This document shows, piece by piece, positions 1 to 64,000 of a DNA stretch of 64,000 nucleotides (the first letter of the stretch is position 1; the number at the start of each line of letters is the position of its first letter). Source of the DNA: Cohnella herbarum (GTDB taxonomy: Bacteria; Bacillota; Bacilli; Paenibacillales; Paenibacillaceae); the NCBI RefSeq assembly GCF_012849095.1, contig NZ_CP051680.1, forward strand, positions 7,606,001 through 7,670,000, given 5' to 3'. Made by a program: the position numbers and the translations under genes. The notes under the pieces were generated by a model. The model ran no database searches. It was not told where the DNA came from and saw nothing but the letters and a program-made list of their open reading frames with translations.

Positions 1-2322
1 GCGCTTCTCGACATAACGGGTATCCTTCAACGCATGGTAAGTTTCCGCTTTCTCCACGACGACGGCAGCGTTATATTCCGGTATGCCCGCATGAGGTTCA
101 TACACGCCTTTAGGCAACACCACGTTTCCTTCCGGCCAATAAAGCTCGATGTTACCCGCGGCAATATCTTCGAATTTCGCCCTTCCGTGGAAAACGCCAT
201 AGCGATTGTAGGCGACAACGGCATCGCCCTCGCGGATGCCCAGCTTTCCGGCGTCTCCCGATTCGATCAGCACGTCGTAACGTTCTGCCCCGTTGAATGG
301 GTCGGTCTCGCCGTACACCATCGAATTAAATTGCTTGCCGCGGCGGGTCGTCGCGTAGAACTGGCCTTCCGGCTTGCGGAGCTCGGGAAGCTCGATCGGG
401 AGCAAACGGCCTTTGCCGTCCTTCGTCGGACAAACTCCTTCCTCGCACAGCCATGCGCCGCCCCATTGAAATACGTCTCCCTGCTTGGAGAGATGTTGAA
501 TGCCGTCGTAATTAGGAGAAGCCTTGGCAATTTCCTCCCGGATATGCGCCGTGTTGTTGAACGCGATCGCTTGGCTATTCTCCGGTTTAACACGGGCGGC
601 CAGCTCGGCATAGATGGCCCACTCCGGTCTCGCTTCGCCGATTCGCGGGCCGGCGATCTCCGGGGAGAAGTAAACCATTCGTTCCGTGGAAGTGGATGTT
701 CCGCCGCCCGGCTGTTCATAGCGCGTCATGGCGGGAAGTACCCAAACCTCTTCCAGGGCATCTGCCAATGTCGAAGTGTTTAACACAATGTCTTGATGGA
801 CGCGGAGTTCGACGTTTTCCAAGCAGCTTCGAACGAATTCCGGCTCAGGCATCGTCTCCAGAAAATTACCGCCCGACGTGTAGAACAGTTTCAGCTTGCG
901 CTCGTGATCGTCGGGAAGCAAGGCGTTCTCAAGCGATACGCCGACGATATCCCCTTGCCATTTCGGAAGCTCGAACCCCCATAATTGTTCGATCCGCTCG
1001 ATGTCTTTGCCGTAAAACTCTCCGCCCGGCAAGCTGAACGGATCGGCCCCCATCTCGCCGGAGCCCTGAACTCCGCTATGTCCGCGGATCGGCATGACCC
1101 CGCAGTGTTCGCGTCCTAGGAAGCCTCGAAGCAACGCCAAATTCGCGACTTGCGAAATGTTGTCCGTTCCGAAGCGATGTTGCGTAAGTCCCATGCTCCA
1201 GACGAACACCCCGGACCGCGAGCTTGCAAGCAACCGGGCGAACTCCTCGATGCGATCGCGGGACAAGCCGGAGGAACGTTCCAACGTCTCCCAGTCCTGA
1301 CGGCCTACATGCGCTTGCAGATACTCGTACCCTACGGCGTGCGCGTTAACGAAATCATGGTCGATCGCGGAACCTGGCGCGACGGCCTCCATTTCAAACC
1401 ATGCCTTCATAATTCCGTTCATGAAGGCGATGTCCCCGCCGATATTGACCTGGTAGAAGTCGTCGGCGAGTTTAGTCCCGAACAGAGCGGATTCCGGAAT
1501 GGAAGGAATCCAATAGCCTTCCATCGCGGGTTCGCGGTAAGGATTGATGACGATGATTTTCGTCCCTTTGCGTTTGGCCGCGTACATGTATTTCGTGGAC
1601 ACCGGCTGATTGTTGGCGGCTACGCTGCCCCAGAACACAAGAACGTCGGTACCGATCCAATCCTTGTAATTGCAACTCGAAGCGCCGATTCCGAGCGAGC
1701 GTTTAAGCGCGGTCTTGGAAGGGGAGTGGCAAATTCGCGATGCGTTATCGATATTGTTCGTTCCGATATAACGGGCCGCTTTCGCCGCGGCGTAATAAGA
1801 TTCGTTCGTAATGCCTCGGGCAGTAAGATAGAAAGCGAGCTGCTTCGGATCGATGCCCCGGATTTTCGACGCGATTCGGTCAAGCGCCTCATCCCAAGTC
1901 GCTCGCCGGAACGAACAATCTCCTTTGCCCCGAACCATAGGATAGGGTATCCGTCCTAGATCCCGAAGCCGGGTGCTGTCCATCTTGCGCAGTTCGTCAA
2001 TATCCGAATGCAGCACTTCCGATTTGATCGCGGGCATCGTGTTCAGCCGCAACACGTTCAACCTCGTCGTGCACAGATGCGGCCCCGTCAGCGTCTGGTC
2101 GTACAAACCGGAGACGCCGAGCGCGCATCCGTCGCACACTCCCTGCGTCAAAATCCGATAAGCATAAGGCAGATTATCTCGATTGGTCCACATCACTTTC
2201 ATCGTATCGCGAATATGTTTCGGCTTGATCTTGCCGAGTCCGAACGGCACTTTGCTTACCCATAACTTCGAATCGGGCCGTCCGGGCAGCTTGATTCTGC
2301 CGGAATGTTTCGTTGTTCCCAT
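1..2322 (-). CDS. FdhF/YdeP-family molybdopterin oxidoreductase (formate dehydrogenase-like), 3' end outside window
   Basis: The minus strand is open from an ATG at 2322 to the window edge, giving 774 codons with no stop. A GGAGG lies just upstream (2330-2334). The N-terminus has a CDGCALG motif (about residues 65-71) but not the full four-cysteine FeS motif of classic formate dehydrogenases. Around residue 198 the sequence RICHSPS aligns with the active-site selenocysteine-His of E. coli FdhF, so Cys198 is the likely molybdenum ligand and His199 the catalytic base. The rest reads as a bis-MGD oxidoreductase of the YdeP type (TRGITNESYYA, FWGSVAANNQPVS). Members are annotated as putative formate dehydrogenases, but the substrate is often unproven. 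A hairpin with a T-run lies in the leader, so attenuation is possible. The C-terminal residues are not in the window. Confidence 0.9.
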   Translation of the reverse strand, partial: MGTTKHSGRIKLPGRPDSKLWVSKVPFGLGKIKPKHIRDTMKVMWTNRDNLPYAYRILTQGVCDGCALGVSGLYDQTLTGPHLCTTRLNVLRLNTMPAIKSEVLHSDIDELRKMDSTRLRDLGRIPYPMVRGKGDCSFRRATWDEALDRIASKIRGIDPKQLAFYLTARGITNESYYAAAKAARYIGTNNIDNASRICHSPSKTALKRSLGIGASSCNYKDWIGTDVLVFWGSVAANNQPVSTKYMYAAKRKGTKIIVINPYREPAMEGYWIPSIPESALFGTKLADDFYQVNIGGDIAFMNGIMKAWFEMEAVAPGSAIDHDFVNAHAVGYEYLQAHVGRQDWETLERSSGLSRDRIEEFARLLASSRSGVFVWSMGLTQHRFGTDNISQVANLALLRGFLGREHCGVMPIRGHSGVQGSGEMGADPFSLPGGEFYGKDIERIEQLWGFELPKWQGDIVGVSLENALLPDDHERKLKLFYTSGGNFLETMPEPEFVRSCLENVELRVHQDIVLNTSTLADALEEVWVLPAMTRYEQPGGGTSTSTERMVYFSPEIAGPRIGEARPEWAIYAELAARVKPENSQAIAFNNTAHIREEIAKASPNYDGIQHLSKQGDVFQWGGAWLCEEGVCPTKDGKGRLLPIELPELRKPEGQFYATTRRGKQFNSMVYGETDPFNGAERYDVLIESGDAGKLGIREGDAVVAYNRYGVFHGRAKFEDIAAGNIELYWPEGNVVLPKGVYEPHAGIPEYNAAVVVEKAETYHALKDTRYVEKR

Positions 2323-2349
2323 GTGGATTCCTCCGTTTACATTCGCATC

Positions 2350-2410
2350 GAAAAATAAAAAAACCGCCAAGTCTATGAGTCTTCGCGTAGAAGAGTTCAA
2401 GTCTTGCGGT
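2350..2410 (-). promoter_or_regulatory. Leader hairpin with T-run (possible attenuator or riboswitch expression platform) before the FdhF-like gene
   Basis: Read on the minus strand, arms ACCGCAAG (2403-2410) and CTTGGCGGT (about 2363-2371) pair with one bulged base, enclose a smaller CTTC/GAAG hairpin, and run directly into seven T residues and then ATTTTT. This looks like an intrinsic terminator, but it sits about 30 bases upstream of the FdhF-like start and is preceded by roughly 100 bases without a gene. It could terminate the upstream minus-strand gene (2517-2879) or act as a switchable attenuator. I could not match the upstream part to a known riboswitch class. Confidence 0.55.
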
Positions 2411-2516
2411 TAGTCCCTTGCAGGTGCGCTGCCGGGTTCCAATCCAATTATGCCATAAGCGTAGTTTTGTGCCATTCTCCGGCTGACAAATTGCTTGCAC
2501 TCTTATTTTAGAGCGC

Positions 2517-2879
2517 CTAGGCGGAGCCGAACTTGCTTTGCAAATCCGAGTCGAACACGAAGATCGACATTCCGAAGTCTTTGTCCACGTCGATATCGAG
2601 ATACAGATCGAGAAATTTCGCGCCTAACAGCGCTTCCATTTCAACGGGCGGGTGTTTACGGTAAATTTCTTTTACCCACAAAGTACGTGCATCGCGAACC
2701 ATGCTTTTCCCGTCTTGCGCGGAAACCATGAATTTCTCGACTGAAGACAGGTTGCCTTCCATCTCGCAGATTGCCCAGTTTTTGCAGAACGTCGTGACGA
2801 TCCGGCTAGGCCCTTTGCCCATGTGCCGTTTCCGGTAGGCTTTGACAAGATTGCTGAATTCGGCTTCGTATCGGTTCAT
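2517..2879 (-). CDS. MpsC/DUF2294-family small protein
   Basis: The gene encodes a 120-residue soluble protein starting MNRYEAEFSNLVKAYRKRHM. The conserved N-terminal MGKGP motif (about residues 20-24), the RTLWVKEIY stretch and the acidic, cysteine-poor middle fit the DUF2294 family, now named after MpsC of the Na+-translocating membrane-potential-generating system. No membrane segment is visible. A GAGGG ribosome binding site precedes the ATG. It lies upstream of and co-directional with the FdhF-like oxidoreductase, with a 194-base gap, and such small proteins often sit near redox genes, but the role here is unknown. Family assignment is from recognition of the motif pattern, not from a search. 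Confidence 0.75.
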   Translation of the reverse strand: MNRYEAEFSNLVKAYRKRHMGKGPSRIVTTFCKNWAICEMEGNLSSVEKFMVSAQDGKSMVRDARTLWVKEIYRKHPPVEMEALLGAKFLDLYLDIDVDKDFGMSIFVFDSDLQSKFGSA

Positions 2880-3164
2880 CGCTGTCCCTCGTTAAACCTC
2901 AGGGCCGGTGGCAGGAACGCTGCTCCGTGGCAAGAGGCGTTGATAAGATCATCTTAACAATAGAACGTATATATCGGCAATCCTTTGTTCTAAAAAACAA
3001 GGCTTGCTTTCCGAATACGGGCTGCTTTATCCTTGCTATACTGAATGGTTCTTCACCCGAATGCTAATGGAAGCGCATTCATTGGTGTGCGAGCTGCATC
3101 TAATGAAACGGTTGAAGGACGAGCGAAATAGCGGTTCTGAGCACCGTTGATCGGCCGAAAATCG
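2880..3164. other. Gene-free stretch between MpsC-like gene and IS element, with an orphan cre-like site
   Basis: No convincing coding sequence is present. A 15-base match to the degenerate CcpA cre consensus WTGNAANCGNWNNCW lies at 3067-3081 (ATGGAAGCGCATTCA), with no intact gene within 180 bases downstream. The last 44 bases (3121-3164) are one copy of the 51-bp repeat that continues after the IS element. The site may once have controlled the downstream sensor-regulator region before the insertion. Confidence 0.4.
3121..3164. repeat. Left fragment of 51-bp repeat array 1, separated by the IS256 insertion
   Basis: This stretch is nearly identical to the units at 4580-5004: GAGCGAAATAGCG, then CTGAGCACCGTTGAT, then CGGCCGAAAATCG. 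It ends exactly at the left inverted repeat of the IS element, so the element split the array. Confidence 0.85.
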
Positions 3165-4571
3165 ATGATGTAAAGTAGTCTGTGTACCAACATTTGGAGC
3201 CTTAACAGGCAACAAAAAAGTAGGGTATCCTCGGGATTACGACATCACCAAGAAGGAGCCCTACTCGATGACTACTATATCCGAAAATGCGTACGACAAT
3301 CTACTTGAAAATGCTGTAAAAAAGCTGTTGCAGGAGAAGCTAGAACTGCTCATGCGTGAAGAAATTAAGAACTACATGCTTAACGAGCAACAGGATCAGC
3401 GAAACAGTCGTAATGGTCACTACAAGCGTACGTTCCAAACCCGTTACGGAACCATAAACGAACTCCAAGTTCCTCGCGACCGTAAAGGCACTTTTCAAAC
3501 GCGTTTGTTCCAACCCTACCAACGTAGGGAAGGCTGGTTGGAAGAGGCCATCATTCATATGTACAAAGGCGGAATGAGCACACGCGAAGTTGCCAAGTTC
3601 ATCGAGAGCATGTTCGGTACTCAGTACTCTCCGACCACCATCAGTAACATTACACAGACGGTTATGGAAGACATCGAACAGTGGCAGAAGCGCCCGTTAG
3701 AGAAACGCTACTCCGTTATCTATTTGGACGGGCTCTATGTTAAGCTCAAACGTAATACAGTCAGTAGCGAGGCTGTTTACTTGGTCATGGGTATCGACGA
3801 GAAAGGGATACGTCAAATTCTAGGATTTTACGTCGGTGGCCAAGAGAGTTCTAACGTTTGGAAAGAGGTCTTAATTGACTTAAAGAACCGCGGAGCAACC
3901 GAAGTGCTAGTTGGCGTTTTTGACGGGCTACCTGGACTTGAGGAAGCTTTTCGAGCAGTGTATCCTCAGGCCGATGTGCAGCATTGTATCGTCCATAAAG
4001 TGAGAAGTACCTTTCCAAAAATTCGAGTCAACGATAAAACCGAGTTTCTCGAAGATTTGAAGGGTGTATACACGGCATTTGATGGCGATGTAGCTTTGGC
4101 GGTCTTCGATGGGTTCAAAGCCAAATGGAGCAAGCAATATCCGAAGGAAGTGAAGTCGTGGGAGGAACAACTCCCGACATTACTGACCTTCTACAAGTTC
4201 CCAGCACTCACACGACCTGCGATTTACACTTCGAACCCCATTGAACGGACGAACAAAGAGTTACGCAAGCGCCTGAAGCCAATGAATAGTCTAACTAACA
4301 TTGAAGCAGCAGAGAAAATCATCTACCTCCAATCCCTAGACTACAATGAGAAATGGTGCGGAAGAGCAATTCGAGGCTTTGTAGACCCGGACACCAAAGC
4401 AGCATTTGAGAAGATGTACACTGAGAAATATTCAAGACAAAAGACTTAAAGCTGTAGCTCCCGCGCCTTCGCTTGAGCTACGCGCCTCAAGTCACACGAC
4501 CTTAAACAAATTGATTTTTTCTATCCATCGTCCCGATGGAAAAACCTACTACACAGACTACTTGACGCTAC
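3165..4571 (+). mobile_element. IS256-family insertion sequence, about 1.4 kb
   Basis: Imperfect terminal inverted repeats of 22 bases (17 identical) lie at 3165-3186 and 4550-4571; both share the core AAGTAGTCTGTGTA. The flanking bases CCGAAAATCG occur at 3155-3164 and 4572-4581. That is the expected direct repeat made on insertion (IS256 elements make 8-9 bases); the extra bases could be chance or part of the repeat unit. The single intact transposase gene suggests a recent or active copy. A stem-loop with arms GTAGCTC and GAGCTAC follows the transposase stop. Confidence 0.85.
3268..4449 (+). CDS. IS256-family (mutator-type) transposase
   Basis: The gene encodes a full-length 393-residue DDE transposase. 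The helical N-terminus (KKLLQEKLELLMREEIKNY) is followed by RNGHYKRTF and the IS256 hallmark VPRDRKGTF. The catalytic acids appear in IYLDGLYVKL (about Asp154), GVFDGLPGLEEAF (about Asp219) and NPIERTNKELRKR (Glu about 326). The frame is intact, and AAGGAG precedes the ATG by about 10 bases. It catalyses cut-and-paste or copy-out transposition of its own element. It is the only mobile-element gene in the window. Confidence 0.95.
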   Translation: MTTISENAYDNLLENAVKKLLQEKLELLMREEIKNYMLNEQQDQRNSRNGHYKRTFQTRYGTINELQVPRDRKGTFQTRLFQPYQRREGWLEEAIIHMYKGGMSTREVAKFIESMFGTQYSPTTISNITQTVMEDIEQWQKRPLEKRYSVIYLDGLYVKLKRNTVSSEAVYLVMGIDEKGIRQILGFYVGGQESSNVWKEVLIDLKNRGATEVLVGVFDGLPGLEEAFRAVYPQADVQHCIVHKVRSTFPKIRVNDKTEFLEDLKGVYTAFDGDVALAVFDGFKAKWSKQYPKEVKSWEEQLPTLLTFYKFPALTRPAIYTSNPIERTNKELRKRLKPMNSLTNIEAAEKIIYLQSLDYNEKWCGRAIRGFVDPDTKAAFEKMYTEKYSRQKT

Positions 4572-5004
4572 CCGAAAATCGGGTGGCGGAACGAAATAGC
4601 GGGTCTGAGCACCGTTGATCGGCCGAAAATCGGGTGGCGGAGCGAAATAGCGGTTCTGAGCACCGTTGATTGACCGGAAATCGGGTGGTGGAGCGAAATA
4701 GCGGGTCTGAGCACCGTTGATCAGCCGAAAATCGGGTGGCGGAGCGAAATAACGGGTCTGAGCACCGTTGATTGACCGGAAATCGGGTGGCGGAGCAAAA
4801 TAGCGGGTCTGAGCACCGTTGATTGACCGGAAATCGGGTGGTGGAGCGAAATAGCGTGTCTGAGCACCGTTGATCGGCCGGAAATCGGGTGGCGGAGCGA
4901 AATAGCGTGTCTGAGCACCGTTGATTGACCGGAAATCGGGTGGCGGAGCGAAATAGCGGTTCTGAGCACCGTTGATCGGCCGAAAATCGGGTGGCGGAGC
5001 GAAA
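4572..5004. repeat. Array 1: tandem 51-bp repeats (8 full units plus partial ends)
   Basis: Units begin at 4580, 4631, 4682, 4733, 4784, 4835, 4886 and 4937, each exactly 51 bases, with a truncated unit at 4988-5004. Typical segments are CGGGTGGCGGAGCGAAATAG, CTGAGCACCGTTGAT and CCGAAAATCGG. The last forms a 4-bp hairpin (CCGA/TCGG, loop AAA). Units differ by a few substitutions only, so there are no spacers. The long minus-strand reading frame across it is a by-product of the period being divisible by three. The array precedes the sensor kinase at 5151. Confidence 0.9.
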
Positions 5005-5150
5005 GTGTGCTACAAGCCGTTGGTTAGATTTCGAGAAAAAGCGCGATGCAAGCCGCTGAGTGCGGACTAATTGGTTGGATAGAGTGCCATATAGCGGCAA
5101 AAGTGAGAGAATATCCTGCTACATGCTGCATGAGAAAGAGGAGGAAAACC

Positions 5151-6974
5151 GTGTTCGGTCATTGGAACCGCATGTCCCGCTCGTTCTTCGGGCGATTGCA
5201 GTGGAAGCTTTTCGTCTTTTTCCTGATTCTGACCGTCATTCCGGCGATCTTGATCGGATATGTTCTATACAACAACGCTTATAAAGCCATTGAAGAGAAA
5301 ACCGGACTTTATTCGGAGCAGATCATGGTTCAGTCGGCTGGGCGGCTAGACGCTTTGCTTACGGGAATCGAGGATATTAGCCTCCAAATGGTGTCCGCGG
5401 TCGATATTCAGCAGCTCATCAAGGAAATATCCGAGAATGACGACGTCGCTACGGAAGCTAAGTCGGCCGCCAAACTGAAGATGAAGCTAGGTCAAATCCT
5501 AAGCTCGAAGCGCGAGATCGTGGGAGCGCAGGTTCTGATGGCGGAAAAGGATTTGGCGATAACGTCGGGAGAAACGATGGTGTCCGCCGATTACAAGTTG
5601 TCGAATGAATATACGCAGGCGATGAGCAGACCCGAACCGGTATATTGGAGGGGAACGATTCGCAATCAAAGTCCCTCGATGCTGTACGAGTATTTAACGA
5701 CGCTCACGCGCAAAATCTACGATCCTTCCAGCGGCATGGTGATGGGAACTCTCGTGCTGGGAACGAAAGAGTTCGCGCTAGCGGATACGTTCTCCTACAT
5801 CGATCTAGGTCCTAACGGGTTCGTTTTTATTATGGACAAGGAAGGCAAGGTCGTCTCCCATCTGAGCAAGAAGAAGCTGACGAAACCGGCGGAATATTCG
5901 TTCGTCCCGCAGATCGTCCATTCCGGCGAAGGCGACAACCGTATATTCTCCTCGGATTTGGACGGGCAGAAATTCATGATCACGTACGCCAAGTCGACTG
6001 CGACCGGATGGTATGTCGTCAGCGCAATCCCGTATTCGTATCTGATGGAAAGGATCGTCTCCGTAGGGAAGTTCGCTATCCAACTGGACGTTGTCCTGTT
6101 CTTATTGGCGATTCTGATCTCCTTGTTAATCTCCATCAGCATCTCGAGACCGGTGCAAAGACTCGTCGCGGCGATGGGCAAGGTCGAAGGCGGAGATCTG
6201 AAAGTATTCGTCAATCTGAAGAGCAACAATGAGATCGGAGTGCTCGGCAATAGCTTCAATCGGATGCTCAAACGGATCAACCAGTTGATCGATAGAGTCT
6301 ACGAGGCGGAGATTTTGCAGAAAGACGCCGAAATCAAGGCGCTGCAATCGCAGATCAATCCCCACTTTCTGTACAATACGTTATCCGTTATCGACAGCAT
6401 CGCGACGGTGAAGCAGGAGAAAGAGATTAGCGCCATCACTCAAATGCTAGCGGATATATTCCGATACAGCACGAACGGCAACGACGTGGCCACGATCGAG
6501 GAAGAAGTCGGTCAATTGCAGCGCTACTTGCATATTCAGAAGACCAGGTACGGAGAAGATTTGCGTTGGCAATTTATCATCGACCCGAACGTCCGCGAAT
6601 GCAAGATCGTGAAGCTATTGCTTCAACCCATCGTGGAAAACTCCGTCATACACGGCATCCGCAAAGCCGGTACGATCAAAGTCATCATTCTGCCAAGCGG
6701 GGACAATCTATCGATCGCGGTGGAAGATAACGGTTCCGGGATGACGGAAGAGGAGCTGACGGCGTTAATCGAAAGGTTGGAAACATCGTCAAACCGTCTT
6801 CGCAGCAAAACCGACGGGGGCTCGCACATCGGGCTCGCGAACGTTTGTCACCGAATTAAGAGCTTCTACGGAGAAGCGTTCGGGTTAACGATCGTAAGCT
6901 CGGAGGGATTAGGGACGAAGGTGACGATCACGATTCCTATCGTGCGAGAGGCAGAGCAAAACGATGAACGATGA
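5151..6974 (+). CDS. YesM-type sensor histidine kinase (two-component system 1)
   Basis: I chose the GTG at 5151, since AGAGGAGG lies 7 bases upstream; the frame is open further upstream to 5046 but that part has no ribosome site and runs toward the repeat array. The protein of 607 residues has a membrane helix at about 16-38, an extracellular Cache-like sensor, a second helix at about 305-327, HAMP, and the His_kinase domain with QSQINPHFLYNTL (His405), then an ATPase domain with VEDNGSGMTEEEL and the GLANVCHRI box. YesM kinases sense extracellular carbohydrates or the loaded binding protein and phosphorylate a YesN regulator. The likely partner is at 7397, but a minus-strand gene lies between. 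Confidence 0.92.
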   Translation: MFGHWNRMSRSFFGRLQWKLFVFFLILTVIPAILIGYVLYNNAYKAIEEKTGLYSEQIMVQSAGRLDALLTGIEDISLQMVSAVDIQQLIKEISENDDVATEAKSAAKLKMKLGQILSSKREIVGAQVLMAEKDLAITSGETMVSADYKLSNEYTQAMSRPEPVYWRGTIRNQSPSMLYEYLTTLTRKIYDPSSGMVMGTLVLGTKEFALADTFSYIDLGPNGFVFIMDKEGKVVSHLSKKKLTKPAEYSFVPQIVHSGEGDNRIFSSDLDGQKFMITYAKSTATGWYVVSAIPYSYLMERIVSVGKFAIQLDVVLFLLAILISLLISISISRPVQRLVAAMGKVEGGDLKVFVNLKSNNEIGVLGNSFNRMLKRINQLIDRVYEAEILQKDAEIKALQSQINPHFLYNTLSVIDSIATVKQEKEISAITQMLADIFRYSTNGNDVATIEEEVGQLQRYLHIQKTRYGEDLRWQFIIDPNVRECKIVKLLLQPIVENSVIHGIRKAGTIKVIILPSGDNLSIAVEDNGSGMTEEELTALIERLETSSNRLRSKTDGGSHIGLANVCHRIKSFYGEAFGLTIVSSEGLGTKVTITIPIVREAEQNDER

Positions 6975-7000
6975 TTTGTCGTAAAGATCGCATTTTGCGC

Positions 7001-7031
7001 AATAAAAAAGCTCTCATCTAAGAGAGCTTTG
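7001..7031 (-). terminator. Intrinsic terminator of the small zinc-ribbon gene
   Basis: On the minus strand arms AAAGCTCTC and GAGAGCTTT pair over a 5-base loop and are followed by TTTTT. It lies 35 bases past the stop of the gene at 7066-7266. It also faces the end of the kinase gene, but the plus strand lacks a T-run. Confidence 0.8.
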
Positions 7032-7065
7032 ACGGGACGATCCTAACTCTTAGGGGAGAAGGGGA

Positions 7066-7266
7066 CTAACCTTCAGAATCAGGTTTCGACATAAACCATG
7101 AGATATGAGTACACCTTTCACAGATCAGGATGGCTGCATCTTTATTCGCCCAATCAAGTCCAAACAATGACATCCCGGTAGTGTTTAACTTTTTGTAATC
7201 AAGCTTAAAAGTATCATTCCGGCAGCAGGGGCAGGAAATTGGTGCTCCATTAGCACTGTATCTCAT
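7066..7266 (-). CDS. Small putative zinc-ribbon protein
   Basis: The gene encodes 66 residues starting MRYSANGAPISCPCCRND. AGGAG sits 9 bases before the ATG at 7266, so I prefer this over the in-frame TTG at 7275, which abuts the ribosome site. Two cysteine pairs, CPCC and CERC, spaced about 38 residues apart, suggest a zinc ribbon. I do not recognise a named family. It is on the strand opposite to the kinase and regulator genes between which it lies and has its own terminator. Confidence 0.7.
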   Translation of the reverse strand: MRYSANGAPISCPCCRNDTFKLDYKKLNTTGMSLFGLDWANKDAAILICERCTHISWFMSKPDSEG

Positions 7267-7396
7267 GGGTAACAACTCCTCATATCTAGTGGCGGTGGCT
7301 ACTCGGAAGAAGATATGCTATTAAGTTTATCACAAGTCATTGCACAGTTCGATAATATTGCCTAACATCCGTTAAAGAGAGAGGGGTTTTCTTACT

Positions 7397-9025
7397 ATGC
7401 TATTAAACGTGATGATCGTGGACGATGAAGCGCCCATACGCAGCGGGATTAAAATGAAGGTCGATTGGGAAGAGCTCGGCATGCAGGTCGCCGCGGAAGC
7501 GAGCGACGGAGCCGAGGCGCTGGAGTTGATCGAGAGGGGGGATATCGATCTGGTCATTACGGATATTACGATGCCCGTCATGGACGGGTTGAACCTGATC
7601 CGGAAAGCGACGGAAATCAACGACAACGTTAAATTCATTATCATAAGCGGCTACAGCGAGTTCGAATACGCGCGTACGGCGATGAAATACGGGATATCGG
7701 AATATTTGCTCAAGCCTTTGAAAGAAGCGGAGATGAGGGCGTCCCTCCTTGCCGTCAAAGAAGAAATACTAGCTTCCGAGCCTGCATGGCTGAAGGAACG
7801 GGAGAAAAGGGAGAAGCTTAAGATCAAGGAGGAATCCTTGCTTCATTGGCTATCGGACAAGAGCTCCAAGCACGTTCCGGCCGACGTCGTGCAAGAGTGG
7901 AAGCAGGAGCTTGAAGCGAATCGTTTCCTCATCGGAGTGATCAAGACGGAAGCATTGGATTCATCCGCGGACGATCCCGAGAGAATCCGCAATATCGTCC
8001 TCTATCACGAGATAGAAACGGCATGCAGCGAGCACTTGGATCATCTGGGAGACGGCTACGTCATCAAGAACATTCGGCCCGATCATGAATTCATCCTGCT
8101 GCTCCATCCCGATCCCGCGAACGGCAAAGACAAAATCGTACGAGCGTTAACCCCATTCGCGGAAAAGCTGGAGAAGAGGCTCGGCATCCGGGTTACGATC
8201 GGAATCGGCGAGGCTTACGATCAGGCGCATGCGATCAAAGCTTCTTACCGCGAAGCGGTATACGCCGTGAAGGAAAGGCTATTGCTCGGAACGGGCAAAG
8301 CGATCGACTATTCGCGAATCCCGGTTAAGAGCGATAAACCGAATTTCAACGCGGAGACGAAACTTCTGACGCGATTTCTGAAGGAAAAGAAGTGGGATAA
8401 GGCCAAAGAGCACATCGATTATTTGTTTACGAACGTCGTCCGCAAGAAACAGATTACCAACCACACCCATGTTCACGAGCTGTTTTTCGAGGTTTATTTT
8501 ATGATCAAACAGTTCTCCCAAGAAGAAGCCGCCGTTCATTCCGATTACGCGGTTGCGGGTTCGGTTGCGGATATCACGGATATCGTAACGGGATTCAGTC
8601 ATATGGATCAGATGGTGGATTGGCTGTATCTGTACATGGAGAGCGCTTGCCAACATCTGATCGGGGGACAAGACGCTACGGGCAAAGAAATCGTATATCG
8701 CGTCCAAGCTTATATTAAAGAGTTCTGCAGCTCGGATTTAACGTTGAACATGGTGTCCGAGAAGTATCATATCAATCCGATTTATTTCAGCAGAATTTTC
8801 AAAACCTACACCGGAGAAAGCTTCAACAACTATATTACGAGAATCAGGATGGAGGAAGCGAAACATTTGCTGGAGACGACTTCTTTGAGACAGCAGGAAA
8901 TATCGGAGATCGTCGGTTACGAGGATCCGAAATATTTCAGCAAGGTGTTCAAGAAATTTTTCGGCATCAGCCCGAGCCAATATACCGAAAATCGGTCACC
9001 TGAAATGACTTCGGGTAAGCCGTAA
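7397..9025 (+). CDS. YesN-type AraC response regulator (two-component system 1)
   Basis: The protein of 542 residues has an N-terminal receiver domain (VDDEAPIRSG, phospho-acceptor Asp56 in VITDITMPVMDG, Lys in LLKPLKE). A middle region of about 260 residues contains a GGDEF-like stretch (VTIGIGEAYD, ASYREAVYAVKER). The C-terminus is an AraC HTH pair (NPIYFSRIFKTYTGESFN, VGYEDPKYFSKVFKKFFG). It should be phosphorylated by the kinase at 5151 and activate the ABC operon that begins 178 bases downstream. The long form with a middle domain is common in Paenibacillus. Confidence 0.93.
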   Translation: MLLNVMIVDDEAPIRSGIKMKVDWEELGMQVAAEASDGAEALELIERGDIDLVITDITMPVMDGLNLIRKATEINDNVKFIIISGYSEFEYARTAMKYGISEYLLKPLKEAEMRASLLAVKEEILASEPAWLKEREKREKLKIKEESLLHWLSDKSSKHVPADVVQEWKQELEANRFLIGVIKTEALDSSADDPERIRNIVLYHEIETACSEHLDHLGDGYVIKNIRPDHEFILLLHPDPANGKDKIVRALTPFAEKLEKRLGIRVTIGIGEAYDQAHAIKASYREAVYAVKERLLLGTGKAIDYSRIPVKSDKPNFNAETKLLTRFLKEKKWDKAKEHIDYLFTNVVRKKQITNHTHVHELFFEVYFMIKQFSQEEAAVHSDYAVAGSVADITDIVTGFSHMDQMVDWLYLYMESACQHLIGGQDATGKEIVYRVQAYIKEFCSSDLTLNMVSEKYHINPIYFSRIFKTYTGESFNNYITRIRMEEAKHLLETTSLRQQEISEIVGYEDPKYFSKVFKKFFGISPSQYTENRSPEMTSGKP

Positions 9026-9203
9026 GGAAAATGAAAGGTATAATTTTTGCACTCGTTTAGTTGATTCTGTGAGTCTGCGCAAGTAACCATCCATGATAAC
9101 CTAAGTCTCAGACAGCGGCCCATACCTCCAAGAGCAATGACACAGTTCGGGATGCTGCGGACAATGGAATCATGGATTTTCTATGACAAAGGGAGGCTTT
9201 TCA

Positions 9204-10295
9204 ATGAAAAGAAGTTTATCCATCGTACTGTGCATCATGCTTTCATTGGTTCTGATTTTGGCGGCCTGCGGTAAAAACAACGAAAGCAAGCCGGCCTCGG
9301 GCAGCAGCGCAAGCGACTCTCAAGAGAAATCCAAAGAGATTAAACCGATCGTCGTCGGGGTGAGCAACGGATATATCGGCAACGGTTGGAGAACGCAAAT
9401 GACGGAAGCGATCGAGACGCTCGCGGAAGAATACAAACAAAAGGGTTGGATCGAGAAGATTACTATCCAGCACGCCGGAGTCGACGTGAACAACCAAATC
9501 GCGCAAATCCGCAACATGATCAACGCCAAAGTCGATTTGTTGCTTATCGATGCCAATTCTGAAACCGCTCTCAATCCGGTAATCGAAGAAGCGGTCAAGA
9601 AAGGGATTACCGTCATTACGTTCGACCAACCGGTAACGACCAAGAAATCGCTCAACGTCGTCATCGACCAGCAGCAGTTCGGAAGAAACCTTGCCGAGTG
9701 GTTCGTGAACGAATTGGGCGGCAAAGGCGATATCGTCATCGTAAGCGGCTTGCCTGGCCATCCGGCGAACGTTAACCGCTTGATCGGGATGAAAGAAGTG
9801 CTGGCGAAACATCCGGACATCAAAGTGCTGACCGAAGTTAACGGAAACTGGGACGAAGCGAACGCGCAGCAAGTGACTTCCAACCTGATCGCTTCCTATC
9901 CGAAAATCGACGGCGTGCTTACCCAAGACGGTATGGCGCTTGGCGTAGTGAACGCGTTCCAAGCGGCGAATAAGAAACTTCCCGTCATTACCGGCGAGAA
10001 CAACGTCGCTTTCCTTAAGAAGTGGAAGGAATTGAAGGACAGCGAAGGATTCAACACCTATGGACTGAATAACCCTCCGGGAATCGGCGCGACCGCGCTC
10101 GGAATCGGCGTCAGAATGCTTCAAGGCAAGGAAAACAAACTGCCTATGACGGATAACACTTACATCTATCCGATCGGCACGCACATCAAGAACGACAACC
10201 TCGAAGCCGAGCTGGGCAAAGTATCCGACAAGCCGGATACGTACACGCTTGACGAGAAGCTGTCCGAAGAGCAGTTGAATTCTTTTTTTGAATAA
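9204..10295 (+). CDS. RbsB-type sugar ABC transporter substrate-binding lipoprotein
   Basis: The start is the ATG at 9204, because AAAGGGAGG precedes it; the frame extends to 9183 without a better site. The product of 363 residues has a lipoprotein signal (LILAAC, then a low-complexity Ser/Ala linker) and a periplasmic-binding-protein type I fold (NQIAQIRNMINAKVDLLLID, ITFDQPV, DIVIVSGLPGHPANVNRL, DGVLTQDGMALG). Members bind monosaccharides, inositols or inosamines (RbsB, MocB, IolT-like). It is the first gene of an ABC set and is followed by a stem-loop, which would favour higher expression of the binding protein. Confidence 0.93.
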   Translation: MKRSLSIVLCIMLSLVLILAACGKNNESKPASGSSASDSQEKSKEIKPIVVGVSNGYIGNGWRTQMTEAIETLAEEYKQKGWIEKITIQHAGVDVNNQIAQIRNMINAKVDLLLIDANSETALNPVIEEAVKKGITVITFDQPVTTKKSLNVVIDQQQFGRNLAEWFVNELGGKGDIVIVSGLPGHPANVNRLIGMKEVLAKHPDIKVLTEVNGNWDEANAQQVTSNLIASYPKIDGVLTQDGMALGVVNAFQAANKKLPVITGENNVAFLKKWKELKDSEGFNTYGLNNPPGIGATALGIGVRMLQGKENKLPMTDNTYIYPIGTHIKNDNLEAELGKVSDKPDTYTLDEKLSEEQLNSFFE

Positions 10296-10322
10296 TGTCA
10301 TACCGATAGGATCGAAACAACG

Positions 10323-10352
10323 GAAGAGGGAGTACTCGGTATTCCCTCTTTC
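10323..10352 (+). promoter_or_regulatory. Intercistronic stem-loop after the binding-protein gene
   Basis: Arms AAGAGGGA and TCCCTCTT pair across an 11-base loop between the binding-protein and ATPase genes. There is no T-run, so it is more likely an mRNA stabiliser or partial attenuator than a full terminator. Confidence 0.6.
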
Positions 10353-10370
10353 GACAAGAGGAGACTGGCC

Positions 10371-11882
10371 ATGCAATTACTCGAAGCGAAATCGTTGCGC
10401 AAATCCTACGGCGGGGTCATGGCACTTCGCGACGGAAATCTGATCTGCAAGCAAGGCAAAGTATGCGGACTCCTCGGGGCTAACGGTTCCGGGAAGTCGA
10501 CTTTCTCTAAAATGATCTCGGGAGTCGTAAAGCCGGATGGCGGAGAAATTTGGTTCAACGGCGAGCGACTCAGCGTTGCGAACCCGCAAGAAGCCAAGAA
10601 ACACGGTATCATTATGGTTCATCAGCATCTGAGTCTCGTTCCCGAGCTGGCGATCTGGGAAAATATGACGCTAGGCTCGGAGCCGGAAGGCCGAATGGGC
10701 TTTATGAACGATCATCAGTCGCAGCGGATCGCGCAGACGTACCTGTCGAAATTCGCGCCCGAGCTGTCCATTCATGAGAAGGTGAAGGATCTTTCGCTCG
10801 CGCAAAAACAATTCGTGGAAATCGCCAAAGCCATTTCCCAGAAACCTAAGCTGCTCATCCTCGACGAGCCGACGGCTCCCTTGGAGCAATCCGAAGTAGA
10901 GAAGCTGTTCGCGGTCATTCGGGAATTAAAGGCTCTTCATACGTCGATCATCTTTATCTCCCATCGGTTGTGGGAAATCAAAAGCATTTGCGATTACGTC
11001 GTTGTTTTCCGGAACGGGGAAACCGTCGGAGCCATCGATTTCGAAACCGAGGCAAAGGACGAGAACCTTATCGTCTCGATGATATCGGGCAAGGAGCATG
11101 AGCATGCGAAGGACAACGCCCCGAGAAACGCCAAACAGACGGAAACGATGCTCGAAGTCCGGGAGCTCGCGCTCCGCAAATCCAAGGATCGGGTGAGCTT
11201 TGATATAAAGAAAGGCGAGATCGTCGGACTCGGAGGGCTACAAGGACAAGGGCAGGAGCAATTGCTGCTCGTACTGTCCGGATTAATTCAGCCTGAAGGC
11301 GGGCAGATCGCCTTGAACGGGAAGAAGCTGAAGCTGCGGCATCCTAAACACGCCGTGAGGGAAGGGATGGTTCTCGTTCCGGGAGACCGGCATAAGGAAG
11401 GGTTATTCCTGCAACACGACGTCCTGCTAAATCTGATTTATCCGCAATTCGCGACGAAGAAAACGAAGTTTTTCCTGAATATGAAGAAGTTGAAGGCCGA
11501 AGCGGACGAGGTCATTCGCCAAGTGAATATCGTTCCGAACGATCCGGGCAAAGTGGTGCAATTCTTAAGCGGAGGCAATCAACAGAAGGTTGTCGTAGGG
11601 AAGTGGCTGCCTCTATCTCCTAAAGTGCTGTTGCTCAGCGATCCGGCTAAGGGAGTCGACGTCGGCGCCAAGAAGGAACTGTACGATACCGTAAGGAAGC
11701 TGGCCGATCAAGGAACTTCCGTGCTGCTATACGCAAGCGATCATGAAGAGCTGATGAATATTTGCGATCGGGTATTTATCCTATTCGAAGACCAGATCGT
11801 GGAACAACTGTTGCCTTCCGATTACAGCGAACAACGTTTCGTGTCCGCATCCCTGCGATCCGCGAAGAGCGCAGTAAACTAG
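10371..11882 (+). CDS. RbsA-type sugar ABC transporter ATPase with two ABC domains
   Basis: The 503-residue protein carries two nucleotide-binding domains, as in RbsA/MglA/XylG. The first has Walker A GANGSGKST, Walker B LLILDEPTAP and an unusual signature LSLAQKQ where most relatives have LSVGQ or LSVAQ. The second has the family-typical degenerate Walker A (GLGGLQGQGQEQ), signature LSGGNQQK and LLLSDPAKGVD, in which the family's usual Glu-Pro-Thr is replaced by Asp-Pro-Ala. GAGGAG precedes the ATG. It energises the two permeases encoded next. Confidence 0.95.
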   Translation: MQLLEAKSLRKSYGGVMALRDGNLICKQGKVCGLLGANGSGKSTFSKMISGVVKPDGGEIWFNGERLSVANPQEAKKHGIIMVHQHLSLVPELAIWENMTLGSEPEGRMGFMNDHQSQRIAQTYLSKFAPELSIHEKVKDLSLAQKQFVEIAKAISQKPKLLILDEPTAPLEQSEVEKLFAVIRELKALHTSIIFISHRLWEIKSICDYVVVFRNGETVGAIDFETEAKDENLIVSMISGKEHEHAKDNAPRNAKQTETMLEVRELALRKSKDRVSFDIKKGEIVGLGGLQGQGQEQLLLVLSGLIQPEGGQIALNGKKLKLRHPKHAVREGMVLVPGDRHKEGLFLQHDVLLNLIYPQFATKKTKFFLNMKKLKAEADEVIRQVNIVPNDPGKVVQFLSGGNQQKVVVGKWLPLSPKVLLLSDPAKGVDVGAKKELYDTVRKLADQGTSVLLYASDHEELMNICDRVFILFEDQIVEQLLPSDYSEQRFVSASLRSAKSAVN

Positions 11883-11909
11883 TTTATCTCAAATGTGGGG
11901 TGAGTCGAA

Positions 11910-12884
11910 TTGAATGGGCATAACCGCTTGCATAAGCTTCAACATCATAGCTTATTCCCGATCGTTATCATTTTTCTGATCGTCGTCGGGGTGAACGCCG
12001 CCTTGCAACCGGGGTTTTTCACCTATGACGTCTTCCAATCCAATCTGTCCAGCTTTACCCCGCTCGTGCTCGCAAGCATGGCCCAAGCGGTCGTCGTTCT
12101 GGTCGGCGGAATCGATCTGTCCATCGGGATGGCGATTACGTTGTCGACGGTCATCATGGCCGCGACGATGAACGACTCTCCCTCCAGCGTCTTTATCGGA
12201 CTCGGACTCGCTATCGTCGCTACGTTCGCGGTCGGAGCGCTTAACGGGATTACGGTCGGTTACTTAAAGCTGCCGCCGATTATATCCACTTTCGCCGTAT
12301 CCTCGGTGTGTTACGGAGCGGCGCTGCTGATCATGCCTCAGCCGGGCGGGTATATCCCTTCGTTTTTTTACGAGACTTATCAAACGAGCATTGCATCGAT
12401 TTTACCGATTTCGTTATTGATCATTATCGTTGGCCTTGCGATCTGGGGACTTATCTCGCGAAGAAAAATCTACCGTTATATTTACGCCGTCGGAGGCAGC
12501 GAATCTGCCGCTTACGCGAACGGAATCAATACGAAGAAGGTGAAGCTGTATGCCTTCTTGATTAGCTGCGTTTTCATCGTTCTGACCGCGTTGGTCGTCG
12601 TTTCGCAGACCGCGACCGGCGATGCTAATATCGGCCGGGCGTATACGCTGAATTCGATAGCCGCCGTCGTTATCGGAGGAATCAGCCTTCAAGGCGGGAA
12701 AGGCAATCTGATCGGAGCGGTTCTAGGGGCTTTGATACTCGGGTTTATATCCAACATTATTTTTTTCGCGAACCTTTCCTCCTTTTACCAAGATTTGATT
12801 AAAGGCTTGATTATCATATTCGCGCTGACGCTGTCTATTCTTCCGACGCTTCGGAAGAAGGCGCTTGCCCAATCGGGAGGTTGA
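11910..12884 (+). CDS. RbsC-type sugar ABC transporter permease 1
   Basis: The 324-residue hydrophobic protein shows the BPD_transp_2 motif VLVGGIDLSIGMAITL and the C-terminal GGISLQGGKGNLIGAVLGA typical of RbsC permeases, with about 8-10 membrane helices. A TTG at 11910 is the only start well placed behind GGGGTGAG. Its stop overlaps the start region of the second permease, so the two are translationally coupled and probably form a heterodimer. Confidence 0.93.
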   Translation: MNGHNRLHKLQHHSLFPIVIIFLIVVGVNAALQPGFFTYDVFQSNLSSFTPLVLASMAQAVVVLVGGIDLSIGMAITLSTVIMAATMNDSPSSVFIGLGLAIVATFAVGALNGITVGYLKLPPIISTFAVSSVCYGAALLIMPQPGGYIPSFFYETYQTSIASILPISLLIIIVGLAIWGLISRRKIYRYIYAVGGSESAAYANGINTKKVKLYAFLISCVFIVLTALVVVSQTATGDANIGRAYTLNSIAAVVIGGISLQGGKGNLIGAVLGALILGFISNIIFFANLSSFYQDLIKGLIIIFALTLSILPTLRKKALAQSGG

Positions 12885-12886
12885 CC

Positions 12887-13885
12887 ATGAGCACGAGCCA
12901 ATTACGAACGAACGAGGCGCGCACGGCGGGTTTGACGTTGAGGAAGGTCAAGAGCCTAGGCAATCATAAGGTTCTGATCGCATATCTGCTTGCCCTATTG
13001 ATTTTCGTGGCGGGACAGATCATCTCTCCCGGTTTCGGCGAATTTTCTAATATAATGAATGTACTGAACATATCCGCGCTGCTGGGGTTTATCGCATTGG
13101 CGCAGATGTTGGTCGTGATGTCCGGCGGAGAAGGGATAGATCTATCCGTCGGCGCGATGGCGTCGCTAGGCGCCGTCATGTCTTCGCAGATCATCGGCGG
13201 TTTGGACGGAAACCTTCCTTTGGCCGTTATCGTCGTGTTGCTGATTGGATTTCTGATCGGCTGCGTCAGCGGGCTGGGAATTTCCTATTTCAAAGTTCCT
13301 CCTCTGGTCATGACGCTGGCGATGGCAAGCGTAATCCAGGGAGGAGCGCTCGTCTATACGAACGGACAACCGAAGGGGATGGCTTCTCCTTTACTGAAGG
13401 AACTTGGAACGGGCAGGACCGCGGGGATTCCCCATTTGGTTCTGTTGTGGATCGTGATCGCGGTGATCGTCGCCGTCTTCCTTCTCCGCACGAAATGGGG
13501 CAAAGTGCTGTACGGATTGGGTACCAATCAACTGACGACCGAGCTGTCCGGAGTGAGAACGAAGGTCGTGCGTACCGTCGTGTACGGAGCAAGCGGGGCG
13601 ATATCGGCGATCGGCGGCATGTTGCTGCTTAGCTATACGGGTACTGCTTTTCTCGATATCGGCGCGACGTATATGTTGCCGACGGTCATCGCGGTCGTGA
13701 TCGGAGGAATTTCCTTGGCGGGCGGATTGGGAAGTTATAACGGAACCGTTGCCGGGGCGATTTTGTTAACATCGTTGAGCAGCATTCTGATCACGATGAA
13801 CATTACCGAAGGCGGTCGGCAGATCGTTTACGGAGTTATATTGTTGCTCCTTCTTATTGCTTATGGTAGGCAGAAGATGAATTGA
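12887..13885 (+). CDS. RbsC-type sugar ABC transporter permease 2
   Basis: The 332-residue membrane protein is homologous to its neighbour (VVMSGGEGIDLSVGAMASLG, VIGGISLAGGLGSYNG). The ATG at 12887, with GGGAGG 6 bases upstream, is better than the TTG at 12881 that overlaps the previous stop. Two different permeases for one RbsA-type ATPase is a recurrent arrangement and differs from the single RbsC of the ribose system. Confidence 0.93.
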   Translation: MSTSQLRTNEARTAGLTLRKVKSLGNHKVLIAYLLALLIFVAGQIISPGFGEFSNIMNVLNISALLGFIALAQMLVVMSGGEGIDLSVGAMASLGAVMSSQIIGGLDGNLPLAVIVVLLIGFLIGCVSGLGISYFKVPPLVMTLAMASVIQGGALVYTNGQPKGMASPLLKELGTGRTAGIPHLVLLWIVIAVIVAVFLLRTKWGKVLYGLGTNQLTTELSGVRTKVVRTVVYGASGAISAIGGMLLLSYTGTAFLDIGATYMLPTVIAVVIGGISLAGGLGSYNGTVAGAILLTSLSSILITMNITEGGRQIVYGVILLLLLIAYGRQKMN

Positions 13886-13975
13886 CGGTTAGCTGGACTG
13901 CGAATTAAGAGAAGAAGATAAGAAGCTAAGAAGCTAAGAAGGCAAGAAGACAGGGAAGGGAAAGGTGTTGGGAAA

Positions 13976-14953
13976 ATGAGCCGATATGCAGCTAGTTGGG
14001 AGACGCAGGATGGGTTCGAGGTGATTTCGTTGACTGATGCGAGTAGCGATTCCGTTGCGGAGATTGTTCCCGGTGTCGGGAACAATCTGTATCGTTTCGA
14101 GAGCCGGGGACGGCAGGTACTTGTTCCGCCGGCAAGCATGTACGCGTTGAGGAACGAGAACAACGCGACTTTCATGTACGGTACGCCGATCCTGTTTCCG
14201 CCGAATCGGGTAATGGACGGGAGGATCGATTTTCGCGGCAGGGAATATCGGTTGCCGTTGAACGAGCCTCCGAATCGTCATCTTCATGGCGAGATATGCA
14301 GCAGGGCTTGGGAAGTTGTCGAAGCGGGCGCATCAGATGAGCAAGGCGCGTTCGTGACTAGCAGGTTTAGTTATGCTTCATATCCGGAACTGATGGCATA
14401 TTTCCCCCATCCGCTGACGTTTACGGTGACCGTTCGACTATGCGACGGGCGGTTGGAGATGAGCGGTACGATCGTGAACGAGGGAGAGGACGAAGCTCCG
14501 TTCGCTTTCGGGTTGCATCCTTATTTCTCTGTGCCGTACGGTAGCGGAGAAGAGATCGAACTGCAGGTTCCGGCGGTAGCGGAGTGGCCGGTGACGAACG
14601 AAGCTTTCGTTACGGATAGGCCATCGGTTACGGATCTCAGCCGGGCTCTGAACGAGGGCGTTTCCATTGCCGATTATCCCGTGAACGGATGCTCTTTGTT
14701 ATCGCTAGCCGGAGGGGATAGCACCTGCCGCATGGTGGTGAAAGACCGGAATTATACGATAGCCTATCGATTCGGACCGGAGTTTCCCTACGTCGTCCTG
14801 TTTCGGCCGGATTGGGCGGCGGCGTATTCGTTGGAACCGTATACGTATGTGACGGATGCTTTTAATCTTCCATACGAGCACGAACTGACGGGCGCTCGGG
14901 GCATAGGCGCAGGCGAGACTTTCCGTTTTAGCACGGGTATGTGGGTGGAGTAG
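13976..14953 (+). CDS. Aldose 1-epimerase (GalM-like) family protein
   Basis: The 325-residue protein matches the galactose-mutarotase fold: NNATFMYGTPILFPPNRV, PLNEPPNRHLHGEICS with the conserved His, and FGLHPYFSVPYGS with the second His. It would interconvert anomers of an imported sugar in the cytoplasm. It is the last gene of the ABC operon, 90 bases after permease 2, with a purine-rich stretch before the ATG. Its presence argues that the imported substrate has an anomeric centre, unless the fold does another job here. Array 2 begins 5 bases past its stop. Confidence 0.85.
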   Translation: MSRYAASWETQDGFEVISLTDASSDSVAEIVPGVGNNLYRFESRGRQVLVPPASMYALRNENNATFMYGTPILFPPNRVMDGRIDFRGREYRLPLNEPPNRHLHGEICSRAWEVVEAGASDEQGAFVTSRFSYASYPELMAYFPHPLTFTVTVRLCDGRLEMSGTIVNEGEDEAPFAFGLHPYFSVPYGSGEEIELQVPAVAEWPVTNEAFVTDRPSVTDLSRALNEGVSIADYPVNGCSLLSLAGGDSTCRMVVKDRNYTIAYRFGPEFPYVVLFRPDWAAAYSLEPYTYVTDAFNLPYEHELTGARGIGAGETFRFSTGMWVE

Positions 14954-14957
14954 GAGA

Positions 14958-15404
14958 GGCTCGCCATTGTCGCGTTTTGCGACAATGAGCGTGAGCGAGA
15001 GAGAGAAGGGCCCACCATTGTCGCGTTTTGCGACAATGAGCGAGAGCGAGAGAGAGAAGGGCCCGCCATTGTCGCGTTTTGCGACAATGAGCGAGAGCGA
15101 GAGAGAGAAGGGCCTGTCATTGTCGCGTTTTGCGACAATGAGCATGAGCGAGAGTGTGAAAGGCCCGTCATTGTCGCATTTCGCGACAATGAGCGAGAGC
15201 GAGAGAGTGGAGGGCCCGCCATTGTCGCATTTTGCGACAATGAGCGTGAGCGAGAGAGAGAAGGGCCCGCCATTGTCGCGTTTTGCGACAATGAGCGTGA
15301 GCGAGAGAGAGAAGGGCCCGCCATTGTCGCGTTTTGCGACAATGAGCGAGAGCGAGAGCGAGAGAGTGAAGGGCCCGTCATTGTCGCGTTTTGCGACAAT
15401 GAGC
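14958..15404. repeat. Array 2: nine tandem copies of a 51-bp unit built on a 9-bp-stem hairpin
   Basis: Each unit contains the hairpin CATTGTCGC-GTTTT-GCGACAATG followed by a purine-rich linker (GAGCGAGAGCGAGAGAGAGA and GGGCCC). Hairpins start at about 14965, 15016, 15067, 15118, 15169, 15220, 15271, 15322 and 15379: the spacing is 51 bases seven times and then 57. Stem bases are almost invariant, and one copy keeps pairing potential through a loop-side change. Both strands are open because 51 is divisible by three; there is no ribosome site, so I do not call a gene. Confidence 0.92.
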
Positions 15405-15419
15405 ACTTTGACCAGAAAT

Positions 15420-15470
15420 GAAAAGTGTTGATCTAGGATAAATCCTCCTGGACCAACACTTTTTCTTTTG
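15420..15470 (+). terminator. Strong intrinsic terminator after array 2
   Basis: Arms AAAAGTGTTG and CAACACTTTT, extended by AGGA/TCCT inside, are followed by TTTTCTTTT. It would end transcripts from the ABC-galM operon after they have run through array 2, so array 2 is probably part of the mRNA 3' region. Confidence 0.85.
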
Positions 15471-15498
15471 ACCATAGGTTTCATCAAGCGTCGCCCTT

Positions 15499-16195
15499 GC
15501 GCCTATAGTCGGTTTTTCCGACTATAGGCGCGGGATCAGCGAGTTAGTGTGTCTCATAGTCGGTTTTTCCGACTATAGGCGCGGAGTCAGCGAGTTAGTG
15601 TGTCTCATAGTCGGTTTTTCCGACTATAAGCGCGGGATCAGCGAATTAGTGTGGCTCATAGTCGGTTTTTCCGACTATAGGCGCGGAGTCAGCGAGTTAG
15701 TGTGGCTCATAGTCGGTTTTTCCGACTATAGGGATCAGCGAGTTAGTGTGGCTCATAGTCGGTTTTTCCGACGATAGGCGCGGAGTCAGCGAGTTAGTGT
15801 GGCTCATAGTCGGTTTTTCCGACTATAGGCGCGGGATCAGCAAGATAGTGTGTCTCATAGTCGGTTTTTCCGACTATAGGCGCTGGATTGGCGAGTTAGT
15901 GTGGCTCATAGTCGGTTTTTCCGACTATAGGCGCGGAGTCAGCGAGTTAGTGTGTCTCATAGTCGGTTTTTCCGACTATAGGTGCGGGATCAGCGAGCAA
16001 GTGTGGCTCATAGTCGGATTTTCCGACTATAAGCGCAAGATTTGCGAGTTAGTGTGTCTCATAGTCGGATTTTCCGACTTTAAGCGCAAGATTTGCGAGT
16101 TAGTGTGGCTCATAGTCGGTTTTTTCGACTATAAGCGCTGGATTGGCGAGTTAGTGTGGCTCATAGTCGGTTTTTCCGACTATAAGCGAGAGAGC
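15499..16195. repeat. Array 3: fourteen tandem copies of a different 51-bp hairpin unit
   Basis: The unit core is ATAGTCGG-TTTTT-CCGACTAT (8-bp stem, 10 bp in the first copy) with a linker like GCGCGGAGTCAGCGAGTTAG. Copies start near 15504, 15555, 15606, 15657, 15708, 15754, 15805, 15856, 15907, 15958, 16009, 16060, 16111 and 16162. Every step is 51 bases except one of 46, which breaks any reading frame. The unit is unrelated in sequence to arrays 1 and 2 but has the same length and the same T-rich loop design. Confidence 0.92.
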
Positions 16196-16356
16196 GGGGG
16201 AGTTAGTATGGTTATCCATCAGCAACCGTCAAAAGTAAGCGCTTCAACAGGTATAAAAAACACTCCTAAGAAGTTGATTTTATGGGTCGGATTAGAGGTC
16301 GCGGAATTTTATGATGAATACATAACAACGGCTTGGCTGAAGAGGAGGAACAACGA

Positions 16357-17460
16357 TTGAGCGCAATTGACTTGAACTTGAACATCGAACCGGTAATGCC
16401 TAAGCGCAAAGATTACCGGATCGGCTGCATCGGTTCCGGATTCATCATGCGGGATTGCCACTTGGTCGCATACAAGGATGCGGGCTTTAATCCCGTTGCG
16501 ATTGCGTCGCGTACTTACGCGAACGCGAAGGCGGTTGCCGAACTGCGGGGAATCCCGAAGGTACACGAGAAGTGGGAACAGTTGGTCCAAGATCCCGAGA
16601 TCGAGATTCTCGACATCGCGGTTCCCCCGGATCGTCAACTCGAAGTCGTGAGGTTGGCCGTCAAGCAGCCGCATATCAAAGGCATTCTGTGTCAGAAGCC
16701 GCTGGCTATGAACTCGCAGGAAGCGCGGGAGATCGTCGAGCTCTGCGAAGCCGCGGGCATTAAAATCGGAGTCAACTCGAATATGCGCTACGATCAATCG
16801 ATCCGGGCGCTCAAAACGGTGCTCGATCGCGGTTATCTCGGAGAACCCGTGCTGGCGACGATCGAAATGCGGGCGATCCCGCATTGGCAGGATTTCCTTC
16901 ATCAATACGAGAGAATCGAAATTCTAAACATGGGTATCCACCATATCGACGCGTTCCGATACCTGTTCGGCGATCCGGAGAAAGTTACGGCGGTCGCGCG
17001 CAAGGATCCGAGAACGAAATTCAAGCACATCGACGGGATTTCCCAATATACGTTCCAATACGGCAACGAACTCATGGCTACGAGTCTGGATGACGTCTGG
17101 GCTTGGCCGGGAGAAGGCGCCGAGAAGGACATCTATATCAAATGGAGAGTCGTCGGACTGGACGGAATGGCCCAAGGGACGATCGGATGGCCTCATCCGG
17201 AAAGAACGCCGAGCACGCTCGAATTCACGACGAAGCAGTCTCCGAACCAATGGTTCCGGCCGAAGTGGGATACGGTGTGGTTTCCGGATGCTTTCCAAGG
17301 GACGATGGCGCAGTTGCTTCGCGCGGTGGAGACGGACAGCGAGCCGGAAATCGGCGGCAGGGATAACCTGAATACGATGGCCGCCGTAGACGCTTGTTAC
17401 AAATCCATTGCCGAAAGCCGGACGATATCCTTCAGCGAAGTTACGCAATCCAACTTATAG
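16357..17460 (+). CDS. Gfo/Idh/MocA-family NAD(P)-dependent dehydrogenase
   Basis: The TTG at 16357 follows AGAGGAGG by 8 bases; the upstream TTG at 16333 precedes that ribosome site and is not used. The product of 367 residues has an N-terminal Rossmann fold (RIGCIGSGFIMRDCHL), the family lysine motif (GILCQKPLAM, Lys about 107) and a C-terminal alpha/beta domain with the NMGIHHIDAFRYLFGDP histidines. Such enzymes oxidise a hydroxyl of sugars, inositols or inosamines (MocA, IolG). It leads the operon that contains the MocDEF-like oxygenase, and array 3 ends 160 bases before it. Confidence 0.92.
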   Translation: MSAIDLNLNIEPVMPKRKDYRIGCIGSGFIMRDCHLVAYKDAGFNPVAIASRTYANAKAVAELRGIPKVHEKWEQLVQDPEIEILDIAVPPDRQLEVVRLAVKQPHIKGILCQKPLAMNSQEAREIVELCEAAGIKIGVNSNMRYDQSIRALKTVLDRGYLGEPVLATIEMRAIPHWQDFLHQYERIEILNMGIHHIDAFRYLFGDPEKVTAVARKDPRTKFKHIDGISQYTFQYGNELMATSLDDVWAWPGEGAEKDIYIKWRVVGLDGMAQGTIGWPHPERTPSTLEFTTKQSPNQWFRPKWDTVWFPDAFQGTMAQLLRAVETDSEPEIGGRDNLNTMAAVDACYKSIAESRTISFSEVTQSNL

Positions 17461-17552
17461 TGCGAGTTCAAAAAGTTATGTTTTCAGCACCGAGAAGGTT
17501 GGAAGATCCGGCCTTTTATAGACTAAAACCATTTTAAGGGAGGAAATTGCTC

Positions 17553-18455
17553 ATGATCTCAGTAGGTATTTTTAACGGATATTATCCTTACTCGCTAGCG
17601 GAATCGATTTCCAGAATCAAAAAAGACGGATTTAACTGCGTTCAATTGGACCTTGCTTTCAAAGATATGGACGTTTCCCCGGATAACCTGACGCGCGACA
17701 AAGCGCACATGATCCGCGATGCGTTTCGTGACGCGAATTTACCTATCGTCTGTATTTCCGGTTACACGAATATCATTCATCCGGATGCTAAGAAACGCGA
17801 ACAGAACGTAAACGGGCTTAAAAACCTGCTAAAATACGCTCGCGATCTGGGGAGTCCTTATGTCATCAGCGAAACGGGTACTTACAACACGGATAGCGAC
17901 TGGGTATGGGATCCGAAAAACGGCACGGAGGAAGCTTACGAGGAAATCTGCAAGCAGCTCGAAGACCTTGCCAAATTCGCCTATGATCACGGCTCCGTGT
18001 TTTTGATAGAGAACTATGTCAATAACGTCATCGGTTCCGTGGATCATCTGACCCGTCTATTCTCCGACGTTAACCATCCGGGGCTTGGGTTGCTGATGGA
18101 TCCGACCAACTATTTCACGGACCACAACATTAATCACATCGATGACGAGCTTAATCGCATCTTTAACACGTTGGGCGATAGAATCAAAATTGCGCACGCC
18201 AAAGATTGCAAACCGGCGGAAGACACCTCGGAGAAACACGCCGCAATCGACGCGACGGAATCGCACACGTTCCGCGGAGCGGGAGCGGTAGAGCTTCCGG
18301 CACCGGGACTGGGCAATTTGAATTACGATCTGTATTTGCAAAGACTCGGCAAGCTGCACCCGAACATTCCTATCATTATCGAACATTTGGACGAGGCGGA
18401 CATTCCGCGCGCGAAAAAGTTCTTGGACGGTAAACTGAAGAAAAACGGAGTCTAA
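17553..18455 (+). CDS. Sugar phosphate isomerase/epimerase (xylose-isomerase-like TIM barrel)
   Basis: The ATG at 17553 has GGGAGGA 8 bases upstream. The 300-residue protein belongs to the AP-endonuclease-2 / IolE / IolO superfamily: GIFNGYYPYSLAESISRIKK, metal-binding residues in FLIENYVNNVIGS, LLMDPTNYFTDH, KIAHAKDC and IIIEHLDE. Relatives epimerise or dehydrate keto-sugars and keto-inositols (MocC, IolE, IolH, IolO). The position directly behind the Gfo/Idh/MocA gene suggests it acts on the keto product of that enzyme. Confidence 0.9.
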   Translation: MISVGIFNGYYPYSLAESISRIKKDGFNCVQLDLAFKDMDVSPDNLTRDKAHMIRDAFRDANLPIVCISGYTNIIHPDAKKREQNVNGLKNLLKYARDLGSPYVISETGTYNTDSDWVWDPKNGTEEAYEEICKQLEDLAKFAYDHGSVFLIENYVNNVIGSVDHLTRLFSDVNHPGLGLLMDPTNYFTDHNINHIDDELNRIFNTLGDRIKIAHAKDCKPAEDTSEKHAAIDATESHTFRGAGAVELPAPGLGNLNYDLYLQRLGKLHPNIPIIIEHLDEADIPRAKKFLDGKLKKNGV

Positions 18456-18490
18456 TCGAGCTTGATGGGTTAACATGCAAGCTTCGTCTA

Positions 18491-18522
18491 CAGGTAAGCG
18501 CAATCGCGATTGCGCTTATCTG
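18491..18522 (+). terminator. Long palindromic hairpin between isomerase and desaturase-like genes
   Basis: A 24-base perfect palindrome (18495-18518; half-site TAAGCGCAATCG) is extended by further pairs to CAGG/TCTG. It is followed by TTAGATATTTA rather than a clean T-run. It could be a partial terminator between 17553-18455 and 18556-19647, or an operator. Confidence 0.55.
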
Positions 18523-18555
18523 TTAGATATTTATACGAGCGGGGTGGATTAGAGC

Positions 18556-19647
18556 ATGGCGATCGTTGTGCAGAAGAGGGATTACAGCATTACGGGTCCG
18601 GAAAGCAAAAGGGCTCAGGAGAAAGGGCTGGCGACTGCGGAGTGGTACACGAGCCCGATTCCGCGCGCGAAGATGAAGGAACTCATGAAAAGAAGGAACG
18701 GTCCGGCCATTCGGGATACGATTATCTGGTTCGGCGGCCTTGCTGTACTGGGCTATCTCGCCTTCCTTTCCTGGGGCACTTGGTGGGCCATTCCGGCATT
18801 TCTCGCTTACGGCATCCTTTATGCGACGCCCGGAGATTCCCGCTGGCACGAGTGCGGACACGGTACGGCGTTTAAGACGCCCTGGATGAACGAGGTCATC
18901 TACCAGATCGCTTCCTTCATGGTACTGAGATCGGCGACTCCGTGGCGATGGAGCCACGCGCGCCATCATACCGATACGATTATCGTCGGTCGCGACCCGG
19001 AGATCATTACGGAGAGGCCTCCGGTATGGCGAATTCTCATGATGCAGATTTTCCACCTGTACGGCGGTCCGGTCGAGATCAAACGTTTTATTCTCCATAC
19101 GTTCGGCAAGTTGGAGTCGCAGGAGAAGGAATATATTCCGGAGTCTCAGCATAACAAGACGTTCTGGGAAGCGCGGGTATACTTGCTAATCATCTTGGCG
19201 ATCATCGGAGCCTGCGTCTACGCGGGAAGTATTTTGCCGGCGATGTTCATCTTCTTGCCTTCATTCTACGGAGGCATAATCGTCATTACTTTTGGCGTTA
19301 CGCAGCATCTTGGTTTATACGAGGATGTACTAGATCACAGATTGAATTCGCGGACGATCTACATGAACCGTCTCTGTCGTTTTCTCTATTGGAACATGAA
19401 CTACCACGTCGAGCATCATATGTTTCCAATGGTACCGTACCATGCGCTGGCTAAGCTGCATGCGGAGATGAAGGACGATTGTCCGGCGGCAAGGCCGGGA
19501 CTTTGGGCCGCATTGAAGGAGGTCGTCACGGCGTTGCGCAAGCAGAAGCACGATCCGGCGTACGTCGTCGTCAAACCGCTCCCGAGTACGGCGCGGCCAT
19601 ACATGTACGGGATCGAGCATGATCTGAACATCAAGGTCGAAGCGTAA
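18556..19647 (+). CDS. Membrane di-iron oxygenase of the fatty acid desaturase family (MocD-like)
   Basis: The 363-residue protein has membrane helices around 55-90 and 205-250 and the three histidine boxes of FA_desaturase/AlkB enzymes: H98-ECG-H102, H134-AR-HH138 and H284-VE-HH288, with an extra conserved NMNYH. These bind a di-iron centre for O2-dependent hydroxylation or desaturation. It is followed at once by a Rieske ferredoxin and a FAD ferredoxin reductase, an electron chain used by MocD (rhizopine O-demethylation) rather than by ordinary lipid desaturases. The surrounding genes are sugar-catabolic, so I infer hydroxylation of an O-methyl group (releasing formaldehyde). A lipid substrate cannot be excluded. 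Confidence 0.85.
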   Translation: MAIVVQKRDYSITGPESKRAQEKGLATAEWYTSPIPRAKMKELMKRRNGPAIRDTIIWFGGLAVLGYLAFLSWGTWWAIPAFLAYGILYATPGDSRWHECGHGTAFKTPWMNEVIYQIASFMVLRSATPWRWSHARHHTDTIIVGRDPEIITERPPVWRILMMQIFHLYGGPVEIKRFILHTFGKLESQEKEYIPESQHNKTFWEARVYLLIILAIIGACVYAGSILPAMFIFLPSFYGGIIVITFGVTQHLGLYEDVLDHRLNSRTIYMNRLCRFLYWNMNYHVEHHMFPMVPYHALAKLHAEMKDDCPAARPGLWAALKEVVTALRKQKHDPAYVVVKPLPSTARPYMYGIEHDLNIKVEA

Positions 19648-19737
19648 TTATAACAAGAGAGGCGAGAAGCAGCGAATTCGTATAATCCGTCATGTGATAT
19701 GTCTAATCAACTAGATTAATCGTAAGGAGTGAAGGTT

Positions 19738-20055
19738 ATGAGCAATGGAATATGGATCGAAGCTTGCGAAGTGGACGATATCGAGGTTGAAGACGTCATT
19801 CGGTTTGACCATGAAGACCGGACGTTCGCCATCTATCGTACGGAAAAGGGAGATTTTTTCGCTTCCGACGGGTATTGCACGCATGAAAAGTTCCATCTGT
19901 CCAACGGATTGGTTATGGGTAACTTGATTGAATGCCCGAAACATAACGGACGCTTCGACATTCCGACGGGTCAGGCCAAGAGAGCGCCGGTATGCGTGGA
20001 TCTGAAAACCTATCCCGTGAAAATCGAAGACGATAAAGTATTTATCCAGATTTGA
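19738..20055 (+). CDS. Rieske-type [2Fe-2S] ferredoxin (MocE-like)
   Basis: The ATG at 19738 lies 9 bases behind AAGGAG; the GTG at 19729 is too close to it. The 105-residue soluble protein is a bare Rieske domain with C47-T-H49 and C66-PK-H69 as cluster ligands (YCTHEKF, LIECPKHNGRFD). This is the single-domain form that shuttles electrons from a reductase to an oxygenase. It sits between the di-iron oxygenase and the reductase, which together form a complete three-part monooxygenase. Confidence 0.93.
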   Translation: MSNGIWIEACEVDDIEVEDVIRFDHEDRTFAIYRTEKGDFFASDGYCTHEKFHLSNGLVMGNLIECPKHNGRFDIPTGQAKRAPVCVDLKTYPVKIEDDKVFIQI

Positions 20056-20075
20056 TGTCGAAGGAGCACTCGGAT

Positions 20076-21317
20076 ATGAAGGACTACGGAATGGTTATCG
20101 TTGGGGCTGGCGAAGCGGGTGCGCGCGCGGCGGTAGAGCTTCGGACGCAAGGCTGGACGGGCGCGATTACGATGATCGGCAACGAGGGACGGCATCCTTA
20201 CGAACGCCCTCCCCTTTCCAAGCATCAGCTGGTAGACGCAGCCGAACCGGTTCCTATTACGATCCTCGATAGCAATAGATTAATAGAACAGAACATCGGT
20301 TTTCATACGAACGATGTCGCTGTTCGGATTAACCGGCAAGTCCATACCGTCGAGCTAGCTAGCGGAATTCAATTACCCTACGAGAGATTGCTGCTTGCAA
20401 CGGGGGCTAATCCAAGAAAACTATCCGTCCAGGGGAATGCCGCGAAGGAGATGCTATACCTTCGCACGTTCGCGGATGCGATTCGAATTCGGGAACGGAT
20501 TCAGCCCGGCCAAAGAGTTGCGGTTATCGGCGGAGGGTTTATCGGTTTGGAAGTCGCCGCCAGCGCGGTAAAGAAAAGCTGCGAAGTTACGCTCGTGGAA
20601 GTGGCGCCTCGCATTCTGATGCGCGGCGTTCCCGAGGAAATCGCCAAGCTGGTAGAACAAAGGCATCGCGAAGCGGGAGTCCGCTTTAAGATCGGCGTCA
20701 TGATCGAGAGCGTCGACAAGGAAGTCGGCGGAGAGTACGTCATCTCGTTGGCTGACGGATCGGCCGTTCGCTGCGATGCGATCGTGACGGGGATCGGGGC
20801 CATACCCGCAACTGCGTTGGCAGTTGTCAGCGAATTAGAAATCGAGAACGGCGTGAAGGTAAACGAGATGCTGGCAACGAGCGATCCGGATATTTACGCC
20901 GCGGGCGATTGCTGTTCTTTCCCGCATCCGCTCTATGGCGGTAAAAGAATTCGGTTGGAAGCGTGGCGCAACGCTCAGGATCAAGGAACGCACGTCGCGG
21001 GCAATATGCTGGGCGCGGCGGTACCTTATTCGGCATTGCCTTGGTTCTGGTCGGATCAGTACGACCAAACCTTGCAAGTAGCGGGATTGTCCGAGCCTAC
21101 GGATACGACCGTTATGCGGAATTTGGGCGACGCGGGCAAGCTCTTCTTCCACGTAGCGGGCGACGGAAGATTGGTCTCCGTGAGCGCGATGGGTCCGACG
21201 GGAGCATTCGCGAAGGAATTCCGATTGGCGGAATTGCTCATCGAGAAACAAGCGAGGCCGGAGTTGGAAGCGCTAGCGAATCCGGGAAGAAAATTGAAGG
21301 AATTATTGCGCGCGTGA
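20076..21317 (+). CDS. FAD/NAD(P)H-dependent ferredoxin reductase (MocF-like)
   Basis: I start at the ATG 20076, with AAGGAG 9 bases upstream; the frame is open from 20052 but that TTG overlaps the Rieske stop region. The 413-residue protein has an N-terminal FAD-binding GAGEAG motif, an NAD-binding GGGFIGLEVAA (about 148-158), the ATG motif LLATGANPR and a C-terminal FAD motif DIYAAGDCC. It fits the putidaredoxin-reductase/rhodocoxin-reductase type with a C-terminal reductase_C domain. It passes electrons from NAD(P)H to the Rieske protein. Confidence 0.93.
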   Translation: MKDYGMVIVGAGEAGARAAVELRTQGWTGAITMIGNEGRHPYERPPLSKHQLVDAAEPVPITILDSNRLIEQNIGFHTNDVAVRINRQVHTVELASGIQLPYERLLLATGANPRKLSVQGNAAKEMLYLRTFADAIRIRERIQPGQRVAVIGGGFIGLEVAASAVKKSCEVTLVEVAPRILMRGVPEEIAKLVEQRHREAGVRFKIGVMIESVDKEVGGEYVISLADGSAVRCDAIVTGIGAIPATALAVVSELEIENGVKVNEMLATSDPDIYAAGDCCSFPHPLYGGKRIRLEAWRNAQDQGTHVAGNMLGAAVPYSALPWFWSDQYDQTLQVAGLSEPTDTTVMRNLGDAGKLFFHVAGDGRLVSVSAMGPTGAFAKEFRLAELLIEKQARPELEALANPGRKLKELLRA

Positions 21318-21347
21318 TTAGAGGGATAGAGCGAAGGGGATGAAACC

Positions 21348-22334
21348 ATGAAATATAATGCGTTCGGCAAATTAGGAACCGAAGTGTCCCGGCTGGGATT
21401 CGGCGCGATGGGACTTGGCGGCGTATTCGGACAATACGACGAAAAAGATTTGGTTCGCTCGGTACTTCATAGCTTGGAGAAGGGCGTTAATTTTATCGAT
21501 ACCGCACGTAACTACGGCGAGTCGGAGCGTATTCTCGGCTTGGCGCTGCGCGAATGGAAGGGCAAGAAGCCCTTCATCGCGTCGAAGATTCAATCGAGGG
21601 GCCCGGGCAATCTAGGTTGGGGTAAACCGATCCCCGTGGAGTCGGCTTTTCCGCAAGGCTGGCTGAGAGAAAGTACGGAAACCTCGCTTCGGCTGCTCGG
21701 CGTCGACACGATCGACCTCATTCAACTCCACCAATATTGGCCGCAATGGGATCGCGTAGATTATTGGATGGATGAGTTGCTGCAACTGAAGCAGGAAGGC
21801 AAAATCCGCGGCATCGGCGTATCTCTGCCCGATCAGCGGCATGATATCGTGCTGCCGCTCGTGCAAAGCGGAAAGATCGATTCCGTGCAGACGGTATTTC
21901 ATATTTTCGACCCTTTGCCTCTGGATTGCCTTATCCCGATCTGTCAGGAAAACAACGTCGCGGTAATCGCGAGATGTATATTGGATGAAGGCGGATTGAC
22001 GGGATTTCTGAAAGAAGATACCCTATTCGAAGAAGGAGATTTCCGCAAATCTTATTTCGATTACATGCCTCGCGGCTTGTATATCGAACGCGTCAACCGG
22101 TTGAAGGAAGCTTTCGTCCCTAAATACGCAGAGAGCCTTGCGGAGTTGGCCATTAAATTCGTGCTGCATCATCCGGGGGTTACCGCGGCCATAAGCTCTA
22201 TGCACGTCCCGCGGTATGCGGACGAGAATATCGCGGCCGTCGATCGCGAGCCGTTGCCCGAGGAAGCGTTCGAAGAAATCCGACAACATCACAGATGGGT
22301 GAGAAATTTCTATGAAACCAAGTACTGGCAGTAA
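21348..22334 (+). CDS. Aldo/keto reductase
   Basis: The 328-residue protein has the AKR TIM-barrel signature: FGAMGLGGVFG, catalytic Asp and Tyr in FIDTARNYGESE, Lys in FIASKIQ and His in IDLIQLHQYW. AAGGGGA precedes the ATG. The family oxidises or reduces aldehydes, ketones and sugars with NADP(H). Its 3' end overlaps the creatininase-family gene by 23 bases, so the two are translationally coupled and probably act in sequence. Confidence 0.9.
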   Translation: MKYNAFGKLGTEVSRLGFGAMGLGGVFGQYDEKDLVRSVLHSLEKGVNFIDTARNYGESERILGLALREWKGKKPFIASKIQSRGPGNLGWGKPIPVESAFPQGWLRESTETSLRLLGVDTIDLIQLHQYWPQWDRVDYWMDELLQLKQEGKIRGIGVSLPDQRHDIVLPLVQSGKIDSVQTVFHIFDPLPLDCLIPICQENNVAVIARCILDEGGLTGFLKEDTLFEEGDFRKSYFDYMPRGLYIERVNRLKEAFVPKYAESLAELAIKFVLHHPGVTAAISSMHVPRYADENIAAVDREPLPEEAFEEIRQHHRWVRNFYETKYWQ

Positions 22335-23220
22335 AACGCTGTGGTCCGAGCTCTTGCCGTACGAGTTCAATAGACGATTGGACGAATGTCCGATCGTCTA
22401 TTTGCCGCTCGGACTGTGCGAGCCTCACGGACAAGTCAGCGCGTTCGGCCTCGATACGCTCAAAGCGGAATGGCTCTGCTTGCGAACGGCCGAGAGGGTC
22501 GGCGGCGTAGTCGCGCCATCCATGGGTTATCATATCCACGAAGCCGGTTATCATGCGAGATGGCTTGAGGATGAAGTCGGAGAAGAAAATCCGCGTATGA
22601 CCGGAGTGCCTCCCTCAATCTTCCTTCAACTGTTCCTGTATCAATTGAGAACGTTCGTAAATGCGGGATTTCGCAAGATCGTAGTCCTGTCCGGACATAG
22701 CGGGGGAAACCAATTTGATTTGCGGCAGGTTGCCGATCTCTTCATGAATCGTTTTTCGGCCGTCGAGGTATGGGTACGCAGCGATCCTGAACTCGTGGAA
22801 GGTCTTTACGAAGGAGATCATGCGGGGAAGTACGAAATCTCGCAGCTCATGTACATTCGGCCGGAACTAATAGAGATGGATAAGGCTACGTTAGCGGATC
22901 TGCAGGGATCCGGCGGACGACTGGCGCTTGGCGCGGACGCCGGTGAAGCTAGTCCGGAGCTGGGCAAGAAGATCATGGAAGCTTGTCTAGAGAGCATGGT
23001 CGAAGAGGCAACGCGGATGAAGTCGGAATCGCATTCGGCGGCGAAACCCGATACTGCAGCCTCTATTCCGAGAATCTCTTACGAAGATATTGAAGCGATA
23101 TGGAGCGAGGCCTCGGCGAATGCGGATAAGTGGGTTACGGCAAACCCATGGCCATCCCAGAAATCGGTATCGACGCTGTCCCAATGGAAGCCGTATGAAC
23201 GTTATGAAGCCGGTCGATGA
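22312..23220 (+). CDS. Creatininase-family metal-dependent hydrolase
   Basis: The 302-residue protein shows the creatininase metal site: Glu and His in PLGLCEPHG, Asp in AFGLDTL, His in VLSGHSGGN and Glu in GKYEISQLM. The family includes creatinine amidohydrolase, formamide hydrolases and, as I recall, the IolN ring-opening hydrolase of the Thermotoga inositol pathway, which acts on a diketo-inositol. Since this operon has dehydrogenases and an isomerase, a C-C or lactone ring-opening role on an oxidised inositol or sugar is a better guess than creatinine. The start overlaps the AKR gene. Confidence 0.85.
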   Translation: MKPSTGSKTLWSELLPYEFNRRLDECPIVYLPLGLCEPHGQVSAFGLDTLKAEWLCLRTAERVGGVVAPSMGYHIHEAGYHARWLEDEVGEENPRMTGVPPSIFLQLFLYQLRTFVNAGFRKIVVLSGHSGGNQFDLRQVADLFMNRFSAVEVWVRSDPELVEGLYEGDHAGKYEISQLMYIRPELIEMDKATLADLQGSGGRLALGADAGEASPELGKKIMEACLESMVEEATRMKSESHSAAKPDTAASIPRISYEDIEAIWSEASANADKWVTANPWPSQKSVSTLSQWKPYERYEAGR

Positions 23221-23231
23221 GACCGGCTAAC

Positions 23232-23645
23232 TTAGAATTGTCCCGCAGCCGGGGCTAACCAAGCATAGGCGGGTATATTCCTTAGCAGTCCGAAAGCCAA
23301 AGTTAGAATCAGCATGACGGCCATGACTCCGTTGCTCATAATCCGAAGCCGTTTCTTATGGGCAATGAAATAGAGCGCGAATAAGGGGAGAAGGATGAAA
23401 ATCAACGGATTGTATCGATAAGCCTGATGCACATCCAAATCCAACAGCGAGAGGATGGCCCTCGTCGCTCCGCACCCCGGGCAGTAAAGTCCGGTTAGCT
23501 CGCGGAACGGGCAAGGAATGCCGATATGGGTCAGCGGTAACCATACTTTGAGGTAGAGCAGACCGGCAACGCCAAGAGAGGCGCCCCATATTAACGAGGA
23601 GCGCCTCTTCGGATTCAGCTTTAGCTTAAGCCAATCTATTAACAT
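23232..23645 (-). CDS. DUF2752-family small membrane protein
   Basis: The 137-residue protein has a CPFRELTGLYCPGCGATRA motif, the hallmark of DUF2752, and three membrane helices (about 18-38, 80-98, 104-124). The function of the family is unknown. It is convergent with the catabolic operon (11 bases between stops) and its start overlaps the end of the DUF4234 gene, so the two are one minus-strand unit. Confidence 0.85.
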   Translation of the reverse strand: MLIDWLKLKLNPKRRSSLIWGASLGVAGLLYLKVWLPLTHIGIPCPFRELTGLYCPGCGATRAILSLLDLDVHQAYRYNPLIFILLPLFALYFIAHKKRLRIMSNGVMAVMLILTLAFGLLRNIPAYAWLAPAAGQF

Positions 23646-23964
23646 CGGATTGTACCAGAGCGTACGTGACGATACTCAAACCGAAAATGGTCAGGACGAC
23701 GTACAGAACCGAATTATCGACCGGTACCATGCCGCGTTGTCTTTGCGCTTCCGCGATATTTTTGCCGATCTGATAGGCCCATACAAAACTCCAAATTCCG
23801 CATGTAACCAGCGTCAGAAGGAAATGCTTGCCTCCCGTGAACGAGTAGTCCCCGCTCAATTTTCCCGCATCGTTGGTAAGCACGATAAACCAATAGATCC
23901 CGTAGATTCCGCAGGTAATCAAAGTTAGAATAATTGCCAATACAATTCCCCGCTGTTGAACCAT
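23626..23964 (-). CDS. DUF4234-family small membrane protein
   Basis: The 112-residue protein (start MVQQRGIVLA) has three hydrophobic segments with the repeated LVTCGIW/LITCGIYGIYW pattern of DUF4234. The start is uncertain: the frame is open to a TTG at 24000, and an ATG at 23982 also exists; I chose 23964 because of the GGGACGG upstream. Function unknown. DUF4234 and DUF2752 genes are often adjacent, as here. Confidence 0.75.
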   Translation of the reverse strand: MVQQRGIVLAIILTLITCGIYGIYWFIVLTNDAGKLSGDYSFTGGKHFLLTLVTCGIWSFVWAYQIGKNIAEAQRQRGMVPVDNSVLYVVLTIFGLSIVTYALVQSDVNRLA

Positions 23965-24115
23965 GACGCACCGTCCCGACATTGAGTTAGATTCTGACAA
24001 GATATGAAGAAATTCGACATTCCCACTATAAAGAATTAGGGATGTATGCGCAAGGAAAATATTACTAACCGGGTAGCGTGCAGAAATATGGCGAGTAGGA
24101 AGGGGGAAACCTCCC

Positions 24116-24880
24116 TCACTTCTGATACTCCTTCGGAGTGCATCCCGTCACTTGCTTGAACAGTCGGCTAAAGTAAAATTGGTCGGGGTAACCGACGCGT
24201 TCCGCCACTTCTTTAACCGATAACCCCGGATGATTGGCAAGCAAATATTTGGCCTCGTTGATGCGTAAGGAGATCAAATATTTGGATGGCGGTTCTCCCG
24301 TATGCTTGATAAAAATTTTACTCAAGTAGGATGGCGCGAAGTTGAATTGCCTGGAAATTTCCTCCAAGCTGATATCTCCGGTAAAATTTTCGCGCAAGTA
24401 TATCCGAACCCGTTCCACGATATCCTCGGATGAAACGGTTCCTTGCGGGCGGATTCCCTCGACGTTTTTCTTAATCTTCGTTTTCTCGTTCTCGATCGCG
24501 GCCTGTACCCGGGAGATCGCTTTCTGCAGCTCTCCGGATTTAATCGGTTTAAGCAAATACTCGCTCGCTTCGTAACGTACCGCTTGCCTGGCATACTCGA
24601 AATCCGCGTATCCGGTAGTGATGATCTTGCGAACGTGCGGATAATGGGAGTGCAGCGACTTGATCAATTCAAGCCCGTCCATGACCGGCATGCGGATATC
24701 CGTTACGATGAGGTCGGCGGAGTTGTCGCGAATGTATTGCAAGGCGCTTTTCCCGTCTTGAGCGGCGTAGACGACTTGCAGCCCGGAGTCGAAGCTTTCG
24801 ATTTTCTTGACCAGATTGTTGCGAATCAAATCCTCGTCCTCTGCTACGACGATTCGCATCGTAGGCTCAGCGTTCTTCAT
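24116..24880 (-). CDS. YesN-type AraC response regulator, short form (two-component system 2)
   Basis: The 254-residue protein has a receiver domain (VAEDEDLIRNN, Asp61 in VTDIRMPVMDG, LLKPIKS) joined by a short linker directly to an AraC HTH domain (APSYLSKIFIKHTGEPPS, VGYPDQFYFSRLFKQVTG). It lacks the middle domain of the regulators at 7397 and 40897. Its start lies inside the kinase gene (14-base overlap), and GAGGGG serves as ribosome site. The likely target is the divergent CUT1 operon at 27001. Confidence 0.93.
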   Translation of the reverse strand: MKNAEPTMRIVVAEDEDLIRNNLVKKIESFDSGLQVVYAAQDGKSALQYIRDNSADLIVTDIRMPVMDGLELIKSLHSHYPHVRKIITTGYADFEYARQAVRYEASEYLLKPIKSGELQKAISRVQAAIENEKTKIKKNVEGIRPQGTVSSEDIVERVRIYLRENFTGDISLEEISRQFNFAPSYLSKIFIKHTGEPPSKYLISLRINEAKYLLANHPGLSVKEVAERVGYPDQFYFSRLFKQVTGCTPKEYQK

Positions 24881-26759
24881 GTCGTTCCCCTCTTTCCATA
24901 GGTCCGCCGATCGTGATCTCCGCGCCTCCGTCCGGGAGATTCCGGAAGAGGAACACGGATTCCGAACCGTACGTCAGTCTCATGCGGATGAATATATTTA
25001 GCAATCCCATGCCGCCCAACTGCAGCACCGGGGTAACGTTAGTCAAGTAAGTTTCGTCGATCTGCTCGCGAAGTTTCCGTAAGCTCTCCGGACTGAAGCC
25101 CGGACCGTTGTCGGATACGGTGACCCGCCAAGCGTTATCCTCCGCGAAGCCGGAAATCCGGATATGCCAGGGGGGCTCTTGTCTTGTCGCGAACTTGAGC
25201 GAATTTTCGACCAGCGGCTGAACGACCAGCTTAGGGATCATGACCCGGGTTAACGGTTCGTCGATCTCGAACGAGTAAACGAGCTTCTTGCCATGGCGGA
25301 TTTCGTTGACCTCTAGATATTTGCGGGTATGCAAGATTTCCGTTTGCAGCTCGACAACCGACAGATCGGATGAAATATAACGCAAAATATCCGACATGTT
25401 TTCCGACATCGACACGATTTGCTCGTTCATGTTTTCTTCGGCCATGACGCTGATCGTCGCAAGCGTATTATACAGGAAATGAGGGTTCATCTGGGATTGC
25501 AGAGCAATTAGTCTGGACTGCACTTCCTGGGATTGGGACAAGAGAAGTTCGTCCATCGATTGGCGCAATCTCGAGCTCATGTTCAAGAACGCGTCGTGCA
25601 GCTGATCGAGCTCGTTAAGCCCGCTGTTCAGTTCCTGGGACGCGATTCGCCCGGAGCCGAGATCGTCCAAGCGAATATTCCGCACCGTGCGGAGAATTCT
25701 ATAAATCGGAAAAGTGATTTTCTTGGCCGCGACGAAAGACAGCAGCATCGCGAACAGCAGGATTCCGACGGCGACGAACAGCGTTTTGCGCGTAAAATCG
25801 GCCAAAGGGGCGAGCAGCTTCTTCTCGGATACGATGACGACCGTGTTCCAGCCGGTCAAATCCGAGCGGTGATTGGACAGTAGCTCCCGATCTCCGGTAA
25901 CTGGATTGCGGAAAGATTCATAAGCGCTCTCCGCCGAAGGTTGCCCTTCCCCTAGCTGACGAATATACGGATCGTATAGGCTGCGATCCGCTTTGAGCGG
26001 ATAGATGATCTGTCCGACGTCGTCGAATACGAGCACGTTTTCTTCGTAGGCCCGTTGCTTGACGAAGCTCAGTACGCTTTTGAAAATCCGATTATAGTAT
26101 TGCTTGACCTCGACAATTCCGATCGGAACGTTGTAGTTGTCGTAAAATTGCCGAAACAAGGAAAGAGAATACTGTTTTTCCCGCGACGAGATGAACTTGG
26201 ACATTTCCTCGTCTTCGACGGGAATGGTAATGTACTTTCCTTGGGTCGACATGACGGCTTGGAACCAGGGAGCGGTATTCGGATCGTAAGAGCGTTCCCC
26301 GTTGTCGAAGCCGTTGCCGTACACTTTGCTATTAAAGTCGTATAGGTATATTTGCTCCGCCGCGCGCGAAGGTCCCATTGCCGCCGTGAGGATTTCCGCG
26401 AGTTCCTTCGCGCTCTGAACGGAATTGGCGGACGCTCCCGGCAGTGTGACGGGCTGTTGCAAACCTTCGACCGGCTTTTGGGGCAGCTTCTCCAGATCGG
26501 TTAAGTATTTCCGAAATTGATTTTTGACAAGATTGGAGTACATAACGTTAAGGGACACATCGTTCATTTTGCGGATTTCCGAATCGATTTGATCCTGCAT
26601 CGATTGTCCGACGTTCACGAGGGAATCCGTTGCGTTCTTTTTGATTAGTCCCGACACCCACAGGTATACCCACGCGACAAGAATCGTAAATACGACGATG
26701 ATGATCAACGTATAGGTCGAGAAGAGAATCGTTTGGATGTTTTTGAGTTTGCTCCACAT
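24867..26759 (-). CDS. YesM-type sensor histidine kinase (two-component system 2)
   Basis: The 630-residue protein has a membrane helix at about 12-35, a large Cache sensor, a second helix near 325-348, HAMP, a His_kinase domain with QSQMNPHFLYNTL (His427) and an ATPase domain with VSDNGPGFSPESL and the GLLNIFIRM box. GGAGG precedes the ATG. It is divergent from the ABC operon at 27001, a usual place for a sensor of its substrate. Confidence 0.93.
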   Translation of the reverse strand: MWSKLKNIQTILFSTYTLIIIVVFTILVAWVYLWVSGLIKKNATDSLVNVGQSMQDQIDSEIRKMNDVSLNVMYSNLVKNQFRKYLTDLEKLPQKPVEGLQQPVTLPGASANSVQSAKELAEILTAAMGPSRAAEQIYLYDFNSKVYGNGFDNGERSYDPNTAPWFQAVMSTQGKYITIPVEDEEMSKFISSREKQYSLSLFRQFYDNYNVPIGIVEVKQYYNRIFKSVLSFVKQRAYEENVLVFDDVGQIIYPLKADRSLYDPYIRQLGEGQPSAESAYESFRNPVTGDRELLSNHRSDLTGWNTVVIVSEKKLLAPLADFTRKTLFVAVGILLFAMLLSFVAAKKITFPIYRILRTVRNIRLDDLGSGRIASQELNSGLNELDQLHDAFLNMSSRLRQSMDELLLSQSQEVQSRLIALQSQMNPHFLYNTLATISVMAEENMNEQIVSMSENMSDILRYISSDLSVVELQTEILHTRKYLEVNEIRHGKKLVYSFEIDEPLTRVMIPKLVVQPLVENSLKFATRQEPPWHIRISGFAEDNAWRVTVSDNGPGFSPESLRKLREQIDETYLTNVTPVLQLGGMGLLNIFIRMRLTYGSESVFLFRNLPDGGAEITIGGPMERGERHEER

Positions 26760-26867
26760 GTTGTCCTCCGTATAGCCGAGATGGTACCGTTTTCACCTTC
26801 CCATTGTGTGCTCGGTTTCTTGATTTGTCAAAAGCGGTTTCGAGAGACGGTTAAATAAGTGCATAAA

Positions 26868-26914
26868 ATGTAACCGTTTTCTCCATGGTTTCCCCTTTGT
26901 TCCGAATCTATAAT
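26868..26914 (+). promoter_or_regulatory. Candidate promoter with upstream cre site for the CUT1 operon
   Basis: A sequence at 26868-26882 (ATGTAACCGTTTTCT) matches the degenerate cre consensus WTGNAANCGNWNNCW at every fixed position. A TATAAT lies at 26909-26914. No good -35 box is present, as expected for a promoter that needs the YesN activator. CcpA control is inferred. Confidence 0.5.
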
Positions 26915-27000
26915 GAGAACAGCCCGCTAGGAAGGCGAGGCGATCACATCGATGCTATGTAAACGGATTCATCGCTGTATACGACAAGGGGAGTGATCAT

Positions 27001-28374
27001 GTGAAAAGATTTACGGCAGTTTGTACTTCGATTATTTTGACATCCGCGCTGTTGACGGCATGCGGAGGTAACAACAATTCGGAACCGTCCGCGTCGCAAT
27101 CGGCAACGCCATCGGCTTCTCAGGGCGAATCGACGGAAACGGCGTCCAACTCGGGTGCCGCGAAGAAAGATATTACGCTGACTTATCTCGCCAGCCAAGA
27201 TTGGATCAAAGACGCGGAAATGGAATTGGCTAAGAAGTTCGAAGAGAAGACGGGAATCCACATCGACTATCAAATCATTCCCGCCGATCAATATTTCAAT
27301 GTGCTGAAAACGAAGCTGAACTCCGGCGAAGGTCCCGATCTGTTCGGCGGACAAAGCGGCAAGAGCGAAATCAGCCTGAACTATAACGCCCAGAAAAACG
27401 CGGTCGATCTTAGCGATCAAGAGTGGGTAAAGCGGGAAGATCCGCTTTCCGTCGACCAATTGACTTTGAACGGCAAAGTGTACGCGCAGACGATCTGGGA
27501 TACTTCGAACAGCTACGTTATCGTATACAACAAAAAAGTGTTCGCGGAGCAAGGCCTCAACGTCCCGACAACGTACGCGGAGTTCAAAGACGCGGCTCTG
27601 AAAATCCAAAAAGCCGGCATCACGCCGTTGTACGAGCCGGTAGCGGACGGCTGGCACCACGTCCTCTGGTTCGCCGAGCCGGGCCCGCAATACGACAAGC
27701 TGCAACCGAACTTATATGAAGATTTAAACGCGAACAAAACGAATTTCGAGACGAGCGCTCCGATGCTGACTTCGCTTACGCAGTTAAAAGAAATGTACGA
27801 TTTAGGTTTGTTCGGGGATAACGCGCTTTCCGATACGTTCGCGGATATGGCGAATCAGATGGCATCGGGCAAGTTCGCGATGGCGCTCATGACCCAGGAT
27901 CTCCCGCAACAGATCGAGAAGATCAATCCGGAGCTGAAAGCGACGGATTTCGGATTCTTCGTCATCCCGCTTGCGGACAACCAGATCTACTACGTCAATC
28001 CGGGCGGTCCGAGCAAGTTCGTCTACTCGGGCGGCAAGCATATCGAGGAAGCGAAACAGTATTTGGGCTTCTTGGCGGAGCCGGAAAACCTGCAATACCT
28101 TCTGGACAATACGCCGACGTTCTCTAATTTGAACTTCTCCGGACTGAAGGACAAATACAGCGACGAGCAGAAGAAGCTGCATGAGACGTATCCGGTGAAA
28201 GGCACGGACATCCAAGATTACGTGAACTACGTCAATCCGCAATGGATGGATATGGGGAAAGACATCGTCGGCATGTTCGGCGGCGCCGCGGAACCGGTCG
28301 ACGTGCTGAAGAGCATCGACAAACGCAGAAGCGACATGGCCAAGATCGCCAAGGACGAAGGCTGGAACAAGTAA
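27001..28374 (+). CDS. CUT1 sugar ABC transporter substrate-binding lipoprotein
   Basis: The GTG at 27001 is the start, with AAGGGGAG upstream; the preceding ATG is followed by a stop. The 457-residue protein has a lipobox (LLTACGG), a low-complexity linker and an extracellular solute-binding domain type 1 (AKKFEEKTGIHIDYQI, GPDLFGGQSG, SYVIVYNKKVFAEQGLNVP). CUT1 binding proteins carry oligosaccharides. It is the first gene of an operon with two permeases and a Gfo/Idh/MocA enzyme. No ATPase is encoded here, so a shared MsmX-type ATPase elsewhere is expected. Confidence 0.93.
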   Translation: MKRFTAVCTSIILTSALLTACGGNNNSEPSASQSATPSASQGESTETASNSGAAKKDITLTYLASQDWIKDAEMELAKKFEEKTGIHIDYQIIPADQYFNVLKTKLNSGEGPDLFGGQSGKSEISLNYNAQKNAVDLSDQEWVKREDPLSVDQLTLNGKVYAQTIWDTSNSYVIVYNKKVFAEQGLNVPTTYAEFKDAALKIQKAGITPLYEPVADGWHHVLWFAEPGPQYDKLQPNLYEDLNANKTNFETSAPMLTSLTQLKEMYDLGLFGDNALSDTFADMANQMASGKFAMALMTQDLPQQIEKINPELKATDFGFFVIPLADNQIYYVNPGGPSKFVYSGGKHIEEAKQYLGFLAEPENLQYLLDNTPTFSNLNFSGLKDKYSDEQKKLHETYPVKGTDIQDYVNYVNPQWMDMGKDIVGMFGGAAEPVDVLKSIDKRRSDMAKIAKDEGWNK

Positions 28375-28401
28375 CAAAAAAAATGAGCTGACTGAAACCG
28401 C

Positions 28402-28443
28402 TGACCCTGATCCCGAAAGATTGAAAAGACGGGATTAGGGTCA
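28402..28443 (+). promoter_or_regulatory. Intercistronic stem-loop after the CUT1 binding-protein gene
   Basis: Arms TGACCCTGATCCCG and CGGGATTAGGGTCA form a 14-bp stem with one G-T pair and a 14-base A-rich loop. There is no T-run. It lies between the binding protein and the first permease and probably limits read-through or stabilises the upstream mRNA. Confidence 0.7.
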
Positions 28444-28484
28444 CGCGTTAACGGATTCATTCTGCATTCGGAGTTGATGGCATC

Positions 28485-29363
28485 ATGTTGAGAAACAAAA
28501 CATATCCGTTCTATTTTACGCTTGCGACAATCGCTCTCTATACTTTGTTTCTCGTCGTTCCGGGGGTTATGGGCTTCTATTACTCCTTGACGGATTGGAA
28601 CAGCTTTTCCGACGAGATCAACTTTATCGGATTGGATAATTTCAAGACGTTGTTTTCTTCAGGCGAGCATTATATGAGCTATGTTTATAACACATTGAAT
28701 TTTACGGTATCGACCGTCGTCCTGAAGACGGCGCTCGGCCTTCTATTTGCGATAGCTTTAAATGAAGGAATTAAAATGAAGGGTTTCCATCGGGTCATGG
28801 TGTTCATGCCCGCGATTATCCCGATGCTCGTCGTAGGCTTGGTTTTCAAATCGGTGCTTAATCCAGCGACGGGGCTGCTTAACGAAACTTTACGGTACGT
28901 CGGGTTAGACTTCCTAGCTCAAAAATGGCTTGTAGACGTGAACTGGGCGTTCAAATCGATCATCGCCGTCGATACGTGGAAAGGCGTGGGATACATTATG
29001 ATCATCCTGCTAGCCGGCCTGCAATCGATATCCAAATCGTACTATGAAGCGGCTTCCATCGACGGAGCGAACCTGTGGCACAAGTTCCGGTACGTGACCA
29101 TCCCGCTGCTCATGCCGTCCCTGGTCGTTACGACGGTGCTTAATTTGCTGTACGGGCTGAAAGTATTCGAAGCGGTTTACGTGTTGACGAACGGCGGTCC
29201 TGGTTATGCGACGGACGTCGTATATACGGCCATATTCAAAGAGTTCTCCATGGGCCGCTACGGCGTTGGCACCGCATTATCCACGATGTTGTTCGTGTTT
29301 ATGACCATCGCAGGTTACTTTATCATCCGCTTGATGACCAAAGGGGAGGATGAACGGTCATGA
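28485..29363 (+). CDS. CUT1 ABC transporter permease (MalF/UgpA-type)
   Basis: The 292-residue protein has six predicted membrane helices and the EAA loop YYEAASIDGANLWHKFRYVT typical of binding-protein-dependent permeases. Its end overlaps the next permease by 4 bases (ATGA). It forms a heterodimer with that protein. Confidence 0.93.
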   Translation: MLRNKTYPFYFTLATIALYTLFLVVPGVMGFYYSLTDWNSFSDEINFIGLDNFKTLFSSGEHYMSYVYNTLNFTVSTVVLKTALGLLFAIALNEGIKMKGFHRVMVFMPAIIPMLVVGLVFKSVLNPATGLLNETLRYVGLDFLAQKWLVDVNWAFKSIIAVDTWKGVGYIMIILLAGLQSISKSYYEAASIDGANLWHKFRYVTIPLLMPSLVVTTVLNLLYGLKVFEAVYVLTNGGPGYATDVVYTAIFKEFSMGRYGVGTALSTMLFVFMTIAGYFIIRLMTKGEDERS

Positions 29364-30178
29364 ACAAAAAGGTTCAAAGCTTGCTCGTAAACGGTTTAGC
29401 CTGGATACTCAGCCTCACGATGCTGACTCCGCTGCTGCTGATCGTCGTTAACTCGTTCAAAACGCAAACGGAAGCGGCGTCCATGAAGCTTAGCTTGCCG
29501 ACCCGATGGGTATGGGACAATTACTCCGTCGTCATCGAGAAAGGCAAGCTGATCTCTTCCTTCTCCAATAGCTTGCTTTACTCGGCGGCGGCTACGGTAT
29601 TCGGCATTGCGCTAGCCGCTATTGCCGCCTATATTTTCGCTCGTAATCCATCGAAGTTAAACCGATTTTTCTACTTCTTCATGGTTCTAGGAATCGCGAT
29701 GCCGATCAACTTCGTAACGTTGACGAAAGTGATGCAATTCACGCATATCATCAATACCCAGCTCGGCATTATCGTGTTGCTCACGGTTATATCTCTTCCG
29801 TTCAGCGTATTTCTTCTCCATGGTTACATCGGATCGGTACCGAGGGAATTAGACGAAGCGGGAATCGTCGACGGCTGTTCGCCGTTCCGGTTGTTCCGGA
29901 CGATTGTGCTTCCGCTGCTCGCCCCGGTGCTGGCGACCGTCGGCGTTCTCAATTTCATGAACGCGTGGAACGAATTCGTCATTCCGCTGTATTATTTGAA
30001 CGATTCGGGCAAATGGCCGATGACGCTTGCGGTTTATAATTTCTTCGGGCAGTTTCAAGTCAGTTGGAATCTCGTATCCGCGGACATCGTACTGACGACG
30101 TTGCCGGTCATCGTAATTTACTTGTTGGGTCAGAAATATATTATTTCGGGCATGACTTCGGGCTCGGTTAAAGGATAG
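29360..30178 (+). CDS. CUT1 ABC transporter permease (MalG/UgpE-type)
   Basis: The 272-residue protein has six membrane helices and the EAA motif ELDEAGIVDGCSPFRLFRTI; it ends in the MalG-type GMTSGSVKG tail. Overlap of the start with the preceding stop indicates translational coupling. Confidence 0.93.
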   Translation: MNKKVQSLLVNGLAWILSLTMLTPLLLIVVNSFKTQTEAASMKLSLPTRWVWDNYSVVIEKGKLISSFSNSLLYSAAATVFGIALAAIAAYIFARNPSKLNRFFYFFMVLGIAMPINFVTLTKVMQFTHIINTQLGIIVLLTVISLPFSVFLLHGYIGSVPRELDEAGIVDGCSPFRLFRTIVLPLLAPVLATVGVLNFMNAWNEFVIPLYYLNDSGKWPMTLAVYNFFGQFQVSWNLVSADIVLTTLPVIVIYLLGQKYIISGMTSGSVKG

Positions 30179-30246
30179 GAAGATTCGGGATTCGATAGGC
30201 AGCCGGCTGGGCTGGTTGGCGTAAGCACAGAGAGGATGACATATTC

Positions 30247-31332
30247 ATGGCAGGCAAAATTTATCGTATGGGCGTAGTCGGTTTGGGGGAAGGCCGCAGC
30301 ATCATGTCCGCGGCGTTGAACAGCAGCCGTTGGAAGCTGGCGAAAGTATGCGACTTGAACCGGGAGTTATGCGAGCAACGGGCGCAGGAGTTCGATTTTC
30401 ACGAATGGACGACGAATTACAACGAGCTTCTGGAAGACCCGGATATCGACGTGATTGCGATCTATACTCCGGATCAGCTTCATTTTACGCACGTGTGCCA
30501 AGCTTTGGAAGCAGGCAAGGACGTATTGTGCACGAAGCCGTTGCTGCCTTCCCTCGAAGGGGCTAAGGAATTGATGGAGGTTCAGGAACGGACGGGCAAA
30601 CACGTATTCGTCGGTCAAAGCTCGCGGTTCTTCGAACCGATGAAGAGGCAACGGAAGGATTTCGAAGCGGGGCGCAACGGAGAGGTCGAGACCGTGGAAG
30701 CTTACTATATTACGGACGGCAGATGGTTTCTGGACAAAGCTTGGAGCAGGCAAAAAGGCTTTAGCTGGATGTACAACTTCATTATCCATGCCGTCGATCT
30801 CGTTCGTTGGTACTTGCCGGACATTCAGGAAGTGACTGGCTTCGGCCGCAGTAGCGCCAACAATGCCGCATACGGACTGGAGACATGGGATACGATGCGG
30901 TTTCTGATGCGCGACTCCGGGGGTCGGATCGCAACGGTATCGGGAAGCTACACGCTTCCGATCTTGGATCTGGCGGCGGAGACGGCCATGGGCTGCACGA
31001 TTCGGGGGACGAAAGGCACGACTCGGGGAGAATATCCGAACTTGCGCTACCATACGCGCTTCGAAGGCGAAGAGCCCGCGTTGCACAAGATGGATGACAT
31101 GCATGATTACTATTTCCGCTTCGAAGGTATTAGTCACCATGCGGGGGAATACCAGAATTACATCGAATATTTCGCCGAATGCCTCGATCAAGGCGTAACG
31201 CCGATGCCGAACGTAGAGGAGGCGGTAACGACGTTAGCCTTAATGGAAGCGATGGAACGAAGCCTCCGTTCGAACGGTCAGGTCGTGAAAGTGAAGGACG
31301 TTCTCGAGGAGTATTGGGCGAAGGTTCGGTAA
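30247..31332 (+). CDS. Gfo/Idh/MocA-family oxidoreductase (second in window)
   Basis: The 361-residue protein has an N-terminal Rossmann fold (RMGVVGLGEGRSIM), an active-site loop (DVLCTKPLLPSLEG with the conserved Lys) and the C-terminal domain with NFIIHAVDLVRWYLPD. It is the last gene of the CUT1 operon, so it probably acts on the imported sugar. It is diverged from the enzyme at 16357, with little shared sequence outside the motifs. The substrate is unknown. Confidence 0.9.
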   Translation: MAGKIYRMGVVGLGEGRSIMSAALNSSRWKLAKVCDLNRELCEQRAQEFDFHEWTTNYNELLEDPDIDVIAIYTPDQLHFTHVCQALEAGKDVLCTKPLLPSLEGAKELMEVQERTGKHVFVGQSSRFFEPMKRQRKDFEAGRNGEVETVEAYYITDGRWFLDKAWSRQKGFSWMYNFIIHAVDLVRWYLPDIQEVTGFGRSSANNAAYGLETWDTMRFLMRDSGGRIATVSGSYTLPILDLAAETAMGCTIRGTKGTTRGEYPNLRYHTRFEGEEPALHKMDDMHDYYFRFEGISHHAGEYQNYIEYFAECLDQGVTPMPNVEEAVTTLALMEAMERSLRSNGQVVKVKDVLEEYWAKVR

Positions 31333-31354
31333 AGGTTTCAGCGTAAAATGATAG

Positions 31355-31398
31355 CGAAAATCCCGACTCCTCGTCCGAGGGGGCGGGATTTTCGTCTT
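31355..31398. terminator. Bidirectional terminator between the CUT1 operon and AraC regulator
   Basis: Arms CGAAAATCCCG and CGGGATTTTCG enclose a second small hairpin (CCTCG/CGAGG). The stem is A-rich before and T-rich after, so it can serve both convergent genes. Confidence 0.85.
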
Positions 31399-31399
31399 C

Positions 31400-32332
31400 T
31401 TAAGGCTGGGAACGATCATAGGCGTAGGTCGAATCCTTTTTATTGTCGCGGTAACGACGGGGTGATTCGCCGGTCCACCTTTTGAATTGTCTGCTGAAAT
31501 GAGCGATATCGGCATAGCCGAGCAGATTGGAAATATGGTCGATGCTCAGGTCCGTATCCCCTAACAGCCGCGTGGCTTCGTCTTGGATCATTCGGGATAA
31601 ATATTGCCGGGGAGAGATGCCGTACACCTTCTTAAACAATCGATTGCAGTGCGATTCGCTTATTCCGAGCTTCTGGGCGATTTGTCCGATAAGCAACCGA
31701 TCTTGATCGGACTGGCCGTGGTAGATCGGCTGTTTGGCCGCCGCTTGGATGAAAGCTTCGATGCGATGGGCCGTCTCCGAGTGGGGCGGTCTTCCGTCGT
31801 CTTGGTTGTCGATCGACGTAGAGAGCGTTAAGCAGAGCTGCGCGATGACTTCGTAAAATAAAGATTGAACAAGGGCGCGTACTGACAGAACGAAGCGTTG
31901 TTCGGATAGGACTAATGCGGCGAGCCGTTCAAGTATCGTTTGCATCGCTTTACCATCCTGAGATGTACCCGGGATTAGCGATAGCGGGGTCGATCGGAGC
32001 AAATGCAGCAGCGGTCTGTCGTCAATTTCGAAATGCAAACACAAATAAGTAAGGCCTTCCGCCGCTCCCACTTTGCTGGAATGAATATCTCCGGGACGGA
32101 TCAGCACGAAATCTCCAGCTTGTTGACGATAGGCTTTCCCGTTAATCGACATGACCTGGCTGCCCTTCATCACGTAGTTGATTTCGTGCTGTTTGTGCTC
32201 GTGAGAAGGGTAAATCCAATCCGAATTCACTTCCCTGACATGGAGGAAGGAAATGTGGTGGGTCGCTTTAAGATCGGGAATAAACTGCTCCGTTACGCTG
32301 TTCTTTTGCCCTGTGCGAATACTGCTGTCCAT
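31400..32332 (-). CDS. AraC-family transcription regulator with N-terminal cupin domain
   Basis: The 310-residue protein has a cupin-like sugar-binding domain (YPSHEHKQHEINYVMKG, FVLIRPGDIH) and a C-terminal AraC HTH pair (ISESHCNRLFKKVYGISPRQ, YADIAHFSRQFKRWTGESP). GGAGG lies before the ATG. It is divergent from the GH52 gene and convergent with the CUT1 operon, so either may be its target. Its own promoter (TATAAT on the minus strand near 32371-32376) is followed by a weak cre-like sequence. Confidence 0.9.
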   Translation of the reverse strand: MDSSIRTGQKNSVTEQFIPDLKATHHISFLHVREVNSDWIYPSHEHKQHEINYVMKGSQVMSINGKAYRQQAGDFVLIRPGDIHSSKVGAAEGLTYLCLHFEIDDRPLLHLLRSTPLSLIPGTSQDGKAMQTILERLAALVLSEQRFVLSVRALVQSLFYEVIAQLCLTLSTSIDNQDDGRPPHSETAHRIEAFIQAAAKQPIYHGQSDQDRLLIGQIAQKLGISESHCNRLFKKVYGISPRQYLSRMIQDEATRLLGDTDLSIDHISNLLGYADIAHFSRQFKRWTGESPRRYRDNKKDSTYAYDRSQP

Positions 32333-32492
32333 GGTGATATCCTCCGTCCGATACTTGTAACCGCTTTTTTATTATACTTGAGGTTAGCTCGATTTGGATA
32401 AATAAATAGCGCGAAATGAGTATGGTTTTATAAGGGGGCCGGGTGTTAATTTGGTAGAAAGCCATATAAAAGCAGAGGAGCGTGTTTTACGA

Positions 32493-34601
32493 ATGAACAA
32501 GTTTTATAATGCTCATCATTCGCCTATCGGGGCTTTCGCCAGTTTTACGCTTGGATTTCGCGGAGCCAAGGGCGGTCTAGGCTTGGAGCTCGGTAATCCG
32601 GCCGATCAGAGCGTGTACGTCGGCATCGAAGCGGATCAAGGGAATCAGCTCTATTACGCTTTGCCGTTCTTCGAGAACGCAACGGACGATAGCAAGAGAT
32701 ACGACGTTGAGAAGGAAACGAACGATAATAAAGACGGAGTAAGGATCGTCGCTTTCCAGAAGGAAGATATCGAGCGGGAGTTCCGGCTTGGAACGGATAC
32801 GTGGAAAGCCGGAGATTTGACGTTTCGCTTGTATTCGCCGGCGCGTTCGGTTCCCGATCCTTCGACGGCTTCCGATGAAGAGCTCAAAGATGCTTTGCTT
32901 CCTGCCGTGTTCGCCGAGTTGACGATCGATAACCGATCCGGAACGAAAAGCCGTAAAGCGTTCTTCGGTTATAAAGGTAACGATCCCTACTCGAATATGC
33001 GCAGGTTAGACGATACGACCGATGGCAAGCTTGTCGGATTCGGACAAGGGCTGATAACGGCGATCGCTACGGACGATCCGACGGCAAGCTCCGCGCTCGG
33101 GTTCGGCATGGAAAGAATATTGGGCGCCAAACTGAAAGAAAACTGGACATTCGGTCTTGGAATGACCGGCACCATCGTCATCGACGTGCCGCCTGGAGAG
33201 TTGAAGACGACTCGTTTTGCCATCTGTTTCTATCGCGGAGGCGTTGCGACCGCGGGATTGGAGACGAGTTATTACTACACCCGATTGTTCTCTGATATTG
33301 AGTCGGTCGCGAAGTACGCCCTATCGGGCTTCGACAGATTGACGGAAGCTTGCGAGCGTTCGGACGAGACGATCGCGAACGCCTCGCTTAGCGATGACCA
33401 GAAATTCATGATGCGCCACGCCTTCCGCAGCTATTACGGCAACACGCAGTTGCTGGCGGACAAGCAAGGGAAGCCGGTGTGGGTCGTCAACGAAGGCGAA
33501 TATCGAATGATGAATACGTTCGATCTGACGGTGGATCAGTTGTTCTACGAGATGAAGATGAATCCATGGACGGTCAAGAACGTACTGGATCAATTCACGG
33601 ACAGATACAGTTATCGGGACGAGGTTCGATTCCCCGGGGAGGAGACGCTGCATCCCGGCGGACTGAGCTTTACGCACGACATGGGCGTAGGGAACGTGTT
33701 CTCCAGGCCTTCGTACTCTTCCTACGAGATGTTCGGCCTGGACGATTGTTTCTCGCACATGACGCACGAGCAGTTGGTGAACTGGATTCTATGCGCGGCC
33801 GTATACGTCGAGCAAACCCGGGACGAGGAGTGGCTCGGCCAACGATGGGAGCTGCTTGAAGCTTGCTTCCAGAGCATGCTGAACCGCGACCATCCGGATC
33901 CGAGTAAACGTAACGGCTTAATGAGCCTGGACAGTTCGCGTACGATGGGCGGAGCCGAGATTACGACGTATGACAGCTTGGACGTTTCGTTGGGGCAATC
34001 GAGAAATAATATCTACATGGCGGGCAAATGTTGGGCCGCTTACGTAGCTCTGGAGAAGCTGTTCAACGCTCGCGACCTCAAGGCTCTTGCCGATGAGGCT
34101 GGCCGACAAGCGGACCGTTGCGCTTCGACGCTTACCGCTGAGCTGACGGATAACGGCTACATTCCGGCGGTTATCGGCGAAGGGAACGATTCGCGCATCA
34201 TCCCGGCCATCGAGGGACTTATTTTCCCTTATTCGACCGGATGCCTGGAAGCTCTCGATCCGACAGGACGCTTCGGCGACTACTTGCAAGCGTTGAGAAC
34301 CCACTTGGACACGGTGCTCGTTCCCGGCGTTTGCTTATTCGAAGACGGAGGATGGAAGCTTTCATCCACAAGCAACAATTCATGGCTTAGCAAAATCTAT
34401 TTGTGCCAGTTTATCGCCCGCCAGATCATGGGCGTTTCCTTAGGCGAATCGGGAGCCGCAGCGGATGCGGCGCATGTCGGATGGCTGACCCACCCGGAGC
34501 TGTCGTACTACAGTTGGAGCGATCAGATTCTGTCCGGGGAAATTATCGGCAGCAAGTATTACCCGCGCGGCGTAACAAGCGTATTGTGGTTGGAAGAGTA
34601 A
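32493..34601 (+). CDS. GH52 beta-xylosidase
   Basis: The 702-residue intracellular protein starts MNKFYNAHHSPIGAFASF, which matches the N-terminus of GH52 enzymes; I prefer this ATG over the TTG at 32451. By alignment with the Geobacillus enzyme (nucleophile Glu335, acid/base Asp495) the catalytic pair here is Glu334 in VVNEGEYRMMN and Asp494 in TTYDSLDVSL, a constant offset of one. It has no signal peptide, so it cuts imported xylooligosaccharides to xylose in the cytoplasm. The gene is divergent from the AraC regulator and stands apart from the aldouronate locus. Confidence 0.95.
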   Translation: MNKFYNAHHSPIGAFASFTLGFRGAKGGLGLELGNPADQSVYVGIEADQGNQLYYALPFFENATDDSKRYDVEKETNDNKDGVRIVAFQKEDIEREFRLGTDTWKAGDLTFRLYSPARSVPDPSTASDEELKDALLPAVFAELTIDNRSGTKSRKAFFGYKGNDPYSNMRRLDDTTDGKLVGFGQGLITAIATDDPTASSALGFGMERILGAKLKENWTFGLGMTGTIVIDVPPGELKTTRFAICFYRGGVATAGLETSYYYTRLFSDIESVAKYALSGFDRLTEACERSDETIANASLSDDQKFMMRHAFRSYYGNTQLLADKQGKPVWVVNEGEYRMMNTFDLTVDQLFYEMKMNPWTVKNVLDQFTDRYSYRDEVRFPGEETLHPGGLSFTHDMGVGNVFSRPSYSSYEMFGLDDCFSHMTHEQLVNWILCAAVYVEQTRDEEWLGQRWELLEACFQSMLNRDHPDPSKRNGLMSLDSSRTMGGAEITTYDSLDVSLGQSRNNIYMAGKCWAAYVALEKLFNARDLKALADEAGRQADRCASTLTAELTDNGYIPAVIGEGNDSRIIPAIEGLIFPYSTGCLEALDPTGRFGDYLQALRTHLDTVLVPGVCLFEDGGWKLSSTSNNSWLSKIYLCQFIARQIMGVSLGESGAAADAAHVGWLTHPELSYYSWSDQILSGEIIGSKYYPRGVTSVLWLEE

Positions 34602-34779
34602 TAGAGGCTGACAGCCATCACGCGCCGTCGCGCCTTGCGCGGGGAGTCTCGCGAGGTCATTAACAGGTAGATACGGGAGGGAGGAGGTGGGTTTGAGCCT
34701 TACTTTCTCCCTTTTTATTTGGAATAGCATATAACCCGACCGTAAAATAAACCGCGTACAGGAGGGAAGGTCGATCCAG
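34602..34779 (+). other. Intergenic stretch after the GH52 gene
   Basis: This part holds no clear gene. A GC-rich CGCG-containing segment (34620-34655) and a weak AGGGAG...CTCCCT stem followed by a T-run (about 34677-34716) may terminate the GH52 transcript. The GTG of the next kinase follows AGGAGGGA. Confidence 0.35.
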
Positions 34780-36573
34780 GTGAGGCTGCCTCAGATTTCC
34801 AAGTTCAATACCCTTCGTAATCAGATGCTGTTCGGATTTCTCCTCGTGATGATTATTATCCTTACGGTCGTCGGGATCGTCACGTTCGATTCCGTATCCA
34901 CTTTGCTCAAGAACAAGGCCGAGGTACACATCCAACAAACCGCGGTTCAAGCGAACGGCAGGCTGGAAGGGATTCTCGAGCAGATCGACTCGCTGACGAC
35001 TTTGGTATCGACCGATTCCTACGTTCAAAGCTTGTTGCTTAAAGAACAGAACGGACACCCCGCAACATTCACCGAACGCCAGGCGCTCCCCCCCATCATG
35101 AATATCGTACAGACATACGCGGACGGCGTAAAATCGGTTGAACTCTATAGCTTCGATCGAAGGAGGATTTTTCCGCTCGACGAAGCCAAGCTGGAAGACA
35201 AAATCAGCGAAGAAAGGATCGACCGGGCGACGGCGGAGAAAGGCGGCATCATCTGGTTCGGCATCGACCCTTCGGATAGCAATTCCGTGTTGGCGATTCG
35301 CAGAATCAGCTTGATCGATAACAATTTCTCGCCGGGAGGTTATTTGCTGGCCCGAATTAATCGCGACGTATTTACTTTCCAAGAACCGCTGTCCGGCGAA
35401 GGAGAGCGGGAAACGATGCTGCTCGTCGGCAACGACGGGCAGATCATCGCGTCGAATGATCCGTCCATTACCGAAGCCGATACCGCCGAATGGTCGGAAA
35501 CCGAAAGCCAGACGGTAAATATTGACGATCAATCCTACGTTCTCGTGCGCCAGCAGTCCGAGGTGACCGAATGGACGTTGTTCATCCTCACTCCGATAAG
35601 CGCGATCACCAAAGGGATATCCGTACTACGGACGGCGATCGTCGTTTCGGCAGGTATCGGAACGATCCTCTTCATTTTGCTTTCCCTACTGCTTTCGACC
35701 ATCATCACTCGCCCGGTATTTAAGCTGATCAAGACGATGAGGGGCGCCCGGCTTGGCGTGCTGAAGCCGACGGATGTCGTCTCGTCGACGATCGAGATCA
35801 ACGAGCTCAACCGAACTTATAACCAGATGGTGGATAATATCAACGAGTTGATCCGTCTCGTATACGAGAAAGAGCTGCTGCAAAGCAGAACGGAGCTTAA
35901 GGCGCTGCAAGCCCAGATCAATCCGCATTTCCTGTTTAATACATTGGAGGCTTTATACTGGTCGCTTCAAGAGAAATCGGAGGACGAGCTGGCCGAGTTC
36001 GTCGTCGCCATGTCGGACTTATTCAGATATACGATCGTAGGGCCGAACAAGGATGAATGGGTGAGCCTGAACGACGAACTGGAGCATATCGAAAGATACT
36101 TGCTGATTATGAAAATGAGGTTCGGAGAGAGATTGAATTGGAACATTCGCACGGAAGCGGAATACGGCTCGGCGATGCTGCCTAAACTCCTGATTCAACC
36201 CTTCGTAGAAAATGCCATATTGCACGGCGTGGAAAATAAAGTCGGCGATGGAACGGTGACGGTATCGGTAATGCGAACCAACAACGATAACGAGCTGGAG
36301 ATCACCGTCGAGGATAACGGCGCGGGGATGGATCAAGCGACCTTACGGTCGATTACCGAAAGCTTGGAGCAAGGTCAAGCCCCGTCCGCGAGAAAATCCG
36401 GAATGGGAATCGGCAACGTCTATCGACGAATCAAGCTCTATTATGCGGACGAAGCGGGAGCGCAAAGCAGAATATCCATTCACAGCAAAGTCGGAGAAGG
36501 AACGAGCGTCATTCTTACCATTCCAACCGGAGCGGGAGGCCTTTATGAGAACGCAAACGATTATGATCGTTGA
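34780..36573 (+). CDS. YesM-type sensor histidine kinase (two-component system 3)
   Basis: The GTG at 34780 is preceded by AGGAGGGA at a somewhat long spacing of about 12 bases. The 597-residue protein has a helix at about 14-36, a Cache-type sensor, a second helix near 285-308, HAMP, His_kinase with QAQINPHFLFNTL (His383) and an ATPase domain with VEDNGAGMDQATL and the GIGNVYRRI box. Its 3' end overlaps the regulator gene by 29 bases. Confidence 0.93.
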   Translation: MRLPQISKFNTLRNQMLFGFLLVMIIILTVVGIVTFDSVSTLLKNKAEVHIQQTAVQANGRLEGILEQIDSLTTLVSTDSYVQSLLLKEQNGHPATFTERQALPPIMNIVQTYADGVKSVELYSFDRRRIFPLDEAKLEDKISEERIDRATAEKGGIIWFGIDPSDSNSVLAIRRISLIDNNFSPGGYLLARINRDVFTFQEPLSGEGERETMLLVGNDGQIIASNDPSITEADTAEWSETESQTVNIDDQSYVLVRQQSEVTEWTLFILTPISAITKGISVLRTAIVVSAGIGTILFILLSLLLSTIITRPVFKLIKTMRGARLGVLKPTDVVSSTIEINELNRTYNQMVDNINELIRLVYEKELLQSRTELKALQAQINPHFLFNTLEALYWSLQEKSEDELAEFVVAMSDLFRYTIVGPNKDEWVSLNDELEHIERYLLIMKMRFGERLNWNIRTEAEYGSAMLPKLLIQPFVENAILHGVENKVGDGTVTVSVMRTNNDNELEITVEDNGAGMDQATLRSITESLEQGQAPSARKSGMGIGNVYRRIKLYYADEAGAQSRISIHSKVGEGTSVILTIPTGAGGLYENANDYDR

Positions 36574-37342
36574 CGACGAGCCGAGAACGAGGCAGGGGCT
36601 CAAAAGAATACTCGAAACGAAAGAGAACGGGCATTATGAGATCGTAACGGCCGATAACGGTCATGCTGCCCTTGAGTTATTGGAGGATCGGGAAATCGAC
36701 CTCATCGTTACCGATATTCGCATGCCCGAGATCAATGGACTGCACCTGATCGGTAAAATCATGGATAAACAGTTGACGCATAAACCATCCGTTATCCTGA
36801 TTTCGGGTTACGCGGAATTCGATTACGCGCAGCAAGCGATTCAGCTTGGCGTCGTCAACTACTTGCTTAAGCCCATCAGCAAGGAGAAGTTTCTCTCCGC
36901 GGTCGAACAGGCGCTCGAAGCGGGGGAGGAGCGCAATCGCATCAACATGATGAGCAAGATCGCGGACTTAAAGCTGAGCGCGGAAGAATACTCGACCGTC
37001 CGCAAGCCGGTCGAAGACGCGCTCCTGTACGTGGACGAACATCTCGGGCAAATGTTCGGATTGCGGGAGGTCGCGGATCATATCCAGTTAAATCCGAGTT
37101 ACTTCAGCGCCTTATTCAAGGAACAGATGCACATGAACTTCAGCGAATACGTAACCCGGAGAAAACTGCAGAGAGCCAAGGAAATGTTGCTTCTAACGAA
37201 GTTACCCATAGCTGAGATTGCCGAACGCGTCGGTTATCAGACAACGAAATATTTTCACAAATTGTTTAAGGAATACGAAGGTTGCAGCCCCGGGCAGTTT
37301 CGTTCGGAGATGTTGGAGCCTGGAACGGAAATCCAAAAATAG
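36545..37342 (+). CDS. YesN-type AraC response regulator, short form (two-component system 3)
   Basis: The ATG at 36545 has GGGAGG 5 bases upstream and lies inside the kinase gene. The frame is open further upstream but only as read-through of the kinase. The 265-residue protein has a receiver (VDDEPRTRQG, Asp57 in VTDIRMPEING) joined to an AraC HTH (NPSYFSALFKEQMHMNFS, GYQTTKYFHKLFKEYEG). The next operon encodes its likely target transporter. Confidence 0.93.
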   Translation: MRTQTIMIVDDEPRTRQGLKRILETKENGHYEIVTADNGHAALELLEDREIDLIVTDIRMPEINGLHLIGKIMDKQLTHKPSVILISGYAEFDYAQQAIQLGVVNYLLKPISKEKFLSAVEQALEAGEERNRINMMSKIADLKLSAEEYSTVRKPVEDALLYVDEHLGQMFGLREVADHIQLNPSYFSALFKEQMHMNFSEYVTRRKLQRAKEMLLLTKLPIAEIAERVGYQTTKYFHKLFKEYEGCSPGQFRSEMLEPGTEIQK

Positions 37343-37406
37343 TGGACTTTTATCCAATCGTTGTGCCCTTATTTCCGTCGGTTGCCCGATGATACACTGG
37401 TTCAAG

Positions 37407-37421
37407 AAGGAAGCGCATACA
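37407..37421 (+). promoter_or_regulatory. Candidate cre site before the second CUT1 operon
   Basis: AAGGAAGCGCATACA fits the degenerate cre consensus with one mismatch and lies 30 bases before the binding-protein start. A possible TACACT -10 box lies at 37393-37398. Weak evidence alone, but similar sites occur before the other ABC operons. Confidence 0.4.
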
Positions 37422-37451
37422 CCTTCTCATACCATTAAGGGGGAAAGAAAG

Positions 37452-38789
37452 ATGAAAAGAAAAAAGCTAACAGCATTCGCGCTAATTCTCGCCTTGATCT
37501 TGATCGTTAGCGCTTGTGGAAGCGGTTCCAAAAACGGTAATTCAAACGGAGGGGCGAGCGCCGGCAATGGAAGCAACGAACCGTCTGGAGAGAAAATCAC
37601 CCTTAAGCTGATGCACTTGTGGCCGGACGGGAGCAACTCCGCGCAGAACAAGGTTATCAAGCAAATTATTGAGGAATATCAAACCGCCAACCCGAACGTC
37701 ACGATTAATACGGAGGTACTGGAGAACGAGCAATACAAGAACAAGCTGAAGGTGCTTTCGGCTTCGAACGATCTTCCGGACGTTGGATTTACTTGGGCTG
37801 CCGGATTTATGGAGCCATACGTCAAAGGAAACATGTTCACGTCGCTGGATGATCTTCTCCAAGGCGATCTGAAAGATAAATTCGTAGCGGGAACTACGGA
37901 CGGTTATGCCTTCGACGGTAAAACTTACGGTCTGCCGGTAGAATTGAACATCGTTCCGGTGTACTACAACAAAGAGATTTTCTCCCAGAACAATCTGCAA
38001 CCGCCGCAAACTCTGGACGAACTTAAGAACATTATCAAAACCTTGAACGATAAAGGCGTTACGCCGATTACGCTTGGAGCTAAGGATGCTTGGACGGCTT
38101 CGTTCTGGTACATGTACCTTGTTGACCGTTTGGGAGGTCCGGATCTGTTGGACGAATCGATCGCGAACAACACGTTCACCGATCCATCCTTGATCGAAGC
38201 CGCTAAGCAAGCGCAGGAGCTCGTCGATATGAAGGCATTCGTCAAAGGCTTTAACGGCTTGTCTAACGACGAAGCCAAATCCGAATTCATGAACGGCAAA
38301 GCGGCCATGTACGCGATGGGAACATGGGAAGTGCCGAACTATACGACGAATCCGGACGTGCCGCAGGAATTCAAAGACAAAATCGGTTACTTCAAATTCC
38401 CGACGGCCGCAGGCGGTAAAGGCGATGTGTCCGATTGGGTAGGCGGCGTAGGCGTAGGGCTCTTCGTGTCCGAGAAGTCCAAATACAAAGAGGAAGCCAA
38501 AAATTTCGTCAGCTTCTTCGTTCAGAAGTGGGGAGAGCACTCCGTCACCGATGCCGGCATTATCCCGGCAACGAAAGTCGACACGGCTACGGTTAAGCTG
38601 CCTCAGATGTTCATCGATCTGTTGAACGAGTTAAACTCGGCCAAGAAAGTTACGCTTTACGCGGACGTTCAGATGAAGCCGGTCGCTTCCGAAGAACATC
38701 ATAACCTGGTGCAGGCTTTGTTCGGAAAAGCTGTTACGCCGGAGGAGTTCGCGAAGAAGCAAGAGGATGCTTTGAAAGCCGGGAAATAA
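37452..38789 (+). CDS. CUT1 sugar ABC transporter substrate-binding lipoprotein
   Basis: The ATG at 37452 lies behind GGGGGAAAG; the longer upstream frame overlaps the regulator and is not coding. The 445-residue protein has a lipobox (LIVSACGSG), a Ser/Gly/Asn linker and a solute-binding type-1 domain (EEYQTANPNVTINTEVL, LPDVGFTWAAGFMEPY, GLPVELNIVPVYYNKEIF). It begins a three-gene transporter operon without ATPase and is followed by a strong stem-loop. Confidence 0.93.
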   Translation: MKRKKLTAFALILALILIVSACGSGSKNGNSNGGASAGNGSNEPSGEKITLKLMHLWPDGSNSAQNKVIKQIIEEYQTANPNVTINTEVLENEQYKNKLKVLSASNDLPDVGFTWAAGFMEPYVKGNMFTSLDDLLQGDLKDKFVAGTTDGYAFDGKTYGLPVELNIVPVYYNKEIFSQNNLQPPQTLDELKNIIKTLNDKGVTPITLGAKDAWTASFWYMYLVDRLGGPDLLDESIANNTFTDPSLIEAAKQAQELVDMKAFVKGFNGLSNDEAKSEFMNGKAAMYAMGTWEVPNYTTNPDVPQEFKDKIGYFKFPTAAGGKGDVSDWVGGVGVGLFVSEKSKYKEEAKNFVSFFVQKWGEHSVTDAGIIPATKVDTATVKLPQMFIDLLNELNSAKKVTLYADVQMKPVASEEHHNLVQALFGKAVTPEEFAKKQEDALKAGK

Positions 38790-38807
38790 AGATAGGCAAT
38801 GAAAGGG

Positions 38808-38842
38808 GAAGGACGTACCGGAACGTTCCGGCTATGTCCTTC
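38808..38842 (+). promoter_or_regulatory. Intercistronic stem-loop after the CUT1 binding-protein gene
   Basis: Outer arms GAAGGAC/GTCCTTC and inner arms CCGGAAC/GTTCCGG form one long stem. Only a mixed TCTTC sequence follows. Its position matches the other binding-protein stem-loops in the window. Confidence 0.7.
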
Positions 38843-38875
38843 TTCTTCGTATAGCATAAGGAGGGTTTGCCATCA

Positions 38876-39757
38876 ATGGAAAAAGTCATGTCGAACAAAT
38901 GGATTATCGCTCTCTACGTGCTGCCATCCTTACTATTAATAGTAGCCATTATTTATTTGCCGATCGTACTGACGGGATATTACGGACTTATGGAATGGGA
39001 CGGAATCAGCCCGATGGCTTTTATCGGTTTGGATAATTACGCTACCCTAATGCGCGACGAGAAGTTCTGGAGCAGCGTTAACCATTCCTTCCTGTTCGCG
39101 GTTCTATCAACGGTATTTCTAATCGTCTATATGTCGGTTGCGTTGGTTTTATCGGGCAACATTCGCGGAGCAAATCTCTTTCGGAAAATCTATCTGATTC
39201 CGATGCTGTTGTCGTCCGTCGCGATTGCCCAGCTGTGGTTGAAAATTTACCATCCGACGACGGGGATACTCAATGATCTGCTTACAACCTTCGGGGTCAA
39301 GGAAACGCCGGATTGGCTTGCCGATCCCGCAATCGTGCTCGGCGCTCTGTTCGTTCCGATACTTTGGCAATATGCCGGATTTTATATCTTGATCTATTAT
39401 GCCGCTTTCAAGAGCATTCCCGCGTCGCTTATCGAGGCCGCTCGTATAGACGGTGCCTCCCCGTGGCAGATTGCCGTGCGAATCAAGGTTCCGCTTATTT
39501 CCGAGGTGATCAAAGTAACGATAGTGCTTGCGGTTGTCGGTTCCTTAAAATATTTCGACCTGATCTACGTCATGACCGACGGCGGGCCGAACGGAGCGAG
39601 CGAGGTTATGGCTTCCTACATGTACCATAAAGCATTCCGGGGTTTCGAGTTCGGGTACGGTAGCGCAATCGGTTTCTTCCTATTGCTCATTTGCCTGGTA
39701 GCTACGTGGGTCATTCGTAGATTAACCGCGACTAAAGACACGATACAATATTCTTAA
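38876..39757 (+). CDS. CUT1 ABC transporter permease (MalF/UgpA-type)
   Basis: The ATG at 38876 lies 9 bases after AAGGAGGG; the TTG at 38867 is too close to it. The 293-residue protein has six membrane helices and the EAA loop SLIEAARIDGASPWQIAVRI. It pairs with the permease encoded 16 bases downstream. Confidence 0.93.
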   Translation: MEKVMSNKWIIALYVLPSLLLIVAIIYLPIVLTGYYGLMEWDGISPMAFIGLDNYATLMRDEKFWSSVNHSFLFAVLSTVFLIVYMSVALVLSGNIRGANLFRKIYLIPMLLSSVAIAQLWLKIYHPTTGILNDLLTTFGVKETPDWLADPAIVLGALFVPILWQYAGFYILIYYAAFKSIPASLIEAARIDGASPWQIAVRIKVPLISEVIKVTIVLAVVGSLKYFDLIYVMTDGGPNGASEVMASYMYHKAFRGFEFGYGSAIGFFLLLICLVATWVIRRLTATKDTIQYS

Positions 39758-39772
39758 TAGGAGGAGAACCGA

Positions 39773-40654
39773 ATGACAACCGCCGAAACGGCCATTAAAC
39801 GACGCAAGAACCCTGCATCCCGTTCGATCGGGGGCGGAATCGTCTACGGACTGTTGTACGTCGTGCTCATCTTAGCTTCCGTGCTTCAGATTCTTCCGCT
39901 CGTCTGGCTCTTCTTCTTCTCGTTGAAGAACAGCCAGGAAGTATTCGAGCTCCCGCCTTTCGCGCTGCCTTCCAAACCGCGCTGGGAGAACTATGAAAGC
40001 GTATGGTCGCAAGGCAATATCAGCAAATACTTCTTTAACAGCGTATGGATTACGGTCGTCTCCGTCATTCTTACTATCCTTCTCGCAAGCCTCGTCACTT
40101 TCGCGATGACGAGGATGAGATGGAAGCTGCGCCCGTTCGTGCTCGGACTGTTCATGGTCGGGATGATGATTCCCGTTCATTCAACGTTAATACCTTTATT
40201 TAATCTGTTCCAGAAACTTCATCTGACGGATAACCAGGCTAACCTCGTCCTCTCGTATACGGCGTTCAATTTGCCGATTACCATTATGATTTTACTTGGA
40301 TTCTATTACGCGCTCCCGCGGGAGGTCGAGGAAGCGGCCGTCATGGACGGTTGCGGCGTGAACCGGGTGTTTTTCCAGATCGTACTTCCGATGACCGCTT
40401 CCGTTATCGTTACCGCTGCCATTATCAATATGATCTATAATTGGAACGAATTTATTTTCGTCAACACGTTCATAAGTTCGGATCATCTGAAGACGCTCAC
40501 CGTCGGCGTGCAAAATTTCGTCGGCCAATATACGACCAATTGGGGCGCGGTCGGAGCGACGCTCATGATCAGTATTTTACCGATCCTGCTCGCTTTCTTA
40601 TTGCTTAGCAACCGGATCGTCGAAGGGATTGCCGCGGGATCCGTTAAAGGTTGA
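39773..40654 (+). CDS. CUT1 ABC transporter permease (MalG/UgpE-type)
   Basis: The 293-residue membrane protein has the EAA loop EVEEAAVMDGCGVNRVFFQI and ends in GIAAGSVKG. GGAGGAG precedes the ATG. The substrate of this transporter is not shown by neighbours; xylooligosaccharide is plausible from the adjacent GH52 gene. Confidence 0.93.
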   Translation: MTTAETAIKRRKNPASRSIGGGIVYGLLYVVLILASVLQILPLVWLFFFSLKNSQEVFELPPFALPSKPRWENYESVWSQGNISKYFFNSVWITVVSVILTILLASLVTFAMTRMRWKLRPFVLGLFMVGMMIPVHSTLIPLFNLFQKLHLTDNQANLVLSYTAFNLPITIMILLGFYYALPREVEEAAVMDGCGVNRVFFQIVLPMTASVIVTAAIINMIYNWNEFIFVNTFISSDHLKTLTVGVQNFVGQYTTNWGAVGATLMISILPILLAFLLLSNRIVEGIAAGSVKG

Positions 40655-40691
40655 TCTCCCAGCTTCTTGCGTCGGTTACGCAACTTGCCAT

Positions 40692-40714
40692 AATCCCGGC
40701 GGCAATGCCGGGGT
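40692..40714 (+). terminator. Weak hairpin terminator after the second CUT1 operon
   Basis: Arms CCCGGC and GCCGGG with flanking A-T pairs (9 bp in all) are followed by GTTGTCG, so there is no real T-run. Confidence 0.4.
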
Positions 40715-40856
40715 TGTCGCGCGTGTTAGTTTGCCAATGATGTAAAGTTCACGAAGAATTTTCTATATTTTATTAGGTATACAAAAATGTACCCCATTGA
40801 GTAAGATAAGATTGGATTCCACAATTCAGCGTGTATCCATCTTCTGACTCTTAATA

Positions 40857-40870
40857 TGGAAGCGATTACA
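40857..40870 (+). promoter_or_regulatory. CcpA cre site before the aldouronate regulator/sensor genes
   Basis: TGGAAGCGATTACA matches the cre consensus TGNAANCGNTNNCA at all fixed positions and lies 27 bases before the regulator start. This suggests that the whole glucuronoxylan locus is under carbon catabolite repression through its regulator. Confidence 0.65.
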
Positions 40871-40896
40871 TTGAGGTGCGGGGAGTTGGAGGCCTA

Positions 40897-42468
40897 ATGA
40901 AAAAAGTGATCTTGGTAGACGATGAAATTTTCGCGCGCAAAGGACTGATGGTGCTTATTCCGTGGGAAAAGTACGGGTATGAAATCATCGGCGAAGCGGA
41001 TGACGGCGAAGAAGCGCTTCATCTGATCGAACGGCTAGCGCCAGATCTGGTCATCACCGATATTCGCATGCCCGTACTGGATGGTCTTGAACTTATTCAA
41101 ACGGTACGGAAACGCAATGGCAAGTCGACGAAATTCATCATCATTAGCGGCTATGGAGATTTTAAGTATGCGCAGCATGCGGTTCGATTCGGCGTTCAAG
41201 ATTATTTACTCAAGCCGATCGACGAGATCGAACTGATCGATACGCTGGAGCGTATCTCGAAAGAAATAGACAGTACGCCGAGTTGGTCGCAAGCCGACAA
41301 TCGCGTCATTCAATCCTCAATGTTCGAGAAACTTCTGTCGGGTCAGATGGACGATAAAAGCTTGTCGGAAGCCGCCCAATCGTTGGGCCTGCCGGAAGAT
41401 AAGCCTTTGCGTTATTTTGCGTTGGAATTGAACGATGCTCCGATGGCATTAAACGAAGCCGAGCGCGTGAATCGGGTCGAGCAGGCAAAGGAAGCGGCCG
41501 AAGCAATTCTGGCTAGACATATTCAAGGCAAAGAGCCTTTCTTATACGCGCGGAGTTTATCGGAATTGGGTTTTCTTGCGTTCGTCACCGGAGCGGAAGG
41601 CGCCGGAAGGCTGGCGGAGGAGCTTGTTCGGACGGTAAGCGGCAAGATCGAGGGGGTTCTTAGGGTTTACGTGGGAGAAGTGTCGCCTACGCTTGCTCTT
41701 ATCCGAAAATCGTACTTGACCGCATTAGACGCGATGGAGCATAAATACGTTTTCGACGCCAAAAGCGTAACGCTCCATGAAGACACGAAGGGCGTCGTGT
41801 TGCAAGTCAAAGAAATCGAGCCCGCGATTTACTCCGGATTGATAGAAAGCCTGGAACTGCATGACGGCGATAAGATGCTTATGCTCGTGACCCGGATGTT
41901 CGCGGCATTTCAAGAGCAAAGCTATAGCCCGGAATCGATTACGGCTTCCATCTCGAGGTGCGTGCATGGGATCACCCGCGTCATTCAGACGATGCAAGGT
42001 AACGAGAGCACGATCGGTACTTTGAAACCGATCATGCATTGGCATCACGAGCCGAGAACGCTTCAAGGGATTAAACGGTTGTTCGTTGATTTCTTATCCG
42101 AATGCGCCGACTATATTACGGAATTGAGAAGCTCCAAGGGGAAAGGCGAAATCGGGAAAATCAAACAATATATCGAAAGTCATTACAACGAGAATATGAG
42201 CTTGAAGAGCATTTCCAAGCTTTTTTTCATGAATCCGGTCTACTTAGGTCAACTCTTCAAGAAAACATACGGCGTTTACTTCAATGAATTTCTGCTTCAT
42301 ATCCGGATTGACGAAGCCAAGAAGCAGCTCAGGCAAACCGATAAGAAGGTGTACGAGATCGCGGCGAACGTCGGGTTCGGCAACGCGGATTATTTCGTAA
42401 GTCAATTCGAGAAGGTGGAAGGAAAAACGCCGACCGAATATAAGAATGCCATGATCTCGAAAGCATAG
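40897..42468 (+). CDS. YesN-type AraC response regulator, long form (two-component system 4)
   Basis: The ATG at 40897 has GGAGG about 4 bases upstream. The 523-residue protein has a receiver (VDDEIFARKG, Asp55 in VITDIRMPVLDG, LLKPIDE), a middle GGDEF-like region (VYVGEVSPTLALIRKSYL) and an AraC HTH (NPVYLGQLFKKTYGVYFN, VGFGNADYFVSQFEKVEG). In the glucuronoxylan loci of Paenibacillus such a regulator precedes the aldouronate transporter and GH10/GH67 genes, as here. Confidence 0.93.
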   Translation: MKKVILVDDEIFARKGLMVLIPWEKYGYEIIGEADDGEEALHLIERLAPDLVITDIRMPVLDGLELIQTVRKRNGKSTKFIIISGYGDFKYAQHAVRFGVQDYLLKPIDEIELIDTLERISKEIDSTPSWSQADNRVIQSSMFEKLLSGQMDDKSLSEAAQSLGLPEDKPLRYFALELNDAPMALNEAERVNRVEQAKEAAEAILARHIQGKEPFLYARSLSELGFLAFVTGAEGAGRLAEELVRTVSGKIEGVLRVYVGEVSPTLALIRKSYLTALDAMEHKYVFDAKSVTLHEDTKGVVLQVKEIEPAIYSGLIESLELHDGDKMLMLVTRMFAAFQEQSYSPESITASISRCVHGITRVIQTMQGNESTIGTLKPIMHWHHEPRTLQGIKRLFVDFLSECADYITELRSSKGKGEIGKIKQYIESHYNENMSLKSISKLFFMNPVYLGQLFKKTYGVYFNEFLLHIRIDEAKKQLRQTDKKVYEIAANVGFGNADYFVSQFEKVEGKTPTEYKNAMISKA

Positions 42469-42491
42469 GCATCGCGGGGGGAACATGGATC

Positions 42492-44225
42492 ATGAGGGTA
42501 CGAGGCGCGCTAGATAATATTAGGCTTAGAAACAAAATGCTGATCATTTACTTTTTATCCGTCCTTGTCCCGGTCATCCTGACGAATGTCATCTTTTACA
42601 ATATTACGACGAATAACGTCAAGAAGCAGAAGATGGACGATTTGTCGCTGGCTATCGAGCAGATGCGCAATGAATTTCTCTATCAGATCGACGTGGTCGT
42701 CGGAATTTCAACCGTTCTGTACAATGACTCGATATTAAACGAATATTTGGACCAGCAATATGACATCCCTTCGGACTATGTTATGAATTATCACTCCTAT
42801 ATTACGGATATGCTGGAGAAATACGCGCCGGTGTACAGAGCGATCCAGAATATCAGTCTCTTTACGGACAACAATACGATTATTTACGGGGGGTCCGTTC
42901 TTGCGATTTCGGATATAGAGAAAGAAGACTGGTATAAGAGACTGGAGAGCTCCAGAACCTCTAATCCGATCATCGTGCGAGATACTAACTCGACCACGCA
43001 ACCGTCGATCAGCATCGTTCGCAAGATGAGCAGTGCTGTCGGACAAACCCACTATGAGAAAGTAATCAAAATCGATCTCCACCCCGAGTTGATCAAGCAA
43101 ATGTTCAGCAATGTAATGTTTGAAGGAAACGTAATCTTGCTCGCGGATGATGAGGTGCAGTATGAATCCTCGCCGAATGAGAATAAGGAGCAAGGGGACA
43201 AGGCTCATCATGCGGCGGAGGATGGCGCGATCGTGCTTGAAGAGAACTTTCCATCCGTGGAATATCTCGAAGGCTGGCGTATTAGCGGTGAATTCCAAGA
43301 ATGGAAAGTACTCGAGGACGTGCGCAAATCCAGAGAATTCGTCATTTATATGGCGCTCCCGAATGTGCTCGTTCCGACGTTGATCATTATTTGGTTCACG
43401 CGTTCTCTGAACGTTCGTCTTATTCGGATTCTGAAACATATGAAACGCGTGAAAAATCATAGCTTCGAAACGATCGACAACGAGGAAACGAAGGACGAGA
43501 TCGGTCAGTTAACGACGGAATTCAATCGAATGACTTCGCAAATCAGTAGTCTAATCCACGACGTGTACAAAGCGGATATTCAGAAGAAAGAGTTGGAGCT
43601 GAAACGGAATCAGACCCAGCTTCATGCCTTGCAAAGCCAGATCAATCCGCATTTTCTCTTTAATTCGCTCGAAACGATCCGTATGAGGAGCTTAATGAAA
43701 TCCGAAGAGGAGACCGCCAAGATCATTCATCACATGGCGAAAATTTTCCGCAAATCGTTATCCTGGGGCAAAGATTTAGTAACGGTCAAAGACGAACTGG
43801 AATTGGTTGAAAGCTTTCTTCAAATTCAGAAATACAGATTCGGGGATAAGCTGAATTATCGGATCGAAGCAGACGATGCGAGCCTGTTGGAGTTAATCCC
43901 TAAGATGACGCTCCAGCCTCTGGTGGAGAACGCGAGCATACATGGCATCGAGCCGCTTAAGCAAGGTGGGAAAATCGATATTCATATCGAACGGCTAGAG
44001 GACAAATTGATATTCACGATAATGGACAACGGAATAGGGATGGACGAGGAGCGGGTGAAACTAATTTACTCCTATCTGGAAAGCGAGGAAGTCATCGGAG
44101 AGCGGATCGGCGTGCAAAATGTCATCTATCGACTAAAACTGATTTACGGCGATCGTTTTCGACTCCAGATCGACAGCTCGCCTGGACAGGGAACGTCCAT
44201 TCGATTGCAAATTACGGTCGAATAA
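42492..44225 (+). CDS. YesM-type sensor histidine kinase (two-component system 4)
   Basis: The 577-residue protein has a helix at about 14-36, a sensor domain, a second helix near 288-305, HAMP, His_kinase with QSQINPHFLFNSLETI (His387) and an ATPase domain with IMDNGIGMDEERV and the GVQNVIYRL box. GGGGGGA precedes the ATG. The gene order regulator then kinase is the reverse of system 3. Its likely ligand is an aldouronate or xylooligosaccharide bound outside the cell. Confidence 0.92.
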   Translation: MRVRGALDNIRLRNKMLIIYFLSVLVPVILTNVIFYNITTNNVKKQKMDDLSLAIEQMRNEFLYQIDVVVGISTVLYNDSILNEYLDQQYDIPSDYVMNYHSYITDMLEKYAPVYRAIQNISLFTDNNTIIYGGSVLAISDIEKEDWYKRLESSRTSNPIIVRDTNSTTQPSISIVRKMSSAVGQTHYEKVIKIDLHPELIKQMFSNVMFEGNVILLADDEVQYESSPNENKEQGDKAHHAAEDGAIVLEENFPSVEYLEGWRISGEFQEWKVLEDVRKSREFVIYMALPNVLVPTLIIIWFTRSLNVRLIRILKHMKRVKNHSFETIDNEETKDEIGQLTTEFNRMTSQISSLIHDVYKADIQKKELELKRNQTQLHALQSQINPHFLFNSLETIRMRSLMKSEEETAKIIHHMAKIFRKSLSWGKDLVTVKDELELVESFLQIQKYRFGDKLNYRIEADDASLLELIPKMTLQPLVENASIHGIEPLKQGGKIDIHIERLEDKLIFTIMDNGIGMDEERVKLIYSYLESEEVIGERIGVQNVIYRLKLIYGDRFRLQIDSSPGQGTSIRLQITVE

Positions 44226-44293
44226 TAAAGTCATATATGTTTTTCACAGTATGAACTATAGTTTATTGGGTAAACAAAGCCCCTGATTGCTTT

Positions 44294-44311
44294 TATAATG
44301 AAAGTGCTTAC
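44294..44311 (+). promoter_or_regulatory. Candidate promoter -10 box with overlapping cre site for the aldouronate transporter operon
   Basis: TATAAT at 44294-44299 is overlapped by TGAAAGTGCTTACA (44298-44311), which fits the cre consensus with one mismatch (the central C of CG). A cre at the start point would block transcription directly. There is no good -35 box, consistent with an activator-dependent promoter. Confidence 0.5.
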
Positions 44312-44348
44312 AAAAATAAAAAACATCTTTGAAAGGGGCTCGAATCGA

Positions 44349-46052
44349 TTGGCTAAGAAATTATTATTGACTTGCATGGCTGCCGTATTAGTGTTCACTG
44401 CTGCTTGCTCTAATGGCAACAATGGCAAGAACAACGCGTCCAGTACTGCAAGCAGCAGCGCTCCTGCAGCAACAGAAAGCGCAGCCGCATCGGAAAAACC
44501 GCTTGATAAAGTTACTTTCTCTTACTTTCTTGGCGTAGCCAATGCGCCGGACGTGAACACGAACGAGACGACAATCGGTAAAGCTTTCGAGGATCAAACT
44601 GGCGTCAATTTTAAAATCGAACATTTAGTAGGCGACCTGAAAGCTAAGATCGGTACGATGATCGCCTCTAACGATTATCCGGATGTCATCAACCCGGATG
44701 CCGGTATTGATCAGCTTGTTGACGCCGGCGCGTTTATGGACCTGACCGATCTGATTGAAAAGAGCCCGAACATCAAGCGTGTATACGGTCCGTTCCTCAA
44801 CCAAATGAAAGCGGCGGATGGAAAAATCTACTACCTCCCGATCTCAGCCCAAGTCGGCGACTTCGTGCCGGATCCTGAAATCAACCAAGGCGCATTTTGG
44901 ATTCAACGCCGCGTATTGAAAGAAGCGGGCTATCCGAAGATAAAGACGCTGGATGAATACACGAAGCTGATTGAAGACTACGTCGCCAAACATAAAGACG
45001 AAGATTTGACTGGACTGATTTCCTTGACGCACGACTGGAGATTTTTCGCGACCTCCAACGTGCCTATGCACTTGGACGGTTATCCTAACGACGGTAACGT
45101 CGAAGTCGATATGACGACGTTCGAAGCCAAAACGTATTACACGACCGATTCCACGAAGCGTTGGTTGCAAAAATTGAACGATTTGAACGCTAAAGGTCTA
45201 TTCGACAAAGCATCCTTCGTAGACAATTACGATCAATATCTTGCAAAGCTTTCTTCTAAGAAAGTCCTCGGATTCTTTGACTATGGCTGGCAATCGGCCA
45301 ATGCCCGCAACCTTCTGGTAGATGCGGCAAGACAAGATCCAACGCAAGACGATTTCGTATACTTCCCGATGCCACTTACGTGGGATGGCGGTAAAGACCA
45401 GCTTTTGGATCCTCCGGGATTCGTTAAGAACCGCGGTATCGGTATCAGCGTAAGCGCGAAAGATCCAGAGCGGATCATGGGATATTGGGATAATCTGCTG
45501 AAAGAAGAAAACCAAATCCTTAAGAGCTGGGGTATTAAAGGCGAAACATACGAAGTGGACGACAAAGGTCGCTTCTACCGTACGGCTGAGCAAATCAAAA
45601 AAATCGACGAGCCGTTCAATTTGAGCTTCGGCTTCCGATACTTTAACTGGGATTGGCCGCAATACGGCGCGAATTCCACGCTTTCTGATGGCAACGCGTT
45701 CGCACCAGGCTTCCAACCGGAAGTATTCCAAATGCGCTTGACGGATGCGGACAAAACGATTCTCGAAAAATATGGCGTCAAAACGTACTCTGAGCTCTTC
45801 GCTGCTCCGGACGACCGCGCGTGGTACCCTGCATGGGGCATTCCGAAAACGCAAGGTTCACCGGAACAAATTTGGGAAACGACGAAGGACGAAGTAACGA
45901 AGAAATTCTATCCGAAGCTCGTGCTCGCGAAACCGGCCGACTTCGATAAAGTATGGGAAGAATATTTGACCGCATTCGGCAAGCTTGACACGGCTGGCTA
46001 TGAAAAATGGTATACGGAGCAAATTAAAGCTGCTATTGAAGCTGCCAAATAA
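44349..46052 (+). CDS. LplA/YtcQ-type large substrate-binding lipoprotein (aldouronate uptake)
   Basis: The start is the TTG at 44349, about 10 bases behind AAAGGGG; the ATG at 44298 overlaps the -10 box and would put extra charged residues before the signal. The 567-residue protein has a lipobox (VFTAACSNG), a Ser/Ala/Glu linker and a large extracellular solute-binding fold (TTIGKAFEDQTGVNFKIEH, DYPDVINPDAG, RGIGISVSAKDPERIMGYW). The size and the partner permeases match the LplA family, used by Paenibacillus for aldouronates. No ATPase is nearby. Confidence 0.9.
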   Translation: MAKKLLLTCMAAVLVFTAACSNGNNGKNNASSTASSSAPAATESAAASEKPLDKVTFSYFLGVANAPDVNTNETTIGKAFEDQTGVNFKIEHLVGDLKAKIGTMIASNDYPDVINPDAGIDQLVDAGAFMDLTDLIEKSPNIKRVYGPFLNQMKAADGKIYYLPISAQVGDFVPDPEINQGAFWIQRRVLKEAGYPKIKTLDEYTKLIEDYVAKHKDEDLTGLISLTHDWRFFATSNVPMHLDGYPNDGNVEVDMTTFEAKTYYTTDSTKRWLQKLNDLNAKGLFDKASFVDNYDQYLAKLSSKKVLGFFDYGWQSANARNLLVDAARQDPTQDDFVYFPMPLTWDGGKDQLLDPPGFVKNRGIGISVSAKDPERIMGYWDNLLKEENQILKSWGIKGETYEVDDKGRFYRTAEQIKKIDEPFNLSFGFRYFNWDWPQYGANSTLSDGNAFAPGFQPEVFQMRLTDADKTILEKYGVKTYSELFAAPDDRAWYPAWGIPKTQGSPEQIWETTKDEVTKKFYPKLVLAKPADFDKVWEEYLTAFGKLDTAGYEKWYTEQIKAAIEAAK

Positions 46053-46066
46053 TCGATAATAATGAT

Positions 46067-46122
46067 AAAGCGAAAGACCGGCTTATACGTGCTGTTGGCT
46101 CGCATAAGCCGGCTTTCGCTTT
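46067..46122 (+). promoter_or_regulatory. Long intercistronic stem-loop after the LplA-type gene
   Basis: Arms AAAGCGAAAG-CCGGCTTAT and ATAAGCCGG-CTTTCGCTTT pair over 19 positions with one unpaired A in the left arm, and a 17-base loop. It is followed by CCACAAAG, not a T-run. This is the strongest of the four binding-protein stem-loops in the window. Confidence 0.75.
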
Positions 46123-46158
46123 CCACAAAGCAAAGACCGGTCCGGAAGGAGAATGAAT

Positions 46159-47133
46159 ATGGCGAGCAACATCAAATCTACAACGACTTCCATCGCGTCT
46201 GACCTAAAGCCGACGGGAATAAAGCTTTTCTTCAAAAAACTTGTGCAACAAAGGATTCTCGTTTTGATGTCCGTTCCTTTTCTCATATGGCTCTTTCTCT
46301 TCAAATATTTGCCACTGTGGGGCTGGACGACAGCCTTTCAAAAGTATAGACCGGCCAAAAGCTTCTCGGAACAAGAATGGGTCGGTTTGGATCAATTTAA
46401 GTTTCTCTTTCAAGACGAACGGTTTCTCCGCGTATTAAGAAATACGCTTGCACAGAGCGGGATCAATCTCGCCCTTGGTTTTATTACCGCAATTATCCTC
46501 GCGCTCTTGCTCAACGAATTGCGTGGAATGATATTTAAACGTGTCGTACAGACGGTTACTTACATGCCGCATTTTCTATCTTGGGTCGTCGCCGCGGGGA
46601 TTATTCAAGCGACGCTCGCGCCGGATGGCATTATCAATATGTTAATGATTAAATTAGGCATGATCGAGAAAGGCCAAGAAATTTTGTTCCTCGGCATTCC
46701 GAAAGATTTCTGGACCATATTAGGACTTGGGACCGTTTGGAAAGACCTCGGGTGGAATACGATAGTCTACTTGGCTGCGATGGCAACGATTGATCCCGCG
46801 CAGTACGAAGCGGCTGAAATGGATGGAGCGGGGCGTTTCAGACGAATGTGGAACGTTACGTTGCCAGGTATCAAATCGGTTATCGTCGTCTTGCTTATAT
46901 TAAACATCGGTAATTTGATGGAATCGGGATTCGAGGCGCAATACCTGCTTAAAAACGGTATGAACATCGATTATTCCGAGAACATTGACATATTTGTTCT
47001 GACTTACGGTATTAACCAAAGCAACTTTTCCCTGGCTGTCGCGGCAGGTATGTTTAAAAGTCTCGTCAGCATCGTCTTGCTGTTCATCGCGAACAATATT
47101 GCAAAACGTGCAGGAGAGAGCAGATTGTTCTAA
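46159..47133 (+). CDS. LplB-type ABC transporter permease
   Basis: The ATG at 46159 is 6-7 bases after AAGGAGA; the ATG at 46153 is too close to it. The 324-residue protein has six helices after a hydrophilic N-terminus and the EAA loop QYEAAEMDGAGRFRRMWNVT. It also has the WTTAFQKYRPAKSF region common in LplB proteins. Confidence 0.93.
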   Translation: MASNIKSTTTSIASDLKPTGIKLFFKKLVQQRILVLMSVPFLIWLFLFKYLPLWGWTTAFQKYRPAKSFSEQEWVGLDQFKFLFQDERFLRVLRNTLAQSGINLALGFITAIILALLLNELRGMIFKRVVQTVTYMPHFLSWVVAAGIIQATLAPDGIINMLMIKLGMIEKGQEILFLGIPKDFWTILGLGTVWKDLGWNTIVYLAAMATIDPAQYEAAEMDGAGRFRRMWNVTLPGIKSVIVVLLILNIGNLMESGFEAQYLLKNGMNIDYSENIDIFVLTYGINQSNFSLAVAAGMFKSLVSIVLLFIANNIAKRAGESRLF

Positions 47134-47147
47134 AGGAGGATTACCGG

Positions 47148-48080
47148 ATGGCGAACTTAGCTACAGGAACTGCCCCTAAGAAGCTTCCCCGAAGGAACGC
47201 TTCAATGGGAGACCGAATTTTCGACATATTAAATATCACCTTCCTTTGCTTACTGATGGTTGTCACCTTGTATCCTTTTTTGAACACTCTTGCGTTATCG
47301 TTGAACCGAGCGATGGATTCGATTAGGGGTGGCATCTATATTTGGCCGAGAGACTTGTCGTTTGAAAATTACAAATTCGTGTTTAGTCAATCGACGATAT
47401 TCCATGCGACGTTGATCTCGATTCTTCGGTTGGTTATCGGTTCAATAACAACCGTATTTTGTTCGGCAATGGTAGCGTATACGATCAGTCGGCAAGAATT
47501 CGTGTTGCGTAAGTTCATCACGATCGCTTTCGTCCTGACCGCGTACGTTAACCCGGGCCTTATTCCGAACTATTTGAACATTCGCGATTTAGGCTTGATA
47601 GACAGCTTCTGGGTTTATATCTGGCCGGGATTGATCGGCGTCTTCAACCTCATTCTTATCCGATCATTCATCGACGGACTTCCGGAAAGCATTCTTGAGT
47701 CGGGAAGAATAGACGGAGCGGGAGAATTCAGGACGTTCTTCAACATCGTACTGCCTCTTTGTCTGCCTGTTCTTGCGACGGTGGCGTTGTTCACGGCGGT
47801 ATATCAGTGGAACTCTTGGCTTGATGTATTCTTGTATAACTCGTCGAATATCAAACTTAGTACTCTGCAATACGAACTGCAAAAAATTCTACAGAACTCA
47901 AGCGCCTCTTCGTCGGCGGCAAGTGCATTTTCAAATCCGGAAGCGGCAGCCAACGCGGTTACGCCGCTCGCGGTAAGATCGACGATGACGATCGTGGCTT
48001 CGGTTCCGATGATCGTCATGTATCCGTTCTTGCAGAAGTACTTCGTTAAAGGGATGATGGTCGGCGGCGTGAAGGGTTAA
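47148..48080 (+). CDS. YtcP/LplC-type ABC transporter permease
   Basis: The 310-residue protein has six helices and the EAA loop ILESGRIDGAGEFRTFFNIV, and ends in YFVKGMMVGGVKG, typical of the YtcP family. AAAGGAGG precedes the ATG. It completes the transporter together with the LplA and LplB proteins. Confidence 0.93.
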   Translation: MANLATGTAPKKLPRRNASMGDRIFDILNITFLCLLMVVTLYPFLNTLALSLNRAMDSIRGGIYIWPRDLSFENYKFVFSQSTIFHATLISILRLVIGSITTVFCSAMVAYTISRQEFVLRKFITIAFVLTAYVNPGLIPNYLNIRDLGLIDSFWVYIWPGLIGVFNLILIRSFIDGLPESILESGRIDGAGEFRTFFNIVLPLCLPVLATVALFTAVYQWNSWLDVFLYNSSNIKLSTLQYELQKILQNSSASSSAASAFSNPEAAANAVTPLAVRSTMTIVASVPMIVMYPFLQKYFVKGMMVGGVKG

Positions 48081-48097
48081 CGGGAGGATGAGCAGAT

Positions 48098-49105
48098 TTG
48101 GCAGATAATATTAACCGAAGCATTCCTAAATTGCATGAAGCTTTCCAAGGTTATTTCGATATAGGAGCCGCGGTCAACCCGCGTACGATCGTCGAAGCGG
48201 GGGAACTGATCGCCAGTCACTATAACAGCCTTACCGCCGAGAATGAGATGAAGTTCATAAGTCTTCATCCCGCGGAGGATACGTATACGTTCGAAGCAGC
48301 CGACCAAATCGTCGGTTTTGCACGAGAACATGGAAAGAAGATGAGAGGGCACACGCTCGTATGGCATAATCAGACTTCTGATTGGCTGTTCCAGGACAGC
48401 GATGGAGGATCGGTTAGCCGCGATACGCTGCTTGCCCGTCTGAAATCCCATATCGATACCGTCGTGAAACGTTACCAAGGGGATATCTATGCTTGGGATG
48501 TCGTCAATGAAGCCATTGCGGACGAAGGGGCGGAGCTGCTCCGCTCTTCCAAGTGGCTTGAAATTGCCGGACCGAGCTTTATTGCCAAAGCTTTCGAATT
48601 CGCTCACGAAGCGGATCCGAAAGCGCTGCTATTCTATAACGATTACAACGAGTCGCATCCGATGAAGCGGGAAAAGATATACGCTCTGTTGCAATCCCTG
48701 CGCAGCCAAGGCGTGCCGGTACATGGCGTCGGTTTGCAAGCTCATTGGAACTTGTATGATCCGGGGCTGGATGAGATCCGGGCCGCGATCGAAAGATACG
48801 CATCGCTTGGCTTGGTGCTGCACTTGACCGAGATGGACGTGTCGGTTTTCCGGTTCGAAGACAGGAGGGCAGATCTGACCGCTCCGACCGAAGAGATGTT
48901 AGAGCTGCAAGCTCGAAAGTATGAAGTTGTGTTCAGTATGCTTCGGGAATACCGGGACGTCATTGATTCAGTCACTTTCTGGGGGGCTGCGGACGATTAC
49001 ACTTGGCTTGACGATTTTCCGGTTCGGGGTCGGAAAAACTGGCCGTTGCTGTTCGATGAGAAGCACCAGCCAAAACCGAGCTTCTGGGGCGTTGTATCCG
49101 AATAA
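48098..49105 (+). CDS. Intracellular GH10 endo-beta-1,4-xylanase
   Basis: The TTG start at 48098 has GGGAGGA 9 bases upstream. The 335-residue protein has no signal peptide and is a bare GH10 barrel: ENEMKF, RGHTLVWHNQTSDW, acid/base Glu138 in WDVVNEA and nucleophile Glu245 in LHLTEMDVS. It resembles the intracellular XynA2/IXT6 type that cuts imported aldouronates and xylooligosaccharides. It follows the transporter by 17 bases, so the operon links uptake and cleavage. Confidence 0.95.
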   Translation: MADNINRSIPKLHEAFQGYFDIGAAVNPRTIVEAGELIASHYNSLTAENEMKFISLHPAEDTYTFEAADQIVGFAREHGKKMRGHTLVWHNQTSDWLFQDSDGGSVSRDTLLARLKSHIDTVVKRYQGDIYAWDVVNEAIADEGAELLRSSKWLEIAGPSFIAKAFEFAHEADPKALLFYNDYNESHPMKREKIYALLQSLRSQGVPVHGVGLQAHWNLYDPGLDEIRAAIERYASLGLVLHLTEMDVSVFRFEDRRADLTAPTEEMLELQARKYEVVFSMLREYRDVIDSVTFWGAADDYTWLDDFPVRGRKNWPLLFDEKHQPKPSFWGVVSE

Positions 49106-49125
49106 GTAGGGGGAGTGTAGGATTA

Positions 49126-50271
49126 ATGGAAGCATCGAAGCACGAAGGCGCTTATTACTCCGGCAATTATCGCAATCTTCTGCTCGATTACGGATACGAC
49201 GAAGAGGATATTGCCGTCAGAGTCGAACAGACGTGGCAGCTCTTGTTCGGAGACAATGAAGCTACGAGAATCTATTATCCCGTCGGAGACGACATGGGTT
49301 ATATGCTCGATACCGGGAACGACGACGTTCGGACGGAAGGCATGTCCTACGGCATGATGATGGCCGTGCAACTCGGCCATAAGGACATTTTCGATCGGTT
49401 ATGGAGATGGACGTATAAGCATATGTTTATGTCTTCCGGAGAGAACGCGGGATACTTCGCTTGGTCTTGTAATAAGGACGGCACGAAGCGGGCGCATGGC
49501 CCCGCGCCGGACGGCGAAGAGTATTTCGCTCTCGCGTTGTTCTTCGCCTCGAATCGGTGGGGCGACGGTCCTTCCCCGATGGATTACGGCGCGAAGGCTA
49601 GGGAATTGCTTCATGCGTGCGTTCACAAGGGGGAAGACGGGATCGGGTATCCGATGTGGAACCCATACAACAAATTGATCAAGTTTATACCGAACTGCGA
49701 ATATACCGATCCGTCTTACCATATTCCGCATTTCTACGAGCTGTTCTCTTTGTGGGCAAACGAGGAAGATCGGACGTTCTGGAAGGAAGCCGCGGCGGCG
49801 AGCAGGGATTATTTGCGGGTGGCTTGCCACCAGGAAACCGGTCTAGCTCCGGAGTATTCGTTCTACGATGGTACGCCGAACGACGAACGCGGGTACGGAC
49901 ACTTTTTCAGCGATTCCTACCGGGTTGCCGCCAATATCGGACTCGATGCGGAATGGTTCGGTTCTAATGAGTGGATGAGACAACAAACCGATCGTATCCA
50001 AGCGTTCTTCGCGGACAAGCAACCCGATGACTACAGGCGTTATAAAATCTCGGGCGAACCGTTCGAGGAAAAATCGCTTCATCCCGTCGGTCTCGTCGCT
50101 ACGAACGCCATGGGGTCGCTTGCCCATCCGGAAGGAGCGCATGCAAAGGCAAGCGTACAGTTGTTCTGGAATACCCCCGTACGCACGGGGGACCGGCGTT
50201 ATTACGACAACTGCCTTTATTTGTTCGCCGTATTGGCATTAAGCGGACGGTTTAAGATTTGGTTGAGCTAA
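49126..50271 (+). CDS. GH8 reducing-end xylose-releasing exo-oligoxylanase (Rex-type)
   Basis: The 381-residue protein belongs to GH8 and lacks a signal peptide. Glu71 in VRTEGMSYGMMMAV is the proposed acid and Asp263 in FFSDSYRVAANI the base, matching Bacillus halodurans Rex (Glu70, Asp263). Such enzymes remove xylose from the reducing end of oligosaccharides of three or more units. GGGGGAG precedes the ATG. It complements GH10 and GH67 in the same operon. Confidence 0.93.
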   Translation: MEASKHEGAYYSGNYRNLLLDYGYDEEDIAVRVEQTWQLLFGDNEATRIYYPVGDDMGYMLDTGNDDVRTEGMSYGMMMAVQLGHKDIFDRLWRWTYKHMFMSSGENAGYFAWSCNKDGTKRAHGPAPDGEEYFALALFFASNRWGDGPSPMDYGAKARELLHACVHKGEDGIGYPMWNPYNKLIKFIPNCEYTDPSYHIPHFYELFSLWANEEDRTFWKEAAAASRDYLRVACHQETGLAPEYSFYDGTPNDERGYGHFFSDSYRVAANIGLDAEWFGSNEWMRQQTDRIQAFFADKQPDDYRRYKISGEPFEEKSLHPVGLVATNAMGSLAHPEGAHAKASVQLFWNTPVRTGDRRYYDNCLYLFAVLALSGRFKIWLS

Positions 50272-50281
50272 GCCCGTTCTA

Positions 50282-50308
50282 AGCCTCCTTGTATGGGGAG
50301 GCTCTTTT
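50282..50308 (+). terminator. Weak intrinsic terminator between GH8 and GH67 genes
   Basis: Arms AGCCTCC and GGAGGCT with an 8-base loop are followed by CTTTTG. Partial read-through is likely because the next gene is co-directional and in the same pathway. Confidence 0.6.
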
Positions 50309-50340
50309 GCATTGATATATCGAAAGGCAGGAATGTCAGC

Positions 50341-52410
50341 ATGAATCTTAAAAACGATAGAAGCGGTTACGAATGTTGGTTGAGGTATTCCTATATTGAC
50401 GACGATATCTCGCGAGATGCTTATTTGAAACGGTGTTCCCGGATCGCTCTCATTGGGGAATCCGCTTTAATAGAGTCGGCGCGTGCCGAACTTAAGCTTG
50501 CTTTGACCTCGATGCTCGGAGCAAAACCGCTAGAGATCGGAATATCGGAAGACGGTCCGGCGATCGTGGCCGGAACTTTCGACAGCTTACAGGGACTAGG
50601 CCTCGGCTCGTTTGTCGAAGCGGCCGATATTGCCGAACTGGGTAATGAAGGCTATATCGTGCTCGCATCGGAAGACGGTCGGGTGTATCTATTGGCGGAG
50701 ACGGACAAAGGGGTATTATATGCCGTCTTCCACTTGATTCGAATGATGCAGACCGGGGAAGATATCGAAACTGCGAGCGTGCGAGAATTTCCGCGAAACA
50801 GCCTCAGAATGATCAACCATTGGGATAACATGGATGGATCGATAGAGCGCGGTTACGCGGGGCGAAGCATTTTTTATCGAGATAGCAGGTTCATTGAGGA
50901 TCTGAGCCGCGTTAGGGATTACGCCCGTTTGCTCGCTTCCGGGGGGATCAACGCCGTCTCGATTAACAACGTGAACGTTCACGTTCAAGAATCGAAGCTA
51001 ATTACCGAGGAGTTCCTGCCAGATGTCGCGAAGGTTGCGGACATCTTCCGCGGTTACGGCATTCGCCTCTATTTAAGCGTAAATTTCGCTAGTCCGATCG
51101 AGATCGGCGGGCTGGAAACGGCGGATCCTTTGGTGCCGGAAGTACGCCGGTGGTGGAGCGGGGCTGCTAAGGAAATATACCGCCATATACCGGATTTCGG
51201 CGGATTCGTGGTCAAAGCGGATTCGGAATTCCGGCCGGGGCCGTTCACCTACGGTCGCAATCATGCGGACGGTGCAAATATGCTGGCCGAGGCTCTGGAA
51301 CCATACGGCGGAGAAGTGATCTGGCGCTGTTTCGTTTATAACTGCTTGCAGGACTGGCGGGATCGATCGACGGATAGAGCTAGAGCCGCATATGACCATT
51401 TTATGCCGCTGGATGGTACGTTTCGGGACAACGTCCTGCTTCAGATTAAGAACGGGCCGATGGATTTCCAAGTTCGCGAGCCCGTTTCTCCTTTGCTGGG
51501 CGGGTTAACGCGCACCAATCAACTGTTGGAACTGCAGATTACGCAAGAGTATACAGGCCAGCAGCGACACCTGTGCTACTTGGTTCCGCAGTGGAAGGAA
51601 ATTCTCGAATTCGATACTTATGCTCAAGGGGAACATTCGACCGTCTCGGAGGTTGCGAGCGGAAGACTGTTCGGAAGGAAACGGGGAGGTCTTGCGGCGG
51701 TAGGGAATATCGGGGATGACATGAATTGGACCGGGCATATTCTCGCTCAGGCCAATTGGTACGGCTATGCCCGGTTGACATGGAATCCGTGCCTTAGCTC
51801 GGAGCAGATTTCTCGGGAATGGATTCGGATGACTTTCGGGCAGGACATGGGAACCGAAGGGATTATTCTGAAGATGCTCAGCGACTCTCATCGTATCTAC
51901 GAGGCCTATACGGCGCCTCTTGGTGTAGGCTGGATGGTCAATCCCGGACATCACTACGGCCCTAACGTTGACGGGTATGAATATTCCAAATGGGGTACCT
52001 ATCACTATGCGGATCGCTACGGCATCGGGGTTGACCGCACGGTAAGATCGGGTACGGGTTACGCGGGACAGTACCATTCTCCGCAATCGGACCTATACGA
52101 ATCTCCGGAACGATGCCCGGATGAGCTTCTGCTTTTTTTCCATCACGTATCTTACACGCACGTGCTGAAATCCGGCAAAACGGTTATTCAACATATATAC
52201 GATTCTCATTTCAACGGTGCGGACCAGGCCGTCGATTTAGTGGCGCAATGGGATTCGATCAAGGAAAAGATCGACGAAGGGATATATCTCCAAGTGAGGG
52301 AGCGGCTCTTGCATCAGGCCGAGCATGCCGGGGAATGGCGGGATATCGTGAATACTTATTTCTATCGCAAATCGGGAATCGCGGACGATTACGATCGCTT
52401 AATCTACTAA
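50341..52410 (+). CDS. GH67 alpha-glucuronidase
   Basis: The ATG at 50341 gives 689 residues, the usual size of AguA; the longer frame from 50293 runs over the preceding terminator. The catalytic acids of the Geobacillus enzyme (Glu285, Asp364, Glu392) map with a constant offset of 11 to Glu296 in [11 protein letters not shown], Asp375 in [12 protein letters not shown] and Glu403 in [11 protein letters not shown]. It removes (4-O-methyl-)glucuronate from the non-reducing end of aldouronates in the cytoplasm. The released uronate is usually 4-O-methylated, which the UxuA/UxuB route downstream cannot directly use. Confidence 0.95.
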
Positions 52411-52438
52411 CTGCTTAGAACGAAAGGGCGGTTGTCGA

Positions 52439-53497
52439 ATGAAAATGGTATTCCGGTGGTACGGGGAAGGGAACGATACCGTCACGCTGAAGCAAATCAA
52501 GCAAATTCCCGGCGTGGAAGGGATCGTATGGGCGCTTCATGACGTTCCCGCGGGCGAAGAATGGCCGATGGACAAAATTTTGGCTTATAAGGAACAAGCG
52601 GATTCGTACGGCCTGCATCTCGAAGTCGTCGAGAGCGTGAACATTCATGAGGATATTAAGCTTGGATTGCCCTCGCGGGATATATACATCGATCGCTACA
52701 AGAAAACGATCGAAAAGCTGGCTAAGGTAGGCGTGAAAACGATCTGCTATAACTTCATGCCGGTATTCGATTGGGTACGGACCGATTTGTTTAAGGAGCT
52801 AGAGGATGGCTCGACGGCTCTTTTCTATGAGAAAGCCAAAGTCGACGGCATGGATCCGCGCGAGTTGGTCGATCGGATCGCGAACGATCTTGATTTTACG
52901 ATGCCGGGTTGGGAACCGGAAAGACTTAAGAAGTTGACCCCGCTCTTCGAAGCCTATTCGAGCGTTTCGGAGGAGGATTTATGGAGTAACCTGCAATACT
53001 TTCTGGAGGAGATTATCCCCGTAGCGGAAAGCAATGGGATCAAAATGGCGATACATCCGGACGACCCGCCATGGCCGATCTTCGGATTGCCAAGAATCAT
53101 CACGGGGCCGGATAGTTTGCGAAGATTGCTTCGGCTGGTCGACAGTCCAAGCAATGGCATCACATTGTGCAGCGGCTCGCTTGGAGCGAATCCGCGGAAC
53201 GATATTTCGGCAATGGTGCGGGAATTCGCGGGTCATATCCCGTTCGCCCATATTCGGAACGTCCGCGTTTACGATAACGGGGATTTTATCGAAACGTCTC
53301 ACCGGACGTCGGATGGGACGGTAGACATTGCCGGTATCGTGCGGGCTTACCATGAAACCGGATTTACCGGATATGCCAGACCGGATCACGGAAGGCATAT
53401 TTGGGATGAGCAGTGCCGGCCTGGTTACGGTTTATATGACAGAGCGCTAGGCATTATGTATTTGTGGGGAGTTTGGGATTCCATGAACGCGAGCTAA
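52439..53497 (+). CDS. uxuA: D-mannonate dehydratase
   Basis: The 352-residue protein matches Uxu[80 protein letters not shown]. It dehydrates D-mannonate to 2-keto-3-deoxygluconate. With the SDR encoded next it forms the lower part of glucuronate breakdown. An isomerase (UxaC) and KDG kinase/aldolase are not in the window. Confidence 0.95.
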
Positions 53498-53510
53498 AGG
53501 GGAAGTTACC

Positions 53511-54362
53511 ATGAGCATTCCAATCCATGAGAATTTACGAGACAAGGTAGCCGTCGTGACGGGCGGGAGCGGAGTTCTCTGCTCCGAGATGGCCAAGGAG
53601 TTAGGCCGCCAAGGAATGAAAGTGGCGATACTGAACCGGACGGAGGACAAAGGGCAAAGAGTAGCGGAGGAGATTCGCCTGGCGGGGGGAGAAGCGCGAG
53701 CGTTCGTCTGCGACGTGCTGGATGCCGACTGCGTGAACGGTGCGGCGAAGCTCGTTCAAGAGCAGTTAGGTCCGTGCTACCTTCTCGTTAATGGGGCTGG
53801 GGGCAACCATCCGGGGGGCAGTACGACGAACGAGACGTTTCAACCGGGAGATACGGAGAGAACGGATATCCGTACCTTCTTCGACTTGACCGAGGAGGGC
53901 TTCAGTTATGTGTTCGATCTGAACTTCCTCGGGACGCTCCTCCCGACGCAGGCTTTCGCCAAACAAATGCTAGGCCGCCCGGGAGCGAATATTATCAACC
54001 TGTCCTCGATGAGCGCTCCCAGCCCTATGACCAAAGTGCCGGCATATAGCGCGGCGAAAGCCGCTATCGATAACTTCACGCAGTGGTTGGCCGTTCATAT
54101 GGCGGACTCAGGGATTCGGGTTAACGCGATCGCTCCGGGCTTTTTCCTAACCGAGCAAAACCGAAAGTTATTAACGCGGGAAGACGGCTCGTTAACGGAG
54201 CGGTCGCATAAGATTCTCGCGCATACGCCGATGCGCAGGTTCGGCCGGCCGGAGGACTTGCTCGGTGCGCTAATCTGGCTCGCGGACGATAGCGTTTCAG
54301 CATTCGTCACCGGCATAACGGTCCCGGTTGACGGCGGATTTATGGCTTATTCCGGAGTATAG
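53511..54362 (+). CDS. SDR-type D-mannonate oxidoreductase (fructuronate reductase)
   Basis: The 283-residue short-chain dehydrogenase has an NAD(P) motif ([15 protein letters not shown]), [12 protein letters not shown], a catalytic Ser in INLSSMS and YSAAKAA (Tyr, Lys). It resembles the SDR-type mannonate oxidoreductase YjmF of Bacillus rather than the long-chain UxuB of E. coli. It should reduce D-fructuronate to D-mannonate. It lies 13 bases after uxuA. Confidence 0.9.
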
Positions 54363-54373
54363 GAGGCGGCAGG

Positions 54374-55171
54374 ATGAACATCCGAATTCAAGACGTCATC
54401 CATGCGCTCGCCGCGCAGATCGGAGAGATCCCCAACAGCGTTGACCGGTTGATCGCTGGGAACCCGTTGTCGGAAGTTAAGGGAATCGTCGTGGCGTTCA
54501 TGGCGACTCGGCGCGTCTTGGAGCAAGCCCGGATATGGGGGGCCAATCTGGTCGTTACGCACGAAGGAGTGTTCTATAGTCATCGCGAAACAGGAGAAAC
54601 CTGTTCGGATCATGAGTCTGTGCATGCCGATAAGAAGCGGTTCATCGAAGATAGCGGGATCGCGATTTATCGTTTGCATGATTCATTGCATAGGGCTAGC
54701 CCGGACGGGATCATGGAAGGGCTCATTCAAGCGCTGGATTGGCAGGAGCATAAAATCGAACATTTTCCCGCCGCATCAGTGGTCCATCTGCCGGCTAGCA
54801 CCGTTGGAGTCGTCGCGGAACATGTCAAGCAACGGTTAGGTCTCGCTACCCTTCGCCTTGCAGGCGACTTAGCGATGCCATGCCGCCGAGTCGGTCTATT
54901 AGTGGGATATCGTGGCGGGATTGAGCATTCTGTTCCCCTGTTCGAGAAGCATAACGTGGATTTGGTTGCCTACGGAGAAGGACCGGAATGGGAGACGCCG
55001 GAGTACGTGAGGGATGCAATCGAGATCGGACGTCGCCAGGCGTTACTCGTTCTGGGCCATCTAGAAAGCGAACAACCGGGGATGAGGCTGCTGGCTGATC
55101 GTCTAGGCGTTCTTTTCCCTTCCGTTCCCGTTCGTTTTTGTCCCGTGGAATCGGTTTTCAAGGCTGTTTAA
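54374..55171 (+). CDS. Nif3-like dinuclear metal-centre protein (DUF34 family)
   Basis: The 265-residue protein has the Nif3/YqfO pattern: the metal histidines in LVVTHEGVFYSHRE, an Asp in IYRLHDSLH and Glu/His in LVLGHLESEQPGM. The family binds two metal ions; its function is unclear, and GTP cyclohydrolase-type roles have been suggested. It is the last gene of the glucuronoxylan operon (11 bases after the SDR), an unusual place for a normally housekeeping family. Confidence 0.88.
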   Translation: MNIRIQDVIHALAAQIGEIPNSVDRLIAGNPLSEVKGIVVAFMATRRVLEQARIWGANLVVTHEGVFYSHRETGETCSDHESVHADKKRFIEDSGIAIYRLHDSLHRASPDGIMEGLIQALDWQEHKIEHFPAASVVHLPASTVGVVAEHVKQRLGLATLRLAGDLAMPCRRVGLLVGYRGGIEHSVPLFEKHNVDLVAYGEGPEWETPEYVRDAIEIGRRQALLVLGHLESEQPGMRLLADRLGVLFPSVPVRFCPVESVFKAV

Positions 55172-55259
55172 TTTATAGTTTCGATTTTTTAATAGTGCGA
55201 ATCCTTTGGCGAATTGATTCGTATATCCTTTCATGTACCAATACTTATGAAGGGTCGGG

Positions 55260-56051
55260 ATGAGAAGGATGTCATTTTTCGGAAGAATGTTGGCAAGCGT
55301 AGGAATCGGTTCGGCGAAAGTGGATACGGTGCTTGAGAAATCATCCTACTATCCTGGAGAAGAAGTACGCGGCGTCGTCCGGATTCAGGGCGGATCGATC
55401 GAGCAAAAAGTGGATGGCATCCTGTTATCGGTAATGACCACGTATCTCCAAGAAATGAACGACACGAAAATACACAAAAATTCGGAAATCAGCAGCATCC
55501 GCGTTTCCCAGCCTATAACGATCGGCGTCGAAGAGTTCAAGGAAATTCCGTTTACTTTCGTCCTTCCGGGGAATACTCCGCTTACTCTGGGGCGGACTCC
55601 GGTATGGATCAAGACGGCGGCGGACATTCAATCCGCAGTAGATCCTACCGATGCGGACCACATTCAAGTAGAACCTTCGGATCATCAGCAAACCGTGCTG
55701 GATGCGATCGATACCCTCGGGTTCCGGTTGAAAAATGCCGAATCGTTGTACGCTCCTCGCATGCGCGCCGCGTTGCCTTTCGTTCAAGAATTCGAATGGG
55801 TGCCGACGAGCGGACGTTACCGCGGCAGATTGGATGAGCTCGAACTTATCTTCCTTAACAATCGGCCTGATGGAGTGGATTTGCTGTTGCAAATCGATCG
55901 CAAGGCTACCGGTTTCATGAGCATGCTCGCTGAGTCGATGGACGTGGACGAGAGCTTCGTAAGGATATCGCTTAACGCTAACGAGTTAAATGCCGGCTAT
56001 TCGCGGATTGCGGACATCCTGGATTCGGTTATTTCGAAATATTCTCACTGA
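55260..56051 (+). CDS. spo0M: Sporulation-control protein Spo0M-like
   Basis: The 263-residue protein starts MRRMSFFGRMLASVGIGSAK; relatives usually begin at MSFF, so the ATG at 55269 is an alternative start. The arrestin-like fold with YYPGEEVRGVVRIQGG and EIPFTFVLPGNTPL matches Spo0M. In Bacillus it affects sporulation and binds near the cytoskeleton. It is monocistronic with a strong terminator. Confidence 0.9.
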   Translation: MRRMSFFGRMLASVGIGSAKVDTVLEKSSYYPGEEVRGVVRIQGGSIEQKVDGILLSVMTTYLQEMNDTKIHKNSEISSIRVSQPITIGVEEFKEIPFTFVLPGNTPLTLGRTPVWIKTAADIQSAVDPTDADHIQVEPSDHQQTVLDAIDTLGFRLKNAESLYAPRMRAALPFVQEFEWVPTSGRYRGRLDELELIFLNNRPDGVDLLLQIDRKATGFMSMLAESMDVDESFVRISLNANELNAGYSRIADILDSVISKYSH

Positions 56052-56064
56052 TAGAGCAAGGCCA

Positions 56065-56099
56065 GCCCCGACATCTCAAGCCGAGTGTCGGGGTTTTTC
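56065..56099 (+). terminator. Intrinsic terminator of the Spo0M-like gene
   Basis: Arms CCCCGACA and TGTCGGGG with a 12-base loop are followed by TTTTTCT. Confidence 0.9.
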
Positions 56100-56180
56100 T
56101 ATGCCGATGTTCAATGTATTTTCAGAAAATCCGATAGAAAAGGAGTGACCAACAACAAGAGAACAAGGAGTTATATGATC

Positions 56181-57320
56181 ATGAACAAGTTTTTCGCTAG
56201 CGTTTTGCTTTTGTTTTGCTTCTGTTTCGTTTCTACAGGCTCGGCCTCTACCGGGACCAAATCATTCGGTTACTTGGATCCCGCGACTGCTTCTATTTAT
56301 GTACCAACTACTTTCCTTACCGCAATGGGAGCGAATATAAAGTGGAATTCCACGGATAAACGATTGGGAATCACCCATGGAGAAACCAATCTTGTTCTAT
56401 CGATAGGAAATAAAGAAGCTATCGTCAACAATGAGGGGGTCGCGCTGACGGATGGTGCTTATATCGCGGACGGAGTCAAATACGTGCCGTTGAAATTCGT
56501 TGCCGAGAAACTGAATATGAAGACGACGTGGAACGCGAACTCGGCGTCCGTTAGCGTGACCTCGGGAGAACAAACGGAAGAAATACCCGTCGTCAAGCAA
56601 ACTCAAAATCCGAATCGCGACAAACCGATCAAGACCGAGAAGAGGACGTTTAAGGTTGGACGCAATACGTTTAGCGCTCAAGTGGTTACGATATCCTTGC
56701 TTCACCCCGGCATCGGCTTAAGTATCGGATTGGCGCAGGACGAAATCGGTAAAGTCGAAGACCTTAATAGCATTGCGAAGAAAAACGGTGCTGTAGTCGC
56801 GATTAACGGCAGTTTCTTCGATGCGTATACGGAACAGGCCTTCAAGGTTCCTTACGGTAACGTGATTAGCGAAGGCGAGCATAAGCACAAGAGTTTAAGC
56901 GATCGGAGAACGATGTTCACTTTCGATATGAACAAGCTCGTTAAGCTCATCTCAGGAACGGAATATAAGGAAGACTATAAGCAAATCAAGATCGAAGGCG
57001 GCGTACAAGCGGGCCCTCGGTTGGTGAAGGATGGGATTGTCGCGCTTAATGTCGTGGAGGAAGGGTTTAGAGATCCGAAAATATTAACGGGCGGGGGCGC
57101 GCGCAGCGCGTTAGGCATTACCCGTGACCATAAGCTTATTCTTCTTACGTTGGGCGGAGCGACCATCCCTCAACTCGCGGAAATCATGAAGCAGGCGGGA
57201 GCCCACCAAGCCATGAATCTGGATGGAGGGGCATCGAGCGGATTGTACGCGGACGGGAAGTATTTAACGACGCCTGGACGGAAAATCAGTAATGCTATTT
57301 TGATCAGCTACAAGAAATAA
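56181..57320 (+). CDS. Secreted protein with copper-amine-oxidase N-like domain and NAGPA (phosphodiester glycosidase) domain
   Basis: The ATG at 56181 lies 10 bases after AAGGAG (the ATG at 56175 is only 4 away). The 379-residue protein has a signal peptide (FASVLLLFCFCFVSTGSAS), an N-terminal Cu_amine_oxidN1-type domain (residues about 25-125, IYVPTTFLTAMGANIKWN, YVPLKFVAEKLNMKTTWN) and a C-terminal NAGPA domain (GAVVAINGSFFDAY, GGGARSALGITRD, AMNLDGGASSGLYADG). The NAGPA fold cleaves phosphodiester-linked sugars and is found in cell-wall and exopolysaccharide contexts. The exact substrate is unknown. Confidence 0.88.
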   Translation: MNKFFASVLLLFCFCFVSTGSASTGTKSFGYLDPATASIYVPTTFLTAMGANIKWNSTDKRLGITHGETNLVLSIGNKEAIVNNEGVALTDGAYIADGVKYVPLKFVAEKLNMKTTWNANSASVSVTSGEQTEEIPVVKQTQNPNRDKPIKTEKRTFKVGRNTFSAQVVTISLLHPGIGLSIGLAQDEIGKVEDLNSIAKKNGAVVAINGSFFDAYTEQAFKVPYGNVISEGEHKHKSLSDRRTMFTFDMNKLVKLISGTEYKEDYKQIKIEGGVQAGPRLVKDGIVALNVVEEGFRDPKILTGGGARSALGITRDHKLILLTLGGATIPQLAEIMKQAGAHQAMNLDGGASSGLYADGKYLTTPGRKISNAILISYKK

Positions 57321-57402
57321 TTGGAATTTATTTCATCATCTTAAGGAGATCGACAAGGATTATGTCGAAGATTGGTGAATTAATAGTCTATTATACCAAT
57401 CT

Positions 57403-59232
57403 ATGTCACGGGTGATGACAATTAACAACAACAATCTGCTCTCCGATGTCAGAAACAAGTTGCTTGTGCTAGATTCCTTCTTAAACCTTACTTCCGATGC
57501 CGTGTACGTGATTGATACGGCTGGGAAAGTATTGGAGGTTAATAAGAAGTTCGAGGAGTTTCACGGCTGGACCCGGGATGAAATTATCGGCAATGAAATG
57601 CCTTTAAGTCCCGAAGAGCGGATAAAGGCGCTACAAGTGTTCGAAAGGATTGCCAAGGGAGAGAAAGTAACGGTCATAGAAGCCAAGAAAATCACCAAGA
57701 GCGGCGGGGCGTTCTATACGGACGTTACGATCTCTCCCGTAAACGATGCGGATGGCGCATTGATTGCTCTTATCGTTATCGAGAGGGACATTACTTGCAG
57801 GAAGCTAGCAGAGGAAAAGATTAGGGAGAGCGAGGAACGCTACCGTGTCTTAGTAGAATGTTCCCCGGAGCCGATTGTCGTCCATCAGGGTTTCGTCGTT
57901 GTTTTCGTTAATCCGGCTGCGGTACGACTTATCGGAGCTAACCATCCAGATGAAATCATTGGCCAACGCATTGAGCGCTTCGTACATCCGGATGATCGGC
58001 AAAGTCTGGCGGATGATGTTCATAAGTTTCTTAATGAAGGTAAAGTTCCGGAAAGAAAAGAAGAAAGGCTCATCCGGCTTGACGGCGAAATCATCTATGT
58101 CGACAGCACGATGGTTCAGATCGTATTCCAAGGGGTTAAGTCGGTTCAATTATTATGTCGCGATATAACGGATCGCAAGAAGGCGGTGTCAGAGCTCGAG
58201 GTTAAGGAGCGGGAATACAGCCGCGTGCTTCAGCTATCCCCTGAACCGATTATTTTGCATCAAGCCGGCATCGTTACGTTCATTAATAATAGAGGGATTA
58301 AATTGTTGCGGGGATCAGGGCCGCAAGATTTCGTCGGATATCCGGTGATCGATTTTTTTTGCTCCAGCTACCTCCCCCTCATATTAGAACGGATGGAAAA
58401 AGTCGTTCAAACCAATGATTATATGGATTTTATCGAGATGAAGATTAAATGCTTAGATGGCGAGATCGTAGATGTCGAGGTTTCGTCGGTCTGCGTGCAT
58501 AGGCACATCGGACATCCTATCGTGCAAGTCGTTATTCGTGATTTAACGGAACGGAAAAAAACGGAGGAAATGATACGGAGATCCGACAAGCTATCGATCG
58601 CAGGGGAGCTCGCCGCGGGAGTCGCGCACGAGATTCGGAATCCTCTGACATCGCTGAGAGGATTCATGCAGCTTCTTCGCGAGAAAAATACGGATTACGT
58701 CGATATCATGCTCGGGGAAATCGATCGGATCAATGATATCGTGAACGAGTTTATCGGGATGGCCAAGCCTCAAACTATGCATTTCGTCGTATGCGACCTT
58801 CGGGATTTGATCGAACAAGTCCTTGTATTCATGCAACCTCAGGCGACAATGTTTAACGTGCAGATGAATTTGACGTTACTTTCCCCTCGATTCTCCATAG
58901 AATGCGAACCCAACCAGATTAAGCAAGTGTTCATGAATGTTTTGAAAAACGCAATAGAAGCTATGCCGAATGGCGGGATGGTCGAAATCACGATATATAT
59001 GAAGGATCAGGATACGATTGCGACTAAAATTGCCGATCAAGGAGTCGGAATTCCCGCGGATCGGATGGAGAGAATCGGCGAACCCTTCTTCTCGCTGAAG
59101 GAAAGCGGAACCGGATTAGGTCTTATGATTTGCCATCGAATCGTTGAAGCGCACAAAGGGAAGATCGAGATTCGGAGCATCGTAAACGTGGGGACGACCA
59201 TGGAAGTTGAATTACCGGTTAACAAGGGGTAA
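57403..59232 (+). CDS. PAS-domain sensor histidine kinase (sporulation-kinase-like)
   Basis: The 609-residue protein has no membrane segment and three PAS domains (about 25-140, 145-260, 270-385), then HisKA with VAHEIRNPLTSLRGF (His409) and an ATPase domain with VLKNAIEAMPNGGM and GTGLGLMICHRIVE. This architecture fits KinA/KinE-type orphan kinases that feed the Spo0A phosphorelay in spore formers. No regulator gene is next to it. The start is uncertain (ATG 57403 or 57415), since no good ribosome site is visible. Confidence 0.9.
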   Translation: MSRVMTINNNNLLSDVRNKLLVLDSFLNLTSDAVYVIDTAGKVLEVNKKFEEFHGWTRDEIIGNEMPLSPEERIKALQVFERIAKGEKVTVIEAKKITKSGGAFYTDVTISPVNDADGALIALIVIERDITCRKLAEEKIRESEERYRVLVECSPEPIVVHQGFVVVFVNPAAVRLIGANHPDEIIGQRIERFVHPDDRQSLADDVHKFLNEGKVPERKEERLIRLDGEIIYVDSTMVQIVFQGVKSVQLLCRDITDRKKAVSELEVKEREYSRVLQLSPEPIILHQAGIVTFINNRGIKLLRGSGPQDFVGYPVIDFFCSSYLPLILERMEKVVQTNDYMDFIEMKIKCLDGEIVDVEVSSVCVHRHIGHPIVQVVIRDLTERKKTEEMIRRSDKLSIAGELAAGVAHEIRNPLTSLRGFMQLLREKNTDYVDIMLGEIDRINDIVNEFIGMAKPQTMHFVVCDLRDLIEQVLVFMQPQATMFNVQMNLTLLSPRFSIECEPNQIKQVFMNVLKNAIEAMPNGGMVEITIYMKDQDTIATKIADQGVGIPADRMERIGEPFFSLKESGTGLGLMICHRIVEAHKGKIEIRSIVNVGTTMEVELPVNKG

Positions 59233-59309
59233 TCAGGAACGATGTTGACTGGGATATTACGAGTTTACTATTTATTGCTTTGGTTGATTATCCAATAAAA
59301 TGCAAAGAG

Positions 59310-59343
59310 AAACCCGCGCATTTATTAAATGCCGGGTTTTTTG
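59310..59343 (+). terminator. Intrinsic terminator after the PAS kinase gene
   Basis: Arms AACCCG-GC and GC-CGGGTT with inner ATTTATTAAAT and a TTTTTT tail form a clear hairpin about 80 bases after the stop. Confidence 0.85.
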
Positions 59344-59689
59344 ACATTTAAAAGGCGTTCGTTCGTTTCACTCCAAGAAAGTCCTCAGTCAATTAAAACC
59401 ATATTACTTCTACGTAGGCTTTGGAGTGTCCTGTTCGTCAATCGGTAATTCGCAGTATTTTGCATGATTATATGACAAGTCATGAGTAAAGTCATGCAAA
59501 AAGTAATATGTAAGCTATATGTCAAGTGACGGTAGTCACCATGACTTTTTTGTGGTAATACATGACATTAAGTGAAAAATTTAGTGACCCGTGACAGATT
59601 GACGATGTTACAGTTTGTATATTAATATGGCTCCAGATGATACTTTTTGTATCATTTTGAGTATCAAACCTACGAGAGGAGCTTTAAGA
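59344..59689 (+). promoter_or_regulatory. AT-rich upstream region of the SLH gene with nested TGAC/GTCA dyads
   Basis: There is no gene. A nested dyad runs from TGCATGA (59461) to TCATGCA (59498) and encloses ATGAC-AA-GTCAT. A second dyad is GTGAC-GGTA-GTCAC (59526-59539). Further GTCATG/CATGAC and GTGAC copies lie at about 59551-59610. The repeated short motif on both strands over about 150 bases looks like a cluster of operator sites or a structured leader. The function is unknown. Confidence 0.5.
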
Positions 59690-62242
59690 ATGAAACGCAT
59701 GAGGAAAAGGACAGGACGTAGTATTCCCTTACTTCTGTTGGCAGCATTGCTACTTGCGGTTGCGATTCCCACGGGATTTGCAAACGCCCAATCGTCCGAA
59801 TTGTCCGACATCGAAGGACATTGGGCAGAAGCGGATATCTCCGAATGGTATGAAGCGGGACTGGTGAAAGGGTATTCGGATGGCTCGTTCAGACCGGATG
59901 ATGGAATCACCAGATCGGAATTCGCGGCTTTGGTAAACCGGTCGTTCCAATTGACCGAACCTGCCGCGATATCGTTCAAAGACGTTAAGGAAAGCGCATG
60001 GTACTACAAGGAAATCGCGATTGCGAGCAAAGCCGGATATTTGAATGGTTATTCGGATGGAACGGCCAAACCGATCGCCAACATTTCACGCGAAGAAGCG
60101 GCCGCTATCGTATCCCGGCTTGCATCATTGGAGAAAGACGAGGAAGAAGCTTCCCAGCTTGCCGATTTTACCGCTTTCTCCGGTTGGAGCAAAGGGTACA
60201 TAGGCGCTGTAGCCAAGGCCGGCTTCATTAAGGGTTACTCCGACGGAAGCTTTAAGCCGAAGCAGTCGATCACGAGAGCGGAAACGGTGTTCGCTTTGAA
60301 AAGCGCGTTGAAGGCGAAGGCGCCGAAGGAAAAAGTAACGATCGAAGCTATTAAGGAACAAAGCGTGATCGTGAATTTCACGACTAAGGTCGCCGTGAAA
60401 ACAAAGCCGGAAGACGCGAAGGTTACGGTAAAGAGCAGCGACGACAAAGTGGCGACGGCTACCGTGAACGGCCCGAATATCGAAGTGAAGGGCTTGAAAT
60501 CGGGTGCGGTCAAAATTACCGTAACCGCGAAGAAAGACGGTTATGCCGATGGCCAGCTTACATTCGACGTCAAAGTTAACTATGGTGGAGGAGGAGGAGG
60601 TCCTGGTCCAACTCCAACGCCTACTCCGAACCAAAGACCGGTTATTACGGTCGATGAACGGGACGAATCGAATGACGGGTGGATAAAGCTGAAAGTCGGA
60701 GACAAATTCACGCCTCCCGTAGTAACCGCTGTTGATGCGGAAGATGGCAATATTACGAGCAAGATCGTGAAAACCGGCGAAAATCTAGTCGACACATCCA
60801 AAGTCGGCGAGTACGTCCTTAAATATAACGTAACGGATAGCCGCAATCTGGCCGCGGCGGAACGCATAGTGAGGGTTAAAGTAGAAGCGCCCGCGCCGAA
60901 TGTCGTCAAGGCGGACATAGAGGTAGACGTGGCCGAGGATTTACCGACCTTTAAGGAAATCACTGTTCATTCGGCGGATGTCGGCTCCAAGTTCAAAGTG
61001 GAAGGATCGACTTTGGTTAAGTCCTTCAAGGAGTCTATTACGTTGAATACCGCAGCCGCTACTCTCAAGGTCACGATTCTGGACAACGAAGGCAAGGAGC
61101 TCGGCTTCGTCATCGTTGATGTAGCAGGCGACAACAGGAAGAACTACACGCTCCAGGTGGAAAACCAAAAGCCTGTTATTACGGTCGTTGAACCGGACGG
61201 CAAGAACGATGGCGTCATTACGATTCGGGTAGGGGGGGCCTTCCAGGCTCCCGCAGTAACGGCAAATGATCCCGAGGATGGGGATATCACGAGCCGGATC
61301 GTGAAGACCGGCGAGAATCTAGTGGATACGTCCAAAGTCGGAGACTACGTTCTTACTTATAACGTATCGGATTCGCGTGGTCTCGCGGCAGCTGAACGCA
61401 AAGTGACGGTCAAAGTGATAGCGGCAAACTCGGCAACGGTGAACATTACGGTTGACGTGGCTGAAGAATTGCCAACCCTGAAAAATATTAAGGTAGATTC
61501 GGCGACGGTCGGCGCAAAGTTCAAAGTAGAAGGCTCCGCTCTGGTTAAGCCGTTCGGTGAGTCCATCGCTCTGAACGCTGGCGCAACTACTCTTAAGGTC
61601 ACGATCCTGGATACGAACGGGAATGAAATAGGGTTTGTTATGGCTGACGTAAACGGCGATAACAGCAAAGCCTATACGTTTGAATATGTAGGCGAAGAGC
61701 CGGGAGAGTCGGAGCAAACTGCAACCATTAAGGTAGAAGTCGCGAAAGACTTGCCGACCTTTAAGAACATCACCGTGAAATCGTCGACGGTCGGTGCGAA
61801 GTTTAGGGTGGAAGGCTCGGATCTGGTCAAACCGTTTGGAGAATCGATCACCTTGGTAACTGGGCAAGCCGCACTTATAGTGACGATCTTGGATGCCGAC
61901 GCCAACGAACTGGGCTCCGTAAATGCCGACGTCGCCAACGATAATCAAAAGGACTACGTATTCAAGGCTCCGAATCCAGAGCCGGCGTCTTTGACGGCGA
62001 ACGTGACGGTAGACGTCGCGGAAGACTTGCCTACTTTGAAAAATATCACCGTGAATTCTGCTTCGGCAGGCGTCAAATTCAAAGTGGAAGGCTCCTCATT
62101 GACGAAAGGCTTCGGAGAGAGCATCGCTCTCAATACCGGCTCCAGTACGAGGATCGTTTCGATCCTGGGTGCTTCCGGTAACGTCATTAACTCGTTCACG
62201 ATTGATGTAAGCGCGGACCGTACTCAGGATTACGACGCGTAG
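59690..62242 (+). CDS. SLH-domain surface protein with Ig-like and repeated domains
   Basis: The ATG at 59690 follows GAGAGGAG; the frame opens upstream at 59615 but that lies before the ribosome site. The 850-residue protein has a signal peptide (about 1-38), three SLH repeats (about 40-205; VKGYSDGSFRPDDGITRSEF, LNGYSDGTAKPIANISREE, IKGYSDGSFKPKQSITRAE), a Big-type Ig domain (about 215-290), a GGGGGGPGPTPTPTPN hinge, two DUF5011-like domains (about 318-400 and 490-575) and four copies (from about 408, 583, 679, 770) of a domain with the motif DVAEDLPT and KFKVEGS. It is anchored to secondary wall polymer. No catalytic domain is seen. Confidence 0.9.
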   Translation: MKRMRKRTGRSIPLLLLAALLLAVAIPTGFANAQSSELSDIEGHWAEADISEWYEAGLVKGYSDGSFRPDDGITRSEFAALVNRSFQLTEPAAISFKDVKESAWYYKEIAIASKAGYLNGYSDGTAKPIANISREEAAAIVSRLASLEKDEEEASQLADFTAFSGWSKGYIGAVAKAGFIKGYSDGSFKPKQSITRAETVFALKSALKAKAPKEKVTIEAIKEQSVIVNFTTKVAVKTKPEDAKVTVKSSDDKVATATVNGPNIEVKGLKSGAVKITVTAKKDGYADGQLTFDVKVNYGGGGGGPGPTPTPTPNQRPVITVDERDESNDGWIKLKVGDKFTPPVVTAVDAEDGNITSKIVKTGENLVDTSKVGEYVLKYNVTDSRNLAAAERIVRVKVEAPAPNVVKADIEVDVAEDLPTFKEITVHSADVGSKFKVEGSTLVKSFKESITLNTAAATLKVTILDNEGKELGFVIVDVAGDNRKNYTLQVENQKPVITVVEPDGKNDGVITIRVGGAFQAPAVTANDPEDGDITSRIVKTGENLVDTSKVGDYVLTYNVSDSRGLAAAERKVTVKVIAANSATVNITVDVAEELPTLKNIKVDSATVGAKFKVEGSALVKPFGESIALNAGATTLKVTILDTNGNEIGFVMADVNGDNSKAYTFEYVGEEPGESEQTATIKVEVAKDLPTFKNITVKSSTVGAKFRVEGSDLVKPFGESITLVTGQAALIVTILDADANELGSVNADVANDNQKDYVFKAPNPEPASLTANVTVDVAEDLPTLKNITVNSASAGVKFKVEGSSLTKGFGESIALNTGSSTRIVSILGASGNVINSFTIDVSADRTQDYDA

Positions 62243-62312
62243 AAAGCTTCGGATTAAATGTCATCGTACATTTAATTATAAAAAATCATTGTATAACAGG
62301 GAGGATATTTTC

Positions 62313-64000
62313 GTGCGAAGAGCAACCAAGGTCGCAACTCTAACTGCAGTAGCCACAATGCTATTCAGCTCAACGGCAATGGCATTGCCTGCAAACACCG
62401 TAGTCATCGGCAAGAAAGCTTATTCGGTTCAAGCGCTTTTCAATGGGGTTGACGGCATCCAGCGGGCATTGGATGAAGCGGATGGGAAGTTGTATTTTAA
62501 TCTGGAAGGCCAAACGAATGGGTTTCAAGGATTGTTCAACGGTCAGGCGATTACGCAAGCTCAGAAAGGCGAACTCGGCAACATCACTTATTACGATGCC
62601 GAGGGCAATGCGATTGAATGGGACAGCTTCGACGTTCAGAACGAGGAGGATCCGGGCGAAGAGATTACGGTTGTCAGCGCGGCGGCCGTTAACTCCACGA
62701 CGATCAGCGTCACGTTTTCAGACGAAGTAACGAAGGAGTTTCAGGTTTCTCCTCCGCTCACGGCGGGATCTAACACGCGGACGATCACGTACCTGGAAGA
62801 AGAGTATGAAGTAACGGTCAATTACGTCCCGCCCGTGCAAGTAGGCGGAGCGGCGGTCGAGAAGATCGAGTTCGTAGATTACCGCAATATTAAAGTTACC
62901 TTTAACAAAGTCGTAGACGGAGCTAGCGCAACGAATCCAAACAATTACTACATGGAAATCATCGACGGCGATTCGAAGTATAGGCTTGCCGCTCCTCCGA
63001 CGCTGCAGGACAGCAATCAGCTCAGCAAGATCGAGACGACGTATCCTGGCGGCGCAGCGCAATGGTGGCTTGACGATCACATTGTCGCCAATACCGAGAA
63101 CAACAAGACGGTGGTCACGATCAATCTGCCGGAAGATGCGCGCTTTACGAACCTCGTGGATACGGACTTGGGCAGCTACCCGAATCCGGTAAGTTCCGAG
63201 GATGCCGAAAGAACGCTGGCGGTCGAGCTTCAGACGTCGAAGACGGGTCCGACTACGTATAAGTATTTGACGAAGGACGTTTCCGTCAACGTAGCCGTTC
63301 GTAACGTGAAGGATGCCACTGGCAAATTCACCGTTAATACGGCCGTGAAGCCGATCCGAATTCTGGACGAAGTGAATCCGGAGTTGCTCGCGGTCAACAA
63401 GGTAAATTCGACCGCTCCAAGCGTATCGTCGCTTAGCGCAAAAGGACTCGGCGAAAATCTCGGCAACTTCGAATTGTTCAGAGCCGGCGTTGGTCATATC
63501 GGCGAACAATTGCAATTCGTTTACTCCGAGCCGGTGTTCGACACGCACGATCTGGATAAGTCCGACTTGGAAGGCAAGAGAGACGTCGTTCTGTACGTGA
63601 ACGGCAACAAGGTCGCCTCGACAAGCAACGGCAACCTTCAGGATTATCTGACGTTCGACATGGCCGAAGATTCGACCTACGCGAGCTCGAAGGTCGCCAC
63701 GCTGGACGCGGAAGCGGCAGTCAGATCGGTATACAAGGAGTACTTCGCAACGGGAATCGACTATGGATTCTATCTCGTCGGGGTAACCGACTTGGCGGGC
63801 AACATCGAAGTTTCTTCCAAGCACTCCTTTAACGTGAAGTTCAAAGACAAGTCGGTGACTCCGCCGTTCATCGTTAAACCGGTCGTGCTGGACATCGTTC
63901 AAGTCGCGGACAACGTGTTCAGAGTAGAGTTTAACCGCGAAGGCGCGGAAGGTAAGTTGGTCATCGAGAATCCGGACGGCAACGGCACGGGCACGCTGGA
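62313..64000 (+). CDS. Large secreted surface protein (S-layer-like), 3' end outside window
   Basis: The frame is open from a GTG at 62313, behind AGGGAGGA, to the window edge (562 codons). A signal peptide (RRATKVATLTAVATMLFSS..AMA) is visible. The visible part has no SLH repeats; it has beta-rich segments such as VVSAAAVNSTTISVTFSDEV and IEFVDYRNIKVTFNKVVDG, typical of SbsA/SbsC-like Ig domains in S-layer proteins. It lies 70 bases behind the SLH protein and may form a surface pair with it: the SLH protein as anchor, this as partner. The end and anchor are unknown. Confidence 0.82.
   Translation, partial: MRRATKVATLTAVATMLFSSTAMALPANTVVIGKKAYSVQALFNGVDGIQRALDEADGKLYFNLEGQTNGFQGLFNGQAITQAQKGELGNITYYDAEGNAIEWDSFDVQNEEDPGEEITVVSAAAVNSTTISVTFSDEVTKEFQVSPPLTAGSNTRTITYLEEEYEVTVNYVPPVQVGGAAVEKIEFVDYRNIKVTFNKVVDGASATNPNNYYMEIIDGDSKYRLAAPPTLQDSNQLSKIETTYPGGAAQWWLDDHIVANTENNKTVVTINLPEDARFTNLVDTDLGSYPNPVSSEDAERTLAVELQTSKTGPTTYKYLTKDVSVNVAVRNVKDATGKFTVNTAVKPIRILDEVNPELLAVNKVNSTAPSVSSLSAKGLGENLGNFELFRAGVGHIGEQLQFVYSEPVFDTHDLDKSDLEGKRDVVLYVNGNKVASTSNGNLQDYLTFDMAEDSTYASSKVATLDAEAAVRSVYKEYFATGIDYGFYLVGVTDLAGNIEVSSKHSFNVKFKDKSVTPPFIVKPVVLDIVQVADNVFRVEFNREGAEGKLVIENPDGNGTGTL

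Follow-up and report, generated by a model that had tools for sequence, protein, structure and literature searches.

A MocDEF-family oxygenase trio in a Cohnella herbarum operon predicted to degrade O-methylated sugars

A MocDEF-family trio, comprising a di-iron oxygenase, a Rieske ferredoxin and a ferredoxin reductase, is encoded in a catabolic operon of Cohnella herbarum (Paenibacillaceae), and the operon probably serves the uptake and degradation of an O-methylated aldose by way of a three-component O-demethylase. Many sugars of plants and microbes carry methyl ethers as caps, and to our knowledge the soil-bacterial enzymes that remove them are little known. Judged from its genes, this operon of a Gram-positive soil bacterium probably demethylates plant sugars, and two further enzymes that travel with the trio may finish the demethylation. 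Should the trio act as predicted, a broad family, present in 34 of 245 Paenibacillaceae genomes and in many phyla, becomes a testable methyl-sugar route, and its two accompanying modules (AKR-CRE and GFO-TIM) lead to specific hypotheses on C1 and sugar handling, including formaldehyde-free demethylation. The linkage of CRE and of TIM to the oxygenase gene, counted here in genomes, is new.

Organization of the operon

All seven frames between positions 16333 and 23220 of the window (the whole stretch of 64,000 nucleotides analyzed) are intact and on the forward strand according to the ORF list (Table 1). The dehydrogenase, oxygenase, Rieske protein, reductase, AKR and creatininase named in the original prediction are thus real genes, and Pfam agrees with their assignments. 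The true start of GFO is probably near 16357 and the likely starts of MOCE and MOCF are 19738 and 20076, all three as given in the original prediction, and the CRE frame shares 23 bases with the end of AKR. An RbsB-type transporter had also been placed upstream of the operon; it is present, yet two arrays of 51-bp tandem repeats intervene between the RbsABC/EPIM genes and the GFO-to-CRE operon. Regulators scanned or read are of the AraC and two-component types. A scan for promoters and terminators gave no excess over shuffled sequences, and an Rfam search at gathering scores gave nothing useful.

Table 1. Genes of the operon and its surroundings (positions in the window)
Feature	Position	Strand	Evidence
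RbsABC-type sugar ABC transporter	9183..13885	+	Pfam and curated models
Binding protein of RbsABC-type transporter	9183..10295	+	
ATPase of RbsABC-type transporter	10371..11882	+	
Permease of RbsABC-type transporter	11910..12884	+	
Permease of RbsABC-type transporter	12881..13885	+	
EPIM, aldose 1-epimerase family protein	13976..14953	+	Pfam PF01263, 91.3 bits
GFO, Gfo/Idh/MocA dehydrogenase	16333..17460	+	Pfam PF01408, GFO_IDH_MocA
TIM, xylose-isomerase-like TIM-barrel protein, GFO partner	17547..18455	+	Pfam PF01261, AP_endonuc_2
MOCD, FA-desaturase-type di-iron oxygenase, predicted O-demethylase	18556..19647	+	Pfam FA_desaturase, 136.5 bits
MOCE, MocE-family Rieske [2Fe-2S] ferredoxin	19729..20055	+	Pfam Rieske; TIGR02377
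MOCF, FAD/NAD(P)H ferredoxin reductase	20052..21317	+	Pfam PF07992 Pyr_redox_2 and PF14759 Reductase_C
AKR, aldo/keto reductase	21348..22334	+	Pfam PF00248, Aldo_ket_red
CRE, creatininase-family metal hydrolase	22312..23220	+	Pfam Creatininase
Neighboring block	24116..31332		
Response regulator and histidine kinase of the block		-	
Binding protein of the block	27001..28374	+	
Permeases of the block	28485..30178	+	
Second Gfo/Idh/MocA gene of the block	30247..31332	+	

The trio belongs to the MocDEF family

MOCE passes the curated cut-off of the "MocE family" model TIGR02377 (152 versus 136.15 bits), and the adjacent genes for the oxygenase, the MocE-family ferredoxin and the FAD reductase follow the MocDEF-type arrangement. 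Rhizobial MocDEF is a three-part iron enzyme used on a methylated inositol compound. Two rhizopine-type moc loci, L146 and L169, were used as references; their MocR proteins pass NF052281 (739 and 756.5 versus 650 bits), and in both the genes mocA, mocB, mocE and mocF have a corresponding arrangement. MOCD is 50% identical to MocD of L146, while MOCE and MOCF are 63% and 49 to 52% identical, respectively, to their counterparts in both loci. In the tree, MOCD groups with MocDEF-type oxygenases on a starred branch away from the lipid-type outgroup, and MocD of L146 falls within the same large MocDEF-type group; the nearest named relatives are from Cohnella. Taken together, TIGR02377, Pfam, the tree and the identities bear out the original prediction that a catabolic operon encodes a MocDEF-family trio, which we regard as supported, and by orthology MOCD-MOCE-MOCF is a predicted O-demethylase.

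Across 46 aligned MOCD rows, no change is seen at H98, H102, H134, H137, H138, H284, H287 or H288, and all 105 extracted sequences, a few outgroup desaturases among them, contain at least two HxxHH boxes. A PDB sequence search with MOCD gave a single match (E 0.56), and a search with a MOCD profile gave none at E 0.01. It is scarcely credible that MOCD is a lipid desaturase or an alkane-type hydroxylase mistaken for a demethylase: the best desaturase model, DesB, scores 54.3 against a cut-off of 500, and DesA scores 27.7 against 500. Comparison with lipid desaturases by tree had been proposed along with the prediction, and the outgroup, albeit only four rows with long branches, forms one side of the tree (98/100). 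The lipid desaturase reading was rejected on these scores and the tree; moreover, sugar transport and sugar enzyme genes adjoin MOCD, and a Rieske ferredoxin is its regular partner (see below).

Conservation and neighborhoods of the trio

Neighborhoods were compared in 80 loci, the best 80 of at least 584 relatives, so that the counts are no census. Behind MOCD, on its strand and no more than 3 kb away, a MOCE-like sequence (>50 bits) is present in 71 of these best 80 loci, in many phyla, and the trio arrangement is therefore not due to chance. Frames of 752 to 1,186 amino acids encompass MOCD in 17 of the best 80 (Bacteroidota, Verrucomicrobiota and others). The only long frame scanned, that of L045, combines FA_desaturase, Rieske and FNR-type reductase domains, which argues that the parts of the trio act together.

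The relatives come from many phyla; they are common in Paenibacillaceae, and Streptomyces and Pseudonocardia have them as well. The original prediction knew of no described Gram-positive counterpart, and none was seen among the literature matches listed, the subscription journals lying mostly outside the search. Locus L030, labeled Mycobacterium, groups with Inquilinus in the tree; its label is doubtful, and it was left out of the Gram-positives. Six pairs of loci share sequence as the same assembly entered twice (L006/L155, L018/L165, L021/L163, L013/L164, L016/L166 and L004/L154). Gene calls in high-GC loci were mechanical, and some neighbors (SDR, ADH) were named by similarity or by reading the sequence.

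TIM was found in at least 16 of the 245 Paenibacillaceae genomes and lies within 5 kb of MOCD in 15 of these 16. The counts for TIM, CRE, GH29 and Streptomyces are lower bounds, since in some genomes the first-look candidates were scored only in part. The same cassette begins with RbsABC-type transporter orthologues in Cohnella (L153, L128) and Acidisoma (L034, L056), and 14 of the best 80 loci have an EPIM relative (>120 bits) no more than 8 kb from MOCD. The regulator pair and the transporter of the type found at 27.0 kb in the window follow CRE in L003, L006 and L008, while this transporter type precedes MOCD in L005 and L124.

Proposed function and comparison with rhizopine loci

Family membership, gene order and conserved linkage are observed; which reaction takes place, on what substrate and in which sequence of steps, we infer as follows. 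Electrons from NAD(P)H would pass through the FAD reductase MOCF and the Rieske ferredoxin MOCE to MOCD, the membrane di-iron oxygenase, which would hydroxylate a sugar methyl ether; the resulting hemiacetal would fall apart into a free hydroxyl group and a C1 unit. EPIM, GFO and TIM may then mutarotate, oxidize and rearrange the sugar, while AKR and CRE may belong to the same demethylation-specific route, either forming and hydrolyzing a lactone of the methylated sugar or handling the C1 part. The original prediction spoke of a complete pathway, but the operon shows no evident way for the demethylated product to enter central metabolism.

The same prediction listed inositol and inosamine among the substrates, and a pathway for an O-methylated inositol, inosamine or pinitol would agree with the homology of the trio to rhizopine MocDEF, with the iolE or iolD genes adjoining the trio in some rhizobial relatives and with the resemblance of AKR to IolS (71.6 bits). 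We nevertheless consider it very unlikely. TIM, earlier labeled an IolE/MocC-like isomerase, scores 25 bits against the IolE model TIGR04379 (cut-off 290), whereas IolE of L146 scores 394.7, and a blastp comparison of TIM with the iolE products of both loci finds nothing at E 0.01. Likewise, neither the upstream RbsB-type binding protein nor the 27.0-kb one matches the mocB products of these loci (blastp, E 0.01). Over 50 to 53% of its length, GFO shares 27% identity with the MocA protein of L146 and 23% with that of L169, which places it in the same broad family but not among close kin. GFO falls below the curated cut-offs of IolG, levoglucosan dehydrogenase and others, and the upstream binding protein scores 19.7 against 420 for NF052284; failing the IolG and NF052284 cut-offs says little, however, because MocA of L146 (182 versus 355 for IolG) and MocB of L146 and of L169 (39.8 and 45.4) fail them too. 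In addition, EPIM is an aldose epimerase relative, and aldose rather than inositol genes lie near the Paenibacillaceae relatives. The inositol reading was thus rejected on curated scores and direct comparison.

The rhizopine moc loci of Sinorhizobium meliloti and Rhizobium share the oxygenase-ferredoxin-reductase order with Cohnella, but MOCD occupies another subclade of the tree, and panB-like/purU genes accompany the rhizopine trios where the Cohnella operon has AKR and CRE instead. In an R. pisi assembly, in which a rhizopine moc locus was expected, the one MocE-type gene above the cut-off lies beside LacI-type and panB-like genes. A second known inositol route, that of Thermotoga, uses a creatininase-family hydrolase (IolN) and a TIM-barrel enzyme (IolO); this reading was discarded, as CRE scores 44.7 against 245 for IolN and TIM 20 against 300 for IolO.

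Candidate substrates

In relatives the trio occurs with sugar genes. Genes for rhaM, an SDR, an enolase, an ADH and a fuconolactonase-like protein lie upstream of EPIM-MOCD (L124, L152) or of MOCD (L005); L161 is surrounded by GH78 and GH106, GH42 adjoins L018 and L167, and RhaT adjoins the fused protein of L045. Because relatives sit with rhaM, fuconolactonase-like, GH78, GH106 and GH42 genes, an O-methylated aldose is likelier than an inositol. Tentatively, and at somewhat less than even odds, we favor a methylated 6-deoxy-L-hexose (fucose or rhamnose) as the likeliest class. GH29 was dismissed as strong proof of fucose, being too common.

Next comes 4-O-methyl-D-glucuronate, which a GH67 alpha-glucuronidase would release from glucuronoxylan and the trio would convert to glucuronate for UxuA/UxuB. 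Genes for GH52, GH10, GH8, GH67, UxuA and mannonate oxidoreductase lie at 32 to 54 kb in the window, the GH67 gene being 32 kb from the trio, and in another genus (G115) GH67 is 27.5 kb from MOCD. Within Paenibacillaceae, GH67 is present in 29 of 34 genomes with MOCD versus 144 of 211 without (Fisher p 0.044). These 144 genomes carry GH67 in the absence of MOCD, however, and among the 7 of the 29 two-gene genomes for which distances were obtained, the genes are close only in G000 and G115; in the other five they are at least 242 kb apart or on other contigs. Nor does the conserved operon core include UxuA or GH67. The enrichment is too weak for GH67 linkage to serve as strong proof, and we hold this substrate to be unlikely. 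A literature search for demethylation of methyl-rhamnose, methyl-fucose and methylglucuronate gave nothing usable, and the main text of a study of Paenibacillus JDR-2 (PMC4765114) lacks the terms "demethyl" and "desaturase."

As described in part of a study of Pseudomonas syringae from woody hosts, mocDEF lies beside xylA2 without mocCABR (PMC5132102). By this description the trio adjoins a xylose-isomerase gene, as in Cohnella; P. syringae is Gram-negative, and that part of the study does not mention an AKR-CRE pair (PMC5132102).

AKR and CRE as companions of the trio

The PDB relatives of AKR include general stress protein 69, IolS and L-galactose dehydrogenases. CRE belongs to the creatininase fold superfamily by domain model and fold, but it fails the curated creatininase (creatinine amidohydrolase) model (61.2 versus 235), and its alignment has no Glu opposite Glu122 of creatininase. 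Deformylases, too, belong to this fold family.

CRE lies within 4 kb of MOCD in 12 of at least 14 CRE-bearing Paenibacillaceae genomes. At the thresholds used, AKR and CRE occur together in 11 of the best 80 MOCD loci and never singly. In 12 of the best 80, a panB-like gene is no more than 8 kb from MOCD, and C1 genes stand beside alphaproteobacterial trios; among five annotated panB-like records, purU is present in L146, L147 and L169 but not in L123 and L170, and folD in one. AKR-CRE never coincides with a panB-like gene in the best 80, an exclusion confounded with taxonomy. In a Streptomyces sample, CRE was found in at least 1 of 295 genomes, which is the genome already supplying a locus and hence no independent instance.

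AKR and CRE could conceivably form a finishing pair, although we rate this as quite improbable: AKR would oxidize the hemiacetal R-O-CH2OH to a formate ester and CRE would cleave it, yielding formate and free sugar without formaldehyde. Under that scheme, AKR-CRE would be an alternative to a folate route (panB-like/FolD/PurU) such as accompanies mocDEF in rhizobia. Redox-partner-dependent oxidative demethylation of a methyl sugar is described for porphyran-degrading Flavobacteriia, where part of the account likewise gives a linked dehydrogenase and an esterase gene; the 6-O-methyl-D-galactose demethylase is a heme P450, whereas MOCD is of the di-iron type, and the linked ADH was found not to be active in formaldehyde detoxification (PMC10033563).

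The finishing-pair scheme fits the co-occurrence of AKR and CRE, the panB-like exclusion and the linkage to MOCD. It also fits L005, L124 and L152, which keep AKR-CRE alongside a separate SDR and fuconolactonase-like gene, and the one intact exception, G039, in which AKR-CRE lies near the gene for an unrelated PhyH-family dioxygenase of the iron/2-oxoglutarate type, with an AraC gene between.

Organization of the gene block

All seven genes of the block are intact and either overlap or are separated by short gaps: a Gfo/Idh/MocA dehydrogenase (GFO), a xylose-isomerase-like TIM barrel (TIM), a di-iron oxygenase and predicted O-demethylase (MOCD), a Rieske ferredoxin above the curated cut-off of the MocE family (MOCE), an FAD reductase (MOCF), an aldo/keto reductase (AKR), and a creatininase-family hydrolase (CRE). 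On the 5′ side come genes for an RbsABC-type transporter and for EPIM, a relative of aldose epimerases, which two repeat arrays split from the block; in the Cohnella mopanensis relative (L153), the EPIM-GFO interval is a short gap only. The closest named relatives are Cohnella (96%). The 8.5-Mb genome carries a second MOCD copy (67% identical) 41 kb upstream; MOCE and a further epimerase-like gene come after it.

Features of the window and of related loci (L numbers)
Sequence	Position	Strand	Feature	Context or basis
Window	3268-4449		Mutator-family transposase	close to window start
Window	14958-15404		51-bp tandem repeat array, 8.6 copies	between EPIM and GFO
Window	15505-16188		51-bp tandem repeat array, 13.5 copies	between EPIM and GFO
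Window	16.3-23.2 kb	+	GFO, TIM, MOCD, MOCE, MOCF, AKR, CRE (in this order)	ORFs, Pfam
Window	27.0-30.2 kb		transporter	common to window and L005/L124 type
Window	32451-54362		xylan/aldouronate locus	GH52, two-component and transporter genes, GH10, GH8, GH67, UxuA, UxuB
L008	5120-6754		545-residue protein	between GH29 gene and EPIM
L045	9974-12232		fused oxygenase gene	Wenyingzhuangia
L146	10135-13498		panB-like gene, purU	directly 3′ of mocE and mocF
L147	10096-14293		panB-like gene, purU, folD	directly 3′ of mocE and mocF
L169	10137-13507		panB-like gene, purU	directly 3′ of mocE and mocF
L171	2501-6832		AKR-CRE near PhyH-family dioxygenase gene	genome without MOCD match at E 1e-60

Comparison with rhizopine-type loci

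The rhizopine model for mocDEF is reportedly that of Bahar et al. 1998. A pathway for an O-methylated inositol or inosamine, part of the original prediction, is not borne out by comparison with two rhizopine-type loci (L146 and L169). TIM scores 25 on the IolE model (cut-off, 290), on which the L146 IolE reaches 394.7; neither TIM nor the two binding proteins of the window match the iolE and mocB products of these loci at E 0.01, and GFO is 23 to 27% identical to their MocA over half of its length. The IolG and NF052284 cut-offs alone could not exclude MocA and MocB, since those of L146 also fall below them.

Occurrence of mocDEF beyond rhizopine strains is already known: it has been described in P. 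syringae, adjoining xylA2 (PMC5132102), and as homologues in R. mesoamericanum (PMC5789663). Among the literature matches listed, with most subscription journals outside their scope, no description of a Gram-positive trio was found.

Substrate class

In L124 and L152, genes for a binding protein, a rhaM-family mutarotase (matched in a scan of L124 alone, 44.7 bits), an SDR, an enolase-type dehydratase, an ADH, and a fuconolactonase-like protein (190 to 231, under the cut-off of 400) precede EPIM, MOCD, MOCE, MOCF, AKR, and CRE; the same enzymes are encoded at L005, where EPIM comes last. An FAA-hydrolase and an SDR-like gene occur near L159, GH78 and GH106 flank L161, and GH42 is present at L018 and L167. 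These clues from relatives are countered by GH67, UxuA, and UxuB in the window itself and by a UxuA-like gene (35%) in L009 and L013. The substrate class, probably an O-methylated aldose judging from gene content, can therefore be named with more confidence than the particular sugar.

Linkage and probable role of AKR-CRE

Among 245 Paenibacillaceae genomes, MOCD was found in 34 (E up to 1e-60), CRE in at least 14 (E up to 1e-30), and TIM in at least 16 (E up to 1e-60). CRE lies <4 kb from MOCD in 12 of its 14 genomes. For TIM, the distance is <5 kb in all of its 16 genomes but one, G125. CRE and TIM occur together in seven genomes, CRE alone in seven, and TIM alone in nine; in G078 the two modules sit at separate MOCD copies. 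CRE occurs without MOCD in G192, split in two pieces with a GH29 gene close by, and in G039, where AKR-CRE and a PhyH-family dioxygenase gene are neighbors separated by an AraC gene. The 545-residue protein of L008, also found in L006 and L149, has no Pfam match at E 1e-5.

Because the pair is so tightly linked to the oxygenase, AKR-CRE probably takes part in demethylation. A sugar dehydrogenase and lactonase working on the methylated sugar is one of two remaining readings. The other, of low probability, would be hemiacetal oxidation followed by formate ester hydrolysis. The P450 route for 6-O-methyl-galactose likewise pairs a demethylating oxygenase with two linked genes, for a dehydrogenase and an esterase, but that dehydrogenase was not a formaldehyde detoxifier (PMC10033563), which weighs against this second reading.

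In the best 80 of at least 584 MOCD relatives, 11 loci carry both AKR (scoring above 200 bits) and CRE (above 100 bits) within 8 kb of MOCD, and none carries one of the two by itself. Among these 11 are Acidisoma (L034, L056) and, from Streptomyces, the three loci L048, L057, and L063. A panB-like gene is found in 12 of the 80 and with CRE in none, an exclusion that tracks taxonomy. Identity of the L146 product with PanB was rejected by its score (102 versus a cut-off of 207.55). Of five annotated records with the panB-like gene, three have purU next to it and one has folD, from which we infer a tie to folate C1 metabolism; the placement with purU after mocE and mocF, even in the two rhizopine-type loci, suggests that the C1 unit from rhizopine demethylation leaves by way of folate.

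The Wenyingzhuangia gene joins oxygenase, Rieske, and FNR-type reductase domains in one polypeptide; it adjoins an L-rhamnose symporter gene, and a hydroxyproline-type gene set comes next.
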